Source: Falsiroseomonas stagni DSM 19981 | Lineage (GTDB): Bacteria; Pseudomonadota; Alphaproteobacteria; Acetobacterales; Acetobacteraceae | NCBI RefSeq assembly: GCF_900114315.1 | Contig: NZ_FOSQ01000002.1 | Location: 620,001-684,000, forward strand | Reading direction: 5' to 3' | Length of the DNA stretch: 64,000 nt | Position numbers and translations under genes: made by a program | The notes under the pieces: generated by a model | What the model was told of the DNA's origin: nothing | Database searches by the model: none | What the model saw: only the letters and a program-made list of their open reading frames with translations | Shown here: positions 1-64,000 of the stretch, in pieces | Layout: the number at the start of each line of letters is the position of its first letter | How positions within the stretch are numbered: the first letter of the stretch is position 1

Positions 1-571
1 AATTGAAGGCGTGCAGCACGTAGCGGATGCCGTAGCGCCGCATCCGCTGCGCGAAGGCGGCGGGATCGCCATTGATCGTCTCCGCATTCGCGAAGGCGCC
101 GCCCAGCACGATGTCCATCTCCGGATCGAGCGCGCGCAGCCGCTTCGCCACCCCGCCCACTTCCTTCCAGGAAAGGTAGAAGGTGGAGGAGATGCCGACC
201 AGCGGCGGCCGCCGGCAGTTCCGGTACGCCTCCTCGAACCAGTCCCACTCGCTGTCGAGGTTGTTGATGACCCGCACGCGATAGCCGAACTGGGCGAGGT
301 AGTTGATGAGGTGGACACCCGCCATGGAGGGCAGGTTCCAGATGTTCAGCATCTCCCGCCGCTGCTGCCAGTCGCCCTGCTCGAAGTAGCGGCCATGCAC
401 ACGGCGATTGATGTAGTCGAGGTGGGATCGGAAGCGCCCCTCATGCAGCACCATCCGGGGATAGACGAGGTGCTTGTAGAGGTCGCTGCGGTCCAGCGGC
501 AGGTTGCCGAAGCCCTCATAGTCCACGACATTGGACTGCGTGACCAGGATGAGGTCGAGCTGGTCATCCAT
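1..571 (-). CDS. B12-binding radical SAM protein, N-terminal part (truncated by window edge)
   Basis: The visible 190 residues form a cobalamin-binding Rossmann domain of the kind that precedes a radical SAM core. It has a helix resembling GVHLINYLAQFGY, a strand with VGISSTF, and a later VLGGAFAN strand-turn. Known family members methylate unactivated carbons or phosphorus, or remodel antibiotic precursors. The radical SAM CxxxCxxC core would lie beyond the left edge, so class and substrate cannot be read. The start is ATG at 571, which overlaps the TGA of the upstream MaoC gene (564-566). The two are therefore probably one minus-strand unit, divergent from the FkbH/PKS operon. Membership of the biosynthetic cluster is inferred from position only. 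Confidence 0.7.
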   Translation of the reverse strand, partial: MDDQLDLILVTQSNVVDYEGFGNLPLDRSDLYKHLVYPRMVLHEGRFRSHLDYINRRVHGRYFEQGDWQQRREMLNIWNLPSMAGVHLINYLAQFGYRVRVINNLDSEWDWFEEAYRNCRRPPLVGISSTFYLSWKEVGGVAKRLRALDPEMDIVLGGAFANAETINGDPAAFAQRMRRYGIRYVLHAFN

Positions 572-1010
572 GCGCGCCGGCCTCCGTGGTGAAACCGACG
601 GTCGCCTTGCCGCGCGCGACCACGGCGCCGGCTTCGTCCGTCGCCTCGATCCGCAGCACGAGGGAGCGCACGGCGTCCGACACCTGATCCACCGTTCCGG
701 CGACCGTCACCCGCGTACCCACGATCACCGGCGCAACGAAGGACATGTTGACCCCCAGCAGCAAGGCGTTCCGCCCGGGCAGGACCATCCCGATCAGGCG
801 GGAGACATAGCCCACCAGCAGCGCCCCATGCGCCACACGGCCAGCGAACCCACGGGATGTTGCGAAGCCGGCATCAACATGCAAGGGGCTGCGGTCCCCG
901 GTCAGCGCCGCAAAGCCGTCCACGGCGTCCAAATCCATGAGACACGTGATCTCCGCCCGATGCCCGGGGACGACGTCCTCGAACTGCAGAGCCGACGCTT
1001 CGGAGGCCAC
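564..1010 (-). CDS. MaoC-family (R)-specific enoyl hydratase
   Basis: About 148 residues with a single hotdog fold. The MaoC hydratase signature is visible as DxxxFAxLTGDxSPLHVD followed by a GFAGRVAHGALL segment; the Asp and His of these motifs are the usual catalytic pair. Family members reversibly hydrate enoyl-CoA or enoyl-ACP to the (R)-3-hydroxyacyl form. No ATG lies at the N-terminus. I chose GTG at 1010 because a GGGGAC stretch sits about 9 nt upstream; an in-frame TTG at 1082 would add 24 residues that look non-conserved. The stop overlaps the start of the B12-radical SAM gene. It is divergent from the FkbH gene and may serve the same pathway, but a housekeeping acyl-CoA role is possible. 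Confidence 0.8.
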   Translation of the reverse strand: MASEASALQFEDVVPGHRAEITCLMDLDAVDGFAALTGDRSPLHVDAGFATSRGFAGRVAHGALLVGYVSRLIGMVLPGRNALLLGVNMSFVAPVIVGTRVTVAGTVDQVSDAVRSLVLRIEATDEAGAVVARGKATVGFTTEAGAHG

Positions 1011-1138
1011 GCGATTCCAGTCCCCAGCTTGATTTCCTTGTGCCACGTTACGATCCCGCCGATCAAGCGCGACGCTTTGCAATGGAGTCCGGCGCAGATA
1101 TCCTGTACCGGAACATCGTGGAGGAAGGTCGGGTCAGG

Positions 1139-3004
1139 ATGCCCTTGGATACGATGGACCGCACCCGGGTGAAGGACGGCATCGCCCGTGCCCGCGCGGC
1201 CGTCGCCGAGGGCGATGTCCCGGCCGCCCTGGCCATCCTGCGCGCGACCATCGGGGCGGAGACGGATTTCCTCGACCAGCTTCGCGCAGCCCGGCTGACC
1301 AGCGGAATCGATGGCGCCGCCCACGGCCTCAGGCCGCTGCGCCTGGCCATCGCCGGCGCCACGACGCTCGATCACCTGATCCCGCCGCTGCAACTCTGGC
1401 TGACCCTGGCCGGCTTCGCGCCCGCCATCCACCTGGCCCCCTTCGACACCGCCACTGCCTCCATTCTCGATCCCGGCAGCGAACTCCACGCCTTCCGCCC
1501 CGATCTGGTCTGGCTCTTCACCACCCATCGCGACCACGACCTGGCTCTTGCCCCCGGCGCCACGCCGGATGCCGTCCGCGCCGCCGTCTCCCGCGCCGTC
1601 GCCGCCCGCGTCGCGCTGTGGGATGCGTTGCGGGCCCGGGGCTGCCTCGTGATGGAGAACAACGCGCCGGTGCCGGCGGATGACGCTGCCGGCAACCTGT
1701 CGGGCGCGGCCTCCTGGGGCGGTCGCACGGCGCTCCGCCTCCTCAATGCCGAACTCGCCTTCGCGGCACCATCCGGCGTCGTGCTGTTCGACCTGGATCA
1801 TGTCGCCGCACGGCATGGCCGCCGCGCCTGGCACGATCCGCGCTACTGGTTCCACTCCAAGCATGCGGTGGCGCCGGATGCGACCGGCGTGCTCGCCCAT
1901 GCCGCGGCCCGCCTCATCGCCGGCGCGCGGGGCCTCGCCCGCAAATGCCTGGTGCTCGACCTCGACAACACGCTCTGGGGCGGCGTCATCGGTGATGACG
2001 GGCTGGCCGGCATCGCGCTCGGCAGCGGCGCGGCCGGTGAGGCCTTCGTGGCCTTCCAGGCGCATGTGAAGGCGCTGAAGGACCGCGGCATCATCCTCGC
2101 CGCCTGCTCCAAGAACGAACCCGAGACTGCTGCCCTGCCCTTCCGCGACCATCCCGACACGGTGCTGCGGCTGGAGGATTTCGCCGTCTTCCGCGCGGGC
2201 TGGGGCAACAAGGCGGATGCGGTGCGCGATATCGCCACCACGCTCGACATCGGGCTCGATGCGCTGGTCTTCATCGACGACAACCCGATGGAGCGCGACA
2301 TCGTCCGCCAGCACCTGCCCGATGTCGCGGTGCCGGAGATGCCGGAGGACCCCGCCCACTACATCGCCGCCCTCGAAGCCGGCGCCTGGTTCGAGGCCAC
2401 GGGCTTCAATGCGGAGGATGCCGCCCGCACGCGCCTCTATGCGGAGAATGCGCAACGCGCGGAACACCGCGCCAGCTTCGTCGACATGCAAGGCTACCTC
2501 GCCAGCCTGGAGATGGTCGCCACCACCGGCGGCGCCGATGCCTTCCACCTCCCCCGCATCGCGCAGCTCATCGGCAAGAGCAACCAGTTCCACCTGACCG
2601 GCACGCGGCCGACGGAGGCCGAGATCGCCGCCCTGGCGCGCGATCCCGCCTGGACGGTGCTGCATATCCGCCTGCGCGACCGCTTCGGCGACAACGGCCT
2701 GATCGCCGCCCTGCTCCTCCACCAGCAGGGCCCGGACCTGCTCGTCCATACCTGGGCGATGAGCTGCCGAGTCCTGGCGCGCGGCATGGAGGAATTCACC
2801 GCCAACCTCATCCTCCGCGATGCAAGGCGCCGCGGCTGCACGCGCATCCTCGGCCGCTTCGTGCCCTCGGCGAAGAACCAGCTCGTCGCCGGCCTCTATT
2901 CCCGGCTCGGCTTCACCCTGGCCGGGGAGGAACAGGGCGCAAGCCTGTTCGCCGCCCCGGCGGATCGCGACCCCTGGCCCACCATGGTGCACCACGATGC
3001 CTGA
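1139..3004 (+). CDS. FkbH-like HAD-superfamily glyceryl-ACP loading enzyme
   Basis: About 621 residues. The HAD phosphatase motif I is clear (LDLDNTLWGGV, D274 and D276), followed by SKN and FIDDNPMER motifs. The C-terminal third resembles a GNAT fold, as in FkbH and its relatives. FkbH proteins take the C3 unit from 1,3-bisphosphoglycerate, dephosphorylate it and load it on an ACP as a PKS starter or extender; some homologues give lactyl units. The immediately overlapping free ACP gene (2997) fits as acceptor. Start choice: ATG at 1139 follows a GGTCAGG stretch. In-frame ATG 1082 and GTG 1040 exist upstream but would run into the divergent MaoC promoter region. Substrate is inferred from family. 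Confidence 0.88.
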   Translation: MPLDTMDRTRVKDGIARARAAVAEGDVPAALAILRATIGAETDFLDQLRAARLTSGIDGAAHGLRPLRLAIAGATTLDHLIPPLQLWLTLAGFAPAIHLAPFDTATASILDPGSELHAFRPDLVWLFTTHRDHDLALAPGATPDAVRAAVSRAVAARVALWDALRARGCLVMENNAPVPADDAAGNLSGAASWGGRTALRLLNAELAFAAPSGVVLFDLDHVAARHGRRAWHDPRYWFHSKHAVAPDATGVLAHAAARLIAGARGLARKCLVLDLDNTLWGGVIGDDGLAGIALGSGAAGEAFVAFQAHVKALKDRGIILAACSKNEPETAALPFRDHPDTVLRLEDFAVFRAGWGNKADAVRDIATTLDIGLDALVFIDDNPMERDIVRQHLPDVAVPEMPEDPAHYIAALEAGAWFEATGFNAEDAARTRLYAENAQRAEHRASFVDMQGYLASLEMVATTGGADAFHLPRIAQLIGKSNQFHLTGTRPTEAEIAALARDPAWTVLHIRLRDRFGDNGLIAALLLHQQGPDLLVHTWAMSCRVLARGMEEFTANLILRDARRRGCTRILGRFVPSAKNQLVAGLYSRLGFTLAGEEQGASLFAAPADRDPWPTMVHHDA

Positions 3005-3242
3005 CCGCGCGGCGATCCTCGAACGCCTGACCACCGTCTTCCGCGAGGTGTTCGAGGATGATGCCCTCACCATCGAGGACGCCACCACGGCGGACGACAT
3101 CGATGAGTGGGACAGCCTCCAGCACATCGTGCTGGTGCTGGCGGTGGAGCGGGAGTTCAAGGTCCGCCTGAACCCCGCCGAGGTCGGCAAGCTCGAGAAT
3201 GTCGGCGCCATGGCCGATTTGCTGGCTGCCCGCGCCGCATGA
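2997..3242 (+). CDS. stand-alone acyl carrier protein
   Basis: 81 residues with the 4'-phosphopantetheine attachment motif EWDSLQH around the modified Ser, a normal length for a free ACP. The ATG overlaps the last codons of the FkbH gene, and its TGA overlaps the ATG of the next gene, so translation is probably coupled. FkbH enzymes commonly use a dedicated free ACP, which makes this the likely carrier of the glycerate-derived starter. Its WDSL motif is closer to the ACP fused to the P450 downstream than to the GLDSLM motif of the three PKS ACPs, suggesting two ACP types in the pathway. Confidence 0.9.
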   Translation: MPDRAAILERLTTVFREVFEDDALTIEDATTADDIDEWDSLQHIVLVLAVEREFKVRLNPAEVGKLENVGAMADLLAARAA

Positions 3243-4387
3243 TGCGCCTGCTGAGCCCGAACGAGACGAAGTTCTGGCTGCTGGACCAGGTGGCGCCGAC
3301 CAACAGCATCGTCGTCCTGCAACGCCGATCGGCGGGCTTTCCCACCCAGGCGCCGCCGGGCTTCGACATCCCCGTCGCCCGCATCGGCCGCCGCGGCCGC
3401 CCGCGCTGGTCGGCGGCCACCACGCCGGGCGTCATCCGCCGCGTGACGCTCACCGCCGAAGCCGATTGGGTCGGGATCGCGGAACAGCTTCTCGACGCCC
3501 GCATCGGCACCGATGACAACCCGCCCTGGGAGGCTGTGGTCGCCGATCATCCCGGCGGCCAGACGCTGCTGCTCGCCGTCAGTCATGCGCTGACGGATTA
3601 CCGCACCGCGCTCGCCCTCGGCCGCGCCTTCGCGGAGGGCACGCCCGTCGGCGACCTCGCCCCGGCCTGCGAGGAATTGCTGCCCGACCGCGTCTTCGGG
3701 GATGAGGATGCCGGCGCGTTGATCGAGGGCTGGTGGTCGGACCGTGCCGGCGCGCGGTGGGAGGCACTCGGCCCCTCGCGCCTCACCGCCATCCTGCCGC
3801 CGGCATCCCGCACGCGCCTCACGCTGCATCGCTACGACGAAGCGGAGACGGCCCGCATCCTCGATCGCTGCGAGGCAGAGGGCGCCAGCCTCAGCAGCGC
3901 GCTTGCCATCGCGCTGCGCGATGCGGCGGGCACGGATGCCTGCGCCTTCTCCGTCGATCTCAGCCGCTTCATTCGTCCGGCCCTGCCCGCCGGCCCGGGC
4001 ATGGCCATCAGCCATGTCCATGCCGACCTCGCACCGGGCGATTTCTGGGAAGCCGCGCGCGACAACCGCGCCGTGGTCTTCGAACGGATCGAGGCCGGTG
4101 AGGCCGGCGACAGCCTCCTCATCCTGCCCCGCCTGCTGCAACGCCCCGGCACGCCGCCCGCCTGGCGCCGCTCCGGCCTCACCATCACCGGCGCCCCCAC
4201 CTGGCGCGCGGCCGGGGAGGACGGCTACGACCTCCAGCTCGTGCTCAGCGCCGCGCGCGCGGGCGGCGGCGTGGTGATCCCGACGCTATGGCGGGGGCAG
4301 TTGCAGCTGCTCGGCTGTTCGCCGGAAGACGATGTCGCCATGCCCCTCGCGCCCCTCGCGGCGGCGCTCCTGCGCGCCTGCGACTGA
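3239..4387 (+). CDS. condensation-like (PapA/C-domain fold) acyltransferase
   Basis: About 382 residues of the CoA-dependent/ACP-dependent acyltransferase superfamily (NRPS condensation domains, PapA5, BAHD). The catalytic HxxxD motif is seen as SHALTD, with H116 and D120. The DFG-type structural motif is not obvious in the C-terminal half. Such stand-alone proteins transfer an acyl group from an ACP to an alcohol or amine. Here it overlaps the free ACP by 4 nt and precedes the megasynthase by 19 nt, so it could esterify or offload the FkbH-loaded unit, or move it to the PKS. Which it does cannot be told from sequence. Confidence 0.75.
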   Translation: MMRLLSPNETKFWLLDQVAPTNSIVVLQRRSAGFPTQAPPGFDIPVARIGRRGRPRWSAATTPGVIRRVTLTAEADWVGIAEQLLDARIGTDDNPPWEAVVADHPGGQTLLLAVSHALTDYRTALALGRAFAEGTPVGDLAPACEELLPDRVFGDEDAGALIEGWWSDRAGARWEALGPSRLTAILPPASRTRLTLHRYDEAETARILDRCEAEGASLSSALAIALRDAAGTDACAFSVDLSRFIRPALPAGPGMAISHVHADLAPGDFWEAARDNRAVVFERIEAGEAGDSLLILPRLLQRPGTPPAWRRSGLTITGAPTWRAAGEDGYDLQLVLSAARAGGGVVIPTLWRGQLQLLGCSPEDDVAMPLAPLAAALLRACD

Positions 4388-4406
4388 CCGGAACGGAGCG
4401 CGCCCG

Positions 4407-14956
<10,550 letters not shown>

Positions 14957-14960
<4 letters not shown>

Positions 14961-16408
14961 CCGGCTGCCCCGTGCATTTCGACCTGCTGGACCCTGCCAT
15001 CCAGGCGGACCCGCACGCCGCCTATGCGGCGCTCCGCCAGCATTCGCCGGTGCATCGCCTCGACCGCCCGCCGATGTGGCTGGTGACACGGCATGCGGAT
15101 GTGGAGGCGGTGCTGCGCGATGCCGCGACCTACGCCTCCGACCTCGGCATGGACGTGCCGATCATGTCCATGGTGATGAAGGACGCGCCGGACCACACGC
15201 GGCTGCGCGGCACGGTCAACAGGGCCTTCACGCCGCGCGCCATCCAGCATTTGGCCCCCCGCATCACCGCCATCGCGGAGCAACTGGCGGCAGCGCTGCC
15301 CGACCGCGCGGAGATGGTGGAAGGCTTCGCCAACCCGCTCTCCGTCACCGTGATCTGCGAGATGCTGGGCGTGCCGCTCGACCAGCGGGATGCCCAAAGG
15401 GATGCGATGAACCGCTATGCCCGCGACGCCCTGCTGGCCGGCTTCGCCGCCACCGGCATGGGGCCGCCCGAATTGCTGGCGGAAGCGCGCATCGGCCTCG
15501 ACGCGCTGATGCGCATCCTCGACACGGCCATCGAGGATCACCTGGCAAACCCGCGCGACGACATCCTCGGTACCCTGGTGCAGGAGGAAAGCCGGGGCAC
15601 GCTGACGCGCGTGGAACTGCGCAACCTCTGCGCCCTGCTGCTGATCGGCGGGCATGAGACGACGGCCAACCTGATCGCCAGCGGCCTGCACTGGCTGGCG
15701 CAGGACGCCGCGCTCCTCACCCGCCTGCGCGCCCAGCCCGACCTCATCCCCCGCTTCGTCGAGGAGTTGGCCCGGCTGCGCCCGCCCCTGCAGCGCATCG
15801 CGCGCCGCACGACCCGGGCCGTGACGCTGGGCGGCACGCCGCTGCCGGAAGGCGCCATGCTCATGCTCTTCCCCGGTGCCGCGAACCGCGACGAGGCCCG
15901 CTGGCCCGATGCCGATACGCTTGACCTCGCGCGCGACAATCGCGGCCATCTCGGCTTCGGCACGGGCATCCACACCTGCCCCGGCGGTCCGCTCGCGCGG
16001 CTGGAGGCCCGGATCGCCTTCGAGGCGCTGCTGGCGCGCCTCGATGGCATCGCACTCGACCCCGCCCGCCCTGCGCGGCCCATCGTCGGCTACGCCGCGG
16101 GCAATCTCGGCTGGAACACACTCCCGCTGCTGTTGAGGAAACGCATGAGGCCCGTCATGGTGGAGGATGTCTTCGCGACGCTGCGCGCGCTGGTGGCGGA
16201 GACGCTGGAGATCGAGGAAGCCGACATCGATCGCACGACCAACGCCAAGACCACGCCGGAATGGGATTCGCTCGGCCATATGCGCATCCTGGCGGCGGTG
16301 GAGAAGCGCTTCGGCGTGAAGCTCCCGCGCCTCGCCGCCTATCGCGTCAAGGATGTGGGCGAGCTGGCGGCGCTGATCGAAACGACGCAGTCGCAGGCGG
16401 GCGCCTGA
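14957..16408 (+). CDS. cytochrome P450 fused to a C-terminal acyl carrier protein
   Basis: 483 residues in one uninterrupted frame. The P450 part (about 1-395) has the I-helix GGHETT with the oxygen-activating Thr235, ExxR in EELARLR, and the heme loop FGTGIHTCPGG with C341. The last 85 residues are an ACP with EWDSLGH (S438). ATG 14957 overlaps the megasynthase TGA by 4 nt. P450s that hydroxylate substrates tethered to carrier proteins are known, usually acting in trans on a PCP or ACP. A covalent fusion suggests that the acyl or aminoacyl substrate is presented on the enzyme's own carrier. An internal ATG near 16145 could give a free ACP as well. The N-terminal region is typical of bacterial class I P450s, so a separate ferredoxin is needed. 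Confidence 0.88.
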
Positions 16409-17634
16409 TGTCCGGCCTGCGGCGGACGGTCTTCCGCCCGCTCGATCCCGATTTCGTCGAGGATCCCTACCCCACCTATGACCGCCTGCGGCGGGAACAC
16501 CCGATCGGCTGGGCCACCACGCCCGCCCAGGGCTATGCCGGCTTCTGGTTCGTCAGCCGCTATGCCGACGTCAATGCCGGCCTCAAGGATGACCGCTTCG
16601 GGCGGGAGGTCGCGAAGGTCCTGCCGCCGGAAGCCTTCGTGCCGATCCTGGAAGCGCATCGCCCGCTCTACGCCATGATCGCGCAATGGATGCTGTTCAA
16701 GGATCCGCCCGACCATGCGCGGCTCCGCCGCATCGCCGCCCCCGTCTTCGCGCTGCGCCAGGTCAACGCCATGCGCCCGCGGATCGAGGCGCTGATCGAG
16801 GCCGCCTTCGCGCAGGTGCCGGAATACGGCCCCTTCGACATCATCTCCGACTTCTCCTCCCCGCTCTCGATCGACATCGTCTCCGACCTCATGGGCGTGC
16901 CGGAGGAAGACCATCCGCTGGTGCGCGGCTGGGTGCGGGAGATCACGCTCTCCCTCGACCTGGTGCGCACCCCCGAACGCATCGCCGCCGGCAGCCGCCG
17001 CGCGGCCGAACTCGTCGCCTATTTCGGCGCGCTGGTGTGCGCGCGCCGCGCGAAGCCGAAGGATGATTTCCTCGGCCTGCTCATCGCCGCGCATGACGCC
17101 GGCAGCTTCCTGACGGAGGAGGAGTTGCTCGCCTCCTGCGTCCTCTTCCTCTTCGCGGGGCATGAGGCGTCGTCGCTCCTCATCGGCAACGGGCTGCATG
17201 CGCTGGCGCAGAATCCGGCCGAATATGCGCGGCTCCGCGCCGGCGAGACGCAGGGCCGGCTCGTGGTCAGCGAATTGCTGCGCTACGACAGCCCGCAGCA
17301 GATCGCCTTCCGCCATGCGCTGGAGGATGTCGATTTCCTCGGCGTGTCCATCCGCCGCGGCCAGACGGTGGGCTTCGGCCTCGGCTCCGCGAACCGGGAC
17401 CCCGATATCTTTGCCGATCCCGATCGCCTGGACCTGTCGCGCCAGGAAACCCGCCACCTCGCCTTCGGCGCCGGCATCCATACCTGCGCGGGATCGAGCC
17501 TGGCGAATATCGAGGCGGAGATGGTCTTCGCCGTGATCGCCAGGCGCTTCCCGCGCATCGAGATCATCGCGGCGCAGCGGCAGGAAAGCATCCTGGTGCG
17601 CGGCCTGACGCGCCTCGTCATCGATTGCGGCTGA
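16408..17634 (+). CDS. cytochrome P450 (EryF-like I-helix)
   Basis: 408 residues, normal length for a soluble bacterial P450. The heme loop is FGAGIHTCAGSS (C360) and ExxR is seen in SELLRYD. The I-helix reads AGHEAS: the usual Thr is Ala254 with Ser255 next, the same pattern as P450eryF (AGFEAS), which relies on a substrate hydroxyl for proton delivery. ATG 16408 overlaps the previous TGA. It is the last gene of the biosynthetic operon, convergent with the IclR gene whose stop lies 7 nt beyond. A late oxidation on the released product is likely, but timing and site are not readable. Confidence 0.9.
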   Translation: MSGLRRTVFRPLDPDFVEDPYPTYDRLRREHPIGWATTPAQGYAGFWFVSRYADVNAGLKDDRFGREVAKVLPPEAFVPILEAHRPLYAMIAQWMLFKDPPDHARLRRIAAPVFALRQVNAMRPRIEALIEAAFAQVPEYGPFDIISDFSSPLSIDIVSDLMGVPEEDHPLVRGWVREITLSLDLVRTPERIAAGSRRAAELVAYFGALVCARRAKPKDDFLGLLIAAHDAGSFLTEEELLASCVLFLFAGHEASSLLIGNGLHALAQNPAEYARLRAGETQGRLVVSELLRYDSPQQIAFRHALEDVDFLGVSIRRGQTVGFGLGSANRDPDIFADPDRLDLSRQETRHLAFGAGIHTCAGSSLANIEAEMVFAVIARRFPRIEIIAAQRQESILVRGLTRLVIDCG

Positions 17635-17640
17635 GCGCCC

Positions 17641-18432
17641 TCACAGCAGCAGCGGCGATGCCTCCGCCGCCTCCTGCAGGAGGCGCGGCAGCCAGCGCGC
17701 GCGGAACGCCTCCCCTGTCTCGCCCTCCATCGGCATGCCGATATTGAGCGCGGCCACCACCCGCCCATCCTGCCGCGGCAGCGGCACGGCCAGCGACCGG
17801 AAGCCCAGTTCCGCCTCCTGCTCCACCAGCGCATGGCCCTCCGCCCGCGCGGCCGCCACCAGGTCCTGCAGCCGCGCCGGATCCGTCTCCGTCCGCGGCG
17901 TCACCGGGAAGGGGCGCAGCGCGGCCGCACTCTCCGCTTCCGGCAGATGCGCCAGCAGCACGCGGCCGAGCGCCGTGCAGAAGGCCGGCAGCCGGCTGCC
18001 GACCATGGTGGAGACGTTCAGCATCAGCCGCGGCCGCCCATAGGCCACGAAGACGATCTCCGCGCCATCCAACACCGCCGCCGAACAGGGCCCGCCCGCC
18101 TCCGCCGCCAGGCGCTCGCACAGCGGTTGCAGCACGGTGGAGACGCCGCTGGCGCCCAGGTAGCCCGCCGCCAGGCGCAGCACCCGCGGTGTCAGCCGGA
18201 ACAGCCTTCCGTCGCTTTCCACATGGCCGAGCACCACCAGCGTGTGCAGCGCGCGCCGCACGGTGGCGCGGGGAAGGTCAACGGCCCGCGCGACCTCCGC
18301 CAGCGTCATCTGCCGGCGCTCCGGCCCGAAGGCCTGCAGCACGGCCAGGCCGCGTGCCAGCGCCTCCAGGAAATCGGCGCCATGGCCGGCCTCCCGCCGC
18401 CGCGCGGCATGTTCCTCCCCGATCCGGGGCAT
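17641..18432 (-). CDS. IclR-family transcriptional regulator
   Basis: 263 residues. An N-terminal winged helix (about 20-85, with TLAEVARAVDLPRATVRRAL as recognition unit) is followed by a GAF-like effector domain, the layout of the PcaR/PcaU/PobR branch that senses aromatic acids. The start at 18432 is chosen over an ATG at 18480 because GGAGGG sits 4 nt upstream of it. It is divergent from the Rieske oxygenase gene, which it probably controls. A 15-bp imperfect palindrome in the shared 93-bp intergenic region is a candidate site. Confidence 0.88.
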   Translation of the reverse strand: MPRIGEEHAARRREAGHGADFLEALARGLAVLQAFGPERRQMTLAEVARAVDLPRATVRRALHTLVVLGHVESDGRLFRLTPRVLRLAAGYLGASGVSTVLQPLCERLAAEAGGPCSAAVLDGAEIVFVAYGRPRLMLNVSTMVGSRLPAFCTALGRVLLAHLPEAESAAALRPFPVTPRTETDPARLQDLVAAARAEGHALVEQEAELGFRSLAVPLPRQDGRVVAALNIGMPMEGETGEAFRARWLPRLLQEAAEASPLLL

Positions 18433-18489
18433 GGGCCCTCCAACTCTGTCTTGCCGGTTCGTCCGGGCGCGCTCTATCATCGCACAAGC

Positions 18490-18504
18490 GTTCGGTCAGT
18501 GAAC
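18490..18504. promoter_or_regulatory. candidate IclR operator (GTTC-N7-GAAC)
   Basis: An imperfect 15-bp palindrome with GTTC and GAAC ends lies between the IclR and Rieske genes, 22 nt before the GTG of the latter. Its length and ends resemble the 15-bp operators of PcaU-type regulators, which begin GTTCG. The match is by eye only, and chance occurrence is possible. Confidence 0.35.
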
Positions 18505-18525
18505 ACCTGTCCAGGAGTCACGCCC

Positions 18526-19848
18526 GTGATCAGTGCGGAGCAGAATGAACGGCTGACCCGGGTCGGCCCTGGCACCCCGGGCGGGAAGGTTCTGCGCCAC
18601 TACTGGCAGCCCATCGCACTGGTGGATGAGCTGGAGGGCAGGCGCCCCGTGCGCCCCGTCCGTGCGCTCGGCCAGGATTTCGTGCTGTTCCGGGACGAGG
18701 CAGGCCGCATCGGCCTGCTGGACCGGGACTGCCCGCACCGCAACGCCGACCTGGCCTTCGGGCGGCTGGAGGATGGCGGGCTGCGTTGCCCCTTCCATGG
18801 CTGGCTTTTCGACGTGACGGGGAAATGCCTGGAGACGCCGGCGGAGCCCGAGGGCAGCACGCTCTGCACCCGCATCAAGCAGCGCAGCTACCCGGTCGAA
18901 ATCCGCAGCGGCATCGTCTTCGCCTATCTCGGCGAGGGTGCGGCGCCCCCCTTCCCCGCCTTCGACTGCTTCGCGGCGCCGGACACCCACACCTTCGCCT
19001 TCAAGGGCCTGATCGAGTGCAACTGGCTGCAGGCGCTGGAGGTCGGCATCGACCCCGCCCATGCCAGCTTCCTGCATCGCTTCTTCGATGATGGGGACGA
19101 GAAGGAGAGCTATGGCAAGCAGTTCCGCGCCACCAGCGACGGATCGGATTTGCCGATGACCTATGTGCTGCGCGAATTCCCGCGCCCGCGGATCGAGGTG
19201 GACAACACCCCATACGGCCTGCGCGTCACCGCGCTGCGGTCCATCAACGATGCGACGACGCATGTGCGCGTCACGAATTTGTTCTTCCCCCAGGCCTTCG
19301 TCATCCCGATGAGTGCGGAGATGACCATCACCCAGTGGCACATGCCGGTGGATGACACGCGCTGCTACTGGATCGCCATCTTCACCAGCTTCGCCGGCCC
19401 CGTGGACCGCGCCCGCATGCGCGCGCAGCGTCTGGAGAACTACTCGCTCCCCGACTACCTGCCGAAGAAGGGCCGCCAGAACGACTACGGCTTCGATGCC
19501 GAGGAGCAGGCCAGCAAGACCTACACAGGCATGGGCGAGGATATCAACGTCCACGACCAATGGGCCGTCGAATCGCAGGGCGCCATCCAGGACCGCACGC
19601 GGGAGACGCTGGCCAGCAGCGACAAGGCCATCGCCGCCAATCGCCGCCTGCTGATGCGCGCCATGGCGGCCGTCGAGGAAGGCAAGCGCCCCGCGCTGCT
19701 CCAGGAGGACGCGACGGCGGACCTGACGGGCCCCGGCACCATCGACACCATGGCCCCTGCCGCGAATTGGGAAACCCATTGGCGCCAGGCCGTGGAACGC
19801 CGCCGCGGCGCCGCCCCCTGGGCACCGCCCGCCCTCGCCGCCGAATGA
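18526..19848 (+). CDS. Rieske non-heme iron oxygenase, phthalate 4,5-dioxygenase family
   Basis: 440 residues. The Rieske [2Fe-2S] ligands are C69-P-H71 and C88-P-F-H91. The mononuclear iron site follows in the IDPAHASFLH segment. The sequence layout matches the phthalate dioxygenase/vanillate demethylase group, single-component-type oxygenases that accept electrons from a separate reductase; no reductase is encoded nearby. Start is GTG 18526, with AGGAG about 9 nt upstream. Its TGA overlaps the ATG of the glutamine-synthetase-like gene, so the two act in one pathway, probably on an aromatic or amide-bearing compound imported by the ABC system downstream. Confidence 0.9.
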   Translation: MISAEQNERLTRVGPGTPGGKVLRHYWQPIALVDELEGRRPVRPVRALGQDFVLFRDEAGRIGLLDRDCPHRNADLAFGRLEDGGLRCPFHGWLFDVTGKCLETPAEPEGSTLCTRIKQRSYPVEIRSGIVFAYLGEGAAPPFPAFDCFAAPDTHTFAFKGLIECNWLQALEVGIDPAHASFLHRFFDDGDEKESYGKQFRATSDGSDLPMTYVLREFPRPRIEVDNTPYGLRVTALRSINDATTHVRVTNLFFPQAFVIPMSAEMTITQWHMPVDDTRCYWIAIFTSFAGPVDRARMRAQRLENYSLPDYLPKKGRQNDYGFDAEEQASKTYTGMGEDINVHDQWAVESQGAIQDRTRETLASSDKAIAANRRLLMRAMAAVEEGKRPALLQEDATADLTGPGTIDTMAPAANWETHWRQAVERRRGAAPWAPPALAAE

Positions 19849-21269
19849 GCTTTTGCGAGACCCACGGCCTGCATTCGGCCGAAGCCCGCGCGGAAGTCCT
19901 CGACCGCATCGCGGAAGACGGCATCGAGGTGGTGCGCCTGGCCTGGCCCGACCAGCACGGTATCCTGCGCGGCAAGACGATCGTGGCCAGCGAGGTCGCG
20001 CGCGCCCTCGAATCCGGCGTCGCGATGACGACGACGCTGCTGCTGAAGGACACGTCGCACCGCACCGTCTTCCCGGTGTGGAGCGCCGGCGGCGGCCTTG
20101 GCGAACGTGCACTCGAAGGCGCCGCCGACGCGCTGCTGATCCCGGACCCCGCCAGCTTCCGCCGCCTGCCCTGGGCGCCCCATACCGGCTGGATGCAGTG
20201 CGAGGCCTACTACCCCGATGGCCGCGTGGTCCCCTTCTCCACCCGCCATCTCCTGAAGCAGCAGATCGCGAAGGCGGAGGCGCTGGGCTTCGACTACGTC
20301 ACGGGCCTCGAGGTCGAATTCCACCTGTTCCGCGTGACGAATCCCCGCATGGCGCCGGAGGATTCCGGCCAGCCCGGCACGCCGCCCGATGTCTCCCTGC
20401 TGACGCAGGGCTACAACTACCTGACCGAGCTTCGCTACGACCAGCTCGACCCCGCGCTGGAAATCCTGCGCAAGGAAATCCAGGCCCTCGGCCTGCCGCT
20501 GCGCTCCATGGAGGTCGAGTTCGGCCCGAGCCAGGTGGAGTTCACCTTCGCCGCACAGGATGCGCTGGCCAGCGCGGATTTGATGATCCTGTTCCGCTCC
20601 GCGGTTAAGCAGGTGGCGCGCCGCCACGGCTACCACGCCACCTTCATGTGCCGCCCGCGCATCCCCAACGTGATGAGCAGCGGCTGGCACCTGCACCAAT
20701 CCCTGAAATCCCGCGCCACCGGCCGCAACGTCTTCGCGACCGATGGCAACGGCCTGCTGTCACCGACGGCGAAGCACTTCCTCGGCGGCCTGCTCGCGGA
20801 AGCCCGCGCGGCGGCCGCCTTCGCGACGCCGACGCTGAACGGCTACCGCCGCTACCGCCCCAACAGCCTGGCGCCGGACCGCGCCATCTGGGGCATCGAC
20901 AATCGCGGCGTCATGCTCCGCGCCCTCGGCACGCCCGGCGATGCCGCCACGCGGATCGAGAACCGCGTCGGCGAACCCGCGGCCAACCCCTATCTCTACA
21001 TGGCCTCGCAACTCGCCTTCGGCCTGCACGGCATCGCGACGCAGGCGGACCCCGGCCCGCCCGCCGACACCCCCTACGAAACCCAGGCCGCCCCCCTGCC
21101 GCGCAACCTGGCGGAGGCGCTGGCGGCGCTGGAGGCCAGCACCGTCGCGCGCGAATCCTTCGGCGATGCCTTCATCAACTACTACCTCCGCCTCAAGCGC
21201 GCGGAGATCGCCCGGTTCGAGGCCGAGGTCTCGGAATGGGAACAGCGGGAATACTTCGAATTGTTCTGA
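19845..21269 (+). CDS. glutamine synthetase-like ligase (gamma-glutamylation family)
   Basis: 474 residues with the GS catalytic barrel: EVEFHLF and MEVEFGPSQVEF carry metal-binding glutamates, SGWHLHQS the active-site His, and the YRRYRPNS/IENR segments the glutamate and ATP contacts. The adenylylation Tyr region of GlnA is not recognisable. Proteins of this type join glutamate to amines (PuuA, aniline-type GlnA4 homologues). Pairing with a Rieske oxygenase recalls gamma-glutamylanilide synthase in aniline degradation, but the oxygenase here belongs to a different subfamily. The 4-nt overlap with the oxygenase gene indicates translational coupling. Confidence 0.87.
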   Translation: MSFCETHGLHSAEARAEVLDRIAEDGIEVVRLAWPDQHGILRGKTIVASEVARALESGVAMTTTLLLKDTSHRTVFPVWSAGGGLGERALEGAADALLIPDPASFRRLPWAPHTGWMQCEAYYPDGRVVPFSTRHLLKQQIAKAEALGFDYVTGLEVEFHLFRVTNPRMAPEDSGQPGTPPDVSLLTQGYNYLTELRYDQLDPALEILRKEIQALGLPLRSMEVEFGPSQVEFTFAAQDALASADLMILFRSAVKQVARRHGYHATFMCRPRIPNVMSSGWHLHQSLKSRATGRNVFATDGNGLLSPTAKHFLGGLLAEARAAAAFATPTLNGYRRYRPNSLAPDRAIWGIDNRGVMLRALGTPGDAATRIENRVGEPAANPYLYMASQLAFGLHGIATQADPGPPADTPYETQAAPLPRNLAEALAALEASTVARESFGDAFINYYLRLKRAEIARFEAEVSEWEQREYFELF

Positions 21270-21311
21270 GGGCGGAAAACGCCGCACGGCTTTCCCTGAT
21301 CGGAAGAAACG

Positions 21312-22085
21312 ATGCGGTTCCTGGAACTGGATGAGGTCACGAAGGAATACCCCACGCGCGGCGGCAAGCCGGCGCGCGTGATGGATCGCGTCTCGCTTTC
21401 CGTGGAGGAGGGCGAGTTCCTCGCGGTGCTGGGCCCTTCGGGATGCGGCAAATCCACCTTGTTGCAGATGGCGGCAGGGCTTCTGCCCGCCACCAGCGGC
21501 AGCGTGCGCCTGGCCGGCCGCGCCGTCACCGCGCCGCCGCCCGAAGCCGTCTATGTCTTCCAGCAATACAGCCGTTCCCTGCTGCCCTGGCGCAGCGTGC
21601 GGGACAATGTCGCCTTCGCCACCGAACACCGCCTCGGCCGCCGCCGCGCGCGTGAGGCCGCCGAGGAACCTTTGAAACAGGTCGGCCTCGATGGCTTCGG
21701 CGACCACTTCCCCTGGCAGTTGTCGGGCGGCATGCAGCAGCGCGTCGCCATCGCCCGCGCTTTGGCCGCGGGACCCGCGATGCTGCTGATGGACGAGCCC
21801 TTCAGCGCAGTGGACGCGCTGACGCGGCTCGACCTGCAATCGCTGGTCCTCGACATCTGGTCCCGCCGCCGCCTGACCATCATGCTCGTGACGCATGATG
21901 TGGAGGAGGCGATCCAGCTCGCCGACCGAATCGTCGTGCTGACGAACCGCCCGACCACGGTGGCGGAGGAGATCAAGGTCGCCCTCCCCCGCCCACGCGA
22001 CCCCATCGCGACGAGGGAGCATCCGCGTTTTCTCGAGCTGCGCCACCATCTGCTGGACAAGCTGCTGGCGCGCCATGCGGGTTGA
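21312..22085 (+). CDS. ABC transporter ATP-binding protein, nitrate/sulfonate/taurine type
   Basis: 257 residues. Walker A GPSGCGKST, Q-loop in VFQQYSRS, signature LSGGMQQR, Walker B LLMDEPF and the H-loop THDVEEA are all present. It belongs to the SsuB/TauB/NrtD group that energises import of small organic anions or pyrimidine precursors. It overlaps the first permease gene by 11 nt. With the binding protein and two permeases it forms an importer that presumably feeds the Rieske/GS pathway. Confidence 0.93.
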   Translation: MRFLELDEVTKEYPTRGGKPARVMDRVSLSVEEGEFLAVLGPSGCGKSTLLQMAAGLLPATSGSVRLAGRAVTAPPPEAVYVFQQYSRSLLPWRSVRDNVAFATEHRLGRRRAREAAEEPLKQVGLDGFGDHFPWQLSGGMQQRVAIARALAAGPAMLLMDEPFSAVDALTRLDLQSLVLDIWSRRRLTIMLVTHDVEEAIQLADRIVVLTNRPTTVAEEIKVALPRPRDPIATREHPRFLELRHHLLDKLLARHAG

Positions 22086-22836
22086 ACGGCTGCTCTCGCC
22101 GCTACCGGGCCTGCTGGTGCTGGCCGCGCTGCTGCTGGGCCTTGAATGGGCCGTCGATGCCGGCCTCATCCGGCGCGCGCTGATGCCCGCGCCCAGCACC
22201 ATCGCACTGCGGCTGTGGGACCTGCTGGAGGCCGGCGATGTGTGGGCGCCGATGATGCAGACGCTGCGCCTGGTCTTCACCGGCTTCGCCATCGGCAGCG
22301 CCATCGGCATCGCAGCCGGCCTGGCCATGGGGTGGTGGCCCGCGGTGTTTCGGCTGCTGGAGCCGCTGGTGGAACTCATCCGCCCGATTCCGAAATCCGC
22401 GCTGGTGCCGCCGCTGATGCTCTTCCTCGGCATCGGCTTCACCATGAAGGTCACCTCCGTCGCGCTCGTCGTCACCTTCCCCGTGCTGGTGAACACCTTG
22501 CAGGGCGTGCGCGGTGTGGACCGCGTGATGCTGGATGCCGCGCGCACCCATGGCTGGCCCGCACGCCACACCCTGCTGCACCTGGTCCTGCCCGCAGCCC
22601 TGCCGCTGGTCCTGGCCGGCATGCGCATCAGCCTCGGCCTCGCGATGGTGCTGGCCGTGCTGTCGGAGATGCTGGCCGGGGAGGGCGGCCTCGGCTTCCT
22701 CATCCTCGACATGCAGCGGAGTTTCCGCGTGCGCGACATGTATGCCTGGCTGGTGATCCTCGCCGTGCTGGGCCTCGCGCTGAACTGGCTTTTCGTCCTC
22801 GCCGAACGTCGCGCGCTGCATTGGCAGCGCCGCTGA
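22075..22836 (+). CDS. ABC transporter permease 1, SsuC/TauC type
   Basis: 253 residues with about six membrane helices. The cytoplasmic EAA-like loop is seen as LDAARTHGWPARHTLLHLVLP, the coupling site to the ATPase. The family imports sulfonates, taurine, nitrate, bicarbonate or thiamine precursors. It starts inside the ATPase gene and precedes the binding protein by 14 nt. Confidence 0.92.
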   Translation: MRVERLLSPLPGLLVLAALLLGLEWAVDAGLIRRALMPAPSTIALRLWDLLEAGDVWAPMMQTLRLVFTGFAIGSAIGIAAGLAMGWWPAVFRLLEPLVELIRPIPKSALVPPLMLFLGIGFTMKVTSVALVVTFPVLVNTLQGVRGVDRVMLDAARTHGWPARHTLLHLVLPAALPLVLAGMRISLGLAMVLAVLSEMLAGEGGLGFLILDMQRSFRVRDMYAWLVILAVLGLALNWLFVLAERRALHWQRR

Positions 22837-22850
22837 ACAGGAGAACCCGC

Positions 22851-23816
22851 ATGAGCCTCACTCGCCGCACCGCCCTCGCCGCCGCGCTCGCGACACCGCT
22901 CGCGGCACCTGCCTTCGCGCAGGGCGCCCTCACCCGCATGCGCGTCAGCGTCATCCCCGTGCTGGACGTCGCGCCGCTGCACGCCGCCATCCGCGAAGGC
23001 TATTTCGCGGCGGAGGGGATCGAGATCGACACCTCCACCACCGCCGGCGGCGCCACCGGCCTGCCGGGGCTCGTCGCTGGCCAGTTCCGTGTCGTCTTCT
23101 CCAACGTCGTCTCCATCATGCTCGGCGTGCGGGAGGGTCTCGATTTCCGCTTCGTCTCCGGCGCCTCCCGCGCCAAGTCCAGCCCGCCGGACATCCTGGC
23201 GCTGCTGGTGCGCAAGGGCAGCGGCATCGCCAGCGGGCGGGACCTGGAGGGCAAGCGCCTGGCCTCCAACACCCGCAACAACATCGTCTGGCTGCGCGGC
23301 ATGGCCTGGGTGGAGAAGACCGGCGGAGACTGGCGCCGCGTCACCACCGTCGAAGTCCCCTTCCCCCAGATGGCCGATGCCCTGGCCGGCGGCCAGGTCG
23401 ATGCCGCGATCTTCTCCGAGCCCTTCGTCGCCGCCGCCCTCGAAACCCATGGCGACCGGCTGGAGCGCATCGGCTGGCCGATGAGCGAGACGGCGCCTGG
23501 CGGCACCAACGCGCAATACGTCGCCATGGCCGATGACCTGGCCCGCAACGGCGAATTGTTCGACCGTTTCGGCCGCGCGCTGCACAAGGGCGTGGACTGG
23601 GTGAACGAACGCCAGGGCCAGCCGGCGCTGCTGGAACTGATCTCGGCCTTCTCCCGCGTCCCCCTCGCGCGCCTGCAGAACACCGCGCTGCCCGCCTACC
23701 CCAAGGCGGTCACCCCGGCGGAGCTGGATGAGATCGTCGCGACCATGACGCGCTACGGCCTCGGCGGCCGCTACCCCGCCAGCGCGTCCCTCATCTTCCG
23801 CACCGCCCGCGGCTGA
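22851..23816 (+). CDS. ABC transporter substrate-binding protein, SsuA/ThiY-like
   Basis: 321 residues. An N-terminal signal peptide with a twin-arginine-like start (LTRRTALAAAL) ends near AFAQG, so the mature protein is periplasmic. The rest is a type II periplasmic binding fold of the NMT1/THI5-like group, with an early HAAIREGYFAAEGIE segment and the FSEPFVAAAL hinge. AGGAG lies 8 nt upstream of ATG 22851. The ligand is unknown; the neighbouring oxygenase and GS-like enzymes suggest an aromatic or amine-containing substrate. Confidence 0.9.
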   Translation: MSLTRRTALAAALATPLAAPAFAQGALTRMRVSVIPVLDVAPLHAAIREGYFAAEGIEIDTSTTAGGATGLPGLVAGQFRVVFSNVVSIMLGVREGLDFRFVSGASRAKSSPPDILALLVRKGSGIASGRDLEGKRLASNTRNNIVWLRGMAWVEKTGGDWRRVTTVEVPFPQMADALAGGQVDAAIFSEPFVAAALETHGDRLERIGWPMSETAPGGTNAQYVAMADDLARNGELFDRFGRALHKGVDWVNERQGQPALLELISAFSRVPLARLQNTALPAYPKAVTPAELDEIVATMTRYGLGGRYPASASLIFRTARG

Positions 23817-24577
23817 TGAAGATCACCTCCGGCACCTGGCTCATCCTCGGCCTGCTCGCGCTGTGGGAGGCCTCCGCCCGGCTCGGCTGGGTGGAGTCGC
23901 CCAACTGGCCCGCGCTGAGCCAGGTGCTGGCGGCGTTGGCCGCCGACATGGCGACAGGCGAATTGCCCGCCCGCATCGGCGGCTCCCTCTGGCGGATGGC
24001 CGCCGGTCTGGCGGCGGGCGGCCTCGCGGGCGTGCTGACCGGCCTCGCCTTCGCCCTCATCCCCCTCACCGCCCGGCTGTTCGGGCTGGTGGTGGAACTG
24101 CTGCGCCCCATCCCCGTGCCCGCCGTCATCCCGCCGCTGGTCCTCTTCCTCGGCCTCGACGACCCCATGAAGATCACGGTGGTGGCGCTGACGGTCTTCT
24201 TCCCCGTCCTGACGAACACCCTGCAAGGCGTGCAGGCGGTGGAGCCCGATTCCATCGCCATGGGCCGCACCTTCGGCATCGGTCCGCTGCGCCGCGCCGC
24301 CTTCATCATCCTGCCCGCGGCCCTGCCGGCCATCCTCGCCGGCTTTCGCGTGGCCCTCGCCCTCGCCCTGGTCGTGACGGTGGTGGCGGAAATGATCGCG
24401 GGCGAACAGGGCATCGGCAGCTATCTCGTCCTGATGCAATTCGCCGGACGGGCGCCGGAGATGTATGGCGTTATCCTGCTGCTGGCCGCCCTCGGCTACA
24501 CGCTCAACCGCGGCTTCGTTGCCCTCGAACGCCGCCTGATCCGCTGGTGGTACGCGCAGGCGCGGCAGGCGGCGTAA
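23816..24577 (+). CDS. ABC transporter permease 2, SsuC/TauC type
   Basis: 253 residues, a second permease of the same family with a matching EAA loop (IAMGRTFGIGPLRRAAFIILP). It overlaps the binding-protein stop by 1 nt. Two distinct permease genes flanking one binding protein imply a heterodimeric membrane channel; most SsuC-type systems use a homodimer. Confidence 0.92.
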   Translation: MKITSGTWLILGLLALWEASARLGWVESPNWPALSQVLAALAADMATGELPARIGGSLWRMAAGLAAGGLAGVLTGLAFALIPLTARLFGLVVELLRPIPVPAVIPPLVLFLGLDDPMKITVVALTVFFPVLTNTLQGVQAVEPDSIAMGRTFGIGPLRRAAFIILPAALPAILAGFRVALALALVVTVVAEMIAGEQGIGSYLVLMQFAGRAPEMYGVILLLAALGYTLNRGFVALERRLIRWWYAQARQAA

Positions 24578-24636
24578 CCCCTCCCCTATTCCCGGCGAAG
24601 CCCTATCTTCGCGACAGCCGTGCGGAGAGAACTGCC

Positions 24637-25593
24637 TTGTCCATCGCCCTGCCGAAGCCCCTCCTGCCCGGCAAGTTCCAGGATGCCGCCATCACGCTGA
24701 AGGGCGAACGCCGCGCCACCGTGGCCATGACGGGGCTGCGCACCCTCTGGTTCAACACCGGCACCCTCTGCAACATCACCTGCCAGGGCTGCTACATCGA
24801 AAGCAGCCCGCGCAACGATGCGCTCTCCTACCTCTCGGCCGCCGATGTCACGACCTTCCTGGATGAGGCCGAGGCCGATGGCCTGCCGCTGGAGGAGATC
24901 GGCTTCACCGGCGGCGAGCCCTTCATGAACCCGGCGATGGTGCCGATGCTGGCCGATGTGCTGGCCCGCCCGGGGCTGCGTGCCCTGGTCCTCACCAACG
25001 CCATGCAGCCGATGCGCCGCTACGCCCCGGCGCTGCTGGAATTGCGCGACCGCTTCGGGACGGATCGCCTGACGCTCCGCGTCAGCCTGGATCATTTCGA
25101 CGCCGTGCATCACGACGCCGAGCGTGGCGAGGGCAGCTTCGCGAAGACGATGGAGGGCCTGGCCTGGCTCGCCCGCGAAGGTTTCCGCCTGAACGTCGCC
25201 GGCCGCGCCAGCTTCGGCGGCCAGGACGAAGCCGCGATGCGCGCCGGCTTCGCGCAGCTCTTCGCCGCCCACGCCATCCCGGTCGATGCCGCGGACCCCG
25301 TCGCGCTGATGCTGTTCCCGGAGATGGATGCCCGCCTGGACGTGCCGGAGATCACGGAAGCCTGCTGGGGCATCCTGCGCAAATCGCCGGACAGCCTGAT
25401 GTGCGCGTCATCGCGCATGGTGGTGAAGCGCCGCGGCGCCGCCGCGCCGGCGGTCGTCGCCTGCACCCTGCTGCCCTACGACCCCCAGTTCGAACTGGGC
25501 GCCACCCTGGCGGAAGCCGCGCGGCCGGTCGCCCTCAACCACCCGCATTGCGCCAGGTTCTGCGTGCTCGGCGGCGCCGCCTGCAGCCGGTAG
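24637..25593 (+). CDS. radical SAM protein
   Basis: 318 residues. The [4Fe-4S] motif CNITCQGC (CxxxCxxC) and the GFTGGEPF SAM-binding turn are clear. A Cys-rich tail (HCARFCVLGGAACS) may hold a second cluster or metal. Start is TTG 24637 with CGGAGAGA upstream; no ATG or GTG gives a better fit. It follows the permease by 59 nt and may or may not belong to that operon. Substrate is unknown; homologous one-domain radical SAM proteins include peptide- and cofactor-modifying enzymes. Confidence 0.82.
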   Translation: MSIALPKPLLPGKFQDAAITLKGERRATVAMTGLRTLWFNTGTLCNITCQGCYIESSPRNDALSYLSAADVTTFLDEAEADGLPLEEIGFTGGEPFMNPAMVPMLADVLARPGLRALVLTNAMQPMRRYAPALLELRDRFGTDRLTLRVSLDHFDAVHHDAERGEGSFAKTMEGLAWLAREGFRLNVAGRASFGGQDEAAMRAGFAQLFAAHAIPVDAADPVALMLFPEMDARLDVPEITEACWGILRKSPDSLMCASSRMVVKRRGAAAPAVVACTLLPYDPQFELGATLAEAARPVALNHPHCARFCVLGGAACSR

Positions 25594-25610
25594 ACCCCAA
25601 ACCCGGCGGT

Positions 25611-25664
25611 CCAGGGTCCCCCCGGACCCTGGCGGGGGGTGCCGGGGGGCAGCGCCCCCCGGCG
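25611..25664. repeat. GC-rich extragenic hairpins (REP-like)
   Basis: The convergent gap between the radical SAM and cyclase genes holds a perfect inverted repeat with arms CCAGGGTCC and GGACCCTGG (25611-25632). A second hairpin with six-G and six-C arms follows. It can serve as a bidirectional terminator. Its form resembles dispersed intergenic palindromes common in GC-rich alphaproteobacteria, but copy number cannot be judged from one window. Confidence 0.6.
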
Positions 25665-25674
25665 TCGCCCCATC

Positions 25675-26364
25675 CTATTCGAAGATCGCCACCGCCCTGA
25701 TCGGGCTCGCCGTCCCGCCCCGGATCTTCAGCGGGAACGCCACGAAGCGGAACCGCCCGCGCCCCACCAGTGCCTCCAGGTTGAACAGGCATTCGATATG
25801 GGTGATGCCGCGTTCCGCGCAGGCCATATGGGCCAGGAAGTTGGGTTCACCCTCCGGCGCCGGGCTGATCGCCTCCACCCCGAACATGCCGATGCCGCGG
25901 TCGGCCAGCCAATGCACGCTCTCCAGCGCCAGGCCGGGGAAATCGTGCAGATAGCCGGGCTTGCCGAGCAGCCTGGCATTCACCCCCATATGGATCAGCA
26001 CCGTGTCGCCCGGGCGGATCTCCTGCCCGCTCGCTTCCAGCGCCGCCTCCATCTCCGCCACCGTGATGGCGTGCTTCAGGGCCACATGGGACAGGTCGAG
26101 GCAGATGCCCGGGGTGTAGAACTTCTCCAGCGGCACCTGGTCGATCGAGGCCGCGCCAGGGCGCGGGTCGAAATGCACCGGCGCGTCCACATGCGTGCCG
26201 GCATGGTCGCTCATCGCCAGGGACATCGCCTTGCTGCTGAAGGTGGTCTTCCCCGCCACCTTCTTCTCCCCGTGGTCGTTCCAGACCGTCATCACCACCG
26301 GCGGGTGGGAGGGGTGGGTCTGTGTCCGGTGGAAGATCTCCCGGCTCAGATCGACGAATTCCAT
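25675..26364 (-). CDS. cyclase-family metal-dependent hydrolase (KynB-like)
   Basis: 229 residues with the HxGTHxDxPxH metal-binding motif (SDHAGTHVDAPVHF) of the cyclase/kynurenine formamidase family. Members hydrolyse N-formylkynurenine or isatin, or close rings in polyketide tailoring. It lies 79 nt downstream of a MarR gene on the same strand. The substrate is not evident, and a role in aromatic amide catabolism fits the neighbouring genes. Confidence 0.88.
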   Translation of the reverse strand: MEFVDLSREIFHRTQTHPSHPPVVMTVWNDHGEKKVAGKTTFSSKAMSLAMSDHAGTHVDAPVHFDPRPGAASIDQVPLEKFYTPGICLDLSHVALKHAITVAEMEAALEASGQEIRPGDTVLIHMGVNARLLGKPGYLHDFPGLALESVHWLADRGIGMFGVEAISPAPEGEPNFLAHMACAERGITHIECLFNLEALVGRGRFRFVAFPLKIRGGTASPIRAVAIFE

Positions 26365-26443
26365 GCAATTCCTCCCGCGTCATCGCGCCCGCCATCAGGG
26401 CCGGTGCCGCGCGCGCCGTCCAGCCCTGCTGGGGCCTCCCCAG

Positions 26444-26941
26444 TCAGCCGGGCTCGCGCGGCCGCTGATCCGCGCCCTGCTCCACCAGCGCGGCCTGGCG
26501 TCGCGCCTCCGCCGTCAGCAGGCGGATCGCCTCCTCCAGCGTTGCCAGGCTTCCCGCCGGCAGGGAGGCCCGGAAGGCGGCCTCCCGTTCCCGTGCCGCC
26601 TGCATCAGCCCCTGTTCCACGCGCTTGCCCTCCGGCGACAGACGCAGGGCGACCTCCCGCGCATCGGTGGCGCCCGATTCGCGTTCCACCAGGCCGCGCT
26701 CGACCAGCGCCTTCACCGCCCGGCTGGCCTGCGCCTTGTCGAGGCCACTCTCCCGCGCCAGGTCGCGCAGCGTCAGCGGCGCGAAGCCGCCCAGCAGGGC
26801 CAGGATGCGCCATTCCATCAGGCTGACGCCGAATTCCTGCCGGTAGCGCAGCGCCGCCCCCCGGCTCAGCGCATTGGCCAGCCGATGGATCCGGTAGGAC
26901 AGCAGGTCACGAATGGTGGCGGGCGATGGGGGGCTGGGCAT
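26444..26941 (-). CDS. MarR-family transcriptional regulator
   Basis: 165 residues with the MarR winged helix (LTLRDLARESGLDKAQASRA as helix-turn-helix, DAREVALRLSPEGK as wing) and long dimerisation helices at both ends. It lies upstream of the cyclase gene and is probably its regulator. The TTATG-N3-CATAA palindromes seen elsewhere in the window are absent here, so it is unlikely to bind those sites. Confidence 0.9.
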   Translation of the reverse strand: MPSPPSPATIRDLLSYRIHRLANALSRGAALRYRQEFGVSLMEWRILALLGGFAPLTLRDLARESGLDKAQASRAVKALVERGLVERESGATDAREVALRLSPEGKRVEQGLMQAAREREAAFRASLPAGSLATLEEAIRLLTAEARRQAALVEQGADQRPREPG

Positions 26942-27094
26942 CGGTCCGAATCGTCGCGGCAGCGCCGCCCGCCGTCAACGGCAGCCCCTCACGCCGCGCG
27001 AAAAGCCGCTCCGGCCGCATGCAAACATTGACCTGCCGCCACCCTGCCCGCAGATCGCCGTGGAACTGCCGCATGGCGGAAGGATTCAGTGCGC

Positions 27095-28138
27095 ATGTCC
27101 ACGCAACTCGCCGCCCGCCCTCCCCTGGCCGCCGCCCCCGGCCCGGCCCCCGCCCCGATCCGGCCCGCAGAGGCGCGCCCCGTCCTCTCGGTCGTGGTGC
27201 CCGCCTATAATGAGCAGGAGGTCCTGCCCAGCTTCCACGCCCGGCTCGCCCCGGTGATGGAGGCGATCGGCCTGCCCTGGGAGGTCGTCTATGTGAATGA
27301 CGGCAGCCGGGACCGCACGCTGACGATCATGGAGGGGCTGAAGGCCGCCGACCCCCGCGTCGCGCTGGTCAATCTCAGCCGCAATTTCGGCAAGGAGATC
27401 GCGCTGACCGCGGGGCTCGACCACGCCGCCGCGACGGACGCGGTCATCGTCATCGATGCCGATCTGCAGGACCCGCCGGAGGTGATCCCGGACCTCGTCG
27501 CCGCCTGGCGCCAGGGCTTCGACGTCGCCTATGCAAGGCGCCGGGCGCGGGAAGGCGAGACCTGGCTGAAGAAGGCGACGGCCAAGGCCTTCTACCGGGT
27601 GATGCAGAAGGTCGGTGGCAAGGTGGAGCTGCCCGCCGATACCGGCGATTTCCGCCTGATCAGCCGCCGCGCGCTGGATGCGCTGCTGTCGCTGCGGGAA
27701 CAGCACCGCTTCATGAAGGGCCTCTTCGCCTGGGTCGGCTTCCCCTCCACCCCCGTGCTGTATGACCGCGCGCCGCGCGCGGCGGGGGAGACGAAGTGGA
27801 ACTACTGGCGGCTCTGGAACCTGTCGCTGGAGGGTATCACCGCCTTCACCGTCGGGCCGCTGAAGGTCGCCACCTATCTCGGCCTGTTCACCGCCATCGT
27901 CGCGGGCATCTACGGCCTCCAGCTCATCATCCGCACCATCCTCTTCGGCAACCCGGTCGCGGGCTATCCCAGCCTGATGGCGGTGGTGCTGTTCCTGGGC
28001 GGCGTGCAGCTGATGACGCTCGGCATCATCGGGGAGTATCTCGGCCGCGTCTTCAATGAGACGAAGGGCCGCCCCCTCTACATCGTCGAACGCCACGCGC
28101 CGAGCGAATCACCGGATCAGCGACAGACGACGAGCTGA
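27095..28138 (+). CDS. GtrB-type family 2 glycosyltransferase (bactoprenol sugar transferase)
   Basis: 347 residues. An Ala/Pro-rich leader is followed by a GT-A domain (SVVVPAYNEQEV, then DADLQDPPE carrying the metal-binding Asp) and two C-terminal membrane helices (about 270-330) ending in GRVFNETKGRPLYIVE, the layout of GtrB/ArnC/DPM-like enzymes. These load glucose or another sugar onto undecaprenyl phosphate. ATG 27095 is preferred, but a GTG at 27089 lies closer to the GGAAGGA ribosome site. The 3' end overlaps the convergent DUF6311 gene by 22 nt, a pairing that suggests GT-C partner function. Confidence 0.9.
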   Translation: MSTQLAARPPLAAAPGPAPAPIRPAEARPVLSVVVPAYNEQEVLPSFHARLAPVMEAIGLPWEVVYVNDGSRDRTLTIMEGLKAADPRVALVNLSRNFGKEIALTAGLDHAAATDAVIVIDADLQDPPEVIPDLVAAWRQGFDVAYARRRAREGETWLKKATAKAFYRVMQKVGGKVELPADTGDFRLISRRALDALLSLREQHRFMKGLFAWVGFPSTPVLYDRAPRAAGETKWNYWRLWNLSLEGITAFTVGPLKVATYLGLFTAIVAGIYGLQLIIRTILFGNPVAGYPSLMAVVLFLGGVQLMTLGIIGEYLGRVFNETKGRPLYIVERHAPSESPDQRQTTS

Positions 28139-29772
28139 CCCACCGGCCCGCAGCGCAAAGCGCCATCGGGCACCAGGGGCAGCAGCGTGGGCAGCGCGGC
28201 GGGCAGGATCACCCGGACCTCGCCATCCGCCAGCGGCGCCGCGGCCAGGGCCCGGTCGCGGCAGGCAGGCGGCGTGCGCCAGCGCGCCACATACATGGTG
28301 CTGGCCGGCAGCGCCCGTTCCGACGCCAGGGCGAGCGTTTCCAGCAGCAGGCCGAAGGTCTCGCCCCCCGTCGCGTGATCGACGCAGGGCCAGGACGGCA
28401 GCAGTGTCAGCGACCGCGCATCGGCGAAGGCGTCCCGCAGGGCGGGGGCATCGATGTCCCAGGCCGGCCTGGCGCCCGCCCAGTCGGTGATCGCGCGGCG
28501 AAGCGGCGCCGCATCGGCCAGTTGCACCAGCCCCGCCACCAGGCACAGCACCGGCCCGGCACGCCCCGCCTTGGCCAGCAGCACCATGGCGCCAACCAGC
28601 AGCGCGTAGCCGACCGGCCAGAAGAAGCGGCCGGAGGCCCGGAACTGTTCCAGCGGTCCGGGCGCGGGGCCGAGGTCCAGCACGATCTCCGCCCCGAATC
28701 CGACGCGATGCGTCACCGCCAGCGCCGTCAGCCCGGCCATCACCACGGCAAGGCCGGCATGCTTGCGCAGCAGCTTCCAGGCCGCGCGCGGCGCGGCCAG
28801 AACGCCGAGGAGGAAGGCGCCGAGCAGCCCGAAGCCCAGCCAGTTGTAGCCCTCCCACCCCCCATGCCCCGTCGCGTCGAGCTGCGGGGACCAGGGCCAG
28901 CCGGACAGCCAGGACCCCGCCGGCCAGACCGGGGAGAGGAGGTTCATGGCGAACATGCCGTAGCCGCCATCCCCCTGCGCGCCGAGATAGCCGAACCCCG
29001 CCATCACGCCGACCACCGCCCCCAGCGCCACGCCCACGGCCAGGCCCGGGCCGATGAAGGCCTCCCCCCGCAGCAGCCGCGTCGCCGGAACCGCGCCCAG
29101 CAGCGCCAGCGTCATGGCGGCGAGGTAGGGGTGCACCAGCAGCGCCGCGACCTGCAACGCGCCGGCGCCGACCCAGCGCCCCACCGTCGGCCGCCTGACC
29201 AGCCGCAGGTAGAAGCCCAGGCCGAGCAGCAGAAGGAAATGCCCGCACAGCGCCGCATGGCCGAATCGCCCGATGAAGGCGGGCATGGACGCCGCCGCCA
29301 GCGCCACGCCGATGGGGGGCAGGATCCGCGTCTCCCCCGCGCCGCGCAGCGCCCAGACCGCCGCGACCGGCTGCGCCACCCAGGCCAGCCCGTAGAACAG
29401 GCCGACGCCGTGGAACCCCTCCGGCAGCCATCCGCGCAGCAGCTTCAGCGCCAGCGCCAGCAGCGGGATCGAATCGGCGAAGACGGTGTTGAGCCCACCT
29501 TCCTGCGTGTTCAGCGTCGCCACCGTCGTCGGCGGCCAGCGCCAGGCATCGGCGAGGAGGTAGCGCTGCGCCACCATGTGCTGCGCCGCATCCCCCGCCG
29601 GCCGCCAGGGCAGCCCCGCGGTGGGGAACAGGAAATCCAGCGGGAAGACGGTGAAGGCCAGGACGAGGCCGATGGCCAGCGCCGCGAGGTAGGCGGCGGC
29701 CGTTTCCGGGCCTTCGGCGGCAGGGGACGACTTCAGGGCGGCGATTCCTCGGGTGCGCGCCTCGGGGCGCAA
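28117..29772 (-). CDS. multi-pass membrane protein, DUF6311/GT-C-like
   Basis: About 551 residues with roughly ten or more hydrophobic helices and a soluble C-terminal region rich in aromatic and charged residues. An early periplasmic-loop stretch with GDAAQHMVAQRYLL resembles the DxD/DE loops of GT-C glycosyltransferases, and I recognise the protein as DUF6311-like. Such proteins often sit with GtrB genes and may transfer the lipid-linked sugar. Start is TTG 29772, the only initiator ahead of the first helix. Function is inferred from fold and context. Confidence 0.65.
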   Translation of the reverse strand: MRPEARTRGIAALKSSPAAEGPETAAAYLAALAIGLVLAFTVFPLDFLFPTAGLPWRPAGDAAQHMVAQRYLLADAWRWPPTTVATLNTQEGGLNTVFADSIPLLALALKLLRGWLPEGFHGVGLFYGLAWVAQPVAAVWALRGAGETRILPPIGVALAAASMPAFIGRFGHAALCGHFLLLLGLGFYLRLVRRPTVGRWVGAGALQVAALLVHPYLAAMTLALLGAVPATRLLRGEAFIGPGLAVGVALGAVVGVMAGFGYLGAQGDGGYGMFAMNLLSPVWPAGSWLSGWPWSPQLDATGHGGWEGYNWLGFGLLGAFLLGVLAAPRAAWKLLRKHAGLAVVMAGLTALAVTHRVGFGAEIVLDLGPAPGPLEQFRASGRFFWPVGYALLVGAMVLLAKAGRAGPVLCLVAGLVQLADAAPLRRAITDWAGARPAWDIDAPALRDAFADARSLTLLPSWPCVDHATGGETFGLLLETLALASERALPASTMYVARWRTPPACRDRALAAAPLADGEVRVILPAALPTLLPLVPDGALRCGPVGQLVVCR

Positions 29773-29808
29773 ACGCCAAGGCCCTTACGCTGCCAGCCCC
29801 GAACCTTG

Positions 29809-29991
29809 CTAGAGGAGGCTGGCGAGCCCGGCCCAGAACAGCGCGGAGGCCAGGACCGCAATCGCGATCCCCCGTGCCGGGGTGCCCTGTTCCGGCCTCG
29901 CCAGCGGGCGCCAGGGCTCGAAGCGAACAGGCCTCGGCGGGCTGGGTACCGGGCCTCTTCGGCCCTCCATCGTCTGCGGGTACTGGCTCAT
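29809..29991 (-). CDS. small single-pass membrane protein, hypothetical
   Basis: 60 residues: a Pro/Arg-rich cytoplasmic half, then one hydrophobic helix (GIAIAVLASALFWAGLASLL) at the C-terminus. It lies 36 nt upstream of the DUF6311-like gene on the same strand. No clear ribosome site precedes ATG 29991. It may be a small partner of that protein; the call rests on the well-formed helix and its placement. Confidence 0.45.
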   Translation of the reverse strand: MSQYPQTMEGRRGPVPSPPRPVRFEPWRPLARPEQGTPARGIAIAVLASALFWAGLASLL

Positions 29992-30272
29992 GGCGAAACT
30001 GTGGCACGGCCCGCCATGAAGTGCCCCCGAAAAGCGCGCGAGGAGCGAAATTTCAATGACTCCCCGCCAGATTGCCGCGCCGCCACAATCTCGCCCCAAC
30101 CGCGTCTCAAACCCGCCCGTCAGTAAGGCTAACCCTTACCGTCGAAGGAGCGGTCCTGACGATCGATCCGCCCGCCAATCGAGGCCCGATCGCCTCGCCC
30201 AGCGGCCGGAAAGGTCCCGGATCGGACCCACTCAACCCTGAAGCGGCCCCCCCGCCGCACCACGAGGACCTC
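29992..30272. promoter_or_regulatory. divergent control region of the polysaccharide locus, with a 17-bp inverted repeat
   Basis: This 281-bp gap separates the minus-strand small membrane protein from the plus-strand sugar transferase. It contains a perfect inverted repeat at 30123-30139 (GTAAGG, 5-nt spacer, CCTTAC) about 135 nt before the start of the transferase. This could be a protein-binding site or an early leader hairpin. No convincing coding frame or further motif was seen. Confidence 0.4.
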
Positions 30273-31022
30273 ATGCCTGGCCTGGAAGCCGTCCAGACGC
30301 TCACGCCCGAGCCCGAGACGAAGCGATCCGCGCTGTCGCACCCGATCTTCGCCCCCGGCATGCCCGGCCAGGCGCGGACGGAAGCCGACTCCGCTGCCCC
30401 GGCGGAGGTCCGCCGGCTGGTGGCGAAGCGGGCGCTCGATATCCTTGGCGCGGGTGCGCTGCTCCTCGTCACCCTGCCCGTCTTCCTCATCCTCGCCATC
30501 CTGGTGAAGATGGATGGCGGCAAGGTCTTCTACGCCCATGAACGCGTGGGCCGCGGCGGGCGCCTGTTCGGCTGCCTCAAGTTCCGCTCGATGGTCGCGG
30601 ATGCCGATCGCCGGCTGGCGGCGCTGGTGGAGCGCGACCCGATCGCCCGGGCGGAATGGGAATCGACCCGCAAGCTGAAGAACGACCCCCGCGTCACCTG
30701 GGTGGGCCGCTTCCTCCGCGCCTCCTCCCTGGATGAACTGCCGCAGATCATCAACGTGCTGCGCGGCGACATGAGCCTGGTCGGCCCCCGCCCCGTGCAG
30801 GCGGCGGAACTGGCGGCCTATTACGGCCAGGCCGCGCAGCACTACCTGGCGGTGCGCCCGGGCATCACCGGCCCCTGGCAGGTGAGCGGCCGCAGCGACA
30901 CCTCCTACGCCCAGCGCGTGGCGCTCGATGTCGCCTATGTGATGCACCCGTCGCTGATGAACGACATCCGCATCCTGCTGCGCACCCCGGCCGCCGTCCT
31001 CGCCCGCCGCGGCGCCTACTAG
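30273..31022 (+). CDS. ExoY/WcaJ-type polyprenyl-phosphate sugar-1-phosphate transferase
   Basis: 249 residues. A disordered leader of about 48 residues precedes one membrane helix (about 55-75) and the catalytic domain with YAHERVGRGG, KFRSM, SLDELPQ and GPRP motifs. The enzyme starts repeat-unit assembly by moving a sugar phosphate from a nucleotide sugar to undecaprenyl phosphate at the inner membrane. The short form without the four-helix N-terminal domain is the ExoY type. ATG 30273 follows a CGAGGA site. Confidence 0.92.
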   Translation: MPGLEAVQTLTPEPETKRSALSHPIFAPGMPGQARTEADSAAPAEVRRLVAKRALDILGAGALLLVTLPVFLILAILVKMDGGKVFYAHERVGRGGRLFGCLKFRSMVADADRRLAALVERDPIARAEWESTRKLKNDPRVTWVGRFLRASSLDELPQIINVLRGDMSLVGPRPVQAAELAAYYGQAAQHYLAVRPGITGPWQVSGRSDTSYAQRVALDVAYVMHPSLMNDIRILLRTPAAVLARRGAY

Positions 31023-31046
31023 CACTCCCCCCAGCAACCCGCATTC

Positions 31047-31075
31047 GGGCCCGCGGCACCAGCCGCGGGCCCTTT
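31047..31075 (+). terminator. candidate intrinsic terminator or attenuator
   Basis: A hairpin with ten-base-pair arms GGGCCCGCGG and CCGCGGGCCC and a 6-nt loop is followed by TTTC. It sits only 8 nt before the flippase ATG, so it may tune readthrough within the operon instead of ending it. Confidence 0.55.
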
Positions 31076-31082
31076 CATAGGG

Positions 31083-32648
31083 ATGGCGCACGCCATGGCC
31101 GAAACGGCCGAACAGCGCGCCTCCGGCGTAGCCGAACAGCGCGCCTCCGGCGGCCGGCTCCTCTCCGGCACGCTCTGGAACGCGGCGGGGCGGGGCCTGC
31201 CCCTGCTACTCGCCCTCGCCCTTACGCCCGTGCTGGTCCACCAGATGGGGCTGGATCGCTGGGGCCTCTTCACCCTCGCCCTCGCGCTCGTCGGCGTCTT
31301 CGGGGTCTTCGACCTCGGCGTCGGCGCGGCGCTGACCCGCGCTCTCTCCGCCCGCATCGGGGCCGGCGAGACCTCGGGCGCCGCCGAACTCGCGGGTGCC
31401 GCGATCAGCGCGCTGTTCCTGCTGAGTGCCATCGTCGCGGCGATCGCCTTCGCCTTCATCCCCTGGCTCGTCTCCGGCCTGCTGAACACGCCGCCCGCCT
31501 TGCAGGCGGAAGCGACCGCCGCCTTCCGCGTGCTCTGCGCCGCCGCGCCGCTGGTGGTGGTGAATGCCGCGCTCTGGGGGACGCTCGCGGCGCATCAGCG
31601 CTTCCGGGAAGCCAACCTCGTCACCATTCCCGTCGCCATCTTCTACTACCTCGGCCCGGTGCTGGTGCTGCTGGTGTGGCAGAGCCTGGTCGGCGTCATC
31701 CTGGCGCTGGTGCTGTGCCGGCTGGCGAACACGATCTGCTACACATGGCTGGCGCGGAAGGACCTGCCGGGCCTGGCTCCCGCCTGGCCGCGCTGGTCGC
31801 TGGTCGGCCCGCTGGTGCGGATGGGCGGCTGGATGAGTGCATCCGGCATCCTGACCCAGGCGCTGCTCTATGCCGATCGCTTCCTGGTGGGTGCGCTGCT
31901 GACGCTGACGGCGGTGGCCTTCTACGCCACGCCGCTCGACCTCGTCATGCGCATGTGGATCCTGCCGGTCGCGGTGGCGCAGGCGCTGCTGCCCGCCATG
32001 GCGAGTGCCTTCGCGACCCATGCGGAGGCCACCGCCGGCCTGCTGCGCCGCGGCGCGCTGATGGTGATGGCCATGGTCCTGCCCGCCTGCCTGGTCCTGG
32101 TGGCGGCCGGCCCGCAGGTGCTCCAGCTCTGGCTCGGCGCCGAATTCGCCGCCGGCGGCGGCCGCGTGCTGCAGATCCTGTCCGTCGGCATCTTCTTCTC
32201 CTGCGCCGCCTTCGCCCCGGGCGCGCTGCTGGACGCGATCGGCCGGCCGGACCTGAATGCCAAGTGGCAACTCGGCCAGGCGCTGGTCTTCCTGCCGCTG
32301 TCCGCCGCGCTGCTGGTGTGGTGGGGGATCGAGGGTGCGGCCTGCGCCTGGGTGCTGCGCTGCGCCACCGATTGCCTCGGCCGCCTCGCCCTCGTCGCCC
32401 GCTTCTACCCCGCCGCCGCCGATGCCGCCCGGCGCCTCGCCTGGCCGCTGATCGCCGGCGGCGCGGGCCTCGCCCTGCTGCTGCTGCCCGTCGGGCCCTG
32501 GCCGCTGGCGTTGCTCGGCCTGCTCGCGCTGGCCGCCTTCACCGCCGCCGGCCTGCCCGCCCTCACCCCTGCCGAGCGCCGTGACGCGCGCGGCCTCATC
32601 CGCCGCCCCTGGCGCATCCGCGCCGTGCTGCGCGGGGAACCCGCATGA
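31083..32648 (+). CDS. polysaccharide flippase (Wzx/MATE-like)
   Basis: 521 residues with 12-14 predicted membrane helices, of the oligosaccharide flippase (MOP) superfamily that moves lipid-linked repeat units across the inner membrane. The N-terminus contains a short duplicated peptide EQRASG, encoded by a 24-bp tandem repeat (31107-31152). ATG 31083 or 31095 could be the true start. It overlaps the next glycosyltransferase gene by 4 nt. Confidence 0.9.
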   Translation: MAHAMAETAEQRASGVAEQRASGGRLLSGTLWNAAGRGLPLLLALALTPVLVHQMGLDRWGLFTLALALVGVFGVFDLGVGAALTRALSARIGAGETSGAAELAGAAISALFLLSAIVAAIAFAFIPWLVSGLLNTPPALQAEATAAFRVLCAAAPLVVVNAALWGTLAAHQRFREANLVTIPVAIFYYLGPVLVLLVWQSLVGVILALVLCRLANTICYTWLARKDLPGLAPAWPRWSLVGPLVRMGGWMSASGILTQALLYADRFLVGALLTLTAVAFYATPLDLVMRMWILPVAVAQALLPAMASAFATHAEATAGLLRRGALMVMAMVLPACLVLVAAGPQVLQLWLGAEFAAGGGRVLQILSVGIFFSCAAFAPGALLDAIGRPDLNAKWQLGQALVFLPLSAALLVWWGIEGAACAWVLRCATDCLGRLALVARFYPAAADAARRLAWPLIAGGAGLALLLLPVGPWPLALLGLLALAAFTAAGLPALTPAERRDARGLIRRPWRIRAVLRGEPA

Positions 32649-33703
32649 CCATCGCCATCAATGCCCGCTTCCTGACGCAGAACATGTCCGGCGTGCAGCG
32701 CTTCGCGCGGGAGGTCACGACCGCCATGGCCGCGCTGTCGGAAGCCGGGCAGGCCCCGCGGCTGCGCCTGCTGGCGCCCCGGGGCGCGCCGCAGACCTTC
32801 GCCGGCCTGCCGGTGGAGATCATGGGCCGCCTGTCCGGCCAGGCCTGGGAACAGCTGGAACTGCCCCGCGCCGCCGGGCGGGACCTGCTGCTCAACCTCG
32901 GCAACACCGCCCCCCTGCTGCGCGCCTCCCGCCAGGCCGTGGTCATCCATGATGCCGGCGCCTTCGACACGCCCGACTCCTATTCCCTCGCCTTCCGCAG
33001 CTGGTACCGCGCCCTGCACCTGGCGCTGCCGCGCCTCGGCGCGCAGCTCATCACCGTCTCCGACTTCTCCCGCACCCGCCTCTCCCGCCGCCTCGGCGTC
33101 GATGCCGCGACGATCGGCGTGGTGGCGGAAGGGGGCGAACATGCGCTGCGCGACCCCGCGGATGAAACGGTGCTGGCGAAGCATGGCCTCGCCCCCCGCT
33201 CCTACGCGCTCGCGGTCGGCACCCGCGCGGGGCACAAGAACCTCGGCGCGCTGCGGGATGCCGTGTCGCTGCTCGCCCAACGCGGCCTGGTGCTGGCCGT
33301 GGCCGGCGCCGCCGATGCCAGCGTCTTCCGCAACGCCTCCGATGTGGACGCCGCCAGGGCGCTCGGCCGCGTCAGCGATGCGGAACTGCGCGCGCTCTAC
33401 GAGAACGCGCTCTGCCTCATCTTTCCCTCCCGCTACGAAGGCTTCGGCCTGCCGCCGCTGGAGGCGATGTGGTGCCACTGCCCCGTCCTCGCCGCCTCCG
33501 CCGGCGCGGTGCCGGAGGTCTGCGGCGATGCCGCCCTCTGGTTCGACGCCGAAGGCCCGCGCACCCCGGCCGCCGCCCTCGCGCGCCTGCTGGACGAGCC
33601 GGGCCTCGCGGACCATCTCCGCGCCACCGGCCGCGCCCGCGCCGAGACCTTTTCCTGGCCCGCCGCCGCGCGGCGCCTGCTTGACCTGGTGGAGCCCCGA
33701 TGA
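32645..33703 (+). CDS. family 4 glycosyltransferase
   Basis: 352 residues with two Rossmann-like halves (GT-B). The donor-site motif EGFGLPPLE (Ex7E type) lies near residue 265, preceded by LGRVSDAELRALY. It probably adds one sugar to the lipid-linked repeat unit on the cytoplasmic side. The start overlaps the flippase stop, and its own stop overlaps the next glycosyltransferase. Confidence 0.92.
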   Translation: MTIAINARFLTQNMSGVQRFAREVTTAMAALSEAGQAPRLRLLAPRGAPQTFAGLPVEIMGRLSGQAWEQLELPRAAGRDLLLNLGNTAPLLRASRQAVVIHDAGAFDTPDSYSLAFRSWYRALHLALPRLGAQLITVSDFSRTRLSRRLGVDAATIGVVAEGGEHALRDPADETVLAKHGLAPRSYALAVGTRAGHKNLGALRDAVSLLAQRGLVLAVAGAADASVFRNASDVDAARALGRVSDAELRALYENALCLIFPSRYEGFGLPPLEAMWCHCPVLAASAGAVPEVCGDAALWFDAEGPRTPAAALARLLDEPGLADHLRATGRARAETFSWPAAARRLLDLVEPR

Positions 33704-34806
33704 GGGTCGCGATCGTCCATGAATGGCTCGAGACCTATGCCGGGTCCGAGCGCGTGCTGGAACAACTGCTGGACATCTGGCCGGAGGCCGACCTCTTCGT
33801 CGTCTGCGACTTCCTGGCCGACAAGGACCGCCACTTCCTCCGCGGCAAGGTCCCCACCACCAGCTTCATCCAGCGCCTGCCGCGCGCGCGCCAGTGGTTC
33901 CGCTACTATCTCGGCCTGATGCCCATCGCGGTGGAGCAGTTCGACCTCTCGGCCTATGACCTCGTCCTCTCCTCCTCCCACGCGGTCGCGAAGGGCGTGC
34001 TGACGGGGCCGGCGACCTTGCACGTCTCCTACGTCCACAGCCCGATGCGCTACGCCTGGGACCTCCAGCACCAGTATCTGCGCCAGGCGCGGATGGAGAC
34101 GGGCCTCAAGGGCCTGCTGACGCGCCGGCTGCTGCATGGGATGCGCGCCTGGGACCATGCCTCCGCCGCGCGGCCGGATCTGATCGCCGCCAACAGCGCC
34201 TGGATCGCGGAGCGCATCCGCAAGACCTGGCGGCGGGAGAGCACGGTCATCCACCCGCCAGTGGATATCGAGGGCTTCCCCTTCGTCGCCACCAAGGACG
34301 ACTACTATTTCGTCGCCTCCCGCATGGTGCCCTACAAGCGCATCGACCTCGTCGCCGAGGCTTTTCGGCAGATGCCCGACAAGCGCCTGGTCATCGCCGG
34401 TGACGGCCCGGAGATGCCGCGCGTCCGCGAAGCCGCGGGCGACGCAAAGAACATCGAGATCCTGGGCCGCGTCCCGCAACCCGACCTCGTCCGCCTGCTG
34501 CAATCCGCCCGCGCCTTCGTCTTCGCGGCGGAGGAGGATTTCGGCATCGCGATGGTGGAGGCGCAGGCCTGCGGCACGCCGCTGATCGTCTATGGCCGCG
34601 GCGGCGCCAGCGACATCGTCGTGCCGGACAGTACGGGCGTGCTCTTCCCCGAGCAGAGCGCGGCCGGCATCCGCGATGCCGTCGCGCGCTTCGAAAGCCT
34701 GTCCATCGCCCCGGAAGCCTGCCGCGCCAATGCGGAACGCTTCAGCCACGCCGTCTTCCGCGACCGGCTCACGGCGCTGGTGCACCAGGGGCTCGCCGCC
34801 CGATGA
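33700..34806 (+). CDS. family 4 glycosyltransferase (WbaZ/mannosyltransferase-like)
   Basis: 368 residues. The N-terminus MRVAIVHEWL with TYAGSERVLE is typical of the mannosyltransferase-like GT4 group. The C-terminal half has SRMVPYKRIDL and AAEEDFGIAMVEAQACG, the Ex7E donor site. Sugar specificity cannot be assigned. It is embedded in a chain of overlapping genes. Confidence 0.92.
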   Translation: MRVAIVHEWLETYAGSERVLEQLLDIWPEADLFVVCDFLADKDRHFLRGKVPTTSFIQRLPRARQWFRYYLGLMPIAVEQFDLSAYDLVLSSSHAVAKGVLTGPATLHVSYVHSPMRYAWDLQHQYLRQARMETGLKGLLTRRLLHGMRAWDHASAARPDLIAANSAWIAERIRKTWRRESTVIHPPVDIEGFPFVATKDDYYFVASRMVPYKRIDLVAEAFRQMPDKRLVIAGDGPEMPRVREAAGDAKNIEILGRVPQPDLVRLLQSARAFVFAAEEDFGIAMVEAQACGTPLIVYGRGGASDIVVPDSTGVLFPEQSAAGIRDAVARFESLSIAPEACRANAERFSHAVFRDRLTALVHQGLAAR

Positions 34807-35681
34807 TCCGCTTCAGCCTGGTCATGGCAACGCGCGGCCGCACGACGGAGATCGCGGAATTCCTCGACAGCCTGATCGCGCAGGGCCGCGAGGATGCCGA
34901 ATGCATCATCGTCGACCAGAACGACGATGACCGCCTGGCGGCGCTGCTGGCCCCCTATGCCGGGCGGCTCCGCCTGGCGCATCGCCGCTCCGCCATCGCC
35001 AATGCCAACCACGCCCGCAACCTCGGCCTGCGCGATGCGGTCGGCGAGATCGTCGCCTTCCCCGACGATGACTGCCTCTTCCCCCCCGGCACGCTGGCGA
35101 TGGTGGACCAGGCCTTCGCGGCGGACCCCGCGCTGATGGTCCTGACCGGCCCCGCCGCCAGCCCGGAAGGCGGCCTCGGCAGCGGCCGCTGGCGCGCCGA
35201 AGGGGGCGCCATCACGGCGGAAAACGTCTGGACGAGCGTGATCGAGTTCAACCTCTGGCTCCGCCGCCCCGTGGCGCTGGCCATGGGTGGCTTCGATGAG
35301 GGGATGGGCCCCGGCACGCCCATCGGATCGGCGGAGGGCAATGATTTGGTGCTGCGCGCCATCCATGCCGGCCACGCCGCGCGCTACGAACCGGCGCTGC
35401 GCGTGATCCATCCCGACAAGCGCCTGTCCGATGTCGCGACGGCGCGCGCGCGCCTCTATGGCAGAGGCCTCGGCTTCGCGCTCCGCCGCCACGGCGTGGC
35501 GCCCGGCGTGTGGCTGCCCTTCGCCATCCGCCCGCTCGGCGGCGTCGTCGTCTCCCTCCTCAAGGGCCGCCCGCGGGATGCCGCCTACTACGCCATGACC
35601 TTCGCCGGCCGCGCCGCGGGTTTTCTCCGCGGCGATGCGCGGGATGGCCTGGTGCGCACCCCCATCGAGGGCCAGCCCTGA
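34803..35681 (+). CDS. family 2 glycosyltransferase
   Basis: 292 residues, GT-A fold. SLVMATRGR at the N-terminus and the FPDDDCLFP metal-binding DDD motif near residue 90 are clear. A GSAEGNDLVLRA segment is the usual ED-type acceptor motif. The start and stop overlap neighbouring genes by 4 and 1 nt. Confidence 0.9.
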   Translation: MIRFSLVMATRGRTTEIAEFLDSLIAQGREDAECIIVDQNDDDRLAALLAPYAGRLRLAHRRSAIANANHARNLGLRDAVGEIVAFPDDDCLFPPGTLAMVDQAFAADPALMVLTGPAASPEGGLGSGRWRAEGGAITAENVWTSVIEFNLWLRRPVALAMGGFDEGMGPGTPIGSAEGNDLVLRAIHAGHAARYEPALRVIHPDKRLSDVATARARLYGRGLGFALRRHGVAPGVWLPFAIRPLGGVVVSLLKGRPRDAAYYAMTFAGRAAGFLRGDARDGLVRTPIEGQP

Positions 35682-36553
35682 TGCGCATCGCGATCGGCAT
35701 CGCCACCCGCGGCCGCGCCGCCATCCTCGGCGAGGTCCTGGCCGAGCTTCGCCGCCAGACCCGCGCGCCCGACCGCGTCATCATCTGCCACGTCACCCCC
35801 GATGACGTGACGGGCCTGGCGGAACGATTCCCCGTGGTGGAATTCATCCCCTCCCCCGCCGGGCTGCCGCGGCAGCGCAACGCCATCCTCGATGCCGCGA
35901 CGGATTGCGACGCGGTGCTGTTCCTCGATGACGACTTCCTGCCCGCGCCCGACTACCTCGCGGTGACGGAGCGCGTGCTGGATTTGCATCCGGATTGTGT
36001 CGTCACCACCGGCACCGTCATCGCCGACGGCGCCAAGGGACCGGGGATCGAGGTGCCGGAAGGCCGCGCCATCCTGGCCGATGACCGCTACGACGGCGAT
36101 GCGCTGGCGGTCCAGGCGCATTTCAACGGCTATGGCTGCAACATGGCCTTTCGCCTGGCGCCGCTGCGCGAACACGGCATCCGGGTGGATGAGCAACTGC
36201 CCCTCTATGCCTGGTATGAGGATATCGACGTGACGCGCGCGCTGGGCCGGCACGGCTCCATCCTGCGCCTGGCCGGCGCGCGGGGCGTCCACCTCGGCAG
36301 CAAGTCGGGCCGCGTGGCCGGCAATCGCCTCGGCTACAGCCAGGTGGCGAACCCCATCTACCTCGCCCGCAAGGGGACCTTCCCCTGGAGCCATGCCATC
36401 CCCTCCGCCGCGCGTCACATCGCCATGAACGCGCTGCGATCCTTCGCGCCGGAGCCGCATGTGGACCGCTTCGGCCGCCTCAAGGGCAACCTCGTCGCGC
36501 TGTGGGACCTGCTGCGCGGCCGGGCGCATCCCATGCGGATCATGGAGTTGTAG
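35681..36553 (+). CDS. family 2 glycosyltransferase
   Basis: 290 residues with AIGIATRGRA at the start, a LFLDDDFLP motif near residue 88 and a WYEDIDV acceptor-side motif. It is related to but clearly distinct from the preceding GT2. ATG 35681 overlaps the previous TGA; the YdcF-like gene follows 4 nt after its stop. Confidence 0.9.
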   Translation: MRIAIGIATRGRAAILGEVLAELRRQTRAPDRVIICHVTPDDVTGLAERFPVVEFIPSPAGLPRQRNAILDAATDCDAVLFLDDDFLPAPDYLAVTERVLDLHPDCVVTTGTVIADGAKGPGIEVPEGRAILADDRYDGDALAVQAHFNGYGCNMAFRLAPLREHGIRVDEQLPLYAWYEDIDVTRALGRHGSILRLAGARGVHLGSKSGRVAGNRLGYSQVANPIYLARKGTFPWSHAIPSAARHIAMNALRSFAPEPHVDRFGRLKGNLVALWDLLRGRAHPMRIMEL

Positions 36554-36557
36554 CGAC

Positions 36558-37355
36558 GTGGAGACGGTGACCTTCATCGCCTCCAAGGCGCTCTGGATGG
36601 TGCTGGCGCCGAACACGGCGGCGCTGCTGCTGGCGCTGCTGGGCCTGGCGCTGGTCTGGCGCGGCTGGCGCTTCGGTCGCTGGCCGCTTCTGCTCGGCCT
36701 CGGCTGGTATGCGCTGGTCTTCGCGACCCCCATCGCCGCCTGGCTGACCGTGCCGCTGGAAACCCGCTTCGCCCGCCCGGCGACGCTCCCCGGCCCCGTC
36801 ACCGGCATCGTCGTGATCGGCGGCGCGGTGGACCAGGAGATGACGGAGCGCCACGGCATCCCCGCCCTGAACGGCGCGGCGGAGCGCATGACGGAAGCCG
36901 TGGCCCTGGCCCGCCGCCACCCCGGCGCCCGCCTGCTCTTCGCCGGCGGATCGGCCTCCCTGATCCCGGGCGGACCGACGGAGGCCGATACCGCGCGGCT
37001 GCTCTTCACCGATCTCGGCGTGCCCGCGGACCGCCTGGAGTTCGAGAGCGAAAGCCGCAACACGCATGAGAATGCGGTGCTGTCCTTCCGCGTCGCGCAG
37101 CCGAAGCCCGGGGAGACCTGGCTGCTGGTCACCTCCGCCAGCCACATGCCGCGCGCCATGGGCGTGTTCCGCCAGGCCGGCTGGACCGTCACGCCCTGGC
37201 CGGTGAACTACACGACGATGGGGGGCTACGGCCTCGACTATTTCGGCCCCTTCCCGACGCGGCTGAACCAGGCGGAATGGGCGCTGCGGGAATATGTGGG
37301 GCTTCTCGCCTATCGGCTCATGGGCCGGACGGATTCGCTGTTCCCGGCGCCGTGA
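36558..37355 (+). CDS. YdcF/ElyC-family membrane protein (DUF218)
   Basis: 265 residues. Two N-terminal hydrophobic segments are followed by a DUF218 domain with VVIGGAVD, ESESRNTHENA and VTSASHMPRA motifs, as in ElyC, SanA and YdcF. ElyC affects undecaprenyl-phosphate-dependent envelope synthesis in Escherichia coli, so a place at the end of a polysaccharide operon makes sense. Start is GTG 36558, 4 nt after the upstream TAG. The enzymatic activity of the family is not established. Confidence 0.87.
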   Translation: METVTFIASKALWMVLAPNTAALLLALLGLALVWRGWRFGRWPLLLGLGWYALVFATPIAAWLTVPLETRFARPATLPGPVTGIVVIGGAVDQEMTERHGIPALNGAAERMTEAVALARRHPGARLLFAGGSASLIPGGPTEADTARLLFTDLGVPADRLEFESESRNTHENAVLSFRVAQPKPGETWLLVTSASHMPRAMGVFRQAGWTVTPWPVNYTTMGGYGLDYFGPFPTRLNQAEWALREYVGLLAYRLMGRTDSLFPAP

Positions 37356-37358
37356 GCG

Positions 37359-38003
37359 TCAATCGAGGACGCGCAATTCCTCGTAGGACAGCATGACGTG
37401 CTCCCGGAAGGGCGGGCGCGTCGCCAGCGCGTCGTAATAGCGGCGCAGCGCCGGGCGATCGCGCCGCGGGATGGCGATGTCGAAATAGCGGAACAGCACA
37501 TGGCCGAACTGGATGTCGGCCAGGGTGAAATCATCGCCAGCCAGGCAGGCACCCCGCGCCAACTGCGCCTCCGCGATGTCGAGGAAGGGGTCCAGCTTCG
37601 CCAGCGCCGCCTCGATCGCCGCGGGATCGCGGCGAGAGGGCGCGGTCCGCACCACGCGCCAGAAGATGGGCGCCGTGAAGCCGAGCGTGATGTTGATCTT
37701 CGCCCATTCCGCCCATTGGTCGATGCGCGCGCGGCCGGCACCCTCCGCCGGCCAGAAGGGGGCGGCCGCGTAGCGCCCGGCCAGGTAGCGGAGGATCGCG
37801 CCGGTCTCCCAGATCGGATCGCCATCCCCGTCGAGCAGCACGGGGACGGTGCCGTTCGGGTTCATCGCCCTGAAGGCAGGCGTGTCCGTCACGCCATGGA
37901 TGTGCCCGGCGTCGATCCGCCGATACGGCAGGCCGAGTTCGCCGATGCCCCACATCAGGGCCTGGACGTTGGAGGAGGTTCGGCGGCCCCAGACGGTCAG
38001 CAT
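37359..38003 (-). CDS. glutathione S-transferase family protein
   Basis: 214 residues. An N-terminal thioredoxin-like domain has WGRRTSSNVQ near the active site, NPNGTVPVLLD with the cis-Pro, and the WETGAILRYL glutathione-binding turn. A helical C-terminal domain with DDFTLADIQFGH follows. It is convergent with the YdcF-like gene (3 nt apart) and downstream of the GT39-like gene. The substrate is unknown. Confidence 0.9.
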   Translation of the reverse strand: MLTVWGRRTSSNVQALMWGIGELGLPYRRIDAGHIHGVTDTPAFRAMNPNGTVPVLLDGDGDPIWETGAILRYLAGRYAAAPFWPAEGAGRARIDQWAEWAKINITLGFTAPIFWRVVRTAPSRRDPAAIEAALAKLDPFLDIAEAQLARGACLAGDDFTLADIQFGHVLFRYFDIAIPRRDRPALRRYYDALATRPPFREHVMLSYEELRVLD

Positions 38004-38023
38004 CGGCGCCCCTCCCGGGCTGG

Positions 38024-39577
38024 CTATTTCGCCCGGTAGATTTCCACCGGCCCGCGATACTCCCCGACCGTCGCGAACAGCTCGTAGCCCTGATCCACCG
38101 CGGCCATGACCTGCGCCGCCGCGGCGGGGCGCATGGTGTGCATCCAGCCGCGGTCCACGACGATGACGCGCGGGCGGGACGCCAGGACGCGCACCAGCTC
38201 CGCCTCCGTGCTGGTATCCGACAGATCCTCGAACACCCCGGTCAGGTGCGCGGGGAAGGGGAAGCGGGTGGACAGGCGCGCGCCGGAGATGACGTAGACG
38301 CTCGGGTGGTAGTTCGCGATGAAGGCGTCGCCGCCCGGCCCCGCCGCCTCCGCCACCTTGGCCGAGACCAGGCGGACGGGATCGGGGTGCATCAGCCCCG
38401 GACCGCGTTCGAGCCGCCCGGTGGCCTCCACCAGCCAGGCCTGGGCGGCGATGACGCCAACCACCGCCATGAAGGCGATCCGCGCGCGTTCCGGCCGCGC
38501 CAGCGCCGCGGCGATCCACCAGGCCCCGATCGAGGCCAGCAGCGCCAGCGGCGGCAGCCACAGCAGGAAGTAGTGCGCGAAGAAGAAGCCCGGCCCCGCG
38601 ATGGCGGCCGAGGTGATGGCAAACCACATCACCGCCGCGCCGGTCAGCAGCACGACCGGCCCCGGCGCCCAGCGCGGCCGCCAGGCCAGCACCGCCACCA
38701 GCGCCGCGGCGAAGGCCAGGCCGAGTTGCAGCGCCGCCGCCCCGATCCGCCGCGCGGCCTCCGGTCCCTCGATCCGCTCCAGCGAATAGCGGAAGGGCGC
38801 CATCAGGGAGCCGTCGAGATACTGGTCCAGCCAGCCCTGCGTCCAATAGACGAAGCCCGCCAGGATGAAGGGGAAGGCGCAGAGCCCGGCATAGGCCAGC
38901 GCCATCAACGCCGCCCGCCGCCAGGGCAGCACGCCCCGCAGCAGCGCCGGCAGCACCAGGATAAGGAAGGCCAGCGACCCCTCCGGCACCACCACCTGCT
39001 TCACCACCAGCGCCGTGCCGATCAGCAGGCCCATGGCGATCAGCGGCGCCCAGCCCGGCGCGCGCGGCGCCGGCCCCACCGCCTGCGCGGCACCCCGGAT
39101 GGCCAGCGCCATGGTGGCGGCGACGAAGGGCGCGATCAGGATCTCGGTATTGGTGCAGAGCCCGCCCAGCAGCACCGACAGCGCCGCGTAGATGATGCCG
39201 GCGCCGGTCCCGATCCGGGGCGGCGCCCCCGCCGCCCGCGCCGCGCCATACAGGGCGCAGGCCGTGGCGGCGACGCAGATCATGCCCAGCAGCCGCGCCG
39301 CCTCGACGGACACGCCGAAGGCCAGGAAGGCCAGCGCGAACATCGCCGGCGCACCGATCGGGTGCATGTCCCAGGCGGCCACCAGCGGCCACCCCCCGTT
39401 CAGCCATTCCCGCGCCTGCACCAGGTACAGGCCCTCATCCGTATCCACCACGGCGGGGACGAAGCTGGTCAGGCGCAGCAGCACCGTCGCGACCAGGATG
39501 ACAAGGATCGCCACCGCGTCGCCCATCACGGGCGATCGGGTGCGAACGGGCGTCCGGAAACTCTGGCCGTCGGGCAT
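38024..39577 (-). CDS. GT39-like membrane glycosyltransferase
   Basis: 517 residues with many hydrophobic helices. The first periplasmic loop carries DTDEGLYLVQAREWLNGG, the acidic catalytic motif of the ArnT/PMT (GT-C) superfamily, followed by WDMHPIGAP. A soluble C-terminal domain of about 120 residues ends the protein. It would use a lipid-linked sugar at the outer face of the inner membrane. ATG 39577 is used; an internal ATG 17 codons later precedes the first helix directly. Confidence 0.8.
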   Translation of the reverse strand: MPDGQSFRTPVRTRSPVMGDAVAILVILVATVLLRLTSFVPAVVDTDEGLYLVQAREWLNGGWPLVAAWDMHPIGAPAMFALAFLAFGVSVEAARLLGMICVAATACALYGAARAAGAPPRIGTGAGIIYAALSVLLGGLCTNTEILIAPFVAATMALAIRGAAQAVGPAPRAPGWAPLIAMGLLIGTALVVKQVVVPEGSLAFLILVLPALLRGVLPWRRAALMALAYAGLCAFPFILAGFVYWTQGWLDQYLDGSLMAPFRYSLERIEGPEAARRIGAAALQLGLAFAAALVAVLAWRPRWAPGPVVLLTGAAVMWFAITSAAIAGPGFFFAHYFLLWLPPLALLASIGAWWIAAALARPERARIAFMAVVGVIAAQAWLVEATGRLERGPGLMHPDPVRLVSAKVAEAAGPGGDAFIANYHPSVYVISGARLSTRFPFPAHLTGVFEDLSDTSTEAELVRVLASRPRVIVVDRGWMHTMRPAAAAQVMAAVDQGYELFATVGEYRGPVEIYRAK

Positions 39578-39717
39578 GGGGCCTCACGCGGGCGTGAAAA
39601 CTCCGCCCGCTCAACCCATCCCAGAGGGCGCGGGCGGATGCAACCCCGCTTCCGTTCAACCGTCCCCCCGCCGCATGGCGCCGCGCGGGCGCCACTGCGG
39701 CAGGGGCAAGGCAGGAC

Positions 39718-40713
39718 TCAGTTCTCCGGCTGGAAGCCGCTGTCGCGCACGATCGGGCCATATTCCGCCCGTTCCCGCGCGATGAGGTCCCGGAACGCCG
39801 CCGGGCTGGCGGACACGGTCGGCAGGAATTCCAGCCGGTCCAGCGCCGCCACCAGGTCCGGCATCCGCGATGCCTGCACGATGGCGGCGTGCAGGCCGTT
39901 GACGATCGGCGCCGGGGTGTTCGCCGGCAGCAGCACGCCGAACCACTCATCCTTGGACAGGGCAGGATAGCCGAGTTCCAGGAAGGTCGGCACATCCGGG
40001 TAGCGCGGGTTCCGCTGCGGCGACGACACCGCCAGCATCCGCGCCCCCGTCCCATGCTGGGGGGAGACGTCGCCCAGCACGCCCACGAAGATCGGCAGCC
40101 GCCCGCCGATCAGGTCCTGCACCGCCGGCACCGCGCCGCGATAGGGCACATGCGTCACCGGCACGCCGATGGTCTTGCCGAAGGACACGCCGAGGAAATG
40201 TGGCGCCGACCCCGCGGCGGGGGACGCGAAGGGCACCTCCCCCCGCTGCGCCTTCATCCAGGTGACCAGCTCCGCCAGCGTCTTCGCGGGATGGTTGGCC
40301 GGCACCGCCAGGGCGAAGGGGAAGGAGCAGACGGTGGAGACGGGGATCAGGTCCGTCAGCGCGTCGTACCGCACCTCCCGCGGGAAGACGTGCGGCTGCA
40401 GGGTCAGCATGGAAGCCGGCGTCTGCAGGAAGACCGTGCCATCGGGCTCGGCGGCCTTCACCGCCTCCACCGCGATGCGGCCCGCCGCGCCGACGCGCCC
40501 GTCCACGATGACGGTGGGCGCGTAGAGGCCACGCAGCTTTTCCGCATAGAGCCGCGCCACGATGTCGGAGGACCCGCCGGGCGGGAAGCCGACGATCAGC
40601 CGCGCCGGGCGGCTGATGGCCTCGGCCCGCGCCTGGCCGGTGAAGGCGGCCCCGGTGAGGGCCGGCAGCGCAAGCGCGCCAAGCACGGCACGCCGCTTGA
40701 GCATGAGGGTCAT
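39718..40713 (-). CDS. Bug-family tripartite tricarboxylate transporter receptor
   Basis: 331 residues. A twin-arginine-like signal (LKRRAVLGALALPAL) is cut after the ARA of GQARAEA. The mature protein has the Bug fold, with VGFPPGGSSDIVARL as the ligand-binding loop and THVPYRGAVPAVQDL. Bug receptors bind carboxylates in the periplasm for TctAB-type permeases, which are not encoded nearby. AAGGAACC precedes the ATG. It is divergent from a second Bug gene, with a MarR-type palindrome between. Confidence 0.93.
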   Translation of the reverse strand: MTLMLKRRAVLGALALPALTGAAFTGQARAEAISRPARLIVGFPPGGSSDIVARLYAEKLRGLYAPTVIVDGRVGAAGRIAVEAVKAAEPDGTVFLQTPASMLTLQPHVFPREVRYDALTDLIPVSTVCSFPFALAVPANHPAKTLAELVTWMKAQRGEVPFASPAAGSAPHFLGVSFGKTIGVPVTHVPYRGAVPAVQDLIGGRLPIFVGVLGDVSPQHGTGARMLAVSSPQRNPRYPDVPTFLELGYPALSKDEWFGVLLPANTPAPIVNGLHAAIVQASRMPDLVAALDRLEFLPTVSASPAAFRDLIARERAEYGPIVRDSGFQPEN

Positions 40714-40783
40714 GGAGGTTCCTTCCCTGTCCTTGCGCGAAACCGCCGCGCCACCGCGCCACGTTCCGGCTTGAATGCAACCA

Positions 40784-40796
40784 TTATGCGCCATAA
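40784..40796. promoter_or_regulatory. MarR-type operator 1, TTATG-CGC-CATAA
   Basis: A perfect 5+5 palindrome between the two divergent Bug genes, 71 nt from one start and 50 nt from the other. It lies between a possible -35 TTGAAT (40771) and -10 TAAGTT (40794) of the plus-strand gene. It matches the two palindromes near the MarR and hydratase genes, so it is likely bound by the MarR protein at 45610. Confidence 0.75.
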
Positions 40797-40846
40797 GTTT
40801 ACCACTAAAGCAAGGTGCATCGGCACCCCTGGGGAGAATACGGACC

Positions 40847-41839
40847 ATGAGCGTATCCATCAGCCGCCGCCTCGCGCTGTCCGCGCTGGCGACACCCGCC
40901 CTCGCCCCCGCCTTCATCGCCACAGGCGCCCGCGCCCAGGCGGTCAGCCGCCCCGCCCGCGTCCTGGTCGGCTTCGCAGCCGGCGGGCCCACGGACCTGG
41001 TCGCCCGCATCTATGCCGAGCGCCTCCGCGGCGCCTATGCCCCCTCCGCGCTGGTGGACAACCGACCCGGTGCCTCCGGCCGCCTGGCCGTCGATGCGAC
41101 CCGGGCGGCGGACCCCGATGGTACGACGCTGCTCGTCACCCCCGCCAGCGTCATGACGCTGCAGCCCCACATCTTCCCGCGGGAGGTGCGGTACGACGCG
41201 CTGACGGATTTCGTCCCCGTCTGCACGCTGTGCGACTTCGCCTTCGCCGTGGCCGTGCCCGCCAGCCACCCCGCGCGGACCCTGGCCGACCTCACCACAT
41301 GGCTGCGGGCCCAGCCGGCGGAGGTGCCCTATGGCTCCCCGGGCGCCGGGTCCGGCCCGCATTTCGTGGGCGACATGATCGGCCGCGCGGTCGGTGCGCG
41401 CCTGACCCATGTGCCCTATCGCGGCGCCGCGCCGGCGGTGCAGGACGCGCTGGCGGCACGCATCCCCCTGGTGGTGGCGGTGGTGTCGGATCTGTTGCCG
41501 CATCACGGCCAGGGCGTGCGCATCCTCGCGATCTCCTCGCGCGAACGCCTGCCCCGCCTGCCGGATGTGCCCACCCTGGCCGAAGCGGGCTACCCCGCCC
41601 TGACCATCAGCGAATGGATGGGCCTCTTCGCCCCCGCCCGCACCCCGGCGCCGGTCATCGCCGCGCTGCACCAGGCCATCCAGGCCGCGGTGCGGACGGA
41701 GGAGGTGCGCCAGGTCCTGGACCGGCTGGAATTCCAGCCGACGGTCCAGGGGCCGGAGGAATTCGCCGCCCGCATCCGCCACGACCGCGACCTCTGGGGC
41801 CCCGTGGTGCGGGCGAGCGGCTTCCAGCCGGAAACCTGA
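40847..41839 (+). CDS. Bug-family tripartite tricarboxylate transporter receptor
   Basis: 330 residues, a paralogue of the divergent Bug protein: both end in a SGFQPE tail and share FPREVRYDALTD. The signal peptide begins SISRRLALSAL and ends near ARAQA. The ligand loop is VGFAAGGPTDLVARI. It likely captures the aromatic or phenylpropanoid acid handled by the nearby CoA ligase. GGGGAG lies about 10 nt before ATG 40847. Confidence 0.93.
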   Translation: MSVSISRRLALSALATPALAPAFIATGARAQAVSRPARVLVGFAAGGPTDLVARIYAERLRGAYAPSALVDNRPGASGRLAVDATRAADPDGTTLLVTPASVMTLQPHIFPREVRYDALTDFVPVCTLCDFAFAVAVPASHPARTLADLTTWLRAQPAEVPYGSPGAGSGPHFVGDMIGRAVGARLTHVPYRGAAPAVQDALAARIPLVVAVVSDLLPHHGQGVRILAISSRERLPRLPDVPTLAEAGYPALTISEWMGLFAPARTPAPVIAALHQAIQAAVRTEEVRQVLDRLEFQPTVQGPEEFAARIRHDRDLWGPVVRASGFQPET

Positions 41840-41844
41840 TCCAT

Positions 41845-41978
41845 GGCACGAAGGCTACGCCTTCGTGCCCCTCGGACGCCGGGCGCCGCGCATCCGCGCG
41901 GCTTGGCTTCGCCGCATTGGCGGCGGCGGCCGCTCGGCCCTTCGGGCCGCATACCGCACCTGTTCCCCGCAGGTGCGG
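41845..41978. terminator. cluster of hairpins between convergent genes
   Basis: Three perfect inverted repeats occupy the 143-bp gap between the Bug gene and the thioesterase gene: 41845-41869 (11-bp arms GGCACGAAGGC/GCCTTCGTGCC), 41935-41949 (CGGCCC/GGGCCG), and 41954-41978 (CCGCACCTG/CAGGTGCGG). None has a long T-run, so Rho-assisted or bidirectional termination is the likely role. Confidence 0.55.
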
Positions 41979-41982
41979 CGTG

Positions 41983-42411
41983 TCAGGCCCCGAACGCCGC
42001 CACGACCTCCGCCGGGATCGGCGCCGCCTTGATCCCCTTCGGATTGTTCGGGTCCCGAGCCACCCAGACGCGGGTCTCGAACCCCTCGACGCCGAGCGCG
42101 CCATCGGCCTTCAGCAGGCGGTGCTCCACATCGAAGGAGGACCGGCGGAAGGCCGTGATGCGGCTTTCCACCACCACCTCATCCCCATAGGCCGAGGGCA
42201 CGGAGAATTTGCCCCGCGTATCGACCATGGGGATGCCGACGATGCCGAACTTCTCCGTCCACTGGATCTTCGGCATCCCGAGCGCCGCCTGGAACAGCGC
42301 CGCGGTGCAGGCATCGAAGATCGCGAAGTAGCGGGGATAGAAGACGATGCCCGCGGGGTCGCAATCCCCCCATTCGATCGTCACGGGACGGCGATTCACG
42401 AGGCTGGTCAC
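41983..42411 (-). CDS. 4-hydroxybenzoyl-CoA thioesterase-like hotdog protein
   Basis: 142 residues. The signature EWGDCDPAGIVFYPRYF contains the catalytic Asp of the 4-hydroxybenzoyl-CoA thioesterase (4HBT) family. It would release the aromatic acid from the shortened CoA ester made by the adjacent thiolase. It overlaps the thiolase start by 4 nt, in one operon with thiolase and ligase. Confidence 0.88.
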   Translation of the reverse strand: MTSLVNRRPVTIEWGDCDPAGIVFYPRYFAIFDACTAALFQAALGMPKIQWTEKFGIVGIPMVDTRGKFSVPSAYGDEVVVESRITAFRRSSFDVEHRLLKADGALGVEGFETRVWVARDPNNPKGIKAAPIPAEVVAAFGA

Positions 42412-43637
42412 GACGCCACCTCGATCAGCAGCGCGATCCCCTGCCCGCCGCCGATGCAGGCCGAGGCGATGCCATACCGCCCGCCGCGCCGCTTCAGCGC
42501 CCGCGCGCAGGTCACGGCCAGGCGGATGCCCGTGGCCGCCAGCGGATGCCCGATGGCAATCGCGCCACCATTCGCGTTCAGCTTCGCCTCATCCAGGCCG
42601 AGTTCGCGGGAACACGCCATCACCTGCGCGCCGAAAGCCTCGTTGATCTCGATCAGGTCGATCTGGTCGAGCGTCAGGCCCGTGCGCGCCAGCAGCGCCC
42701 GGATCGCCGGCACCGGCCCGATGCCCATGATCGCCGGCGGGCAGCCGACGGCGGCGGAGGCGACGAGCCGCGCCAGCGGCGCGCGCCCTTTCGCGAAGGC
42801 CCCGCTGCACACCAGCGCCGCCGCCGCGCCATCGACGACGGCGGAGGAATTGCCGCCGGTCTGCACGCCCCCGAAGGCCGGCCTGATTTTCGCGAGTGTC
42901 TCCACCGGAGACGGCCTCGGGTGCGTGTCGGCATCGACGGACGGCGTCCGGCGGGACAGCGCGATCCCCCGATCCGCCAGCCCCTCGCGGGAGAAGGTCT
43001 CGCTCGTCACCGGCACGACCTCATCCGCGAAGAAGCCAGCCTCCCGCGCCGCCAGCGCGCGGTCGAAGCTGCGCGCCGCGAAGGCATCGACCTCCGCGCG
43101 CGAGATCCCGTGGCGCTTCGCCAGTTCCTCCGCCGTGCCACCCATGCTCAGCCCGCAGGCGGGGTCCAGCAGCGCCTCCCACAGGAAATCCTTGAACTCC
43201 ACCGGCGCGCCGAGCGTGAAGCCGTTGCGATGCGTGTAGGCCGCGATGGGGTTGCGGCTCATGCTCTCCGCGCCCACGCACAACGAAACGCCCGCCCCCT
43301 GGCGCTCCACGGCATTGGCGCCCTGCGCCAGCGCCTCGATCCCCGTGCCGCAGACCCGCTGCACGAGCAGCGCGGGCACGTCTTCCCGCACCCCGGCATA
43401 GAGGCCGACATGGCGCGGCAGCATGTAGGCATCGTAGCTCGCCTGCGCGACCGATCCCGCGACGACATGCCCGATCTCGGCGGCATCGATCCCCGCCTTG
43501 CCGATGGCGGCGCGCGCCGCCTTGATGCCGAGGTCGATGGGCGAGACCAGGCCGAGCGGCCCGGCCAGGTCGGCAAAGGGCGTCCGCGCGCCGGCCAGCA
43601 GCCAGGCGTCCTGCCATTCGTTGATCAGCGCGGTCAT
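42408..43637 (-). CDS. thiolase (acetyl-CoA acyltransferase)
   Basis: 409 residues. The nucleophilic Cys is in QRVCGTGIEA, the His in AIGHPLAATG, and the second Cys in SACIGGGQG. It cleaves 3-ketoacyl-CoA with CoA to acetyl-CoA and a shortened acyl-CoA. Overlaps of 4 nt with both neighbours point to a ligase-thiolase-thioesterase operon for beta-oxidative side-chain removal. Confidence 0.93.
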   Translation of the reverse strand: MTALINEWQDAWLLAGARTPFADLAGPLGLVSPIDLGIKAARAAIGKAGIDAAEIGHVVAGSVAQASYDAYMLPRHVGLYAGVREDVPALLVQRVCGTGIEALAQGANAVERQGAGVSLCVGAESMSRNPIAAYTHRNGFTLGAPVEFKDFLWEALLDPACGLSMGGTAEELAKRHGISRAEVDAFAARSFDRALAAREAGFFADEVVPVTSETFSREGLADRGIALSRRTPSVDADTHPRPSPVETLAKIRPAFGGVQTGGNSSAVVDGAAAALVCSGAFAKGRAPLARLVASAAVGCPPAIMGIGPVPAIRALLARTGLTLDQIDLIEINEAFGAQVMACSRELGLDEAKLNANGGAIAIGHPLAATGIRLAVTCARALKRRGGRYGIASACIGGGQGIALLIEVAS

Positions 43638-45505
43638 GACAGCTCCGGGGTGATAATGACGAGGGAGGAAGGCGGATCGGCGTAGAGGTCCTCCACCAGC
43701 GCGGCGCGGGCCGCCAGCACGGCGCGCTGGTTGATGGAGCCCTTGTCCGTGATCTCACCGGCATCGAGCGAGAGCGGCGAGGTCAGCAGCACCGCCCGCG
43801 CGACGCGCTGGGACGAACCCGTGGCCTTGGCGCCCAGCGCCGCCAGCTTGTCCGCCAGCGCGGCGCGCAGCGCGGGATGCGTGGCGGCGTCCTCCCCCTT
43901 CGGCACCAGCGTCGCCACGGCTTCCGCCTCCGGCAGCAGGATGGCGCAGAGGAAATCCCGGTCCACGCCGGCGATCACGGCATCCTTCACATACGGCGCC
44001 AACGCCGCCACCAGCTTCTCCCGCAGCGGGCCGACGCTGACCCAGGTGCCGGTCGCCATCTTGAAGTCTTCGGTGATGCGGCCATCGAAGCGGAAGCCCT
44101 TGTGCAGGTCGTCGCGGTCGATCGGCGCCAGCGCATCGCCGAAGCAGTAATAGCCTTCCTCGTCGAAGGCCTTGGCCGTGGCTTCCGGGTTCCGCCAGTA
44201 GCCCGGGGTGATGGACGGCCCCTTCACCCGCGCCTCCATCTTCCCCGCGACGGGCGCCAGCTTCAGCGACAGCCCCGGCACCGGCAGGCCGACGACACCG
44301 GAGGCGCTGTGCTCCTCCCGCACGCAGATGGCGAAAGGCGCGGTTTCCGTAGCGCCGAGGCCGGTGATCATCGGGATGGTGTGCCCGCGCTCCGCCAGCG
44401 CCAGCTTGTCCAGCTCGTTCCAGATGTGCTGCGGCAGGCCGGCCGCGGAGTAGAACATCATGTGCAGCTTGCTGAAGAAGATGCGGCGCAGGGCCGCGTC
44501 CTCCTTCAGATGGTGCACCAGCTCCTCGAAGCCGCGGGGGACGTTGAAATGGATGCTGGTCGCGATCTCCCGCAGGTTGCGCAGCGATTCGCCGTAGCCG
44601 CCCGGCACCGGGCGACCATCATCCATGTACATCGTGCCGCCATTGTAGAGACAGATGCCGATATTGTGGTTGCCGCCGAAGGTGTGGTGCCAGGGCAGCC
44701 AATCCAGCAGCACCGGCGGTTCCTCCCCCATGAAGGGGAAGGCTTCCAGCAGCATCTGCTGGTTGGAACAGATCATGCGCTGCGTGTTCACCACGCCCTT
44801 GGGCAGCCCGGTGCTGCCCGAGGTGAACAGGATTTTCGCGGGCGCATCGGGATCGACCGCGGCGGCCGCTTCATCCACCGCGCGGCCAGGCACCGTCGCC
44901 AGCAATTCGTCCATGGTCGTCGCCGCGCGCCCGGCAGGCGGGTTGGCGGAGACGAGCAGTTCCACATCCGCCGCCACCACAGCCGCGATGGCATCGCCGA
45001 AGCGCGCGCCGTCATTCGCGAAAACCATTCCCGGCGTCAGCAGCGCCAGGCAGTGGCGCAATTTCTGAAAATCCTTCGCCAGCAGCGCGTAGGAGGGGGA
45101 GACGGGCGCGACCGGCACGCCGACATGCAGCGCGGCCAGCGTCAGCACCGCCTGGTCCAGGCAATTGCCGGACAGGAATACCAGCGGCCGCTCGGCGGAA
45201 AGCCCGCGATCCAGCAGCGACTGCCCCACCGCCCGCACCTTCGCCAGCATCTCGCCATAGGTGATGCGCTGCCAGTCGCCGCCCGGCTGCCCCTTGGGCG
45301 CGGGCCGTCGCTTGGCGATCAGCGTGCGGTCGGGCGCCAGCGCGGCGTGGTGTTCCAGCCGCTCCGTCAACCGGTGGGGATAGGGGCCGAGTTGCGGCAC
45401 CGGCGTGACCAGCAGCGCGCCATCGGCACGCGGCTCGAACCGCACGGGGGCGGCACCAAGGCGGCGGCGTTCGGGCGCATCGCGCAGGGCATCAGGGGGG
45501 GACAT
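43634..45505 (-). CDS. fcs: feruloyl-CoA synthase-type acyl-CoA ligase
   Basis: 623 residues of the ANL superfamily. The P-loop FTSGSTGLPKGV, GLGATETAP, the FGDAL hinge-side Asp and the core FKMATGTWV are present. Overall layout, including LPQHIWNELDKLA, matches feruloyl-CoA synthases, which activate hydroxycinnamates with ATP and CoA. GGAGGAGAGA stands directly upstream of ATG 45505. A MarR palindrome lies 38 nt upstream. Exact substrate (ferulate, p-coumarate or a related arylpropanoid) is inferred. Confidence 0.87.
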   Translation of the reverse strand: MSPPDALRDAPERRRLGAAPVRFEPRADGALLVTPVPQLGPYPHRLTERLEHHAALAPDRTLIAKRRPAPKGQPGGDWQRITYGEMLAKVRAVGQSLLDRGLSAERPLVFLSGNCLDQAVLTLAALHVGVPVAPVSPSYALLAKDFQKLRHCLALLTPGMVFANDGARFGDAIAAVVAADVELLVSANPPAGRAATTMDELLATVPGRAVDEAAAAVDPDAPAKILFTSGSTGLPKGVVNTQRMICSNQQMLLEAFPFMGEEPPVLLDWLPWHHTFGGNHNIGICLYNGGTMYMDDGRPVPGGYGESLRNLREIATSIHFNVPRGFEELVHHLKEDAALRRIFFSKLHMMFYSAAGLPQHIWNELDKLALAERGHTIPMITGLGATETAPFAICVREEHSASGVVGLPVPGLSLKLAPVAGKMEARVKGPSITPGYWRNPEATAKAFDEEGYYCFGDALAPIDRDDLHKGFRFDGRITEDFKMATGTWVSVGPLREKLVAALAPYVKDAVIAGVDRDFLCAILLPEAEAVATLVPKGEDAATHPALRAALADKLAALGAKATGSSQRVARAVLLTSPLSLDAGEITDKGSINQRAVLAARAALVEDLYADPPSSLVIITPELS

Positions 45506-45542
45506 TCTCTCCTCCGGCGCCGTCGGACGGCGTCACGAATTG

Positions 45543-45555
45543 TTATGACGCATAA
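45543..45555. promoter_or_regulatory. MarR-type operator 2, TTATG-ACG-CATAA
   Basis: A perfect palindrome between the divergent ligase and MarR genes, in the usual place for autoregulation and control of the catabolic operon. It has the same half-sites as operators 1 and 3. Confidence 0.78.
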
Positions 45556-45609
45556 TAGTGTGATCGAGGGCTGCTTCCAAGGCCCCCCTTTTACGGAGAC
45601 GGCCACAAC

Positions 45610-46095
45610 GTGTATCCCACTGCCATGCCCAAGCCCCGCCGCCAGGCCAGCGCGGCCGCGCCCGCCGAGGCGCCCGACCTCTCTCCGCTCGACAGCAAGC
45701 TCGGCTTCCGCCTGCGGCTGGCGCAGCAGACTGCCTTCGATACCTTCCACCGCACCATGTCGCCGCTGGGGCTGACACCCGGGCGGCTGGCCGTGCTGCT
45801 GATGCTGGAAGCGAACCCTTCCATCCGCCAGGGTGTGCTGGCGGAAGCGCTGCGCATCAAGCCCTCCAACCTCACGGTCCTGCTGGCGTCGCTGGAGGAG
45901 GAGGGCCTGCTGAAGCGGGCGGAGGAGGAAGGCAACCGCCGCGCCAATACGCTGCAGATCACCCAGGCCGGCCGCGCGCTGCTGAAGCGCGGCAAGGTCG
46001 GAGAGGCCGAGGTGGAACGCCAATTGGCCGAGGGCATGACCCCCGAGGAACACGCCACGCTCATCACCGCCCTCCGGCTGCTGGCGCGCGGCTGA
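45610..46095 (+). CDS. MarR-family regulator of the CoA-dependent catabolic genes
   Basis: 161 residues, with a winged helix in which RQGVLAEALRIKPSNLTVLL is the helix-turn-helix and RRANTLQITQAG the wing. Start is GTG 45610, with CGGAG 11 nt upstream; ATG 45625 is an alternative. MarR repressors of hydroxycinnamate pathways are usually released by the CoA thioester. Three identical-half-site palindromes at 40784, 45543 and 46192 flank exactly the genes of this pathway, so I assign them to this protein. Confidence 0.9.
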   Translation: MYPTAMPKPRRQASAAAPAEAPDLSPLDSKLGFRLRLAQQTAFDTFHRTMSPLGLTPGRLAVLLMLEANPSIRQGVLAEALRIKPSNLTVLLASLEEEGLLKRAEEEGNRRANTLQITQAGRALLKRGKVGEAEVERQLAEGMTPEEHATLITALRLLARG

Positions 46096-46163
46096 AAAGC
46101 CCCCACGCACCACAAGCCCTCTCCCCCTGAGGGGCAAGAGGGTCGGGTGGGGGCGGCCAGGTC

Positions 46164-46192
46164 TTGCCCCTTCCGTCCCGCGCGCCTATTGT
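46164..46192 (+). promoter_or_regulatory. sigma-70-like promoter of the hydratase gene
   Basis: TTGCCC (46164-46169) and TATTGT (46187-46192) are separated by 17 nt. The MarR palindrome begins at the last base of the -10, so a bound repressor would cover the transcription start. Confidence 0.5.
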
Positions 46193-46204
46193 TATGGCGC
46201 ATAA
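46192..46204. promoter_or_regulatory. MarR-type operator 3, TTATG-GCG-CATAA
   Basis: A perfect palindrome 18 nt before the GTG of the enoyl-CoA hydratase gene, adjoining its predicted -10 box. Same half-sites as operators 1 and 2; only the 3-nt spacer differs. Confidence 0.78.
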
Positions 46205-46222
46205 CTAAAAGGGGAAACGCCC

Positions 46223-46996
46223 GTGGACGAGGCCCTTGTCACCCTCGACATCAGCGGCAGCATCGCCCGCATCGCCCTGAACAGGCCGGGCAAGCGCAAC
46301 GCCATCAGCGATGCGCTGCTGGAAGCGCTCGATGCCGCCGTGCTGCGCGCGCAGCGGGAGGCGCGGGCCATCATCATCCAGGGCAATGGCCCCTGCTTCT
46401 CCGCCGGCCTCGACCTGGGCGAACACAAGGCCCGGACGGCGGAGGAAGTGTTCCATCATTCGCGCGGCTGGCACCAGGTGTTCCGGCGCATCCGCACGGG
46501 GCGCATCCCCGCGATCGCGGCCATCCATGGCGCCTGCGTCGGCGGCGGGCTGGAACTGGCGGGCGCCTGCCACATCCGGGTCGCGGACCCCACGGCCTTC
46601 TTCGCCCTGCCGGAGGGCACGCGCGGCATCTTCGTGGGCGGCGGCGCGTCCGTGCATGTGGCCCGCCTGATCGGCCTGGGCCGGATGGCGGACATGATGC
46701 TGACCGGCCGCGCGCTGGATGCCGCGGCGGCGGAACGCGCGGGCCTCGTCACCTACGTCACCGAAGCCGGCGGCGCGCCGGCCAAGGCGGATGAACTCGC
46801 CGCCAAGGTCGCGAAGATGGCGCCGCTGACCGTGATGGGCGTGCTCCAGGCCCTCCCGCGAATCCAGGACATGAGCGAGGAGGACGGCCTCTTCGTCGAG
46901 AGCATGATGGCCGCCATGGCGCAGACGGGGCCGGAGGCGCAGGCTGGCCTCGCCGCCTTCCTGGAAAAGCGGGCGGCCAAGGCGGGGGAGCAATAG
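46223..46996 (+). CDS. enoyl-CoA hydratase/isomerase (crotonase family)
   Basis: 257 residues. The oxyanion-hole segments GPCFSAGLDL and HGACVGGGLELA and a catalytic-site LPEGTRGIF are visible. It would hydrate the arylpropenoyl-CoA formed by the ligase. Classic feruloyl-CoA hydratase-lyase (Ech) also belongs to this family, but the presence of SDR and thiolase genes favours hydration followed by oxidation over retro-aldol cleavage. GTG 46223 follows AGGGG. Confidence 0.88.
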   Translation: MDEALVTLDISGSIARIALNRPGKRNAISDALLEALDAAVLRAQREARAIIIQGNGPCFSAGLDLGEHKARTAEEVFHHSRGWHQVFRRIRTGRIPAIAAIHGACVGGGLELAGACHIRVADPTAFFALPEGTRGIFVGGGASVHVARLIGLGRMADMMLTGRALDAAAAERAGLVTYVTEAGGAPAKADELAAKVAKMAPLTVMGVLQALPRIQDMSEEDGLFVESMMAAMAQTGPEAQAGLAAFLEKRAAKAGEQ

Positions 46997-46998
46997 GG

Positions 46999-47757
46999 AT
47001 GGATCTTCAGGGCGCATCGGCCGTCGTCACCGGCGGCGCATCGGGGCTCGGTGCCGCGACGGCGGAGGCGCTGGCCGCCGCCGGCGCGAAGGTCGTGGTG
47101 ATGGACATCAACCAGGCCGCCGCGGAAGCCGTCGCGGCGCGCATCGGCGGCGTCGCCGTCGCCGGCGACGTGGCGGAGGAAGCGCCGGTCGCGAAGGCCA
47201 TCGAGGAAGCCGCGGCGCTGGCGCCGCTTCGCCTCGCCGTCGCCTGCGCCGGCATCGCGCCCGCCGCGCGCGTCGCCGGCCGCAACGGCCCGCATGATTT
47301 GGCGCTGTTCGAACGCGTGATCCGCGTGAACCTGATCGGCACCTTCAACCTGCTGCGGCTGGCCGCCGCGCGCATGACGACGAATGCGCCGCTGCCGAAC
47401 GGGGAGCGTGGCCTGGTCGTCGCCACCGCCTCCATCGCCGCCTATGAGGGCCAGATCGGGCAATGCGCCTACAGCGCCTCCAAGGGCGGCATCGTCGGGC
47501 TGACGCTGCCCGCGGCGCGGGAGTTGGCGAAGTTCGGCGTGCGCGTGGTCACCATCGCGCCGGGCCTGTTCCACACGCCGCTGATGGATACGCTGACGGA
47601 GGAGGCGCGGGAGAGCCTGGGGCGGATGCCGCTCTTCCCCTCCCGCCTCGGCCGGCCCGACGAATACGCCGCCATGGTGATGGCCATCGCCGCCAACCCG
47701 CTGCTGAACGGGGAGACGATCCGGCTGGACGGCGCGCTCCGGCTGCCGCCGGCCTGA
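46999..47757 (+). CDS. SDR-family 3-hydroxyacyl-CoA dehydrogenase
   Basis: 252 residues. TGGASGLG is the NAD-binding loop and YSASK the catalytic Tyr/Lys; the HSD17B10-like pattern includes PGLFHTPLMD and a NGETIRLDGALR tail. It would oxidise the 3-hydroxyacyl-CoA to the ketone for the thiolase. It starts 2 nt after the hydratase stop. Confidence 0.87.
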   Translation: MDLQGASAVVTGGASGLGAATAEALAAAGAKVVVMDINQAAAEAVAARIGGVAVAGDVAEEAPVAKAIEEAAALAPLRLAVACAGIAPAARVAGRNGPHDLALFERVIRVNLIGTFNLLRLAAARMTTNAPLPNGERGLVVATASIAAYEGQIGQCAYSASKGGIVGLTLPAARELAKFGVRVVTIAPGLFHTPLMDTLTEEARESLGRMPLFPSRLGRPDEYAAMVMAIAANPLLNGETIRLDGALRLPPA

Positions 47758-47932
47758 AGCGGCCGATTTTCATGGCATCGGCCGGGGTGTTCGGGCTATG
47801 TTCCGGCCATCAGCGGCCGATCCGCGTCCAGGCTCCGGCCTTCGTCTGGAAGTCGGAGCGCCGGCCCCGGCGAAACGCGAAAACGGTGCTAAATGCACCT
47901 AATCGGCATAATCGGCTAAAAGGGGTTAGTGG

Positions 47933-48652
47933 CTAAAAGGCCACGCCGGCCCGCACCACCACCGCCGTCACATTGTCCCGTGCCCCGCGCGCCAGCGCGG
48001 CCTCGATCACCGCCCCGGCCCCCTGCCCGGCGGCCAGCATGGCGCCGATCTCGGCTTCCGGCACCGCCTTGAAGACACCGTCGCTGCACAGGAAGAACAG
48101 GTCGCCGGCCGCGAAGCGGGCGCTGACCTTGTCCAGCTCCAGCCCGCCCTGCCCGCCCACCGCGCGGGTGATGACATTGGCCTGCGGGTGGCCCTCCGCC
48201 GCCTCCTCGTCGATCACGCCGCCATCGACCAGGTCCTGCACCAGGGAATGGTCGCGGGTCAGCCGGGTGAAGGCGCCGTCGCGCAGCAGATAGGCCCGGC
48301 TGTCCCCGGCCCAGAGGCAGGCGTAATGCCCGCCCCGCGCCAGCAGCAGCACCAGCGTGGTGGCGATGATCCGCCCCGGCCCCGCCGCCGCGGCACGCGC
48401 CTGGAGATCGGCATGCACCGCGCCGACGCGCAGCCGCACCTGCGCCAGCAATTCCGCCGCGGAGAGCCCCGGCGGCAGGTCCCGCAACGCCTCCGCCACC
48501 GCGGCGGAGGCGACATCGCCCGCGCCATGCCCGCCCGCCCCGTCAGCGACGGCCCAGAGCCCGATATCGCCGCGATCGACGAAGGCATCCTCGTTGCGGG
48601 GACGCACGGTGCCGGGGTGGGTCACGGCCTCCCCGGCCAGGGTCAGGCTCAT
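47933..48652 (-). CDS. pppA: PP2C-type Ser/Thr phosphatase of the type VI secretion system
   Basis: 239 residues with PP2C motifs: RPRNEDAF, ADGAGGHGAGDVAS, WAGDSRAYL, LCSDGVF and ARDNVTAVVV supply the metal-binding aspartates. In threonine-phosphorylation-controlled T6SS, PppA reverses FHA phosphorylation by the kinase PpkA. The FHA gene is in this operon; no kinase is in the window. Start 48652 overlaps the TagF stop by 4 nt. Confidence 0.9.
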   Translation of the reverse strand: MSLTLAGEAVTHPGTVRPRNEDAFVDRGDIGLWAVADGAGGHGAGDVASAAVAEALRDLPPGLSAAELLAQVRLRVGAVHADLQARAAAAGPGRIIATTLVLLLARGGHYACLWAGDSRAYLLRDGAFTRLTRDHSLVQDLVDGGVIDEEAAEGHPQANVITRAVGGQGGLELDKVSARFAAGDLFFLCSDGVFKAVPEAEIGAMLAAGQGAGAVIEAALARGARDNVTAVVVRAGVAF

Positions 48653-49158
48653 GCGCCACCCTCCGCCAGAACGCGGAACAGGGCGGGCGGCGGCAGGGCC
48701 GGCCAGTCCCAGCGCGCGCCGTCGAGCCGCCACCACCCCTCCCCGGGGGGTTCGTCATCGCCTGGGGGAAGGTCAGCGATGGCGGCGAGCAGGCCGTCGG
48801 CATCCTGCCCCGGCAGCCGCGCGGCGGCCTCCAGCGCGCCATACCAGGTGGCCCCGGGCGGGCCCTCCCCGGCGGAGAGCACGCGCGCGAGGGTCACGGG
48901 GAAGAGCCGGCCGACGAGGTCCTCGCTCGGCACCAGCACCCCGGCCACCGCCTCCGGCCCGCAAGCGCCCGCGGGCAGGTGGAAGCACCAGGCGGGGGCG
49001 GCGGCCCAGGCGGCGGCGAAACCGTCGCCCAGCGCATCCCGCGCTTCCGCGATGCCCGCCTGCAGCCAGGCGTCCCAGGCACTGACAAAGCCGTCCGGCA
49101 GCCCCCGGCGCACGAAATCGCCATGCGCCGGCAGCTTGCCGAAGATCCCCGTTGCCAT
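48649..49158 (-). CDS. tagF: T6SS-associated protein TagF
   Basis: 169 residues with the TagF (DUF2094) N-terminus GIFGKLPAHGDFVRRGLP and later DLVGRLFPVT. TagF represses T6SS post-translationally in studied systems, often through Fha. It sits between TssM and PppA, a common order. Confidence 0.9.
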   Translation of the reverse strand: MATGIFGKLPAHGDFVRRGLPDGFVSAWDAWLQAGIAEARDALGDGFAAAWAAAPAWCFHLPAGACGPEAVAGVLVPSEDLVGRLFPVTLARVLSAGEGPPGATWYGALEAAARLPGQDADGLLAAIADLPPGDDEPPGEGWWRLDGARWDWPALPPPALFRVLAEGGA

Positions 49159-49160
49159 CG

Positions 49161-52100
49161 CTACTGCGCCGGCAGCGCGGGGCAGCGGAACTCCGCCAGT
49201 TCCCGCAGGGCGAAGGGGTTGATGACGGAGGAGGCGCGCAGCTCGAACTCCGCGCTGCGTTCCCCCTGCACCATCCGCAGCCGGAAGCGGTCGCCCGCCG
49301 CGCCGATCTGCGTCAGCTGCCCGCGGGAGACGAAGCGCATCGCCGCCCAGGCACCATCGGTCGCGATGGGCGCGCCGCTGGCCGGCGCCGGATCGAAGGT
49401 CAGCGTCACCCCGCCCCGGCTCGGCCAGATCATCGGGATCGGCCGCGCGGCGACGGCGCCGCGGGCGATGGGCACCCGCGTGCCCTCCACCTCCAGCGTC
49501 GCGCCGGTGGCGCCGGGGTCCATGCCCTGGGGCAGCAGCTCGAACCGCAGCCCCATGGCGGCACCCACCAGGCCGGAGGGGAAGAACCCGTCCCGGATGG
49601 CTGCGGCGCGCTGGAACTGCATCAGGTCCGCCGGCGAGATCGGCGGCGCCAGCCCATCCGCCGTCACCAGGCGCCAGGGCCGCTGTGTGGTGTCCACGAA
49701 GTTCCGCAGATGCTGGGCGAAGAACTGGTCGAAGACGCCGCCGGGGCCGAAGAGGCGCACGAAGTCATCGAGCGGCATCTCCGGCGCATCCACGGTGCGG
49801 CGGAACGGGAAGCGCGTCTCCAGCCCCCGGCAGAAGGGGCCGAGCGCCTGGCCGCCCGCCGCGGCAATGCTCGCCCGCGCGCCGCCCGACCGGGCATTCG
49901 CGGTGGAGGCGGACATGGCCTGCAGCCACCGCCCCAGCGGCTCCGGCGCCCTTGCAGCCTCGGCGGCCAGGCGCTGGCCGGGGTCGAGCCCCGTGGCCGG
50001 CGGCAGCACCGTGCCGGGCGGCGCGCTCGCCAGGCGCTGCACCTGGACGAAGAGGTCGTTGACGATCTGGAGCGTGGCATCGAGCGGCTGTCCCGAGGCC
50101 TCCCGCAGCGGCCGGAACCGCTCCTCCACCACCGTCGCCACCGGTGCCGCGGAGGAGGGCTGCGCCGCCGCCCCGATGGCCGCCGCGATGCGTCCGCCGG
50201 ACCCGGCAGCCGCCTGTGCCGCCGCCTGGGCAGCGCCCGCAGCAGCGGCACCCGCCGCACCGCCCGGAGGCTCGGGCGGCGTGCCCGGCGACAATTGCCG
50301 CGCCGCGCTGCGCAGCACGTCCCGGATGGGCGAATTGGGCGCGCCGAGAAGGTTCAGCGCCTCCGACGCCTGGTTCAGGTTGCGGAAGGGCGGCAACACG
50401 AGGTCCGCCAGCACGGCCTGCCAGGCGCGGGCGTAATCCTCCGCGTAAAGGCGAAGGACGGCCTGTTCGAGCTGGCGCGGATCACCCGCCAGGCCGGCAG
50501 CCGCTTCCGGCCCCAGCACCCAGCTTTCGCTGGCGGCCTCGACAATCGCGGCGGGCAGGCGCGGCAACAACCCGCGATGCAGCCCCTCAACCGTGAACAG
50601 CCCGGGCACCTGCGCCTCCGCCAGCGGACGGTTCGACGCCAGCGCGAACCAGCGCTGCCCGGCGGGGCCGAGGCTGTCGGCCGGCTTCCAGGCGGGCGCG
50701 TTGCCCGCGCTCGTGCGCAACCGCGAATACAGGCGCTCCGCCATGGGAAGGCGGGAGAAGATGCGCCGGGCCTGGTCCACCAGCGCGCCATCGACGGGAT
50801 AGGTGATGAAGTCGCCCGCCAGCATCGCATCCAGGTGCACCGCCAGCGCAACCCGCACGGGTGCAGCCACGGCGCCGGGGAAGCTCTGCTGCCAGTCCAG
50901 CGCCATCCATTCCTTGACCAGCGCCCGGTCCAGCGGGCCCTGGCGGCCGAGCATCAGGTAGATGCGCGTCGCCTCATACAGGAAGTCCGGCCGCTGCATG
51001 CCGGCGCGGATCTGCGCCTCCAGCCGCGCCAGCAGGCGGGGCAGCAGCACGCGATCCAGCGCGCGCTTGTAGGCAAGCTCCCCGCCCTCGATCAGCTTGG
51101 CTTCCTGGCTGAGGCCGGGCAGCGCGCCATCCGCCCGGGCGGAGGGCGGCAGGGCGCGCACGGCGTCGAGGTAGGGCACGACGCGCGGCAATTCATCCGC
51201 CGCCATCACGCGATCCAGCGGCAGGCCCTGCGCGGCCTGTTCCGCCTTGGCCAGGGCGTCGGCCAGGCGGGCGGCGCGGGCGCTCTCCGCGTTCATCGCC
51301 ATGAAGCCCCAGGCGCCACCGCCCAGCACCAGCAGCAGCGCCGCGGCCCAGGCGCCCATCTGCACCAGCCGCCCGCGCTGCGTCTGCCCGCCATCGAGGG
51401 CAGCCAGCCGCGCCTCGTTGAACACCACGTCGCGCAGCAGCCGGCCGAGGAAGTAGCTCCGCCCCTTCTGCCCCATGATCGCCGCGGGGCGGCGCGGATC
51501 GAGGCCGAAGGTGCGCGACAGCGCCCCCGTCAGCCGATCGATCGGCGTGCCTTCCTGCGTGCCGGACGTGAAATAGATGCCGCGCAGGAAGGGCGCGGGG
51601 TCGAGCTTCGATCCGCCGAAGGCCGCGTTGACGAAGGCGCCGAGCGGCGCTTCCAGCGAGGCGAATTGCGCGGGGAAGCCGCCGATCCGCGCGCGCTGCT
51701 CCGGCCCGCGCTCCGCCTGCAACCGCTCCAGCAGCCGGTCCTGCAAGCGCTTCACCAGCGCGGTGAATTCGTCCCCGAACTTTCCCGAATGCCCCTCCGG
51801 CCCTGCCTGCGCCGGAAAGGTCACGCCCCAGACCTGGGCGCGGGTTTCCTTGTCGAGATCATCGAAGAATTCGGAGAAGCCGACGATGAGGTCCGCCTTG
51901 CTCACCAGCAGATAGACCGGCAGCCGCTGGCCGAGCTTCTGTTCCAGCTCCCGGATCCGGCGCCGCACGGCCTGCGCGTGCTGGTCCCGCTGCGCGGCGT
52001 CCAGCCGGCTGATCATGTCCGCGCCAAACGCCACCACGATGCCATTCAGCGGCTGCTTCGGCCTCTGGCTGCGCAGCAACTGAAGAAAGCGTTCCCAGCC

Positions 52101-52661
52101 CGCCTTGTCGGCATTCGCATCGCTGTCCTGCGTCGTGTAGCGGCCGGCGGTATCGATCAGCACCGCCTGTTCGGCGATCCACCAGTCGCAATTGCGCGTG
52201 CCACCGACACCGGCGACGCGCCCGGCTGCCAGCGGAAAATCGAGCCCGCTGTTCTGGATCGCCGTCGTCTTGCCGCTGCCAGGCGGGCCGATGATGACGT
52301 ACCAGGGCCGCTCATAGAGGTAGCCGCCCTTCCCGCCGCCCGCCTGCTTGAGCGCGCCCAGCGCCTCCGCCAGGCGGCCCGCGACGGCCGTTTCCTCCGC
52401 GGAGGCTTCGGCCGCGGCCTTGTTCTCGGCAGCGCGGGATTCGGTGGCGCCGGCGACCAGCGCGGCATCGCGGCCGGCCCGGCGGCGCACCACGATGATC
52501 ATCACGACCAGCCAGACGAGCACGGGCAGGGCGGCCAGCAAGGCCAGCAGCCACAGCGCCTCGATCCCCAGGAAGACGGGCGCGAAGAGCCAGATGACCG
52601 GCACCAGCAGCAGCGCGCCGACCAGCCCGCCGATGGCGGGGATGGTGAGGAAGGCCTTCAT
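49161..52661 (-). CDS. tssM: T6SS membrane subunit TssM (IcmF)
   Basis: 1166 residues, usual length. Two N-terminal membrane helices (about 5-25 and 30-55) precede a cytoplasmic NTPase-like domain with Walker A GPPGSGKTT near 125. A third helix near 430 leads into a large periplasmic domain ending in a beta-rich C-terminal part. With TssL it forms the membrane anchor of the secretion machine. It begins 1 nt after the TssL stop region on the same strand. Confidence 0.95.
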   Translation of the reverse strand: MKAFLTIPAIGGLVGALLLVPVIWLFAPVFLGIEALWLLALLAALPVLVWLVVMIIVVRRRAGRDAALVAGATESRAAENKAAAEASAEETAVAGRLAEALGALKQAGGGKGGYLYERPWYVIIGPPGSGKTTAIQNSGLDFPLAAGRVAGVGGTRNCDWWIAEQAVLIDTAGRYTTQDSDANADKAGWERFLQLLRSQRPKQPLNGIVVAFGADMISRLDAAQRDQHAQAVRRRIRELEQKLGQRLPVYLLVSKADLIVGFSEFFDDLDKETRAQVWGVTFPAQAGPEGHSGKFGDEFTALVKRLQDRLLERLQAERGPEQRARIGGFPAQFASLEAPLGAFVNAAFGGSKLDPAPFLRGIYFTSGTQEGTPIDRLTGALSRTFGLDPRRPAAIMGQKGRSYFLGRLLRDVVFNEARLAALDGGQTQRGRLVQMGAWAAALLLVLGGGAWGFMAMNAESARAARLADALAKAEQAAQGLPLDRVMAADELPRVVPYLDAVRALPPSARADGALPGLSQEAKLIEGGELAYKRALDRVLLPRLLARLEAQIRAGMQRPDFLYEATRIYLMLGRQGPLDRALVKEWMALDWQQSFPGAVAAPVRVALAVHLDAMLAGDFITYPVDGALVDQARRIFSRLPMAERLYSRLRTSAGNAPAWKPADSLGPAGQRWFALASNRPLAEAQVPGLFTVEGLHRGLLPRLPAAIVEAASESWVLGPEAAAGLAGDPRQLEQAVLRLYAEDYARAWQAVLADLVLPPFRNLNQASEALNLLGAPNSPIRDVLRSAARQLSPGTPPEPPGGAAGAAAAGAAQAAAQAAAGSGGRIAAAIGAAAQPSSAAPVATVVEERFRPLREASGQPLDATLQIVNDLFVQVQRLASAPPGTVLPPATGLDPGQRLAAEAARAPEPLGRWLQAMSASTANARSGGARASIAAAGGQALGPFCRGLETRFPFRRTVDAPEMPLDDFVRLFGPGGVFDQFFAQHLRNFVDTTQRPWRLVTADGLAPPISPADLMQFQRAAAIRDGFFPSGLVGAAMGLRFELLPQGMDPGATGATLEVEGTRVPIARGAVAARPIPMIWPSRGGVTLTFDPAPASGAPIATDGAWAAMRFVSRGQLTQIGAAGDRFRLRMVQGERSAEFELRASSVINPFALRELAEFRCPALPAQ

Positions 52662-52662
52662 G

Positions 52663-54030
52663 TCAGCGGCCCTCCCGCATCAGGACCACTTCGATGCGGC
52701 GGTTGGTCTCCCGCCCCTCCGGCGTCGCGTTCGTCGTCAGCGGTTCGGTATCCGCGCGGCCCACCGCGGTGAAGCGGGCGGGCGCGCCGGTCGCCGCCGC
52801 GATGATGTCCTTCGCCGCCTCCGCCCGTGCGGCGGAGAGCGCGAAGTTGGAGGGGAAGCGCACCGTGCGGATGGGCTGGTTGTCGGAATGGCCGAGCACC
52901 ATCACGCGCCCGGGTTCCGTGCGCAGCGCCTGGCCGATGCGGTTGAGCAGCGGCACGAAATTCGCCTCCACGCTGGCGCTGCCGGAGGGGAACATGCCGC
53001 GCCCGGCGATGCGGACCAGCAGCCGTCCCGCATCGCCTTCGACGGTCACGAGCCCCTGCTGGATCTCCGGCGCAAGGAAGGTGCGGACCTTCTGGATCAG
53101 ATCGGGTTCCGCCGTCGGCGGCGGTGGCGGTGGTGGCGCGGGCGGCACCGGCGGCGCGGTGCGGTCGATGGCGGGCGGCGCGCCCGGCGGCAGCTGCGCC
53201 AGGCGGGATTGCAGGTCATCGCCCTTCGCATTGACGCTGTCGCTGACGAAGACGTAGCCGAAGGCCAGCAGCGCCACGGCGACGGCGCCGGCGACCCAGG
53301 CCGGCACGCTGCGCCCCGGCCCGCGATGCGGCGCATCGACGCCCCGCCAGCGTGGCGAGAGTTCGCGTTCCCAATTGCCGCGCAACTGCACGAGAAGCTG
53401 GTACAGACCCTCCCGGATCCGATCCAGCTCCGCATGGCCGCGCGGCGCCAGGCGGTAGCGCCCCTGGAAGCCGAGGGCGAGGCAGAGGTAGCAGATCTCC
53501 AGCGCGTTCAGATACCGCCCTGGGTCCTTCTGCATGCCGGCGAGCAGGTCGAAGAACCGCTCCCCGCTGCGGACTTCCTGGTGGAAGGAGGAGACGAGGG
53601 ACCGCGTCGCCCAGCCGCTCGCCTGCCCCCAGGGCGTGGCCAGCGCCACATCGTCCAGCGCCGCGCACAGCGCGTAATGCGCGGCGCGAAGCTGGTCCGG
53701 CGAGGCCTCCATCGCGCGGCACTCGCCCTCGAACGCCTTCAGCGCGCGCATGGCGCGTTCGCGCAACTCCTCCGAGTTCTGCACCTGCGCGGCCTGGGGC
53801 CCGGCGCCGATGCGCGCCAGCAGGTCGAGCAGCGGCGCGGCGGCGGCGGCCATGGGGGAGAGGCCGACCTTGGGCAGCGCCTCAGCCTCCCCGGCCATGC
53901 GCGGCGCCATGGGTTGCGGCGCGGCGGGCGCCGCGGTCGCGCGCGGCGGTGGCGGGGGCGGCGCGCCGGCTGGCCCGCGCACCACCGTGCGGTCGCTGTC
54001 GTCAGGCTCGGAGAAGGGATTGTCGCTCAT
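52663..54030 (-). CDS. tssL: TssL (DotU) fused to an OmpA peptidoglycan-binding domain
   Basis: 455 residues. A Pro-rich leader is followed by a DotU domain (about 60-260, with RYLNALEICYLCLALGFQG), one membrane helix (about 265-285), a polyproline linker, and a C-terminal OmpA-like domain with LGHSDNQPI and ETNRRIEV. The evolved TssL-OmpA form anchors the complex to peptidoglycan without TagL. This fits a cluster with no TssJ in view. Confidence 0.94.
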   Translation of the reverse strand: MSDNPFSEPDDSDRTVVRGPAGAPPPPPPRATAAPAAPQPMAPRMAGEAEALPKVGLSPMAAAAAPLLDLLARIGAGPQAAQVQNSEELRERAMRALKAFEGECRAMEASPDQLRAAHYALCAALDDVALATPWGQASGWATRSLVSSFHQEVRSGERFFDLLAGMQKDPGRYLNALEICYLCLALGFQGRYRLAPRGHAELDRIREGLYQLLVQLRGNWERELSPRWRGVDAPHRGPGRSVPAWVAGAVAVALLAFGYVFVSDSVNAKGDDLQSRLAQLPPGAPPAIDRTAPPVPPAPPPPPPPTAEPDLIQKVRTFLAPEIQQGLVTVEGDAGRLLVRIAGRGMFPSGSASVEANFVPLLNRIGQALRTEPGRVMVLGHSDNQPIRTVRFPSNFALSAARAEAAKDIIAAATGAPARFTAVGRADTEPLTTNATPEGRETNRRIEVVLMREGR

Positions 54031-55367
54031 GCCCGTATCGCCCAGAGCTCCATGCGCAGATTCGGGAATTCGCCGGAGACATGCACGGCGAAGCCGCCCG
54101 AGGACTGCATCTGCTGCCAATGCGGGGAGCCCCGATCGAGCTCGAAATAGACCGCGCCGGCGTTGAAGGGGATCTGCCGCGGCGCCACGGGCAGCGGCCG
54201 CACGGCGATGCCGGGCAGCGCCACGTTGACGAGTTCGCGGATGTGCTCGACCGCGCCGATCTTCACCTGGTTCGGGAATATTCTTCGGATCTGCTCACCG
54301 GGAAGATCGGCAGCCACGGTGAGGACGAATTGCGATGCGCGCAGCAGGTTGCGGTCGGTGATGGCGCCGACGCGGACGCCGAAATTGCGGTCCTGCAAGG
54401 GGATCGCGACCGCGTTGGTCTCCAGCACCTGCGACAGCGAACGACGGAGGTCGGCGACGACAGGCGCGAAGCTGCGTTGCAGATCGTCATGCCGATAGGC
54501 CGGATAGGCCGTCGCGCGCTTGTCCGGCGCGGTGAAGGTCGCGAGTTCGCCCGCCAGCTGCACCAGCGCGGCGAAGAGGCTTTCGGGATGCACATTCCCC
54601 GCATCCGCCCAATGCGCGATCAGCGGCTGCCAGCGATTCACCGTCTGCAACAGGAGAAAATCGGAAACCTGCGCGACGCCCTGCGCGCCGGGCTGGCCGA
54701 GGCGCGCGGCCAGCGCCTCACCCCTCTGCCCCAGCATGCCGACAAGCTCGGCCACCAGATTGTTCAGCACGAAGGCGGCGGAGATGCGGAGGCAGGGCGG
54801 AATGAAGCGTTCATCGAGGACGACGCGGCGATCCGCCTGCACCTCCACGACGCGTGCCAGGCCGAGGCACGCATAGCCCGCGCGTTCCTCCGTCTCCAGC
54901 ATGTAGCGCATGCGCAGCTTCCCGATCGAAAGCTCCGCCGGCATGGTGCTGTCGGAATGGGTGTCGAAGGCTTCGAAGGCGCGTAGCGTATGGCGCGCGC
55001 GCATCGCCTCCGGCCCCGCATCGGGCGCCGCGACTTCCGGGCTGCCGGCCTGGCGCAGCGGGATGGCCAGGTAGATGACGCAGTTGCGCGTGCCCTCCGG
55101 CAGGTCGAGCGGCACGGGCGGGTCGGCGGTGCCGGGGATGGCGAAGGGGGTACCATCCTCCATCACCCCCGCAGCGCCGGAGAGCGCGAAGCGACCCGCG
55201 CCCAGCAGGTCCCGGTCCAGTGCGAAATCCGTGACGCCCCAGGGATGCGGGCGCAGCGGCGCGGCGCGGGCCTGGAGCAGATGCTCCATATGCCGGTCCT
55301 GCTGCTGGAAGTGCTGCGCGCGGAGGAACATGCCCTCCTGCCAGACCACCTTGTCGTGCCAGACCAT
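54027..55367 (-). CDS. tssK: T6SS baseplate subunit TssK
   Basis: 446 residues with the typical N-terminus VVWQEGMFLRAQHFQQQDRH and a conserved core. TssK links the baseplate to the TssL-TssM membrane complex. It overlaps TssL by 4 nt. Confidence 0.95.
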   Translation of the reverse strand: MVWHDKVVWQEGMFLRAQHFQQQDRHMEHLLQARAAPLRPHPWGVTDFALDRDLLGAGRFALSGAAGVMEDGTPFAIPGTADPPVPLDLPEGTRNCVIYLAIPLRQAGSPEVAAPDAGPEAMRARHTLRAFEAFDTHSDSTMPAELSIGKLRMRYMLETEERAGYACLGLARVVEVQADRRVVLDERFIPPCLRISAAFVLNNLVAELVGMLGQRGEALAARLGQPGAQGVAQVSDFLLLQTVNRWQPLIAHWADAGNVHPESLFAALVQLAGELATFTAPDKRATAYPAYRHDDLQRSFAPVVADLRRSLSQVLETNAVAIPLQDRNFGVRVGAITDRNLLRASQFVLTVAADLPGEQIRRIFPNQVKIGAVEHIRELVNVALPGIAVRPLPVAPRQIPFNAGAVYFELDRGSPHWQQMQSSGGFAVHVSGEFPNLRMELWAIRA

Positions 55368-55389
55368 CCGCTTCCGTCACCCCTTATCG

Positions 55390-55407
55390 GCCATGCCGCG
55401 GCATGGC
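55390..55407. repeat. perfect 18-bp palindrome between the FHA and TssK genes
   Basis: GCCATGCCG followed directly by CGGCATGGC in the 47-bp gap. It could be a dimeric protein-binding site inside the operon; as RNA it has no loop, so a hairpin would need to open its centre. No function is known. Confidence 0.4.
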
Positions 55408-55414
55408 GAACGCG

Positions 55415-56794
55415 TCACCGGTCCCGCTTGCCCGTTGCCTGTTCATAGGCGCGGGCGAAAGCCTTCCCGAAGGCGCTGTCGAAATCATCCTCGAACTGGT
55501 CCACGAGCTGCGCGTGGCGGCGCCTGTAGGCCTCCCACAGCCGCTTCTCCTTCGCGCCGGGCAGCAAGCCGCCGCCGGGGTCTTCCGCTTCCAGCGACGC
55601 GGGCGCCAGGCGTTCCAGCAGCGCACGCGCCGCGGCCTGCGTCGCCGCCAGGCCGGCCACCTGGTGCGCCGTCAGGTCATCCACCGTCTCCTGCACCGCG
55701 CGCAGCGCGGGGGAGCGGGGGTCGAGCAGCGCGGCGAGGGCCTGTTCCTCGGTCGCCGCGAATTTCAGCGGGTTGTTGTCGGTGGCGCGCAGCATCGTCT
55801 GCTCGATGCGGAATTCGCGCTTCACATCGGCCCTGGCGATCAGCAGGGCGCGCAGCCCCGCGACGGCGGCGCGCAGCATGGCGCCCGCGGCGCGCAGCGC
55901 GGCATCGGGATCCTGCAGCGCGCGTGCGGCCATGGCGGGGGGCAGTCCGGCGCCATCGAACAGCGCCGCCAGCGCGGCAGCGGAATCGCCTGGCATGGCC
56001 ACGGGCGTGGCCGGGATGGGCGCCACCACCGGCGCAGGCGGGACGGGCACCGGCGCGGCGATGGGCGGCGGCGGCGGCGGCGGCGGGACCATCGGCGCTT
56101 CCGCGAAGGGATTCGCGACAGGCGGCACGGGCTTCGTCGCGACTGGCGTCAGGCCAAGGTCCCAGTCATCCGGGATCAGCGCCTTCCCGACCGGGCGCGA
56201 CGGCGGGACCATGAAGGCCTCCGCCGTGGAGGGCGCGTGGTCCGGCATCGGCGCGGCGTTGTCGGCGAAGGGGTCGAAATCATCCGGCAGCAGCCCGGCC
56301 CGCGCCGGCGGCGCCATGCCGGGCAGCGGGGTCGGATCAAAGCGCGGCGTGGGCGATGCGAAGGGGTTCTGTGCATCCGCCGCATAGGAATCCCGCGGCG
56401 CCGCGGCATAGGAGTCGCGCGCCTGCGGCGCGAAGGGATCCGCCGCGCCGCCCCAGCCACCCGCGGCGGCCGGTGCATCCACGATCCGCACCTCGATCTC
56501 GTAGCTGCCGAGCCTGAGGCGGTCTCCCTCCATCAGCGGCTTGACCTGGTCCCGCCCCACCGGCGCTTGAGCGTGGTTGACGAAGGTGCCGTTGGTGGAG
56601 GTGTCGCGGATCTGCCAGCCGCCGCCGAAGAACTCCAGCACGCAATGCTTCTTGGACAGCACGCGGTCCGGGTCCGCCAGCACCCAGTCGCATTCCACGC
56701 CACGGCCGAGGCTCATCGACCCGCCGCTGGCGCGGCGCTGTTCGGGCACCACCGCGTCGGGGCAGCGCAGCACGGAAAGCGTGATCTCCGCCAT
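55415..56794 (-). CDS. FHA-domain T6SS protein (TagH/Fha)
   Basis: 459 residues. The FHA domain (about 20-95) shows MSLGRG, LSKKHC and DTSTNGTFVN, the phosphothreonine-binding loops. A long Pro/Ala-rich low-complexity middle with repeats like AAPRDSYAA follows, then a helical TagH C-terminal domain. With PppA here it implies control by threonine phosphorylation. Confidence 0.92.
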   Translation of the reverse strand: MAEITLSVLRCPDAVVPEQRRASGGSMSLGRGVECDWVLADPDRVLSKKHCVLEFFGGGWQIRDTSTNGTFVNHAQAPVGRDQVKPLMEGDRLRLGSYEIEVRIVDAPAAAGGWGGAADPFAPQARDSYAAAPRDSYAADAQNPFASPTPRFDPTPLPGMAPPARAGLLPDDFDPFADNAAPMPDHAPSTAEAFMVPPSRPVGKALIPDDWDLGLTPVATKPVPPVANPFAEAPMVPPPPPPPPIAAPVPVPPAPVVAPIPATPVAMPGDSAAALAALFDGAGLPPAMAARALQDPDAALRAAGAMLRAAVAGLRALLIARADVKREFRIEQTMLRATDNNPLKFAATEEQALAALLDPRSPALRAVQETVDDLTAHQVAGLAATQAAARALLERLAPASLEAEDPGGGLLPGAKEKRLWEAYRRRHAQLVDQFEDDFDSAFGKAFARAYEQATGKRDR

Positions 56795-56801
56795 GGTCGC
56801 C

Positions 56802-57104
56802 TCAGCCGCCGATCAGCACGGTGGGGAACCCCATCACGATGGCCCCGCCATGCGCGCAATTATCGCCGATGCGCGCGGCCGGCATCTTGCACACCAACAC
56901 CGTGGCGCTGCCCTTGATGATGACATCGGGCGGGCCGACGCACATGCACATGTCGCTGATTCGCGCCTGCGGCATCTTGCCGGTGATGACGGTGGGCGCG
57001 CCGGTCAGGATCGGGCCACCGATATGCGGGATCGGCACGGGCGCGGGCGTCACCATCGGGCAGACATGCATGTCGGTGATGCGGGCGGCAGGCGGTCCGG
57101 GCAT
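56802..57104 (-). CDS. PAAR-repeat spike-tip protein
   Basis: 100 residues, a bare PAAR domain (PPAARITDMHVCP, then MPQARISDM and MPAARIGDNCAHGG repeats). It sharpens the VgrG trimer tip. There is no toxin extension. It lies between the hypothetical protein and FHA genes. Confidence 0.93.
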   Translation of the reverse strand: MPGPPAARITDMHVCPMVTPAPVPIPHIGGPILTGAPTVITGKMPQARISDMCMCVGPPDVIIKGSATVLVCKMPAARIGDNCAHGGAIVMGFPTVLIGG

Positions 57105-57105
57105 C

Positions 57106-57696
57106 TCAATTCTCCTCCGGCGCGATGCGCCCGGCACCGCCGGCCGCGATGTCGCGCGCCGCGGCCAGGAAGCGCGCCAGGCGGTCCTGCGCGCGTTCGG
57201 GCCGCAGCCGCACCGCGGCCAGCACCACGCCGCCGCTGACGGCGACGCCCGTAAGGTGATCCGGCGGCGGCACCACGGGCTGGCCCGCAGGGGCCATGCT
57301 GCCACCGGACCAGAAGGCGCCGACGGCCGCCCAGGCCTCCGGCGACCGGAAGGCGGTGCGCTGGGCAGCTTCCATGGCGGCGCGGCGCAGATTTTCCTCA
57401 GTCGGCTTGCGCACCCAGGCTTCCGCGGCGAGCAGCGCATCGGCGTCCACGGGCAGCAAAGCGGGGTCGGGCACGCCGCGGGCGCACATGCAGCCCCACC
57501 ACACGGCTTCGCGCTTCGGCAGCGCATGGGCAGCCAGGCGCGCCGCCTCGTTCCGCAGCCCCGCGGATTCCAGCCTGATGATGCCCTCGGCCGCCGTCGC
57601 CAGGCCGGCGAGCATCGCGAGCGCCGGCGGTTCAAGCTCCAGCCGCGGCAGCAGCGGCGGAAGCGGAGAGGCCAGCTTGGGAAGGGTCTCGGCCAT
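57106..57696 (-). CDS. T6SS-linked hypothetical protein (DUF6931-like)
   Basis: 196 residues, mostly helical, with AAHALPKREAVWWGCMCAR and RTAFRSPEAWAAVGAFWSGGS. I recall similar proteins (DUF6931-like) next to VgrG and PAAR genes, but no function is established. Position between VgrG and PAAR suggests an adaptor that helps assemble the spike, or a cargo. It stops 1 nt before the PAAR start. Confidence 0.7.
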   Translation of the reverse strand: MAETLPKLASPLPPLLPRLELEPPALAMLAGLATAAEGIIRLESAGLRNEAARLAAHALPKREAVWWGCMCARGVPDPALLPVDADALLAAEAWVRKPTEENLRRAAMEAAQRTAFRSPEAWAAVGAFWSGGSMAPAGQPVVPPPDHLTGVAVSGGVVLAAVRLRPERAQDRLARFLAAARDIAAGGAGRIAPEEN

Positions 57697-57698
57697 GG

Positions 57699-59654
57699 TC
57701 AGTTGATCATCACGATGCCGCCCTCAAGCTGCACCAGGGCATCCGCCTTTTCCTGGAGCATGAGGGTCTTGAGCTTGTGGAGGAGCTGGGCCTCCGTCTG
57801 GATCATCATTCCCTTGATGGTGACGCCGGTCTGGTCCACCACGATGGTGGATTGGCCGACCTTCAGCGTGATGCTCTGCATCGCCTCGATGGTGACGGCG
57901 CCGAGATCGCATTTGATGGACAGATTGCCCATCTTCAGCGTGGTGGATCGATTGCCCGTGTCGATCGAGAGCGTGTCGTTGCCCATCTTGATCGTGTCGC
58001 TGCGGTTGCCCTTTTCCAGCGTCAGCGTGTCGTCGCTGTTCTTGATGGTGACGGTACGGGCATTCTGGACCGTCTCCGTCTGGTCATGGCCGACGGTACG
58101 CGCCTCATCATTCTCGACCTCGACCGTCAGGTCCTTCTGCGCATGGAGCAGAACCTCCTCGGAGCCCTTCTTGTCCTCGAAGCGCAGCATGTTGGCATCC
58201 GCCGCGCTGTCCGACTTGTAGCTGCGCGTGACGTAGCCCGTCTGGGTCTTGTTGGCCGGCAGCTTGAAGGGCGGCGGCGAATCCTTGCCGTAGACGGAGC
58301 CGACGACGACGGGCCGGTCCGGATCACCATCCAGGAAGGCCACCAGCACCTCATCCCCCACGCGCGGCAGGGTCCAGGCGCCGCCCCAGCTGCCCGCGAC
58401 GGATTGCATGACGCGCACCCAGCAGGAGGAGGTGTCGTCATCCTTCCCCCAGCGGTCCCAGCGGAACTTCACCTTGATGCGGCCGAACTCGTCCACATGG
58501 ATCTTCTCGCCCGCCGGGCCCGTCACCTTGGCGGAGTGCATGCCCGGCATGGCGGGGCGCGGATGCCGCGGCGGCGGGGCCCAGGGACGCCCGGCGAAGA
58601 CGAGGGAGAGCGCCGAGCGGTAGCTTTCCTCCCCACCGGCACCGGCGACGAGGCCGGAGGTATCCACCGCCTCGTGCCGCACGCCGGTGATGACGTATTG
58701 GCGGCTGCGGACGCTGCCCTCCTCCAGCCGCACGGCGATGGCGACGCGGCTGCCGGCGGCGTTGCGGGGGTCGATCGAGGTCGCGCCGTATTCCTCGCTC
58801 CGCGCCTCCTGGTCCGTCATCGACACCTCGGCGGGGTTGAGGCCGGGGCGCGTGCTCATGCCGCCGGGCCAGAAGAAATTCTCCCCCGCCGCCGGCATGG
58901 TGGGTTCCTCGAAATAGGTGCGGGTGGGGCGGGACTTGGTCAGCACCTCCGACGGCTTGCTGCGTTCCTGATCCATGTCGTCGAGCCGCGTCATGACGCC
59001 GCGGACGCGGTTCATCCGCCGCCAGCCGCCATAGGCGTCAAGGCTGCCGTCGCCGTGATGGGCGATGATGTCGCCACGCTCATCCTGCGGGAAGGCGGTT
59101 GCGGCGCCCGCGACGCACAGCTCGTGCCGGCCCTCGGCCTGCTTGAAGTAGTAGGTGAGGCCGTGCTCCTCCAGCACTCGGGAGACGAAGGCGAGGTCGG
59201 TTTCGTTGAACTGGGTGCAGTAGGGGATCGGCTCCACCTCTACCATGTTCCAGGTCGGCGCCGGCAGGCCGTGGTCCTTCAATACGGCCGTCACGATGTC
59301 CCGCGCCGACTGGTCCTGCCAGATGCGGCAGTTGCGCCGCAGGCCGAGGCGCCAGAGATGCGGCACCGCCACAAGCCGATAGGTCATCCGCCCCGCCGCA
59401 CCGGGCGCCAGCTTGCGGAACTCCGCTACCGCGCCATGGAAATGGCGCACCCGGGGGCTGGGCCCCTGCTGGGTGACGGTGATGGTGACGTCCTGGTTCA
59501 GCAGCTTCTCCGGCGGCATCACCGCGCCAGCGGCAAGTACCTCGGCCTCGATCGCGTAGGGCAGCCCCAGCTCCTCGGTCACGCTGAGCTTGATCACGGT
59601 CAGCGCACCGTCCCCGAGGGGTGTCTTGATGGTCAGTAGTCGGGGAGGCTGCAT
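57699..59654 (-). CDS. vgrG: T6SS spike protein VgrG
   Basis: 651 residues: the gp27/gp5-like VgrG core with VRVMQSVAGSWGGAWTLPRVGDEVLVAFLDGDPD, followed by a beta-helix of repeating 8-10-residue units (TLTLEKGNRSDTIKMG style) to the end. No enzymatic C-terminal extension exists, so effectors must be carried non-covalently. First gene of the minus-strand operon, divergent from the lipoprotein gene. Confidence 0.95.
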   Translation of the reverse strand: MQPPRLLTIKTPLGDGALTVIKLSVTEELGLPYAIEAEVLAAGAVMPPEKLLNQDVTITVTQQGPSPRVRHFHGAVAEFRKLAPGAAGRMTYRLVAVPHLWRLGLRRNCRIWQDQSARDIVTAVLKDHGLPAPTWNMVEVEPIPYCTQFNETDLAFVSRVLEEHGLTYYFKQAEGRHELCVAGAATAFPQDERGDIIAHHGDGSLDAYGGWRRMNRVRGVMTRLDDMDQERSKPSEVLTKSRPTRTYFEEPTMPAAGENFFWPGGMSTRPGLNPAEVSMTDQEARSEEYGATSIDPRNAAGSRVAIAVRLEEGSVRSRQYVITGVRHEAVDTSGLVAGAGGEESYRSALSLVFAGRPWAPPPRHPRPAMPGMHSAKVTGPAGEKIHVDEFGRIKVKFRWDRWGKDDDTSSCWVRVMQSVAGSWGGAWTLPRVGDEVLVAFLDGDPDRPVVVGSVYGKDSPPPFKLPANKTQTGYVTRSYKSDSAADANMLRFEDKKGSEEVLLHAQKDLTVEVENDEARTVGHDQTETVQNARTVTIKNSDDTLTLEKGNRSDTIKMGNDTLSIDTGNRSTTLKMGNLSIKCDLGAVTIEAMQSITLKVGQSTIVVDQTGVTIKGMMIQTEAQLLHKLKTLMLQEKADALVQLEGGIVMIN

Positions 59655-59860
59655 GCCGGCCTGGCCCTCCGTTGCGTTCCCCGTGGCGCCGAGGACCGGA
59701 TCGCGTCGCGAACAAGGATAGACACGCCGCCGCGGTTACGAAAGCAAGGGCTGCTTCATGTCGTGTGTTGCGCCGTGCTGCGCCGGGCGCATTCCGGGAT
59801 GGCAGGGCGACGGGAGGGCTGTTAGCCTCCACGAAACAGTCGGCTACCGAAGGCAGCGCC

Positions 59861-60934
59861 ATGTCCTCCAACCCCGCTTCGCTTTCCCTCCCGCTGATTT
59901 CGAAGGCGGACACGCCGCGGCGCGGGCGGTTGCAGCGCGGCATCGCCATGATCACCGCCGCGGCGATGCTGACCGCCTGCGTCAGCACGCGGGAAGGCCG
60001 GATCGGCGCCGATGACGGGACGGATGCCTGCCGCGCGCAGGTCGTCGCCCTTGACAGCACCGGCAATTTCTTCGGCGAGGAGATGATCCGTGGCGCCGCG
60101 ATCGGCGCGGTGGGTGGCGCGGCACTCGGGGCGCTGCTGGCCGCCGCATCCGGCGGACGCGGGCGCAACATCGCGGCCGGCGCCGCCATTGGCGCCGTCG
60201 GCGGCGCGGTGGTCGGCGGCACAGCCGGCTACTTCTCCGCCCGCCAGCAGCAGGCGCAGGACCAGGCCTCGCTGAGCATGGCGGTGGCCAACGACCTGGC
60301 GGCGGAGAATGCGCAGCTCGACCGCACCTGGATCGCCTACACCCAGCTGATGGATTGCCGGTTCGGCACCGCGCAGCGCATCCGCCAGGCCTTCCGCGCC
60401 GGCCAGTTGCAGCGCCCTCAGGCGGAAGCGCAGCTGGCCGATGTGCGGGCGCGCACGCAGCGGGACCTGGCCCTGGCCCGCAGCATCAACGACAAGATCG
60501 GCGAGCGCGGCCAGCAATTCGACGTGGCGATCGAGAACATCGCCCCCGGCACGAAGGACCAGGTGATGTCCGGCGCCCGCGTATCCCGCGCCGTGCCGGT
60601 GCAGGCCCGTAGCACCGTCGCGCTGAAGCTTCGCCCGGACCCGAATGCGCCGGACGTGACGCAGATCTCGGCGCGGGAAGCGGTGACGCTCCGCCCTTCC
60701 TACAACGGCTTCACCATGGTGGAGACGGCGTCCGGCGTGCGCGGCTATGCGCCGGCCAGCGCCTTCCCGGAAGCGCGCAACCTCGGTGCCGCGCCGCCGC
60801 CGCCTTCCGCCAGCACGGGCGGCGATTTCCGCTCGCTCGCCGCCAGCAACATCGCGCGGCGCGACAATTTCTCCCAGAGCCTCGACAACACCGAACGCCT
60901 CGCGCAGGGCGCCGGCTTCGAACTGGCGAGCTGA
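59861..60934 (+). CDS. glycine-zipper lipoprotein with SH3-like domain
   Basis: 357 residues. A signal segment ends in the lipobox LTAC (Cys near residue 39), preceded by an unusually long basic leader; an internal ATG at 59948 would give a shorter signal. A glycine zipper of repeated GAAIGAVGGA units (about 85-135) is followed by a helical coiled segment and an SH3-like domain (about 245-305) containing LRPDPNAPDVTQI. It likely sits in the outer membrane or periplasm. It is coupled to the caspase gene, 2 nt apart, and divergent from VgrG. Confidence 0.78.
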   Translation: MSSNPASLSLPLISKADTPRRGRLQRGIAMITAAAMLTACVSTREGRIGADDGTDACRAQVVALDSTGNFFGEEMIRGAAIGAVGGAALGALLAAASGGRGRNIAAGAAIGAVGGAVVGGTAGYFSARQQQAQDQASLSMAVANDLAAENAQLDRTWIAYTQLMDCRFGTAQRIRQAFRAGQLQRPQAEAQLADVRARTQRDLALARSINDKIGERGQQFDVAIENIAPGTKDQVMSGARVSRAVPVQARSTVALKLRPDPNAPDVTQISAREAVTLRPSYNGFTMVETASGVRGYAPASAFPEARNLGAAPPPPSASTGGDFRSLAASNIARRDNFSQSLDNTERLAQGAGFELAS

Positions 60935-60936
60935 CC

Positions 60937-63891
60937 ATGCGCGGTCTGGCGGCCGCGGCCCTTCTCCTGCTGGCCGGCATCGGCGGCGCCTTCGCCCAGG
61001 CGCCGCCGGAACCGCCGCAGCAGCCCTTCCTTCGCGTCGAGGCCGCGGCCCATACCGCGCCCGTCGCGCGACTGGCGACGGATGCGGAAGGCCGCATCCT
61101 CGCCAGCGTCTCGGACGACAAGACGCTGCGGCTGTGGGACCTGCCCGATGGCACGCTGCGCGCCGTGCTGCGCCCGCCGATCGGGACGGAGGCGGAGGGC
61201 GAGCTCTATGCCGTCGCCCTCTCGCCCGATGGGCGCCGCGCCTTCGCCGCGGGCTGGACCGGTGCCGCCTGGGACCGCAGCTTCGCCATCTACCTGTTCG
61301 ACACCACCAATGGCCGCCTGGTGGCACGGCTGCCGGGCCTGCCGGCGCCGGTGCAGCACCTCGCCATCTCCGCCGATGGAACACGCGTGGCGGCGGCGCT
61401 GGGCGGGCGGGCTGGCATCCGCGTGTGGGATGCCCGGAGCGGCGCGCCGCTGTGGGAGGATACGGGCTTCACCGCCCCCGCCCGCATGGTGGCCTTCGAC
61501 CCCGCCGGCGAACGCCTCGCGGCAAGCGGTGCCGATGGCCGGCTGCGCGTTTATGACCGTGCCGGCCGGAAGACGGCGGATCGCGCCCCGGTGCAGGGCG
61601 CGCGGCCCTTCGGCCTCGCCTGGTCGCCCGATGGCGCCCTGCTGGCACTGGGCTTCGAGGATCGGCTGCGGGTCGAGGTGATGGCGGCGAGCGACCTGCG
61701 CAGCGTCTTCGTGCCCGACGTCGCCGGCCTGGCCGGGGAGGGCCTGCCCGCCGTGACCTGGGCGCATGATGGCCGCGGCGGCGTGCAGCTTCATGCGGCG
61801 GGCTATGCGCGGCGCAGCGCGCCGGGGGCTGGCGCGCGCGGCATCGCGGCGCCGGGCTCCTCCGCCGGCGCCGCGGAGGCGCGGCGCGACTTCGTCATCC
61901 GCCGATGGACCGATTTCGGCCTCGGCCCGGCCAGCGACATCGCCGCGGCGCGCGATGCCATCGCGCAACTCATCCCGCTGCCTACCGGGGGCGTGGCCTA
62001 TGCCGCCGCCGATCCGGGATGGGGGCGCGTCGCGCCCGATGGCACGCTGGCGATCGCGCCCAGGCCGCCTGGCGCCGACTTCCGCAACACCGGCGCAGCG
62101 CTGGCGGTTTCCGCCGATGGCACAAGGCTGCGCATCGCGCTGCGGCCGGGCGATGCGCCGGTGACGTTCGATTCTCTCGCAGGCGCGCTGGTGCGGGATG
62201 CGGGGGACGGCGCCGGCTTCGCGCCCGCCCGCACCGCAAGCCCCCGCCTGCCCCTGGCGGATTGGCGCAACGCCAACCGGCCGCGACTCGGCCAGATGCC
62301 GCTTCGGCTCGGCGATGGCGAATTCTCCCGCAGCGCGGCGCTGCTGGCGGATGATGCGGGCGTGCTGATCGGCACCGACAACAGCCTGCGCCTGTTCGAT
62401 GCGGGCGGCCGCGCCATCGCGTCCCTCCCCGTTCCCGGCGCCGTGTGGGGGCTGGCCATCGCCGGTGACGTGGCGGTCGGCGCCCTGGGCGACGGCACCT
62501 TGCGCTGGTGGCGGATCGGCGCCGGCCGGATCATCGAACAGGCCGCGCTGTTCATCCACGCGCAGTCGCTGCGCTGGGTGCTCTGGACGCCGGAGGGGCT
62601 GTTCGACCACGCGCCCAATGGCGGGCAGGAACTGGTCGGCCTGCACCTGAATGGCGGCCGCGCCCAGACGCCGGAATGGGCCAGCTTCCAGCAGGCCTAT
62701 CGCGCGCTCTATGCCCCCGCCGCCGTGCGTGCGCGGATCGCGGGCGATGGCGCGCCGGCGCACGAACGCCTGGCGCAACTCGGTGAATTGCGCGCCCGCG
62801 TCGGGCGCCTGCCGGTGCTGGCGCCACGCAGCGCCTGCGCCGTGACGCCGGAGGGCTGCACGCCCGTGGCCTGGGATGCGCGCAGCCTGCCGGCGGGCGC
62901 CACCGCCTTGCGGCTTGGCTTCACCATCACCGATCGCGGCCTCGGCCTAGGTCCGCTCGACGTGCTGGTCAATGATCGCATCGCGGTGCGGGCGGAGGCG
63001 ACGGCGGGCCAGTTGCAGGCGGAGGTGCCGCTCGATGCCGGCGCCAACCGCGTGACCACCCGGCTCTACGCGGAGGATCGCGCGCTGTTCGCGGAGGGCC
63101 CCACGCTTGACGTCCGCCGGGCCGGAGAGCCGGAGCCCGCGGCGGATGCGGGGCGCCTCATCGTCCTCGCGATCGGGGTCAATGAATACGCCAATGCGGC
63201 GCTGAACCTGAACTACGCCGTGCCCGATGCGCAGGTGGTGGCCGATACGCTCCGCGCCCGCGCCGGCACGCTGTTCCGCGAGGTGCGCGTGACCGTGCTG
63301 CGGGACCGCCAGGCGACGCGCCGCGGCGTGATGGACGCGCTGGAGGAGGTGGCCCGGACGACGCTGCCCACCGATACCTTCGTCCTCTACATCGCCGGCC
63401 ATGGCGTGCGCACCGAACCGGACCAGCGCTTCCTGTTCCTGCCGCATGACGTCACGGACACCAGCAACTGGTCCACCCTGCGGCGCCAGGGAATCGAGGA
63501 TTCACAGCTGGTGGCTGCCATCGCCCGCATCCGCGCGCGGGACGGGCTGCTGCTGCTGGACACCTGCCATGCCGGCCAGCTGACCATGGATCAGCTCTCC
63601 GCGCTGGGGAACGAGACGGGGCGCTTCCTGCTGGCGGCATCGACATCCGTGCAGGAGGCGCTGGACAGCTACGACGACCGCAACGGCGTCTTCGCCTATG
63701 CGGTGCGGGAAGCGCTGCAGGGGCGGGCCGCGACGGATGGCGAAGGCCGCGTCAGCGCACTCGCGCTGGGCGAATGGGTGATGCGCCGCGTGCCGCAGCT
63801 GGCGCGGGAGAAGCAGCACAGCCAGGACGCCGTCTTCCGCACCGCAAGCCGCGAATTGCGCAGCTTCCCCATCGCGATGGTTCCCCGCTGA
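60937..63891 (+). CDS. exported WD40-repeat caspase-family (C14) protease
   Basis: 984 residues. A signal peptide ends at AFAQA. WD40-like blades occupy about 35-300, with DDKTLRLWDL as the clearest, and more follow near 470-540. A caspase/metacaspase domain (about 745-975) has the dyad H822 (IAGHGV) and C877 (LDTCHAG). Bacterial caspase-like proteases act in regulated proteolysis and defence, but most are cytoplasmic; this one is predicted periplasmic. It is next to T6SS genes and follows the lipoprotein. Its substrate is unknown. Confidence 0.88.
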   Translation: MRGLAAAALLLLAGIGGAFAQAPPEPPQQPFLRVEAAAHTAPVARLATDAEGRILASVSDDKTLRLWDLPDGTLRAVLRPPIGTEAEGELYAVALSPDGRRAFAAGWTGAAWDRSFAIYLFDTTNGRLVARLPGLPAPVQHLAISADGTRVAAALGGRAGIRVWDARSGAPLWEDTGFTAPARMVAFDPAGERLAASGADGRLRVYDRAGRKTADRAPVQGARPFGLAWSPDGALLALGFEDRLRVEVMAASDLRSVFVPDVAGLAGEGLPAVTWAHDGRGGVQLHAAGYARRSAPGAGARGIAAPGSSAGAAEARRDFVIRRWTDFGLGPASDIAAARDAIAQLIPLPTGGVAYAAADPGWGRVAPDGTLAIAPRPPGADFRNTGAALAVSADGTRLRIALRPGDAPVTFDSLAGALVRDAGDGAGFAPARTASPRLPLADWRNANRPRLGQMPLRLGDGEFSRSAALLADDAGVLIGTDNSLRLFDAGGRAIASLPVPGAVWGLAIAGDVAVGALGDGTLRWWRIGAGRIIEQAALFIHAQSLRWVLWTPEGLFDHAPNGGQELVGLHLNGGRAQTPEWASFQQAYRALYAPAAVRARIAGDGAPAHERLAQLGELRARVGRLPVLAPRSACAVTPEGCTPVAWDARSLPAGATALRLGFTITDRGLGLGPLDVLVNDRIAVRAEATAGQLQAEVPLDAGANRVTTRLYAEDRALFAEGPTLDVRRAGEPEPAADAGRLIVLAIGVNEYANAALNLNYAVPDAQVVADTLRARAGTLFREVRVTVLRDRQATRRGVMDALEEVARTTLPTDTFVLYIAGHGVRTEPDQRFLFLPHDVTDTSNWSTLRRQGIEDSQLVAAIARIRARDGLLLLDTCHAGQLTMDQLSALGNETGRFLLAASTSVQEALDSYDDRNGVFAYAVREALQGRAATDGEGRVSALALGEWVMRRVPQLAREKQHSQDAVFRTASRELRSFPIAMVPR

Positions 63892-63900
63892 ACGCAACAA

Positions 63901-63961
63901 CGCCGCGCCTGATGGCGCGGCGTCGCGGAGGCGGTGGAAGCGCCAGGGTCGCCCCTGGCGC
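63901..63961. terminator. paired hairpins, candidate bidirectional terminator
   Basis: Two perfect inverted repeats lie between the caspase gene and the convergent gene at the right edge: 63901-63922 (9-bp arms CGCCGCGCC/GGCGCGGCG) and 63940-63961 (9-bp arms GCGCCAGGG/CCCTGGCGC). No T-run follows. Confidence 0.5.
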
Positions 63962-63969
63962 GGCGGCGT

Positions 63970-64000
63970 TCAGCCAGACTTCGCCATCGACAGGTCGTAG
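63970..64000 (-). CDS. C-terminal end of a minus-strand gene (possibly Hcp)
   Basis: Read on the minus strand, the last bases give YDLSMAKSG then TGA. The short tail resembles the ends of Hcp tube proteins, and an Hcp gene would fit the T6SS cluster, but nine residues are too few to identify it. Confidence 0.35.
   Translation of the reverse strand, partial: YDLSMAKSG

Follow-up and report, generated by a model that had tools for sequence, protein, structure and literature searches.

Several described pathways share parts of their logic with the locus analyzed here. In yersiniabactin biosynthesis, HMWP1 carries a KS module followed by Cy and C-methyltransferase (C-MT) domains and ends with TE release. 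The thiamyxin model, in the sections of the source that we cite, assigns methylthiazoline rings to modules with a cMT domain and a thiazole to a module with an oxidation domain (PMC10100342). The yersiniabactin synthase methyltransferase is described, in the part of the text cited, as methylating C2 of a cysteinyl or malonyl unit (PMC9547227). Among ring oxidases, BmdC is a complete homodimeric enzyme with Arg145, Arg146, Ser147, and Arg149, and the cited part of that study assigns roles to an FMN-binding RRSxR motif, a YxSAG loop, and an active-site Tyr (PMC8795117). A 2021 survey, as far as the cited portion goes, attributes to Roseomonas algicola PeD5 a hybrid cluster that has two NRPS modules, and gives no product for it (PMC8776678).

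The window, by which we mean the whole 64,000-nucleotide stretch of Falsiroseomonas stagni DSM 19981 that was analyzed, opens inside a hybrid PKS-NRPS cluster (~80,000 bases) that extends, in window coordinates, from about -54.6 kb to about +17.6 kb. An earlier note had read the genes at 1139..17634 as a compact pathway with a single PKS module. All seven parts that it listed, from FkbH to the second P450, are present, the P450-ACP gene at 14957-16408 and the second P450 gene at 16408-17634 included. These genes are nevertheless the 3' part of a large assembly line truncated by the window edge. Megasynthase ORFs g1-g8 lie contiguously 5' of the window megasynthase g9, on one strand of the same contig, and bring nine further KS domains and one further Cy-A module, so that the full cluster holds ten KS domains and two Cy-A modules. 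Neither the compactness nor the one-module assembly order survives these upstream modules. The features of the window are as follows.

1..571, minus strand: radical SAM gene, N-terminal (5') portion only; the whole gene runs from 571 down to -1051
564..1082, start codon uncertain, minus strand: MaoC-like hydratase/dehydratase (PF01575, E 6.6e-15; 80-81% identity to three sisters)
1139 or a nearby start..3004, plus strand: FkbH, HAD-type C3-acyl transferase/phosphatase (TIGR01686, 269.2 bits, cut-off 146.65)
about 2997..3242, plus strand: free acyl carrier protein with a DSL motif (PF00550, E 9.3e-5)
3239..4387, plus strand: stand-alone C-like protein (H-x3-D motif HALTD; predicted C-domain fold)
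4407..14960, longest ORF from 4332, plus strand: g9 megasynthase, 3.5 kaa (domain profiles, motifs)
9339..9956, plus strand: three tandem ACPs of g9 (residues 1670-1875 of the ORF from 4332)
12700..12740, plus strand: site in the g9 A domain without the oxidase-like insert (~163 aa in three sisters)
14388..14882, plus strand: C-methyltransferase 3' of the TE (best PDB match CurJ 5thy, E 7.4e-33)
14957..16408, plus strand: P450 with a C-terminal ACP fusion (PF00067, E 2.3e-24; PF00550, E 2.2e-7)
16408..17634, plus strand: second P450 (PF00067, E 7.7e-24; 95-96% identity to sisters)
17641..18480, minus strand: IclR-family regulator (PF01614, E 3.4e-28), the probable 3' edge of the cluster

The domain order of g9 is KS-(AT deleted)-DH-C-MT-KR-ACP-ACP-ACP-Cy-A-PCP-TE-C-MT, which confirms the hybrid PKS-NRPS with an AT-less module that had been described; that description did not include the TE, the methyltransferase behind it, or the tandem ACP triplet. 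Three ACPs compare with two in the Rhizobiaceae and MAG homologs introduced below. The KS retains DTACSSS, the Cy domain DLIALDAAS (that is, D-x4-D-x2-S), and the C-MTs ANVLHAT and ASSALHAA, in agreement with the Cys-type heterocyclization and methylation foreseen from the sequence. Elsewhere in the cluster, the first KS of g1 (NTACSSA) and that of g6 (QTACSSS) depart from DTACSSS and keep the Cys. The A-domain residues, read by eye at the presumed code positions, are DLWNMSLIW for g9 and, for the MAG protein, DLYNLSLIW; both may specify Cys. The DH motif is HRIEDQAILP, with a G-to-D change relative to three sisters, and the KRs of g3, g6, g8, and g9 carry His at what we assume to be the catalytic Tyr position; because of these changes, the redox state is uncertain. 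Like HMWP1, g9 places a KS module before Cy, a C-MT resembling the cysteinyl-C2 enzyme, and TE release (PMC9547227, in part). Unlike HMWP1, it has its A domain in the same protein, has lost its AT, has three ACPs, and carries its methyltransferase after the TE.

AT domains are found only in g1, g3, and g8, that is, in three of the ten KS modules; the other seven lack one, and several of these retain sequence resembling a post-AT linker. A search of the genome returned six AT matches and revealed no discrete AT gene in the cluster. Three of the six are those in g1, g3, and g8; two more fall within long frames of other contigs; and the last is a stand-alone, FabD-sized protein of 331 aa, again on a contig other than that of the cluster. 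The loading of the AT-less modules is not accounted for, since seven of ten lack an AT and the cluster has no discrete one. A trans-AT PKS, as defined by a discrete AT, was considered and set aside, the stand-alone AT being on another contig only. The AT in every extension module that defines a cis-AT system is lacking as well. With contiguous KS and Cy/A/PCP modules, a TE, and active-site motifs, the locus is a modular PKS-NRPS hybrid.

We consider it likely that g1-g9 form one large hybrid assembly line, with the window at its downstream end and with the module chemistry and tailoring outlined here. If chain order follows module order, the chain would start on an AT-less loading ACP in g1, ~54 kb upstream of the window. 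Nine KS modules and a single Cy-A module would elongate it, and g8 would deliver it to the g9 KS, as the gene order suggests. There, a C-methylated unit and then a second cysteine would be added, and Cy would close the thiazoline. The C-MT, shifted from inside the A domain to a position after the TE, would methylate the ring alpha carbon, and aromatization would therefore be blocked. The TE would release a (4-methyl)thiazoline-4-carboxylic acid or a macrocycle. Tailoring and decoration would presumably follow and could involve the two P450s, the radical SAM protein, an MBOAT, the MaoC-like protein, the FkbH-ACP pair, and perhaps the C-like protein. The radical SAM protein is 96-97% identical to those of the sisters (PF04055, E 9.3e-24 for the L002 ortholog) and PhpK-like, its TIGR04479 match (E 1.9e-110, 369.6 bits) falling below the cut-off of 600. 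A product of this class, with two sulfur rings predicted on a methyl-branched polyketide, is searchable by mass.

Three sister species are collinear with this locus at 85-88% DNA identity as far as the sister loci extend, to about window position 13,900, and carry PKS sequence and the same genes 5' of FkbH. The six window gene products compared, the ACP included, are 80-96% identical to those of the sisters, and pairwise dN/dS is 0.05-0.30 for FkbH, C-like, g9, P450-ACP, and P450. Sister collinearity and these ratios rule out chance or an annotation artifact. A Rhizobiaceae-group genome has a near-collinear homolog, r1-r9, with 11 KS domains as compared with 10, and also RND-like, HlyD, ABC1, DUF6312, and TEII relatives; a Rhodanobacteraceae MAG holds cluster fragments only, and its P450 homolog has no fused ACP. 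In a within-family KS tree, orthologous groups are recovered for g9/r9/MAG (1.000), g1a/r1a (0.999), g6/r6 (0.998), and g7b/r7b (0.916). Positional partners of g1b, g2, g3, g4, g7a, and g8 are not sisters in this tree, so collinearity at these positions rests on gene order and domain content.

The terminal methyltransferase and the oxidases bear on the fate of the last ring. A methyltransferase behind a TE is unusual, and it has this position in four of four Falsiroseomonas-type proteins, whereas in r9 and the MAG it is embedded in the A domain. The terminal enzymes of the window and sister R300 and the A-embedded enzymes of r9 and the MAG form one clade (0.996), the MAG enzyme being interrupted by a contig end and matched over 92 positions. 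Among the four Falsiroseomonas-type genomes, the window species alone is missing the oxidase-like insert, which in the three sisters has a dN/dS of 0.31-0.43 as compared with 0.13-0.21 for whole g9. The methyltransferase grouping and the missing insert indirectly strengthen the thiazoline end that had been suggested. In the sisters, terminal methyltransferase and insert coexist, so that thiazole or methylthiazoline is not settled there. Upstream of the window, at -3810 to -3337, orf157 encodes a 157-aa protein that matches BmdC by sequence and, through a weak AlphaFold model (pLDDT 53.9), by fold (PDB 7ly4-7ly7). It carries YASAG and AIEPVYG and lacks RRSxR, so that RRSxR, YxSAG, and active-site Tyr do not occur together in this one chain; the BmdC segment with Arg145, Arg146, Ser147, and Arg149 is missing (PMC8795117, in part). 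An insert in the A domain of g5, compared in two of three sisters as the third sister's contig stops before g5, carries RRSVRRF (RRSxRxF) and a GLC-x-IG end and lacks the YxSAG loop and active-site Tyr. These counterparts were paired by eye, with roles taken from the cited part of PMC8795117. The g5 module, Cy-A-oxidase remnant-PCP, probably forms a thiazole. Tentatively, and with the balance somewhat against it, the Falsiroseomonas oxidase could be an obligate cis/trans heterodimer in which the g5 remnant supplies the FMN-phosphate arginines and orf157 the partner loop and Tyr; g9 of the sisters would hold a second cis half, shed in the window species, which would fix its last ring as a C-methylated thiazoline. 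If so, a free protein and a remnant within a megasynthase together restore a complete flavin site.

It is improbable that orf157 instead oxidizes the terminal ring to a thiazole in trans while the terminal methyltransferase acts as a carboxyl O-methyltransferase. The resemblance of stand-alone orf157 to BmdC and the retention of the insert in g9 of the sisters would fit such a scheme; the loss of that insert in the window species, its fast evolution in the sisters, the clustering of the methyltransferase with A-embedded enzymes, and its closest solved relative, the CurJ C-MT, argue against it.

The role of the FkbH protein (best PDB match 3slr, E 9e-62), the free ACP, and the C-like protein admits several readings. 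At E 0.001, the C-like protein has no match in Pfam, the Condensation family included, or in NCBIfam. Its AlphaFold model is modest (pLDDT 62.9, pTM 0.70), and its best Foldseek match is the AzeD dehydratase 8s6l (E 1.4e-15), followed by E and C domains, WS/DGAT, PapA5, and SgcC5; many C/E domains match with a probability of 1.00 and TMq of about 0.35-0.58. The predicted fold and the H-x3-D motif place it in the NRPS condensation-domain superfamily. It is very improbable that the pathway is self-contained, with a C3 unit loaded onto the ACP by FkbH, transferred by the C-like protein to the g9 KS, and extended once with methylation before Cys cyclization, release, and P450 oxidation. The three genes are contiguous and directly 5' of g9, and the same trio is contiguous in the MAG, as this pathway would have it. 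However, nine additional KS domains precede g9 on its own strand and contig, the MAG has methyltransferase and P450 genes, not FkbH, between g8 and g9, and the g9 KS is orthologous to r9 of an eleven-KS homolog whose genome yielded no FkbH match. The earlier proposal of a C3 starter delivered from the free ACP to this PKS thus lacks support, as the gene order also puts g8 before the g9 KS. Alternatively, though this seems unlikely, the loading ACP of g1 might receive its starter, glyceryl or a similar C3 unit, from the free ACP by way of the C-like protein. An ACP-like stretch not preceded by an AT opens both g1 (GLTSL, 32 bits) and r1 (GMTSH, 14 bits), both profile scores being weak, and the C-like protein occurs in all three lineages and FkbH in two. 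Against this, the FkbH-ACP-C-like genes adjoin g9 at a distance from g1, and the Rhizobiaceae genome has a loading ACP and a C-like protein with no FkbH match; unless that assembly is incomplete, the C-like protein seems FkbH-independent there. An FkbH starter step is accordingly not secured, and FkbH was rejected as a general loader of the cluster family, with the same proviso on the assembly. Slightly less doubtful is a decorating role, in which a hydroxyl of the finished product would be acylated by the MBOAT or the C-like protein, with FkbH and ACP as the source of the C3 acyl group. The MBOAT is DltB-like (TIGR04091, E 9.1e-45, 153.5 bits, below the cut-off of 375), the DltB class accepts acyl groups from a carrier protein, and the C-like model is similar to C domains and to ester-forming WS/DGAT and PapA5. 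No acceptor is known, however, a search of 120 kb of the Rhizobiaceae contig gave no MBOAT match, and the best fold match of the C-like protein is a dehydratase.

The published PeD5 hybrid cluster is very probably this cluster, judging from strain name and composition. The sister genome L003 is Falsiroseomonas algicola PeD5, which has the cluster at about 86% DNA identity. Like the locus here, the cluster described in the cited portion of the survey has a pair of NRPS modules alongside several PKS modules, and also two efflux genes. That portion gives no coordinates, and its total of fourteen modules, in which seven PKS modules flank two NRPS modules, disagrees with our domain count (PMC8776678). 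The novelty claimed earlier holds in that no characterized match was found in the literature searched; as a cluster, the hybrid was already in print with no product in that portion of the survey (PMC8776678). Titles and abstract openings among the open-access literature matches listed named neither a product of the cluster nor a split cis/trans NRPS oxidase. In the parts of the sources cited, only partial logic is shared with foxicin, thiamyxin, lyngbyapeptin, and yersiniabactin, which were rejected as matches. Thiamyxin resembles this locus in its cMT and oxidation-domain module types, P450, and TE; it differs in being mainly peptide and in its GNAT-type loading, and the main text of that paper does not contain the term FkbH (PMC10100342). 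The foxicin cluster likewise combines a PKS with FkbH and C, but the latter two are domains of one Streptomyces PKS protein, and the cited part names no heterocyclization domain (PMC5318452).

Overall, a one-module reading gives way to a large assembly line in scattered Acetobacteraceae, one Rhizobiaceae-group genome, and one Rhodanobacteraceae genome. The homologs show an unusual reshuffling of ring-finishing enzymes, a natural series of domains moving between cis and trans: four close genomes (the insert is present in three and absent from one), two distant ones with the methyltransferase inside the A domain, and one intact embedded oxidase. The genome-contig scan yielded five loci out of 32 pattern matches. 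The C-like protein occurs in 4 of 15 genomes of the genus, 1 of 299 of the family, and 1 of 398 of the phylum, as well as in 1 of 297 in the family of G302 and 1 of 299 in the order of G303; all matches in these sets are the genome itself, the three sisters, or the seed genome, and none was found in the plasmids searched. In the Rhizobiaceae cluster, an IclR-family gene, a candidate counterpart only, adjoins the C-like gene.

The genes that an earlier note had named at window positions 1139..17634 are present with open reading frames. That note also described the pathway as compact, which does not hold: the cluster is cut by the window edge, and megasynthase genes continue upstream. The window, with a G+C content of 69-77% (2-kb steps), spans positions 620001-684000 of a contig of 775,845 bases. 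Related loci were found in three Acetobacteraceae, referred to here as the sisters: a pond MAG, Roseomonas ponticola SYSU M41301, and Falsiroseomonas algicola PeD5. We take the host to be Falsiroseomonas-like. All three sister loci have PKS sequence upstream of FkbH, and each aligns to our contig at 85.9-86.8% over 19.5 kb, from ≈6.8 kb before the window to an insert site at 12,712. The megasynthase genes are termed g1-g9, and their homologs in a Rhizobiaceae-group genome (G302) r1-r9. In total, the cluster has ten KS domains, two Cy-A modules, and three AT domains, with one KS and one Cy-A module inside the window.

Features of the cluster in listed order (window coordinates; negative values lie upstream)
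-61795: RND-like gene, so labeled by gene length and by the r9-adjacent gene, which it matches at 32%
next: HlyD gene
-57529 to -55571: ABC1-type kinase gene
next: DUF6312 gene
-54612: TEII, directly before g1 in the gene list
after TEII: g1, ACP-KS-AT-cMT-KR-ACP-KS-DH-ER-KR-ACP
-45168 to -38332: g2, KS, ER fragment, KR, ACP, second KR
next: g3, KS-AT-MT-like-cMT-KR-ACP
next: g4, KS-DH-KR-ACP
-28719 to -24985: g5, TubC docking-Cy-A-oxidase remnant-PCP
next: g6, KS-DH-cMT-ER-KR-ACP
next: g7, KS-DH-cMT-KR-ACP-KS-DH-ER-KR-ACP
next: g8, KS-AT-DH-cMT-KR-ACP
-3810 to -3337: orf157, a 157-aa stand-alone oxidase-like protein
next, before the remaining window genes: UbiE/CMAS-like MT, MBOAT, radical SAM, MaoC
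4332-14960 (ORF): g9, KS-deleted AT-DH-cMT-KR-ACP x3-Cy-A-PCP-TE-cMT

A second KR-like domain, behind the ACP, closes g2, and the ER of this gene is present as a fragment only.

A hybrid cluster that we take to be the same one is already in print for F. algicola PeD5 (PMC8776678), the strain named for sister locus L003; its module count differs, and the published section on it gives neither coordinates nor product. Because of this report, the cluster is not categorically new, and the pathway type is familiar. The cluster family is rare among the genomes searched, and its domain shuffling is good study material.

In G302 (CANMVS010000014.1), TEII, r1-r6, ABC1, a stand-alone condensation-fold protein (C-like), and an IclR-family gene lie on one strand, with r7-r9 divergent. 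In content, r1-r9 and g1-g9 correspond nearly module for module. There are three KS modules in r1 and two in g1 (11 KS in r1-r9), and r6 retains an AT that is absent from g6. G302 also has relatives of RND, HlyD, ABC1, DUF6312, and TEII, at 23-42% identity. Both our genome and G302 (L057:16096-18015) have an ABC1-type kinase gene at the flank of the cluster, with self-protection or a quinone link as candidate roles. The KS tree groups g9/r9/MAG (1.000; a Rhodanobacteraceae MAG), g1a/r1a (0.999), g6/r6 (0.998), and g7b/r7b (0.916); g1b, g2, g3, g4, g7a, and g8 are unpaired with their positional partners in this tree, so it is gene order and content that match these to the r genes. In the Rhodanobacteraceae MAG, g8-MT-P450-g9 lies on one 12,006-base contig, whose ends truncate both g8 and g9, and FkbH-ACP-C-like, with C-like incomplete, on another.

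The AT is absent from g9, which retains linker sequence resembling both AT flanks. Since both distant g9 homologs, in the Rhodanobacteraceae MAG and G302, also lack it, the loss is probably old. The g9 DH motif (residue ≈636) reads HRIEDQAILP in the window species versus HRIEGQ-x-ILP in the three sisters, and its function may have been lost recently. Several cMT-bearing modules (g3, g6, g8, g9; also r6 and r8) have His (QANH, QAAH, QGAH) at a KR position that we take to be the usual place of the catalytic Tyr; Tyr is found there in g1 (second), g2, g4, and g7 (second).

The last MT lies within the A domain in r9 and the Rhodanobacteraceae MAG and behind the TE in the window species and the three sisters. 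A tree of 17 MT domains places the terminal MTs of the window, one sister (R300), r9, and the MAG (fragment) in one group (0.996); the g1 cMT neighbors this group (0.771), and the remaining PKS cMTs fall elsewhere. For the terminal MT, the best solved relative is the CurJ methyltransferase. The yersiniabactin synthase MT is described as acting on C2 of a cysteinyl or malonyl unit (PMC9547227), and the thiamyxin model derives methylthiazolines from cMT-bearing Cy modules (PMC10100342). At the position of the r9 MT, an oxidase-like insert (163-165 aa) is found in g9 of the sisters; the window g9 has no such insert and retains the surrounding A-domain sequence. Among the three sisters, dN/dS is 0.31-0.43 for this insert versus 0.13-0.21 for whole g9, as for a sequence under weaker constraint. 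Taken together, these observations suggest that the product would end in a methylthiazoline-4-carboxyl group.

An oxidase of this cluster may be split between two genes. The oxidase embedded in r5 has a complete motif set (RRSIRQY, YRYPSAGSAYPV, AIVPLYG, GLCPVG) and is matched by a nitroreductase family of Pfam. The g5 insert retains RRSVRRF and GLGLCAIG with the middle missing, and orf157 retains YRYASAGTLYPVQ and AIEPVYG without RRSxR. The orf157 copy of related locus L002 matches the r5 oxidase (E 2.7e-17, 32% over 161 aa) and BmdC, the latter both by sequence (7ly5, E 1.9e-7) and by the fold of a model with pLDDT 53.9 (7ly4, E 6.6e-10, TMq 0.68). A search of six genomes with the orf157 alignment found matches in the four Falsiroseomonas-type genomes, r5 itself in G302, and one extra weak match in G301 (E 0.007, stop in frame), with no match in the Rhodanobacteraceae MAG. 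At the BmdC FMN site, Arg145, Arg146, Ser147, Arg149, Asn236, and Gly294 come from one protomer, and residues 182-186 of its partner add backbone contacts (PMC8795117). Complementary halves are plausible because that site draws on both protomers, and we tentatively propose that orf157 and the A-embedded g5 remnant could form one FMN oxidase, a reading that we hold as somewhat doubtful. Against it count further deletions in both halves, the lack of conservation in the stretch expected (by eye) to hold the Asn236 counterpart, RRTIRRF in two sisters, and RQSHRHF in the g9 insert of one sister. The dN/dS of orf157 (0.19-0.29) and of the g5 insert (0.23-0.28) are somewhat above that of whole g5 (0.15-0.19).

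The window FkbH is a full FkbH-family member. A modest model gives C-like a C-domain fold, with the AzeD dehydratase as top match, followed by epimerization, condensation, and acyltransferase structures. C-like adjoins FkbH-ACP in two lineages; no FkbH match was found in the third C-like lineage, G302, whose assembly is possibly incomplete. These three proteins might decorate the product, a possible though somewhat doubtful role, or load a starter, which we regard as slightly less likely.

After the IclR gene, window 18495-23816 holds genes for a Rieske oxygenase, a glutamine-synthetase-like protein, and NMT1-type ABC transport, as in all three sisters, and is probably a neighboring catabolic operon. 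The six genes scanned in window 27089-35681 (four glycosyltransferases, one bacterial sugar transferase, and one polysaccharide-synthesis membrane protein) are probably an exopolysaccharide cluster. Window 49161-52661 encodes an IcmF-type type VI secretion system protein, and window 60937-63891 a single protein in which WD40 repeats are joined to a caspase-like domain (Peptidase_C14).
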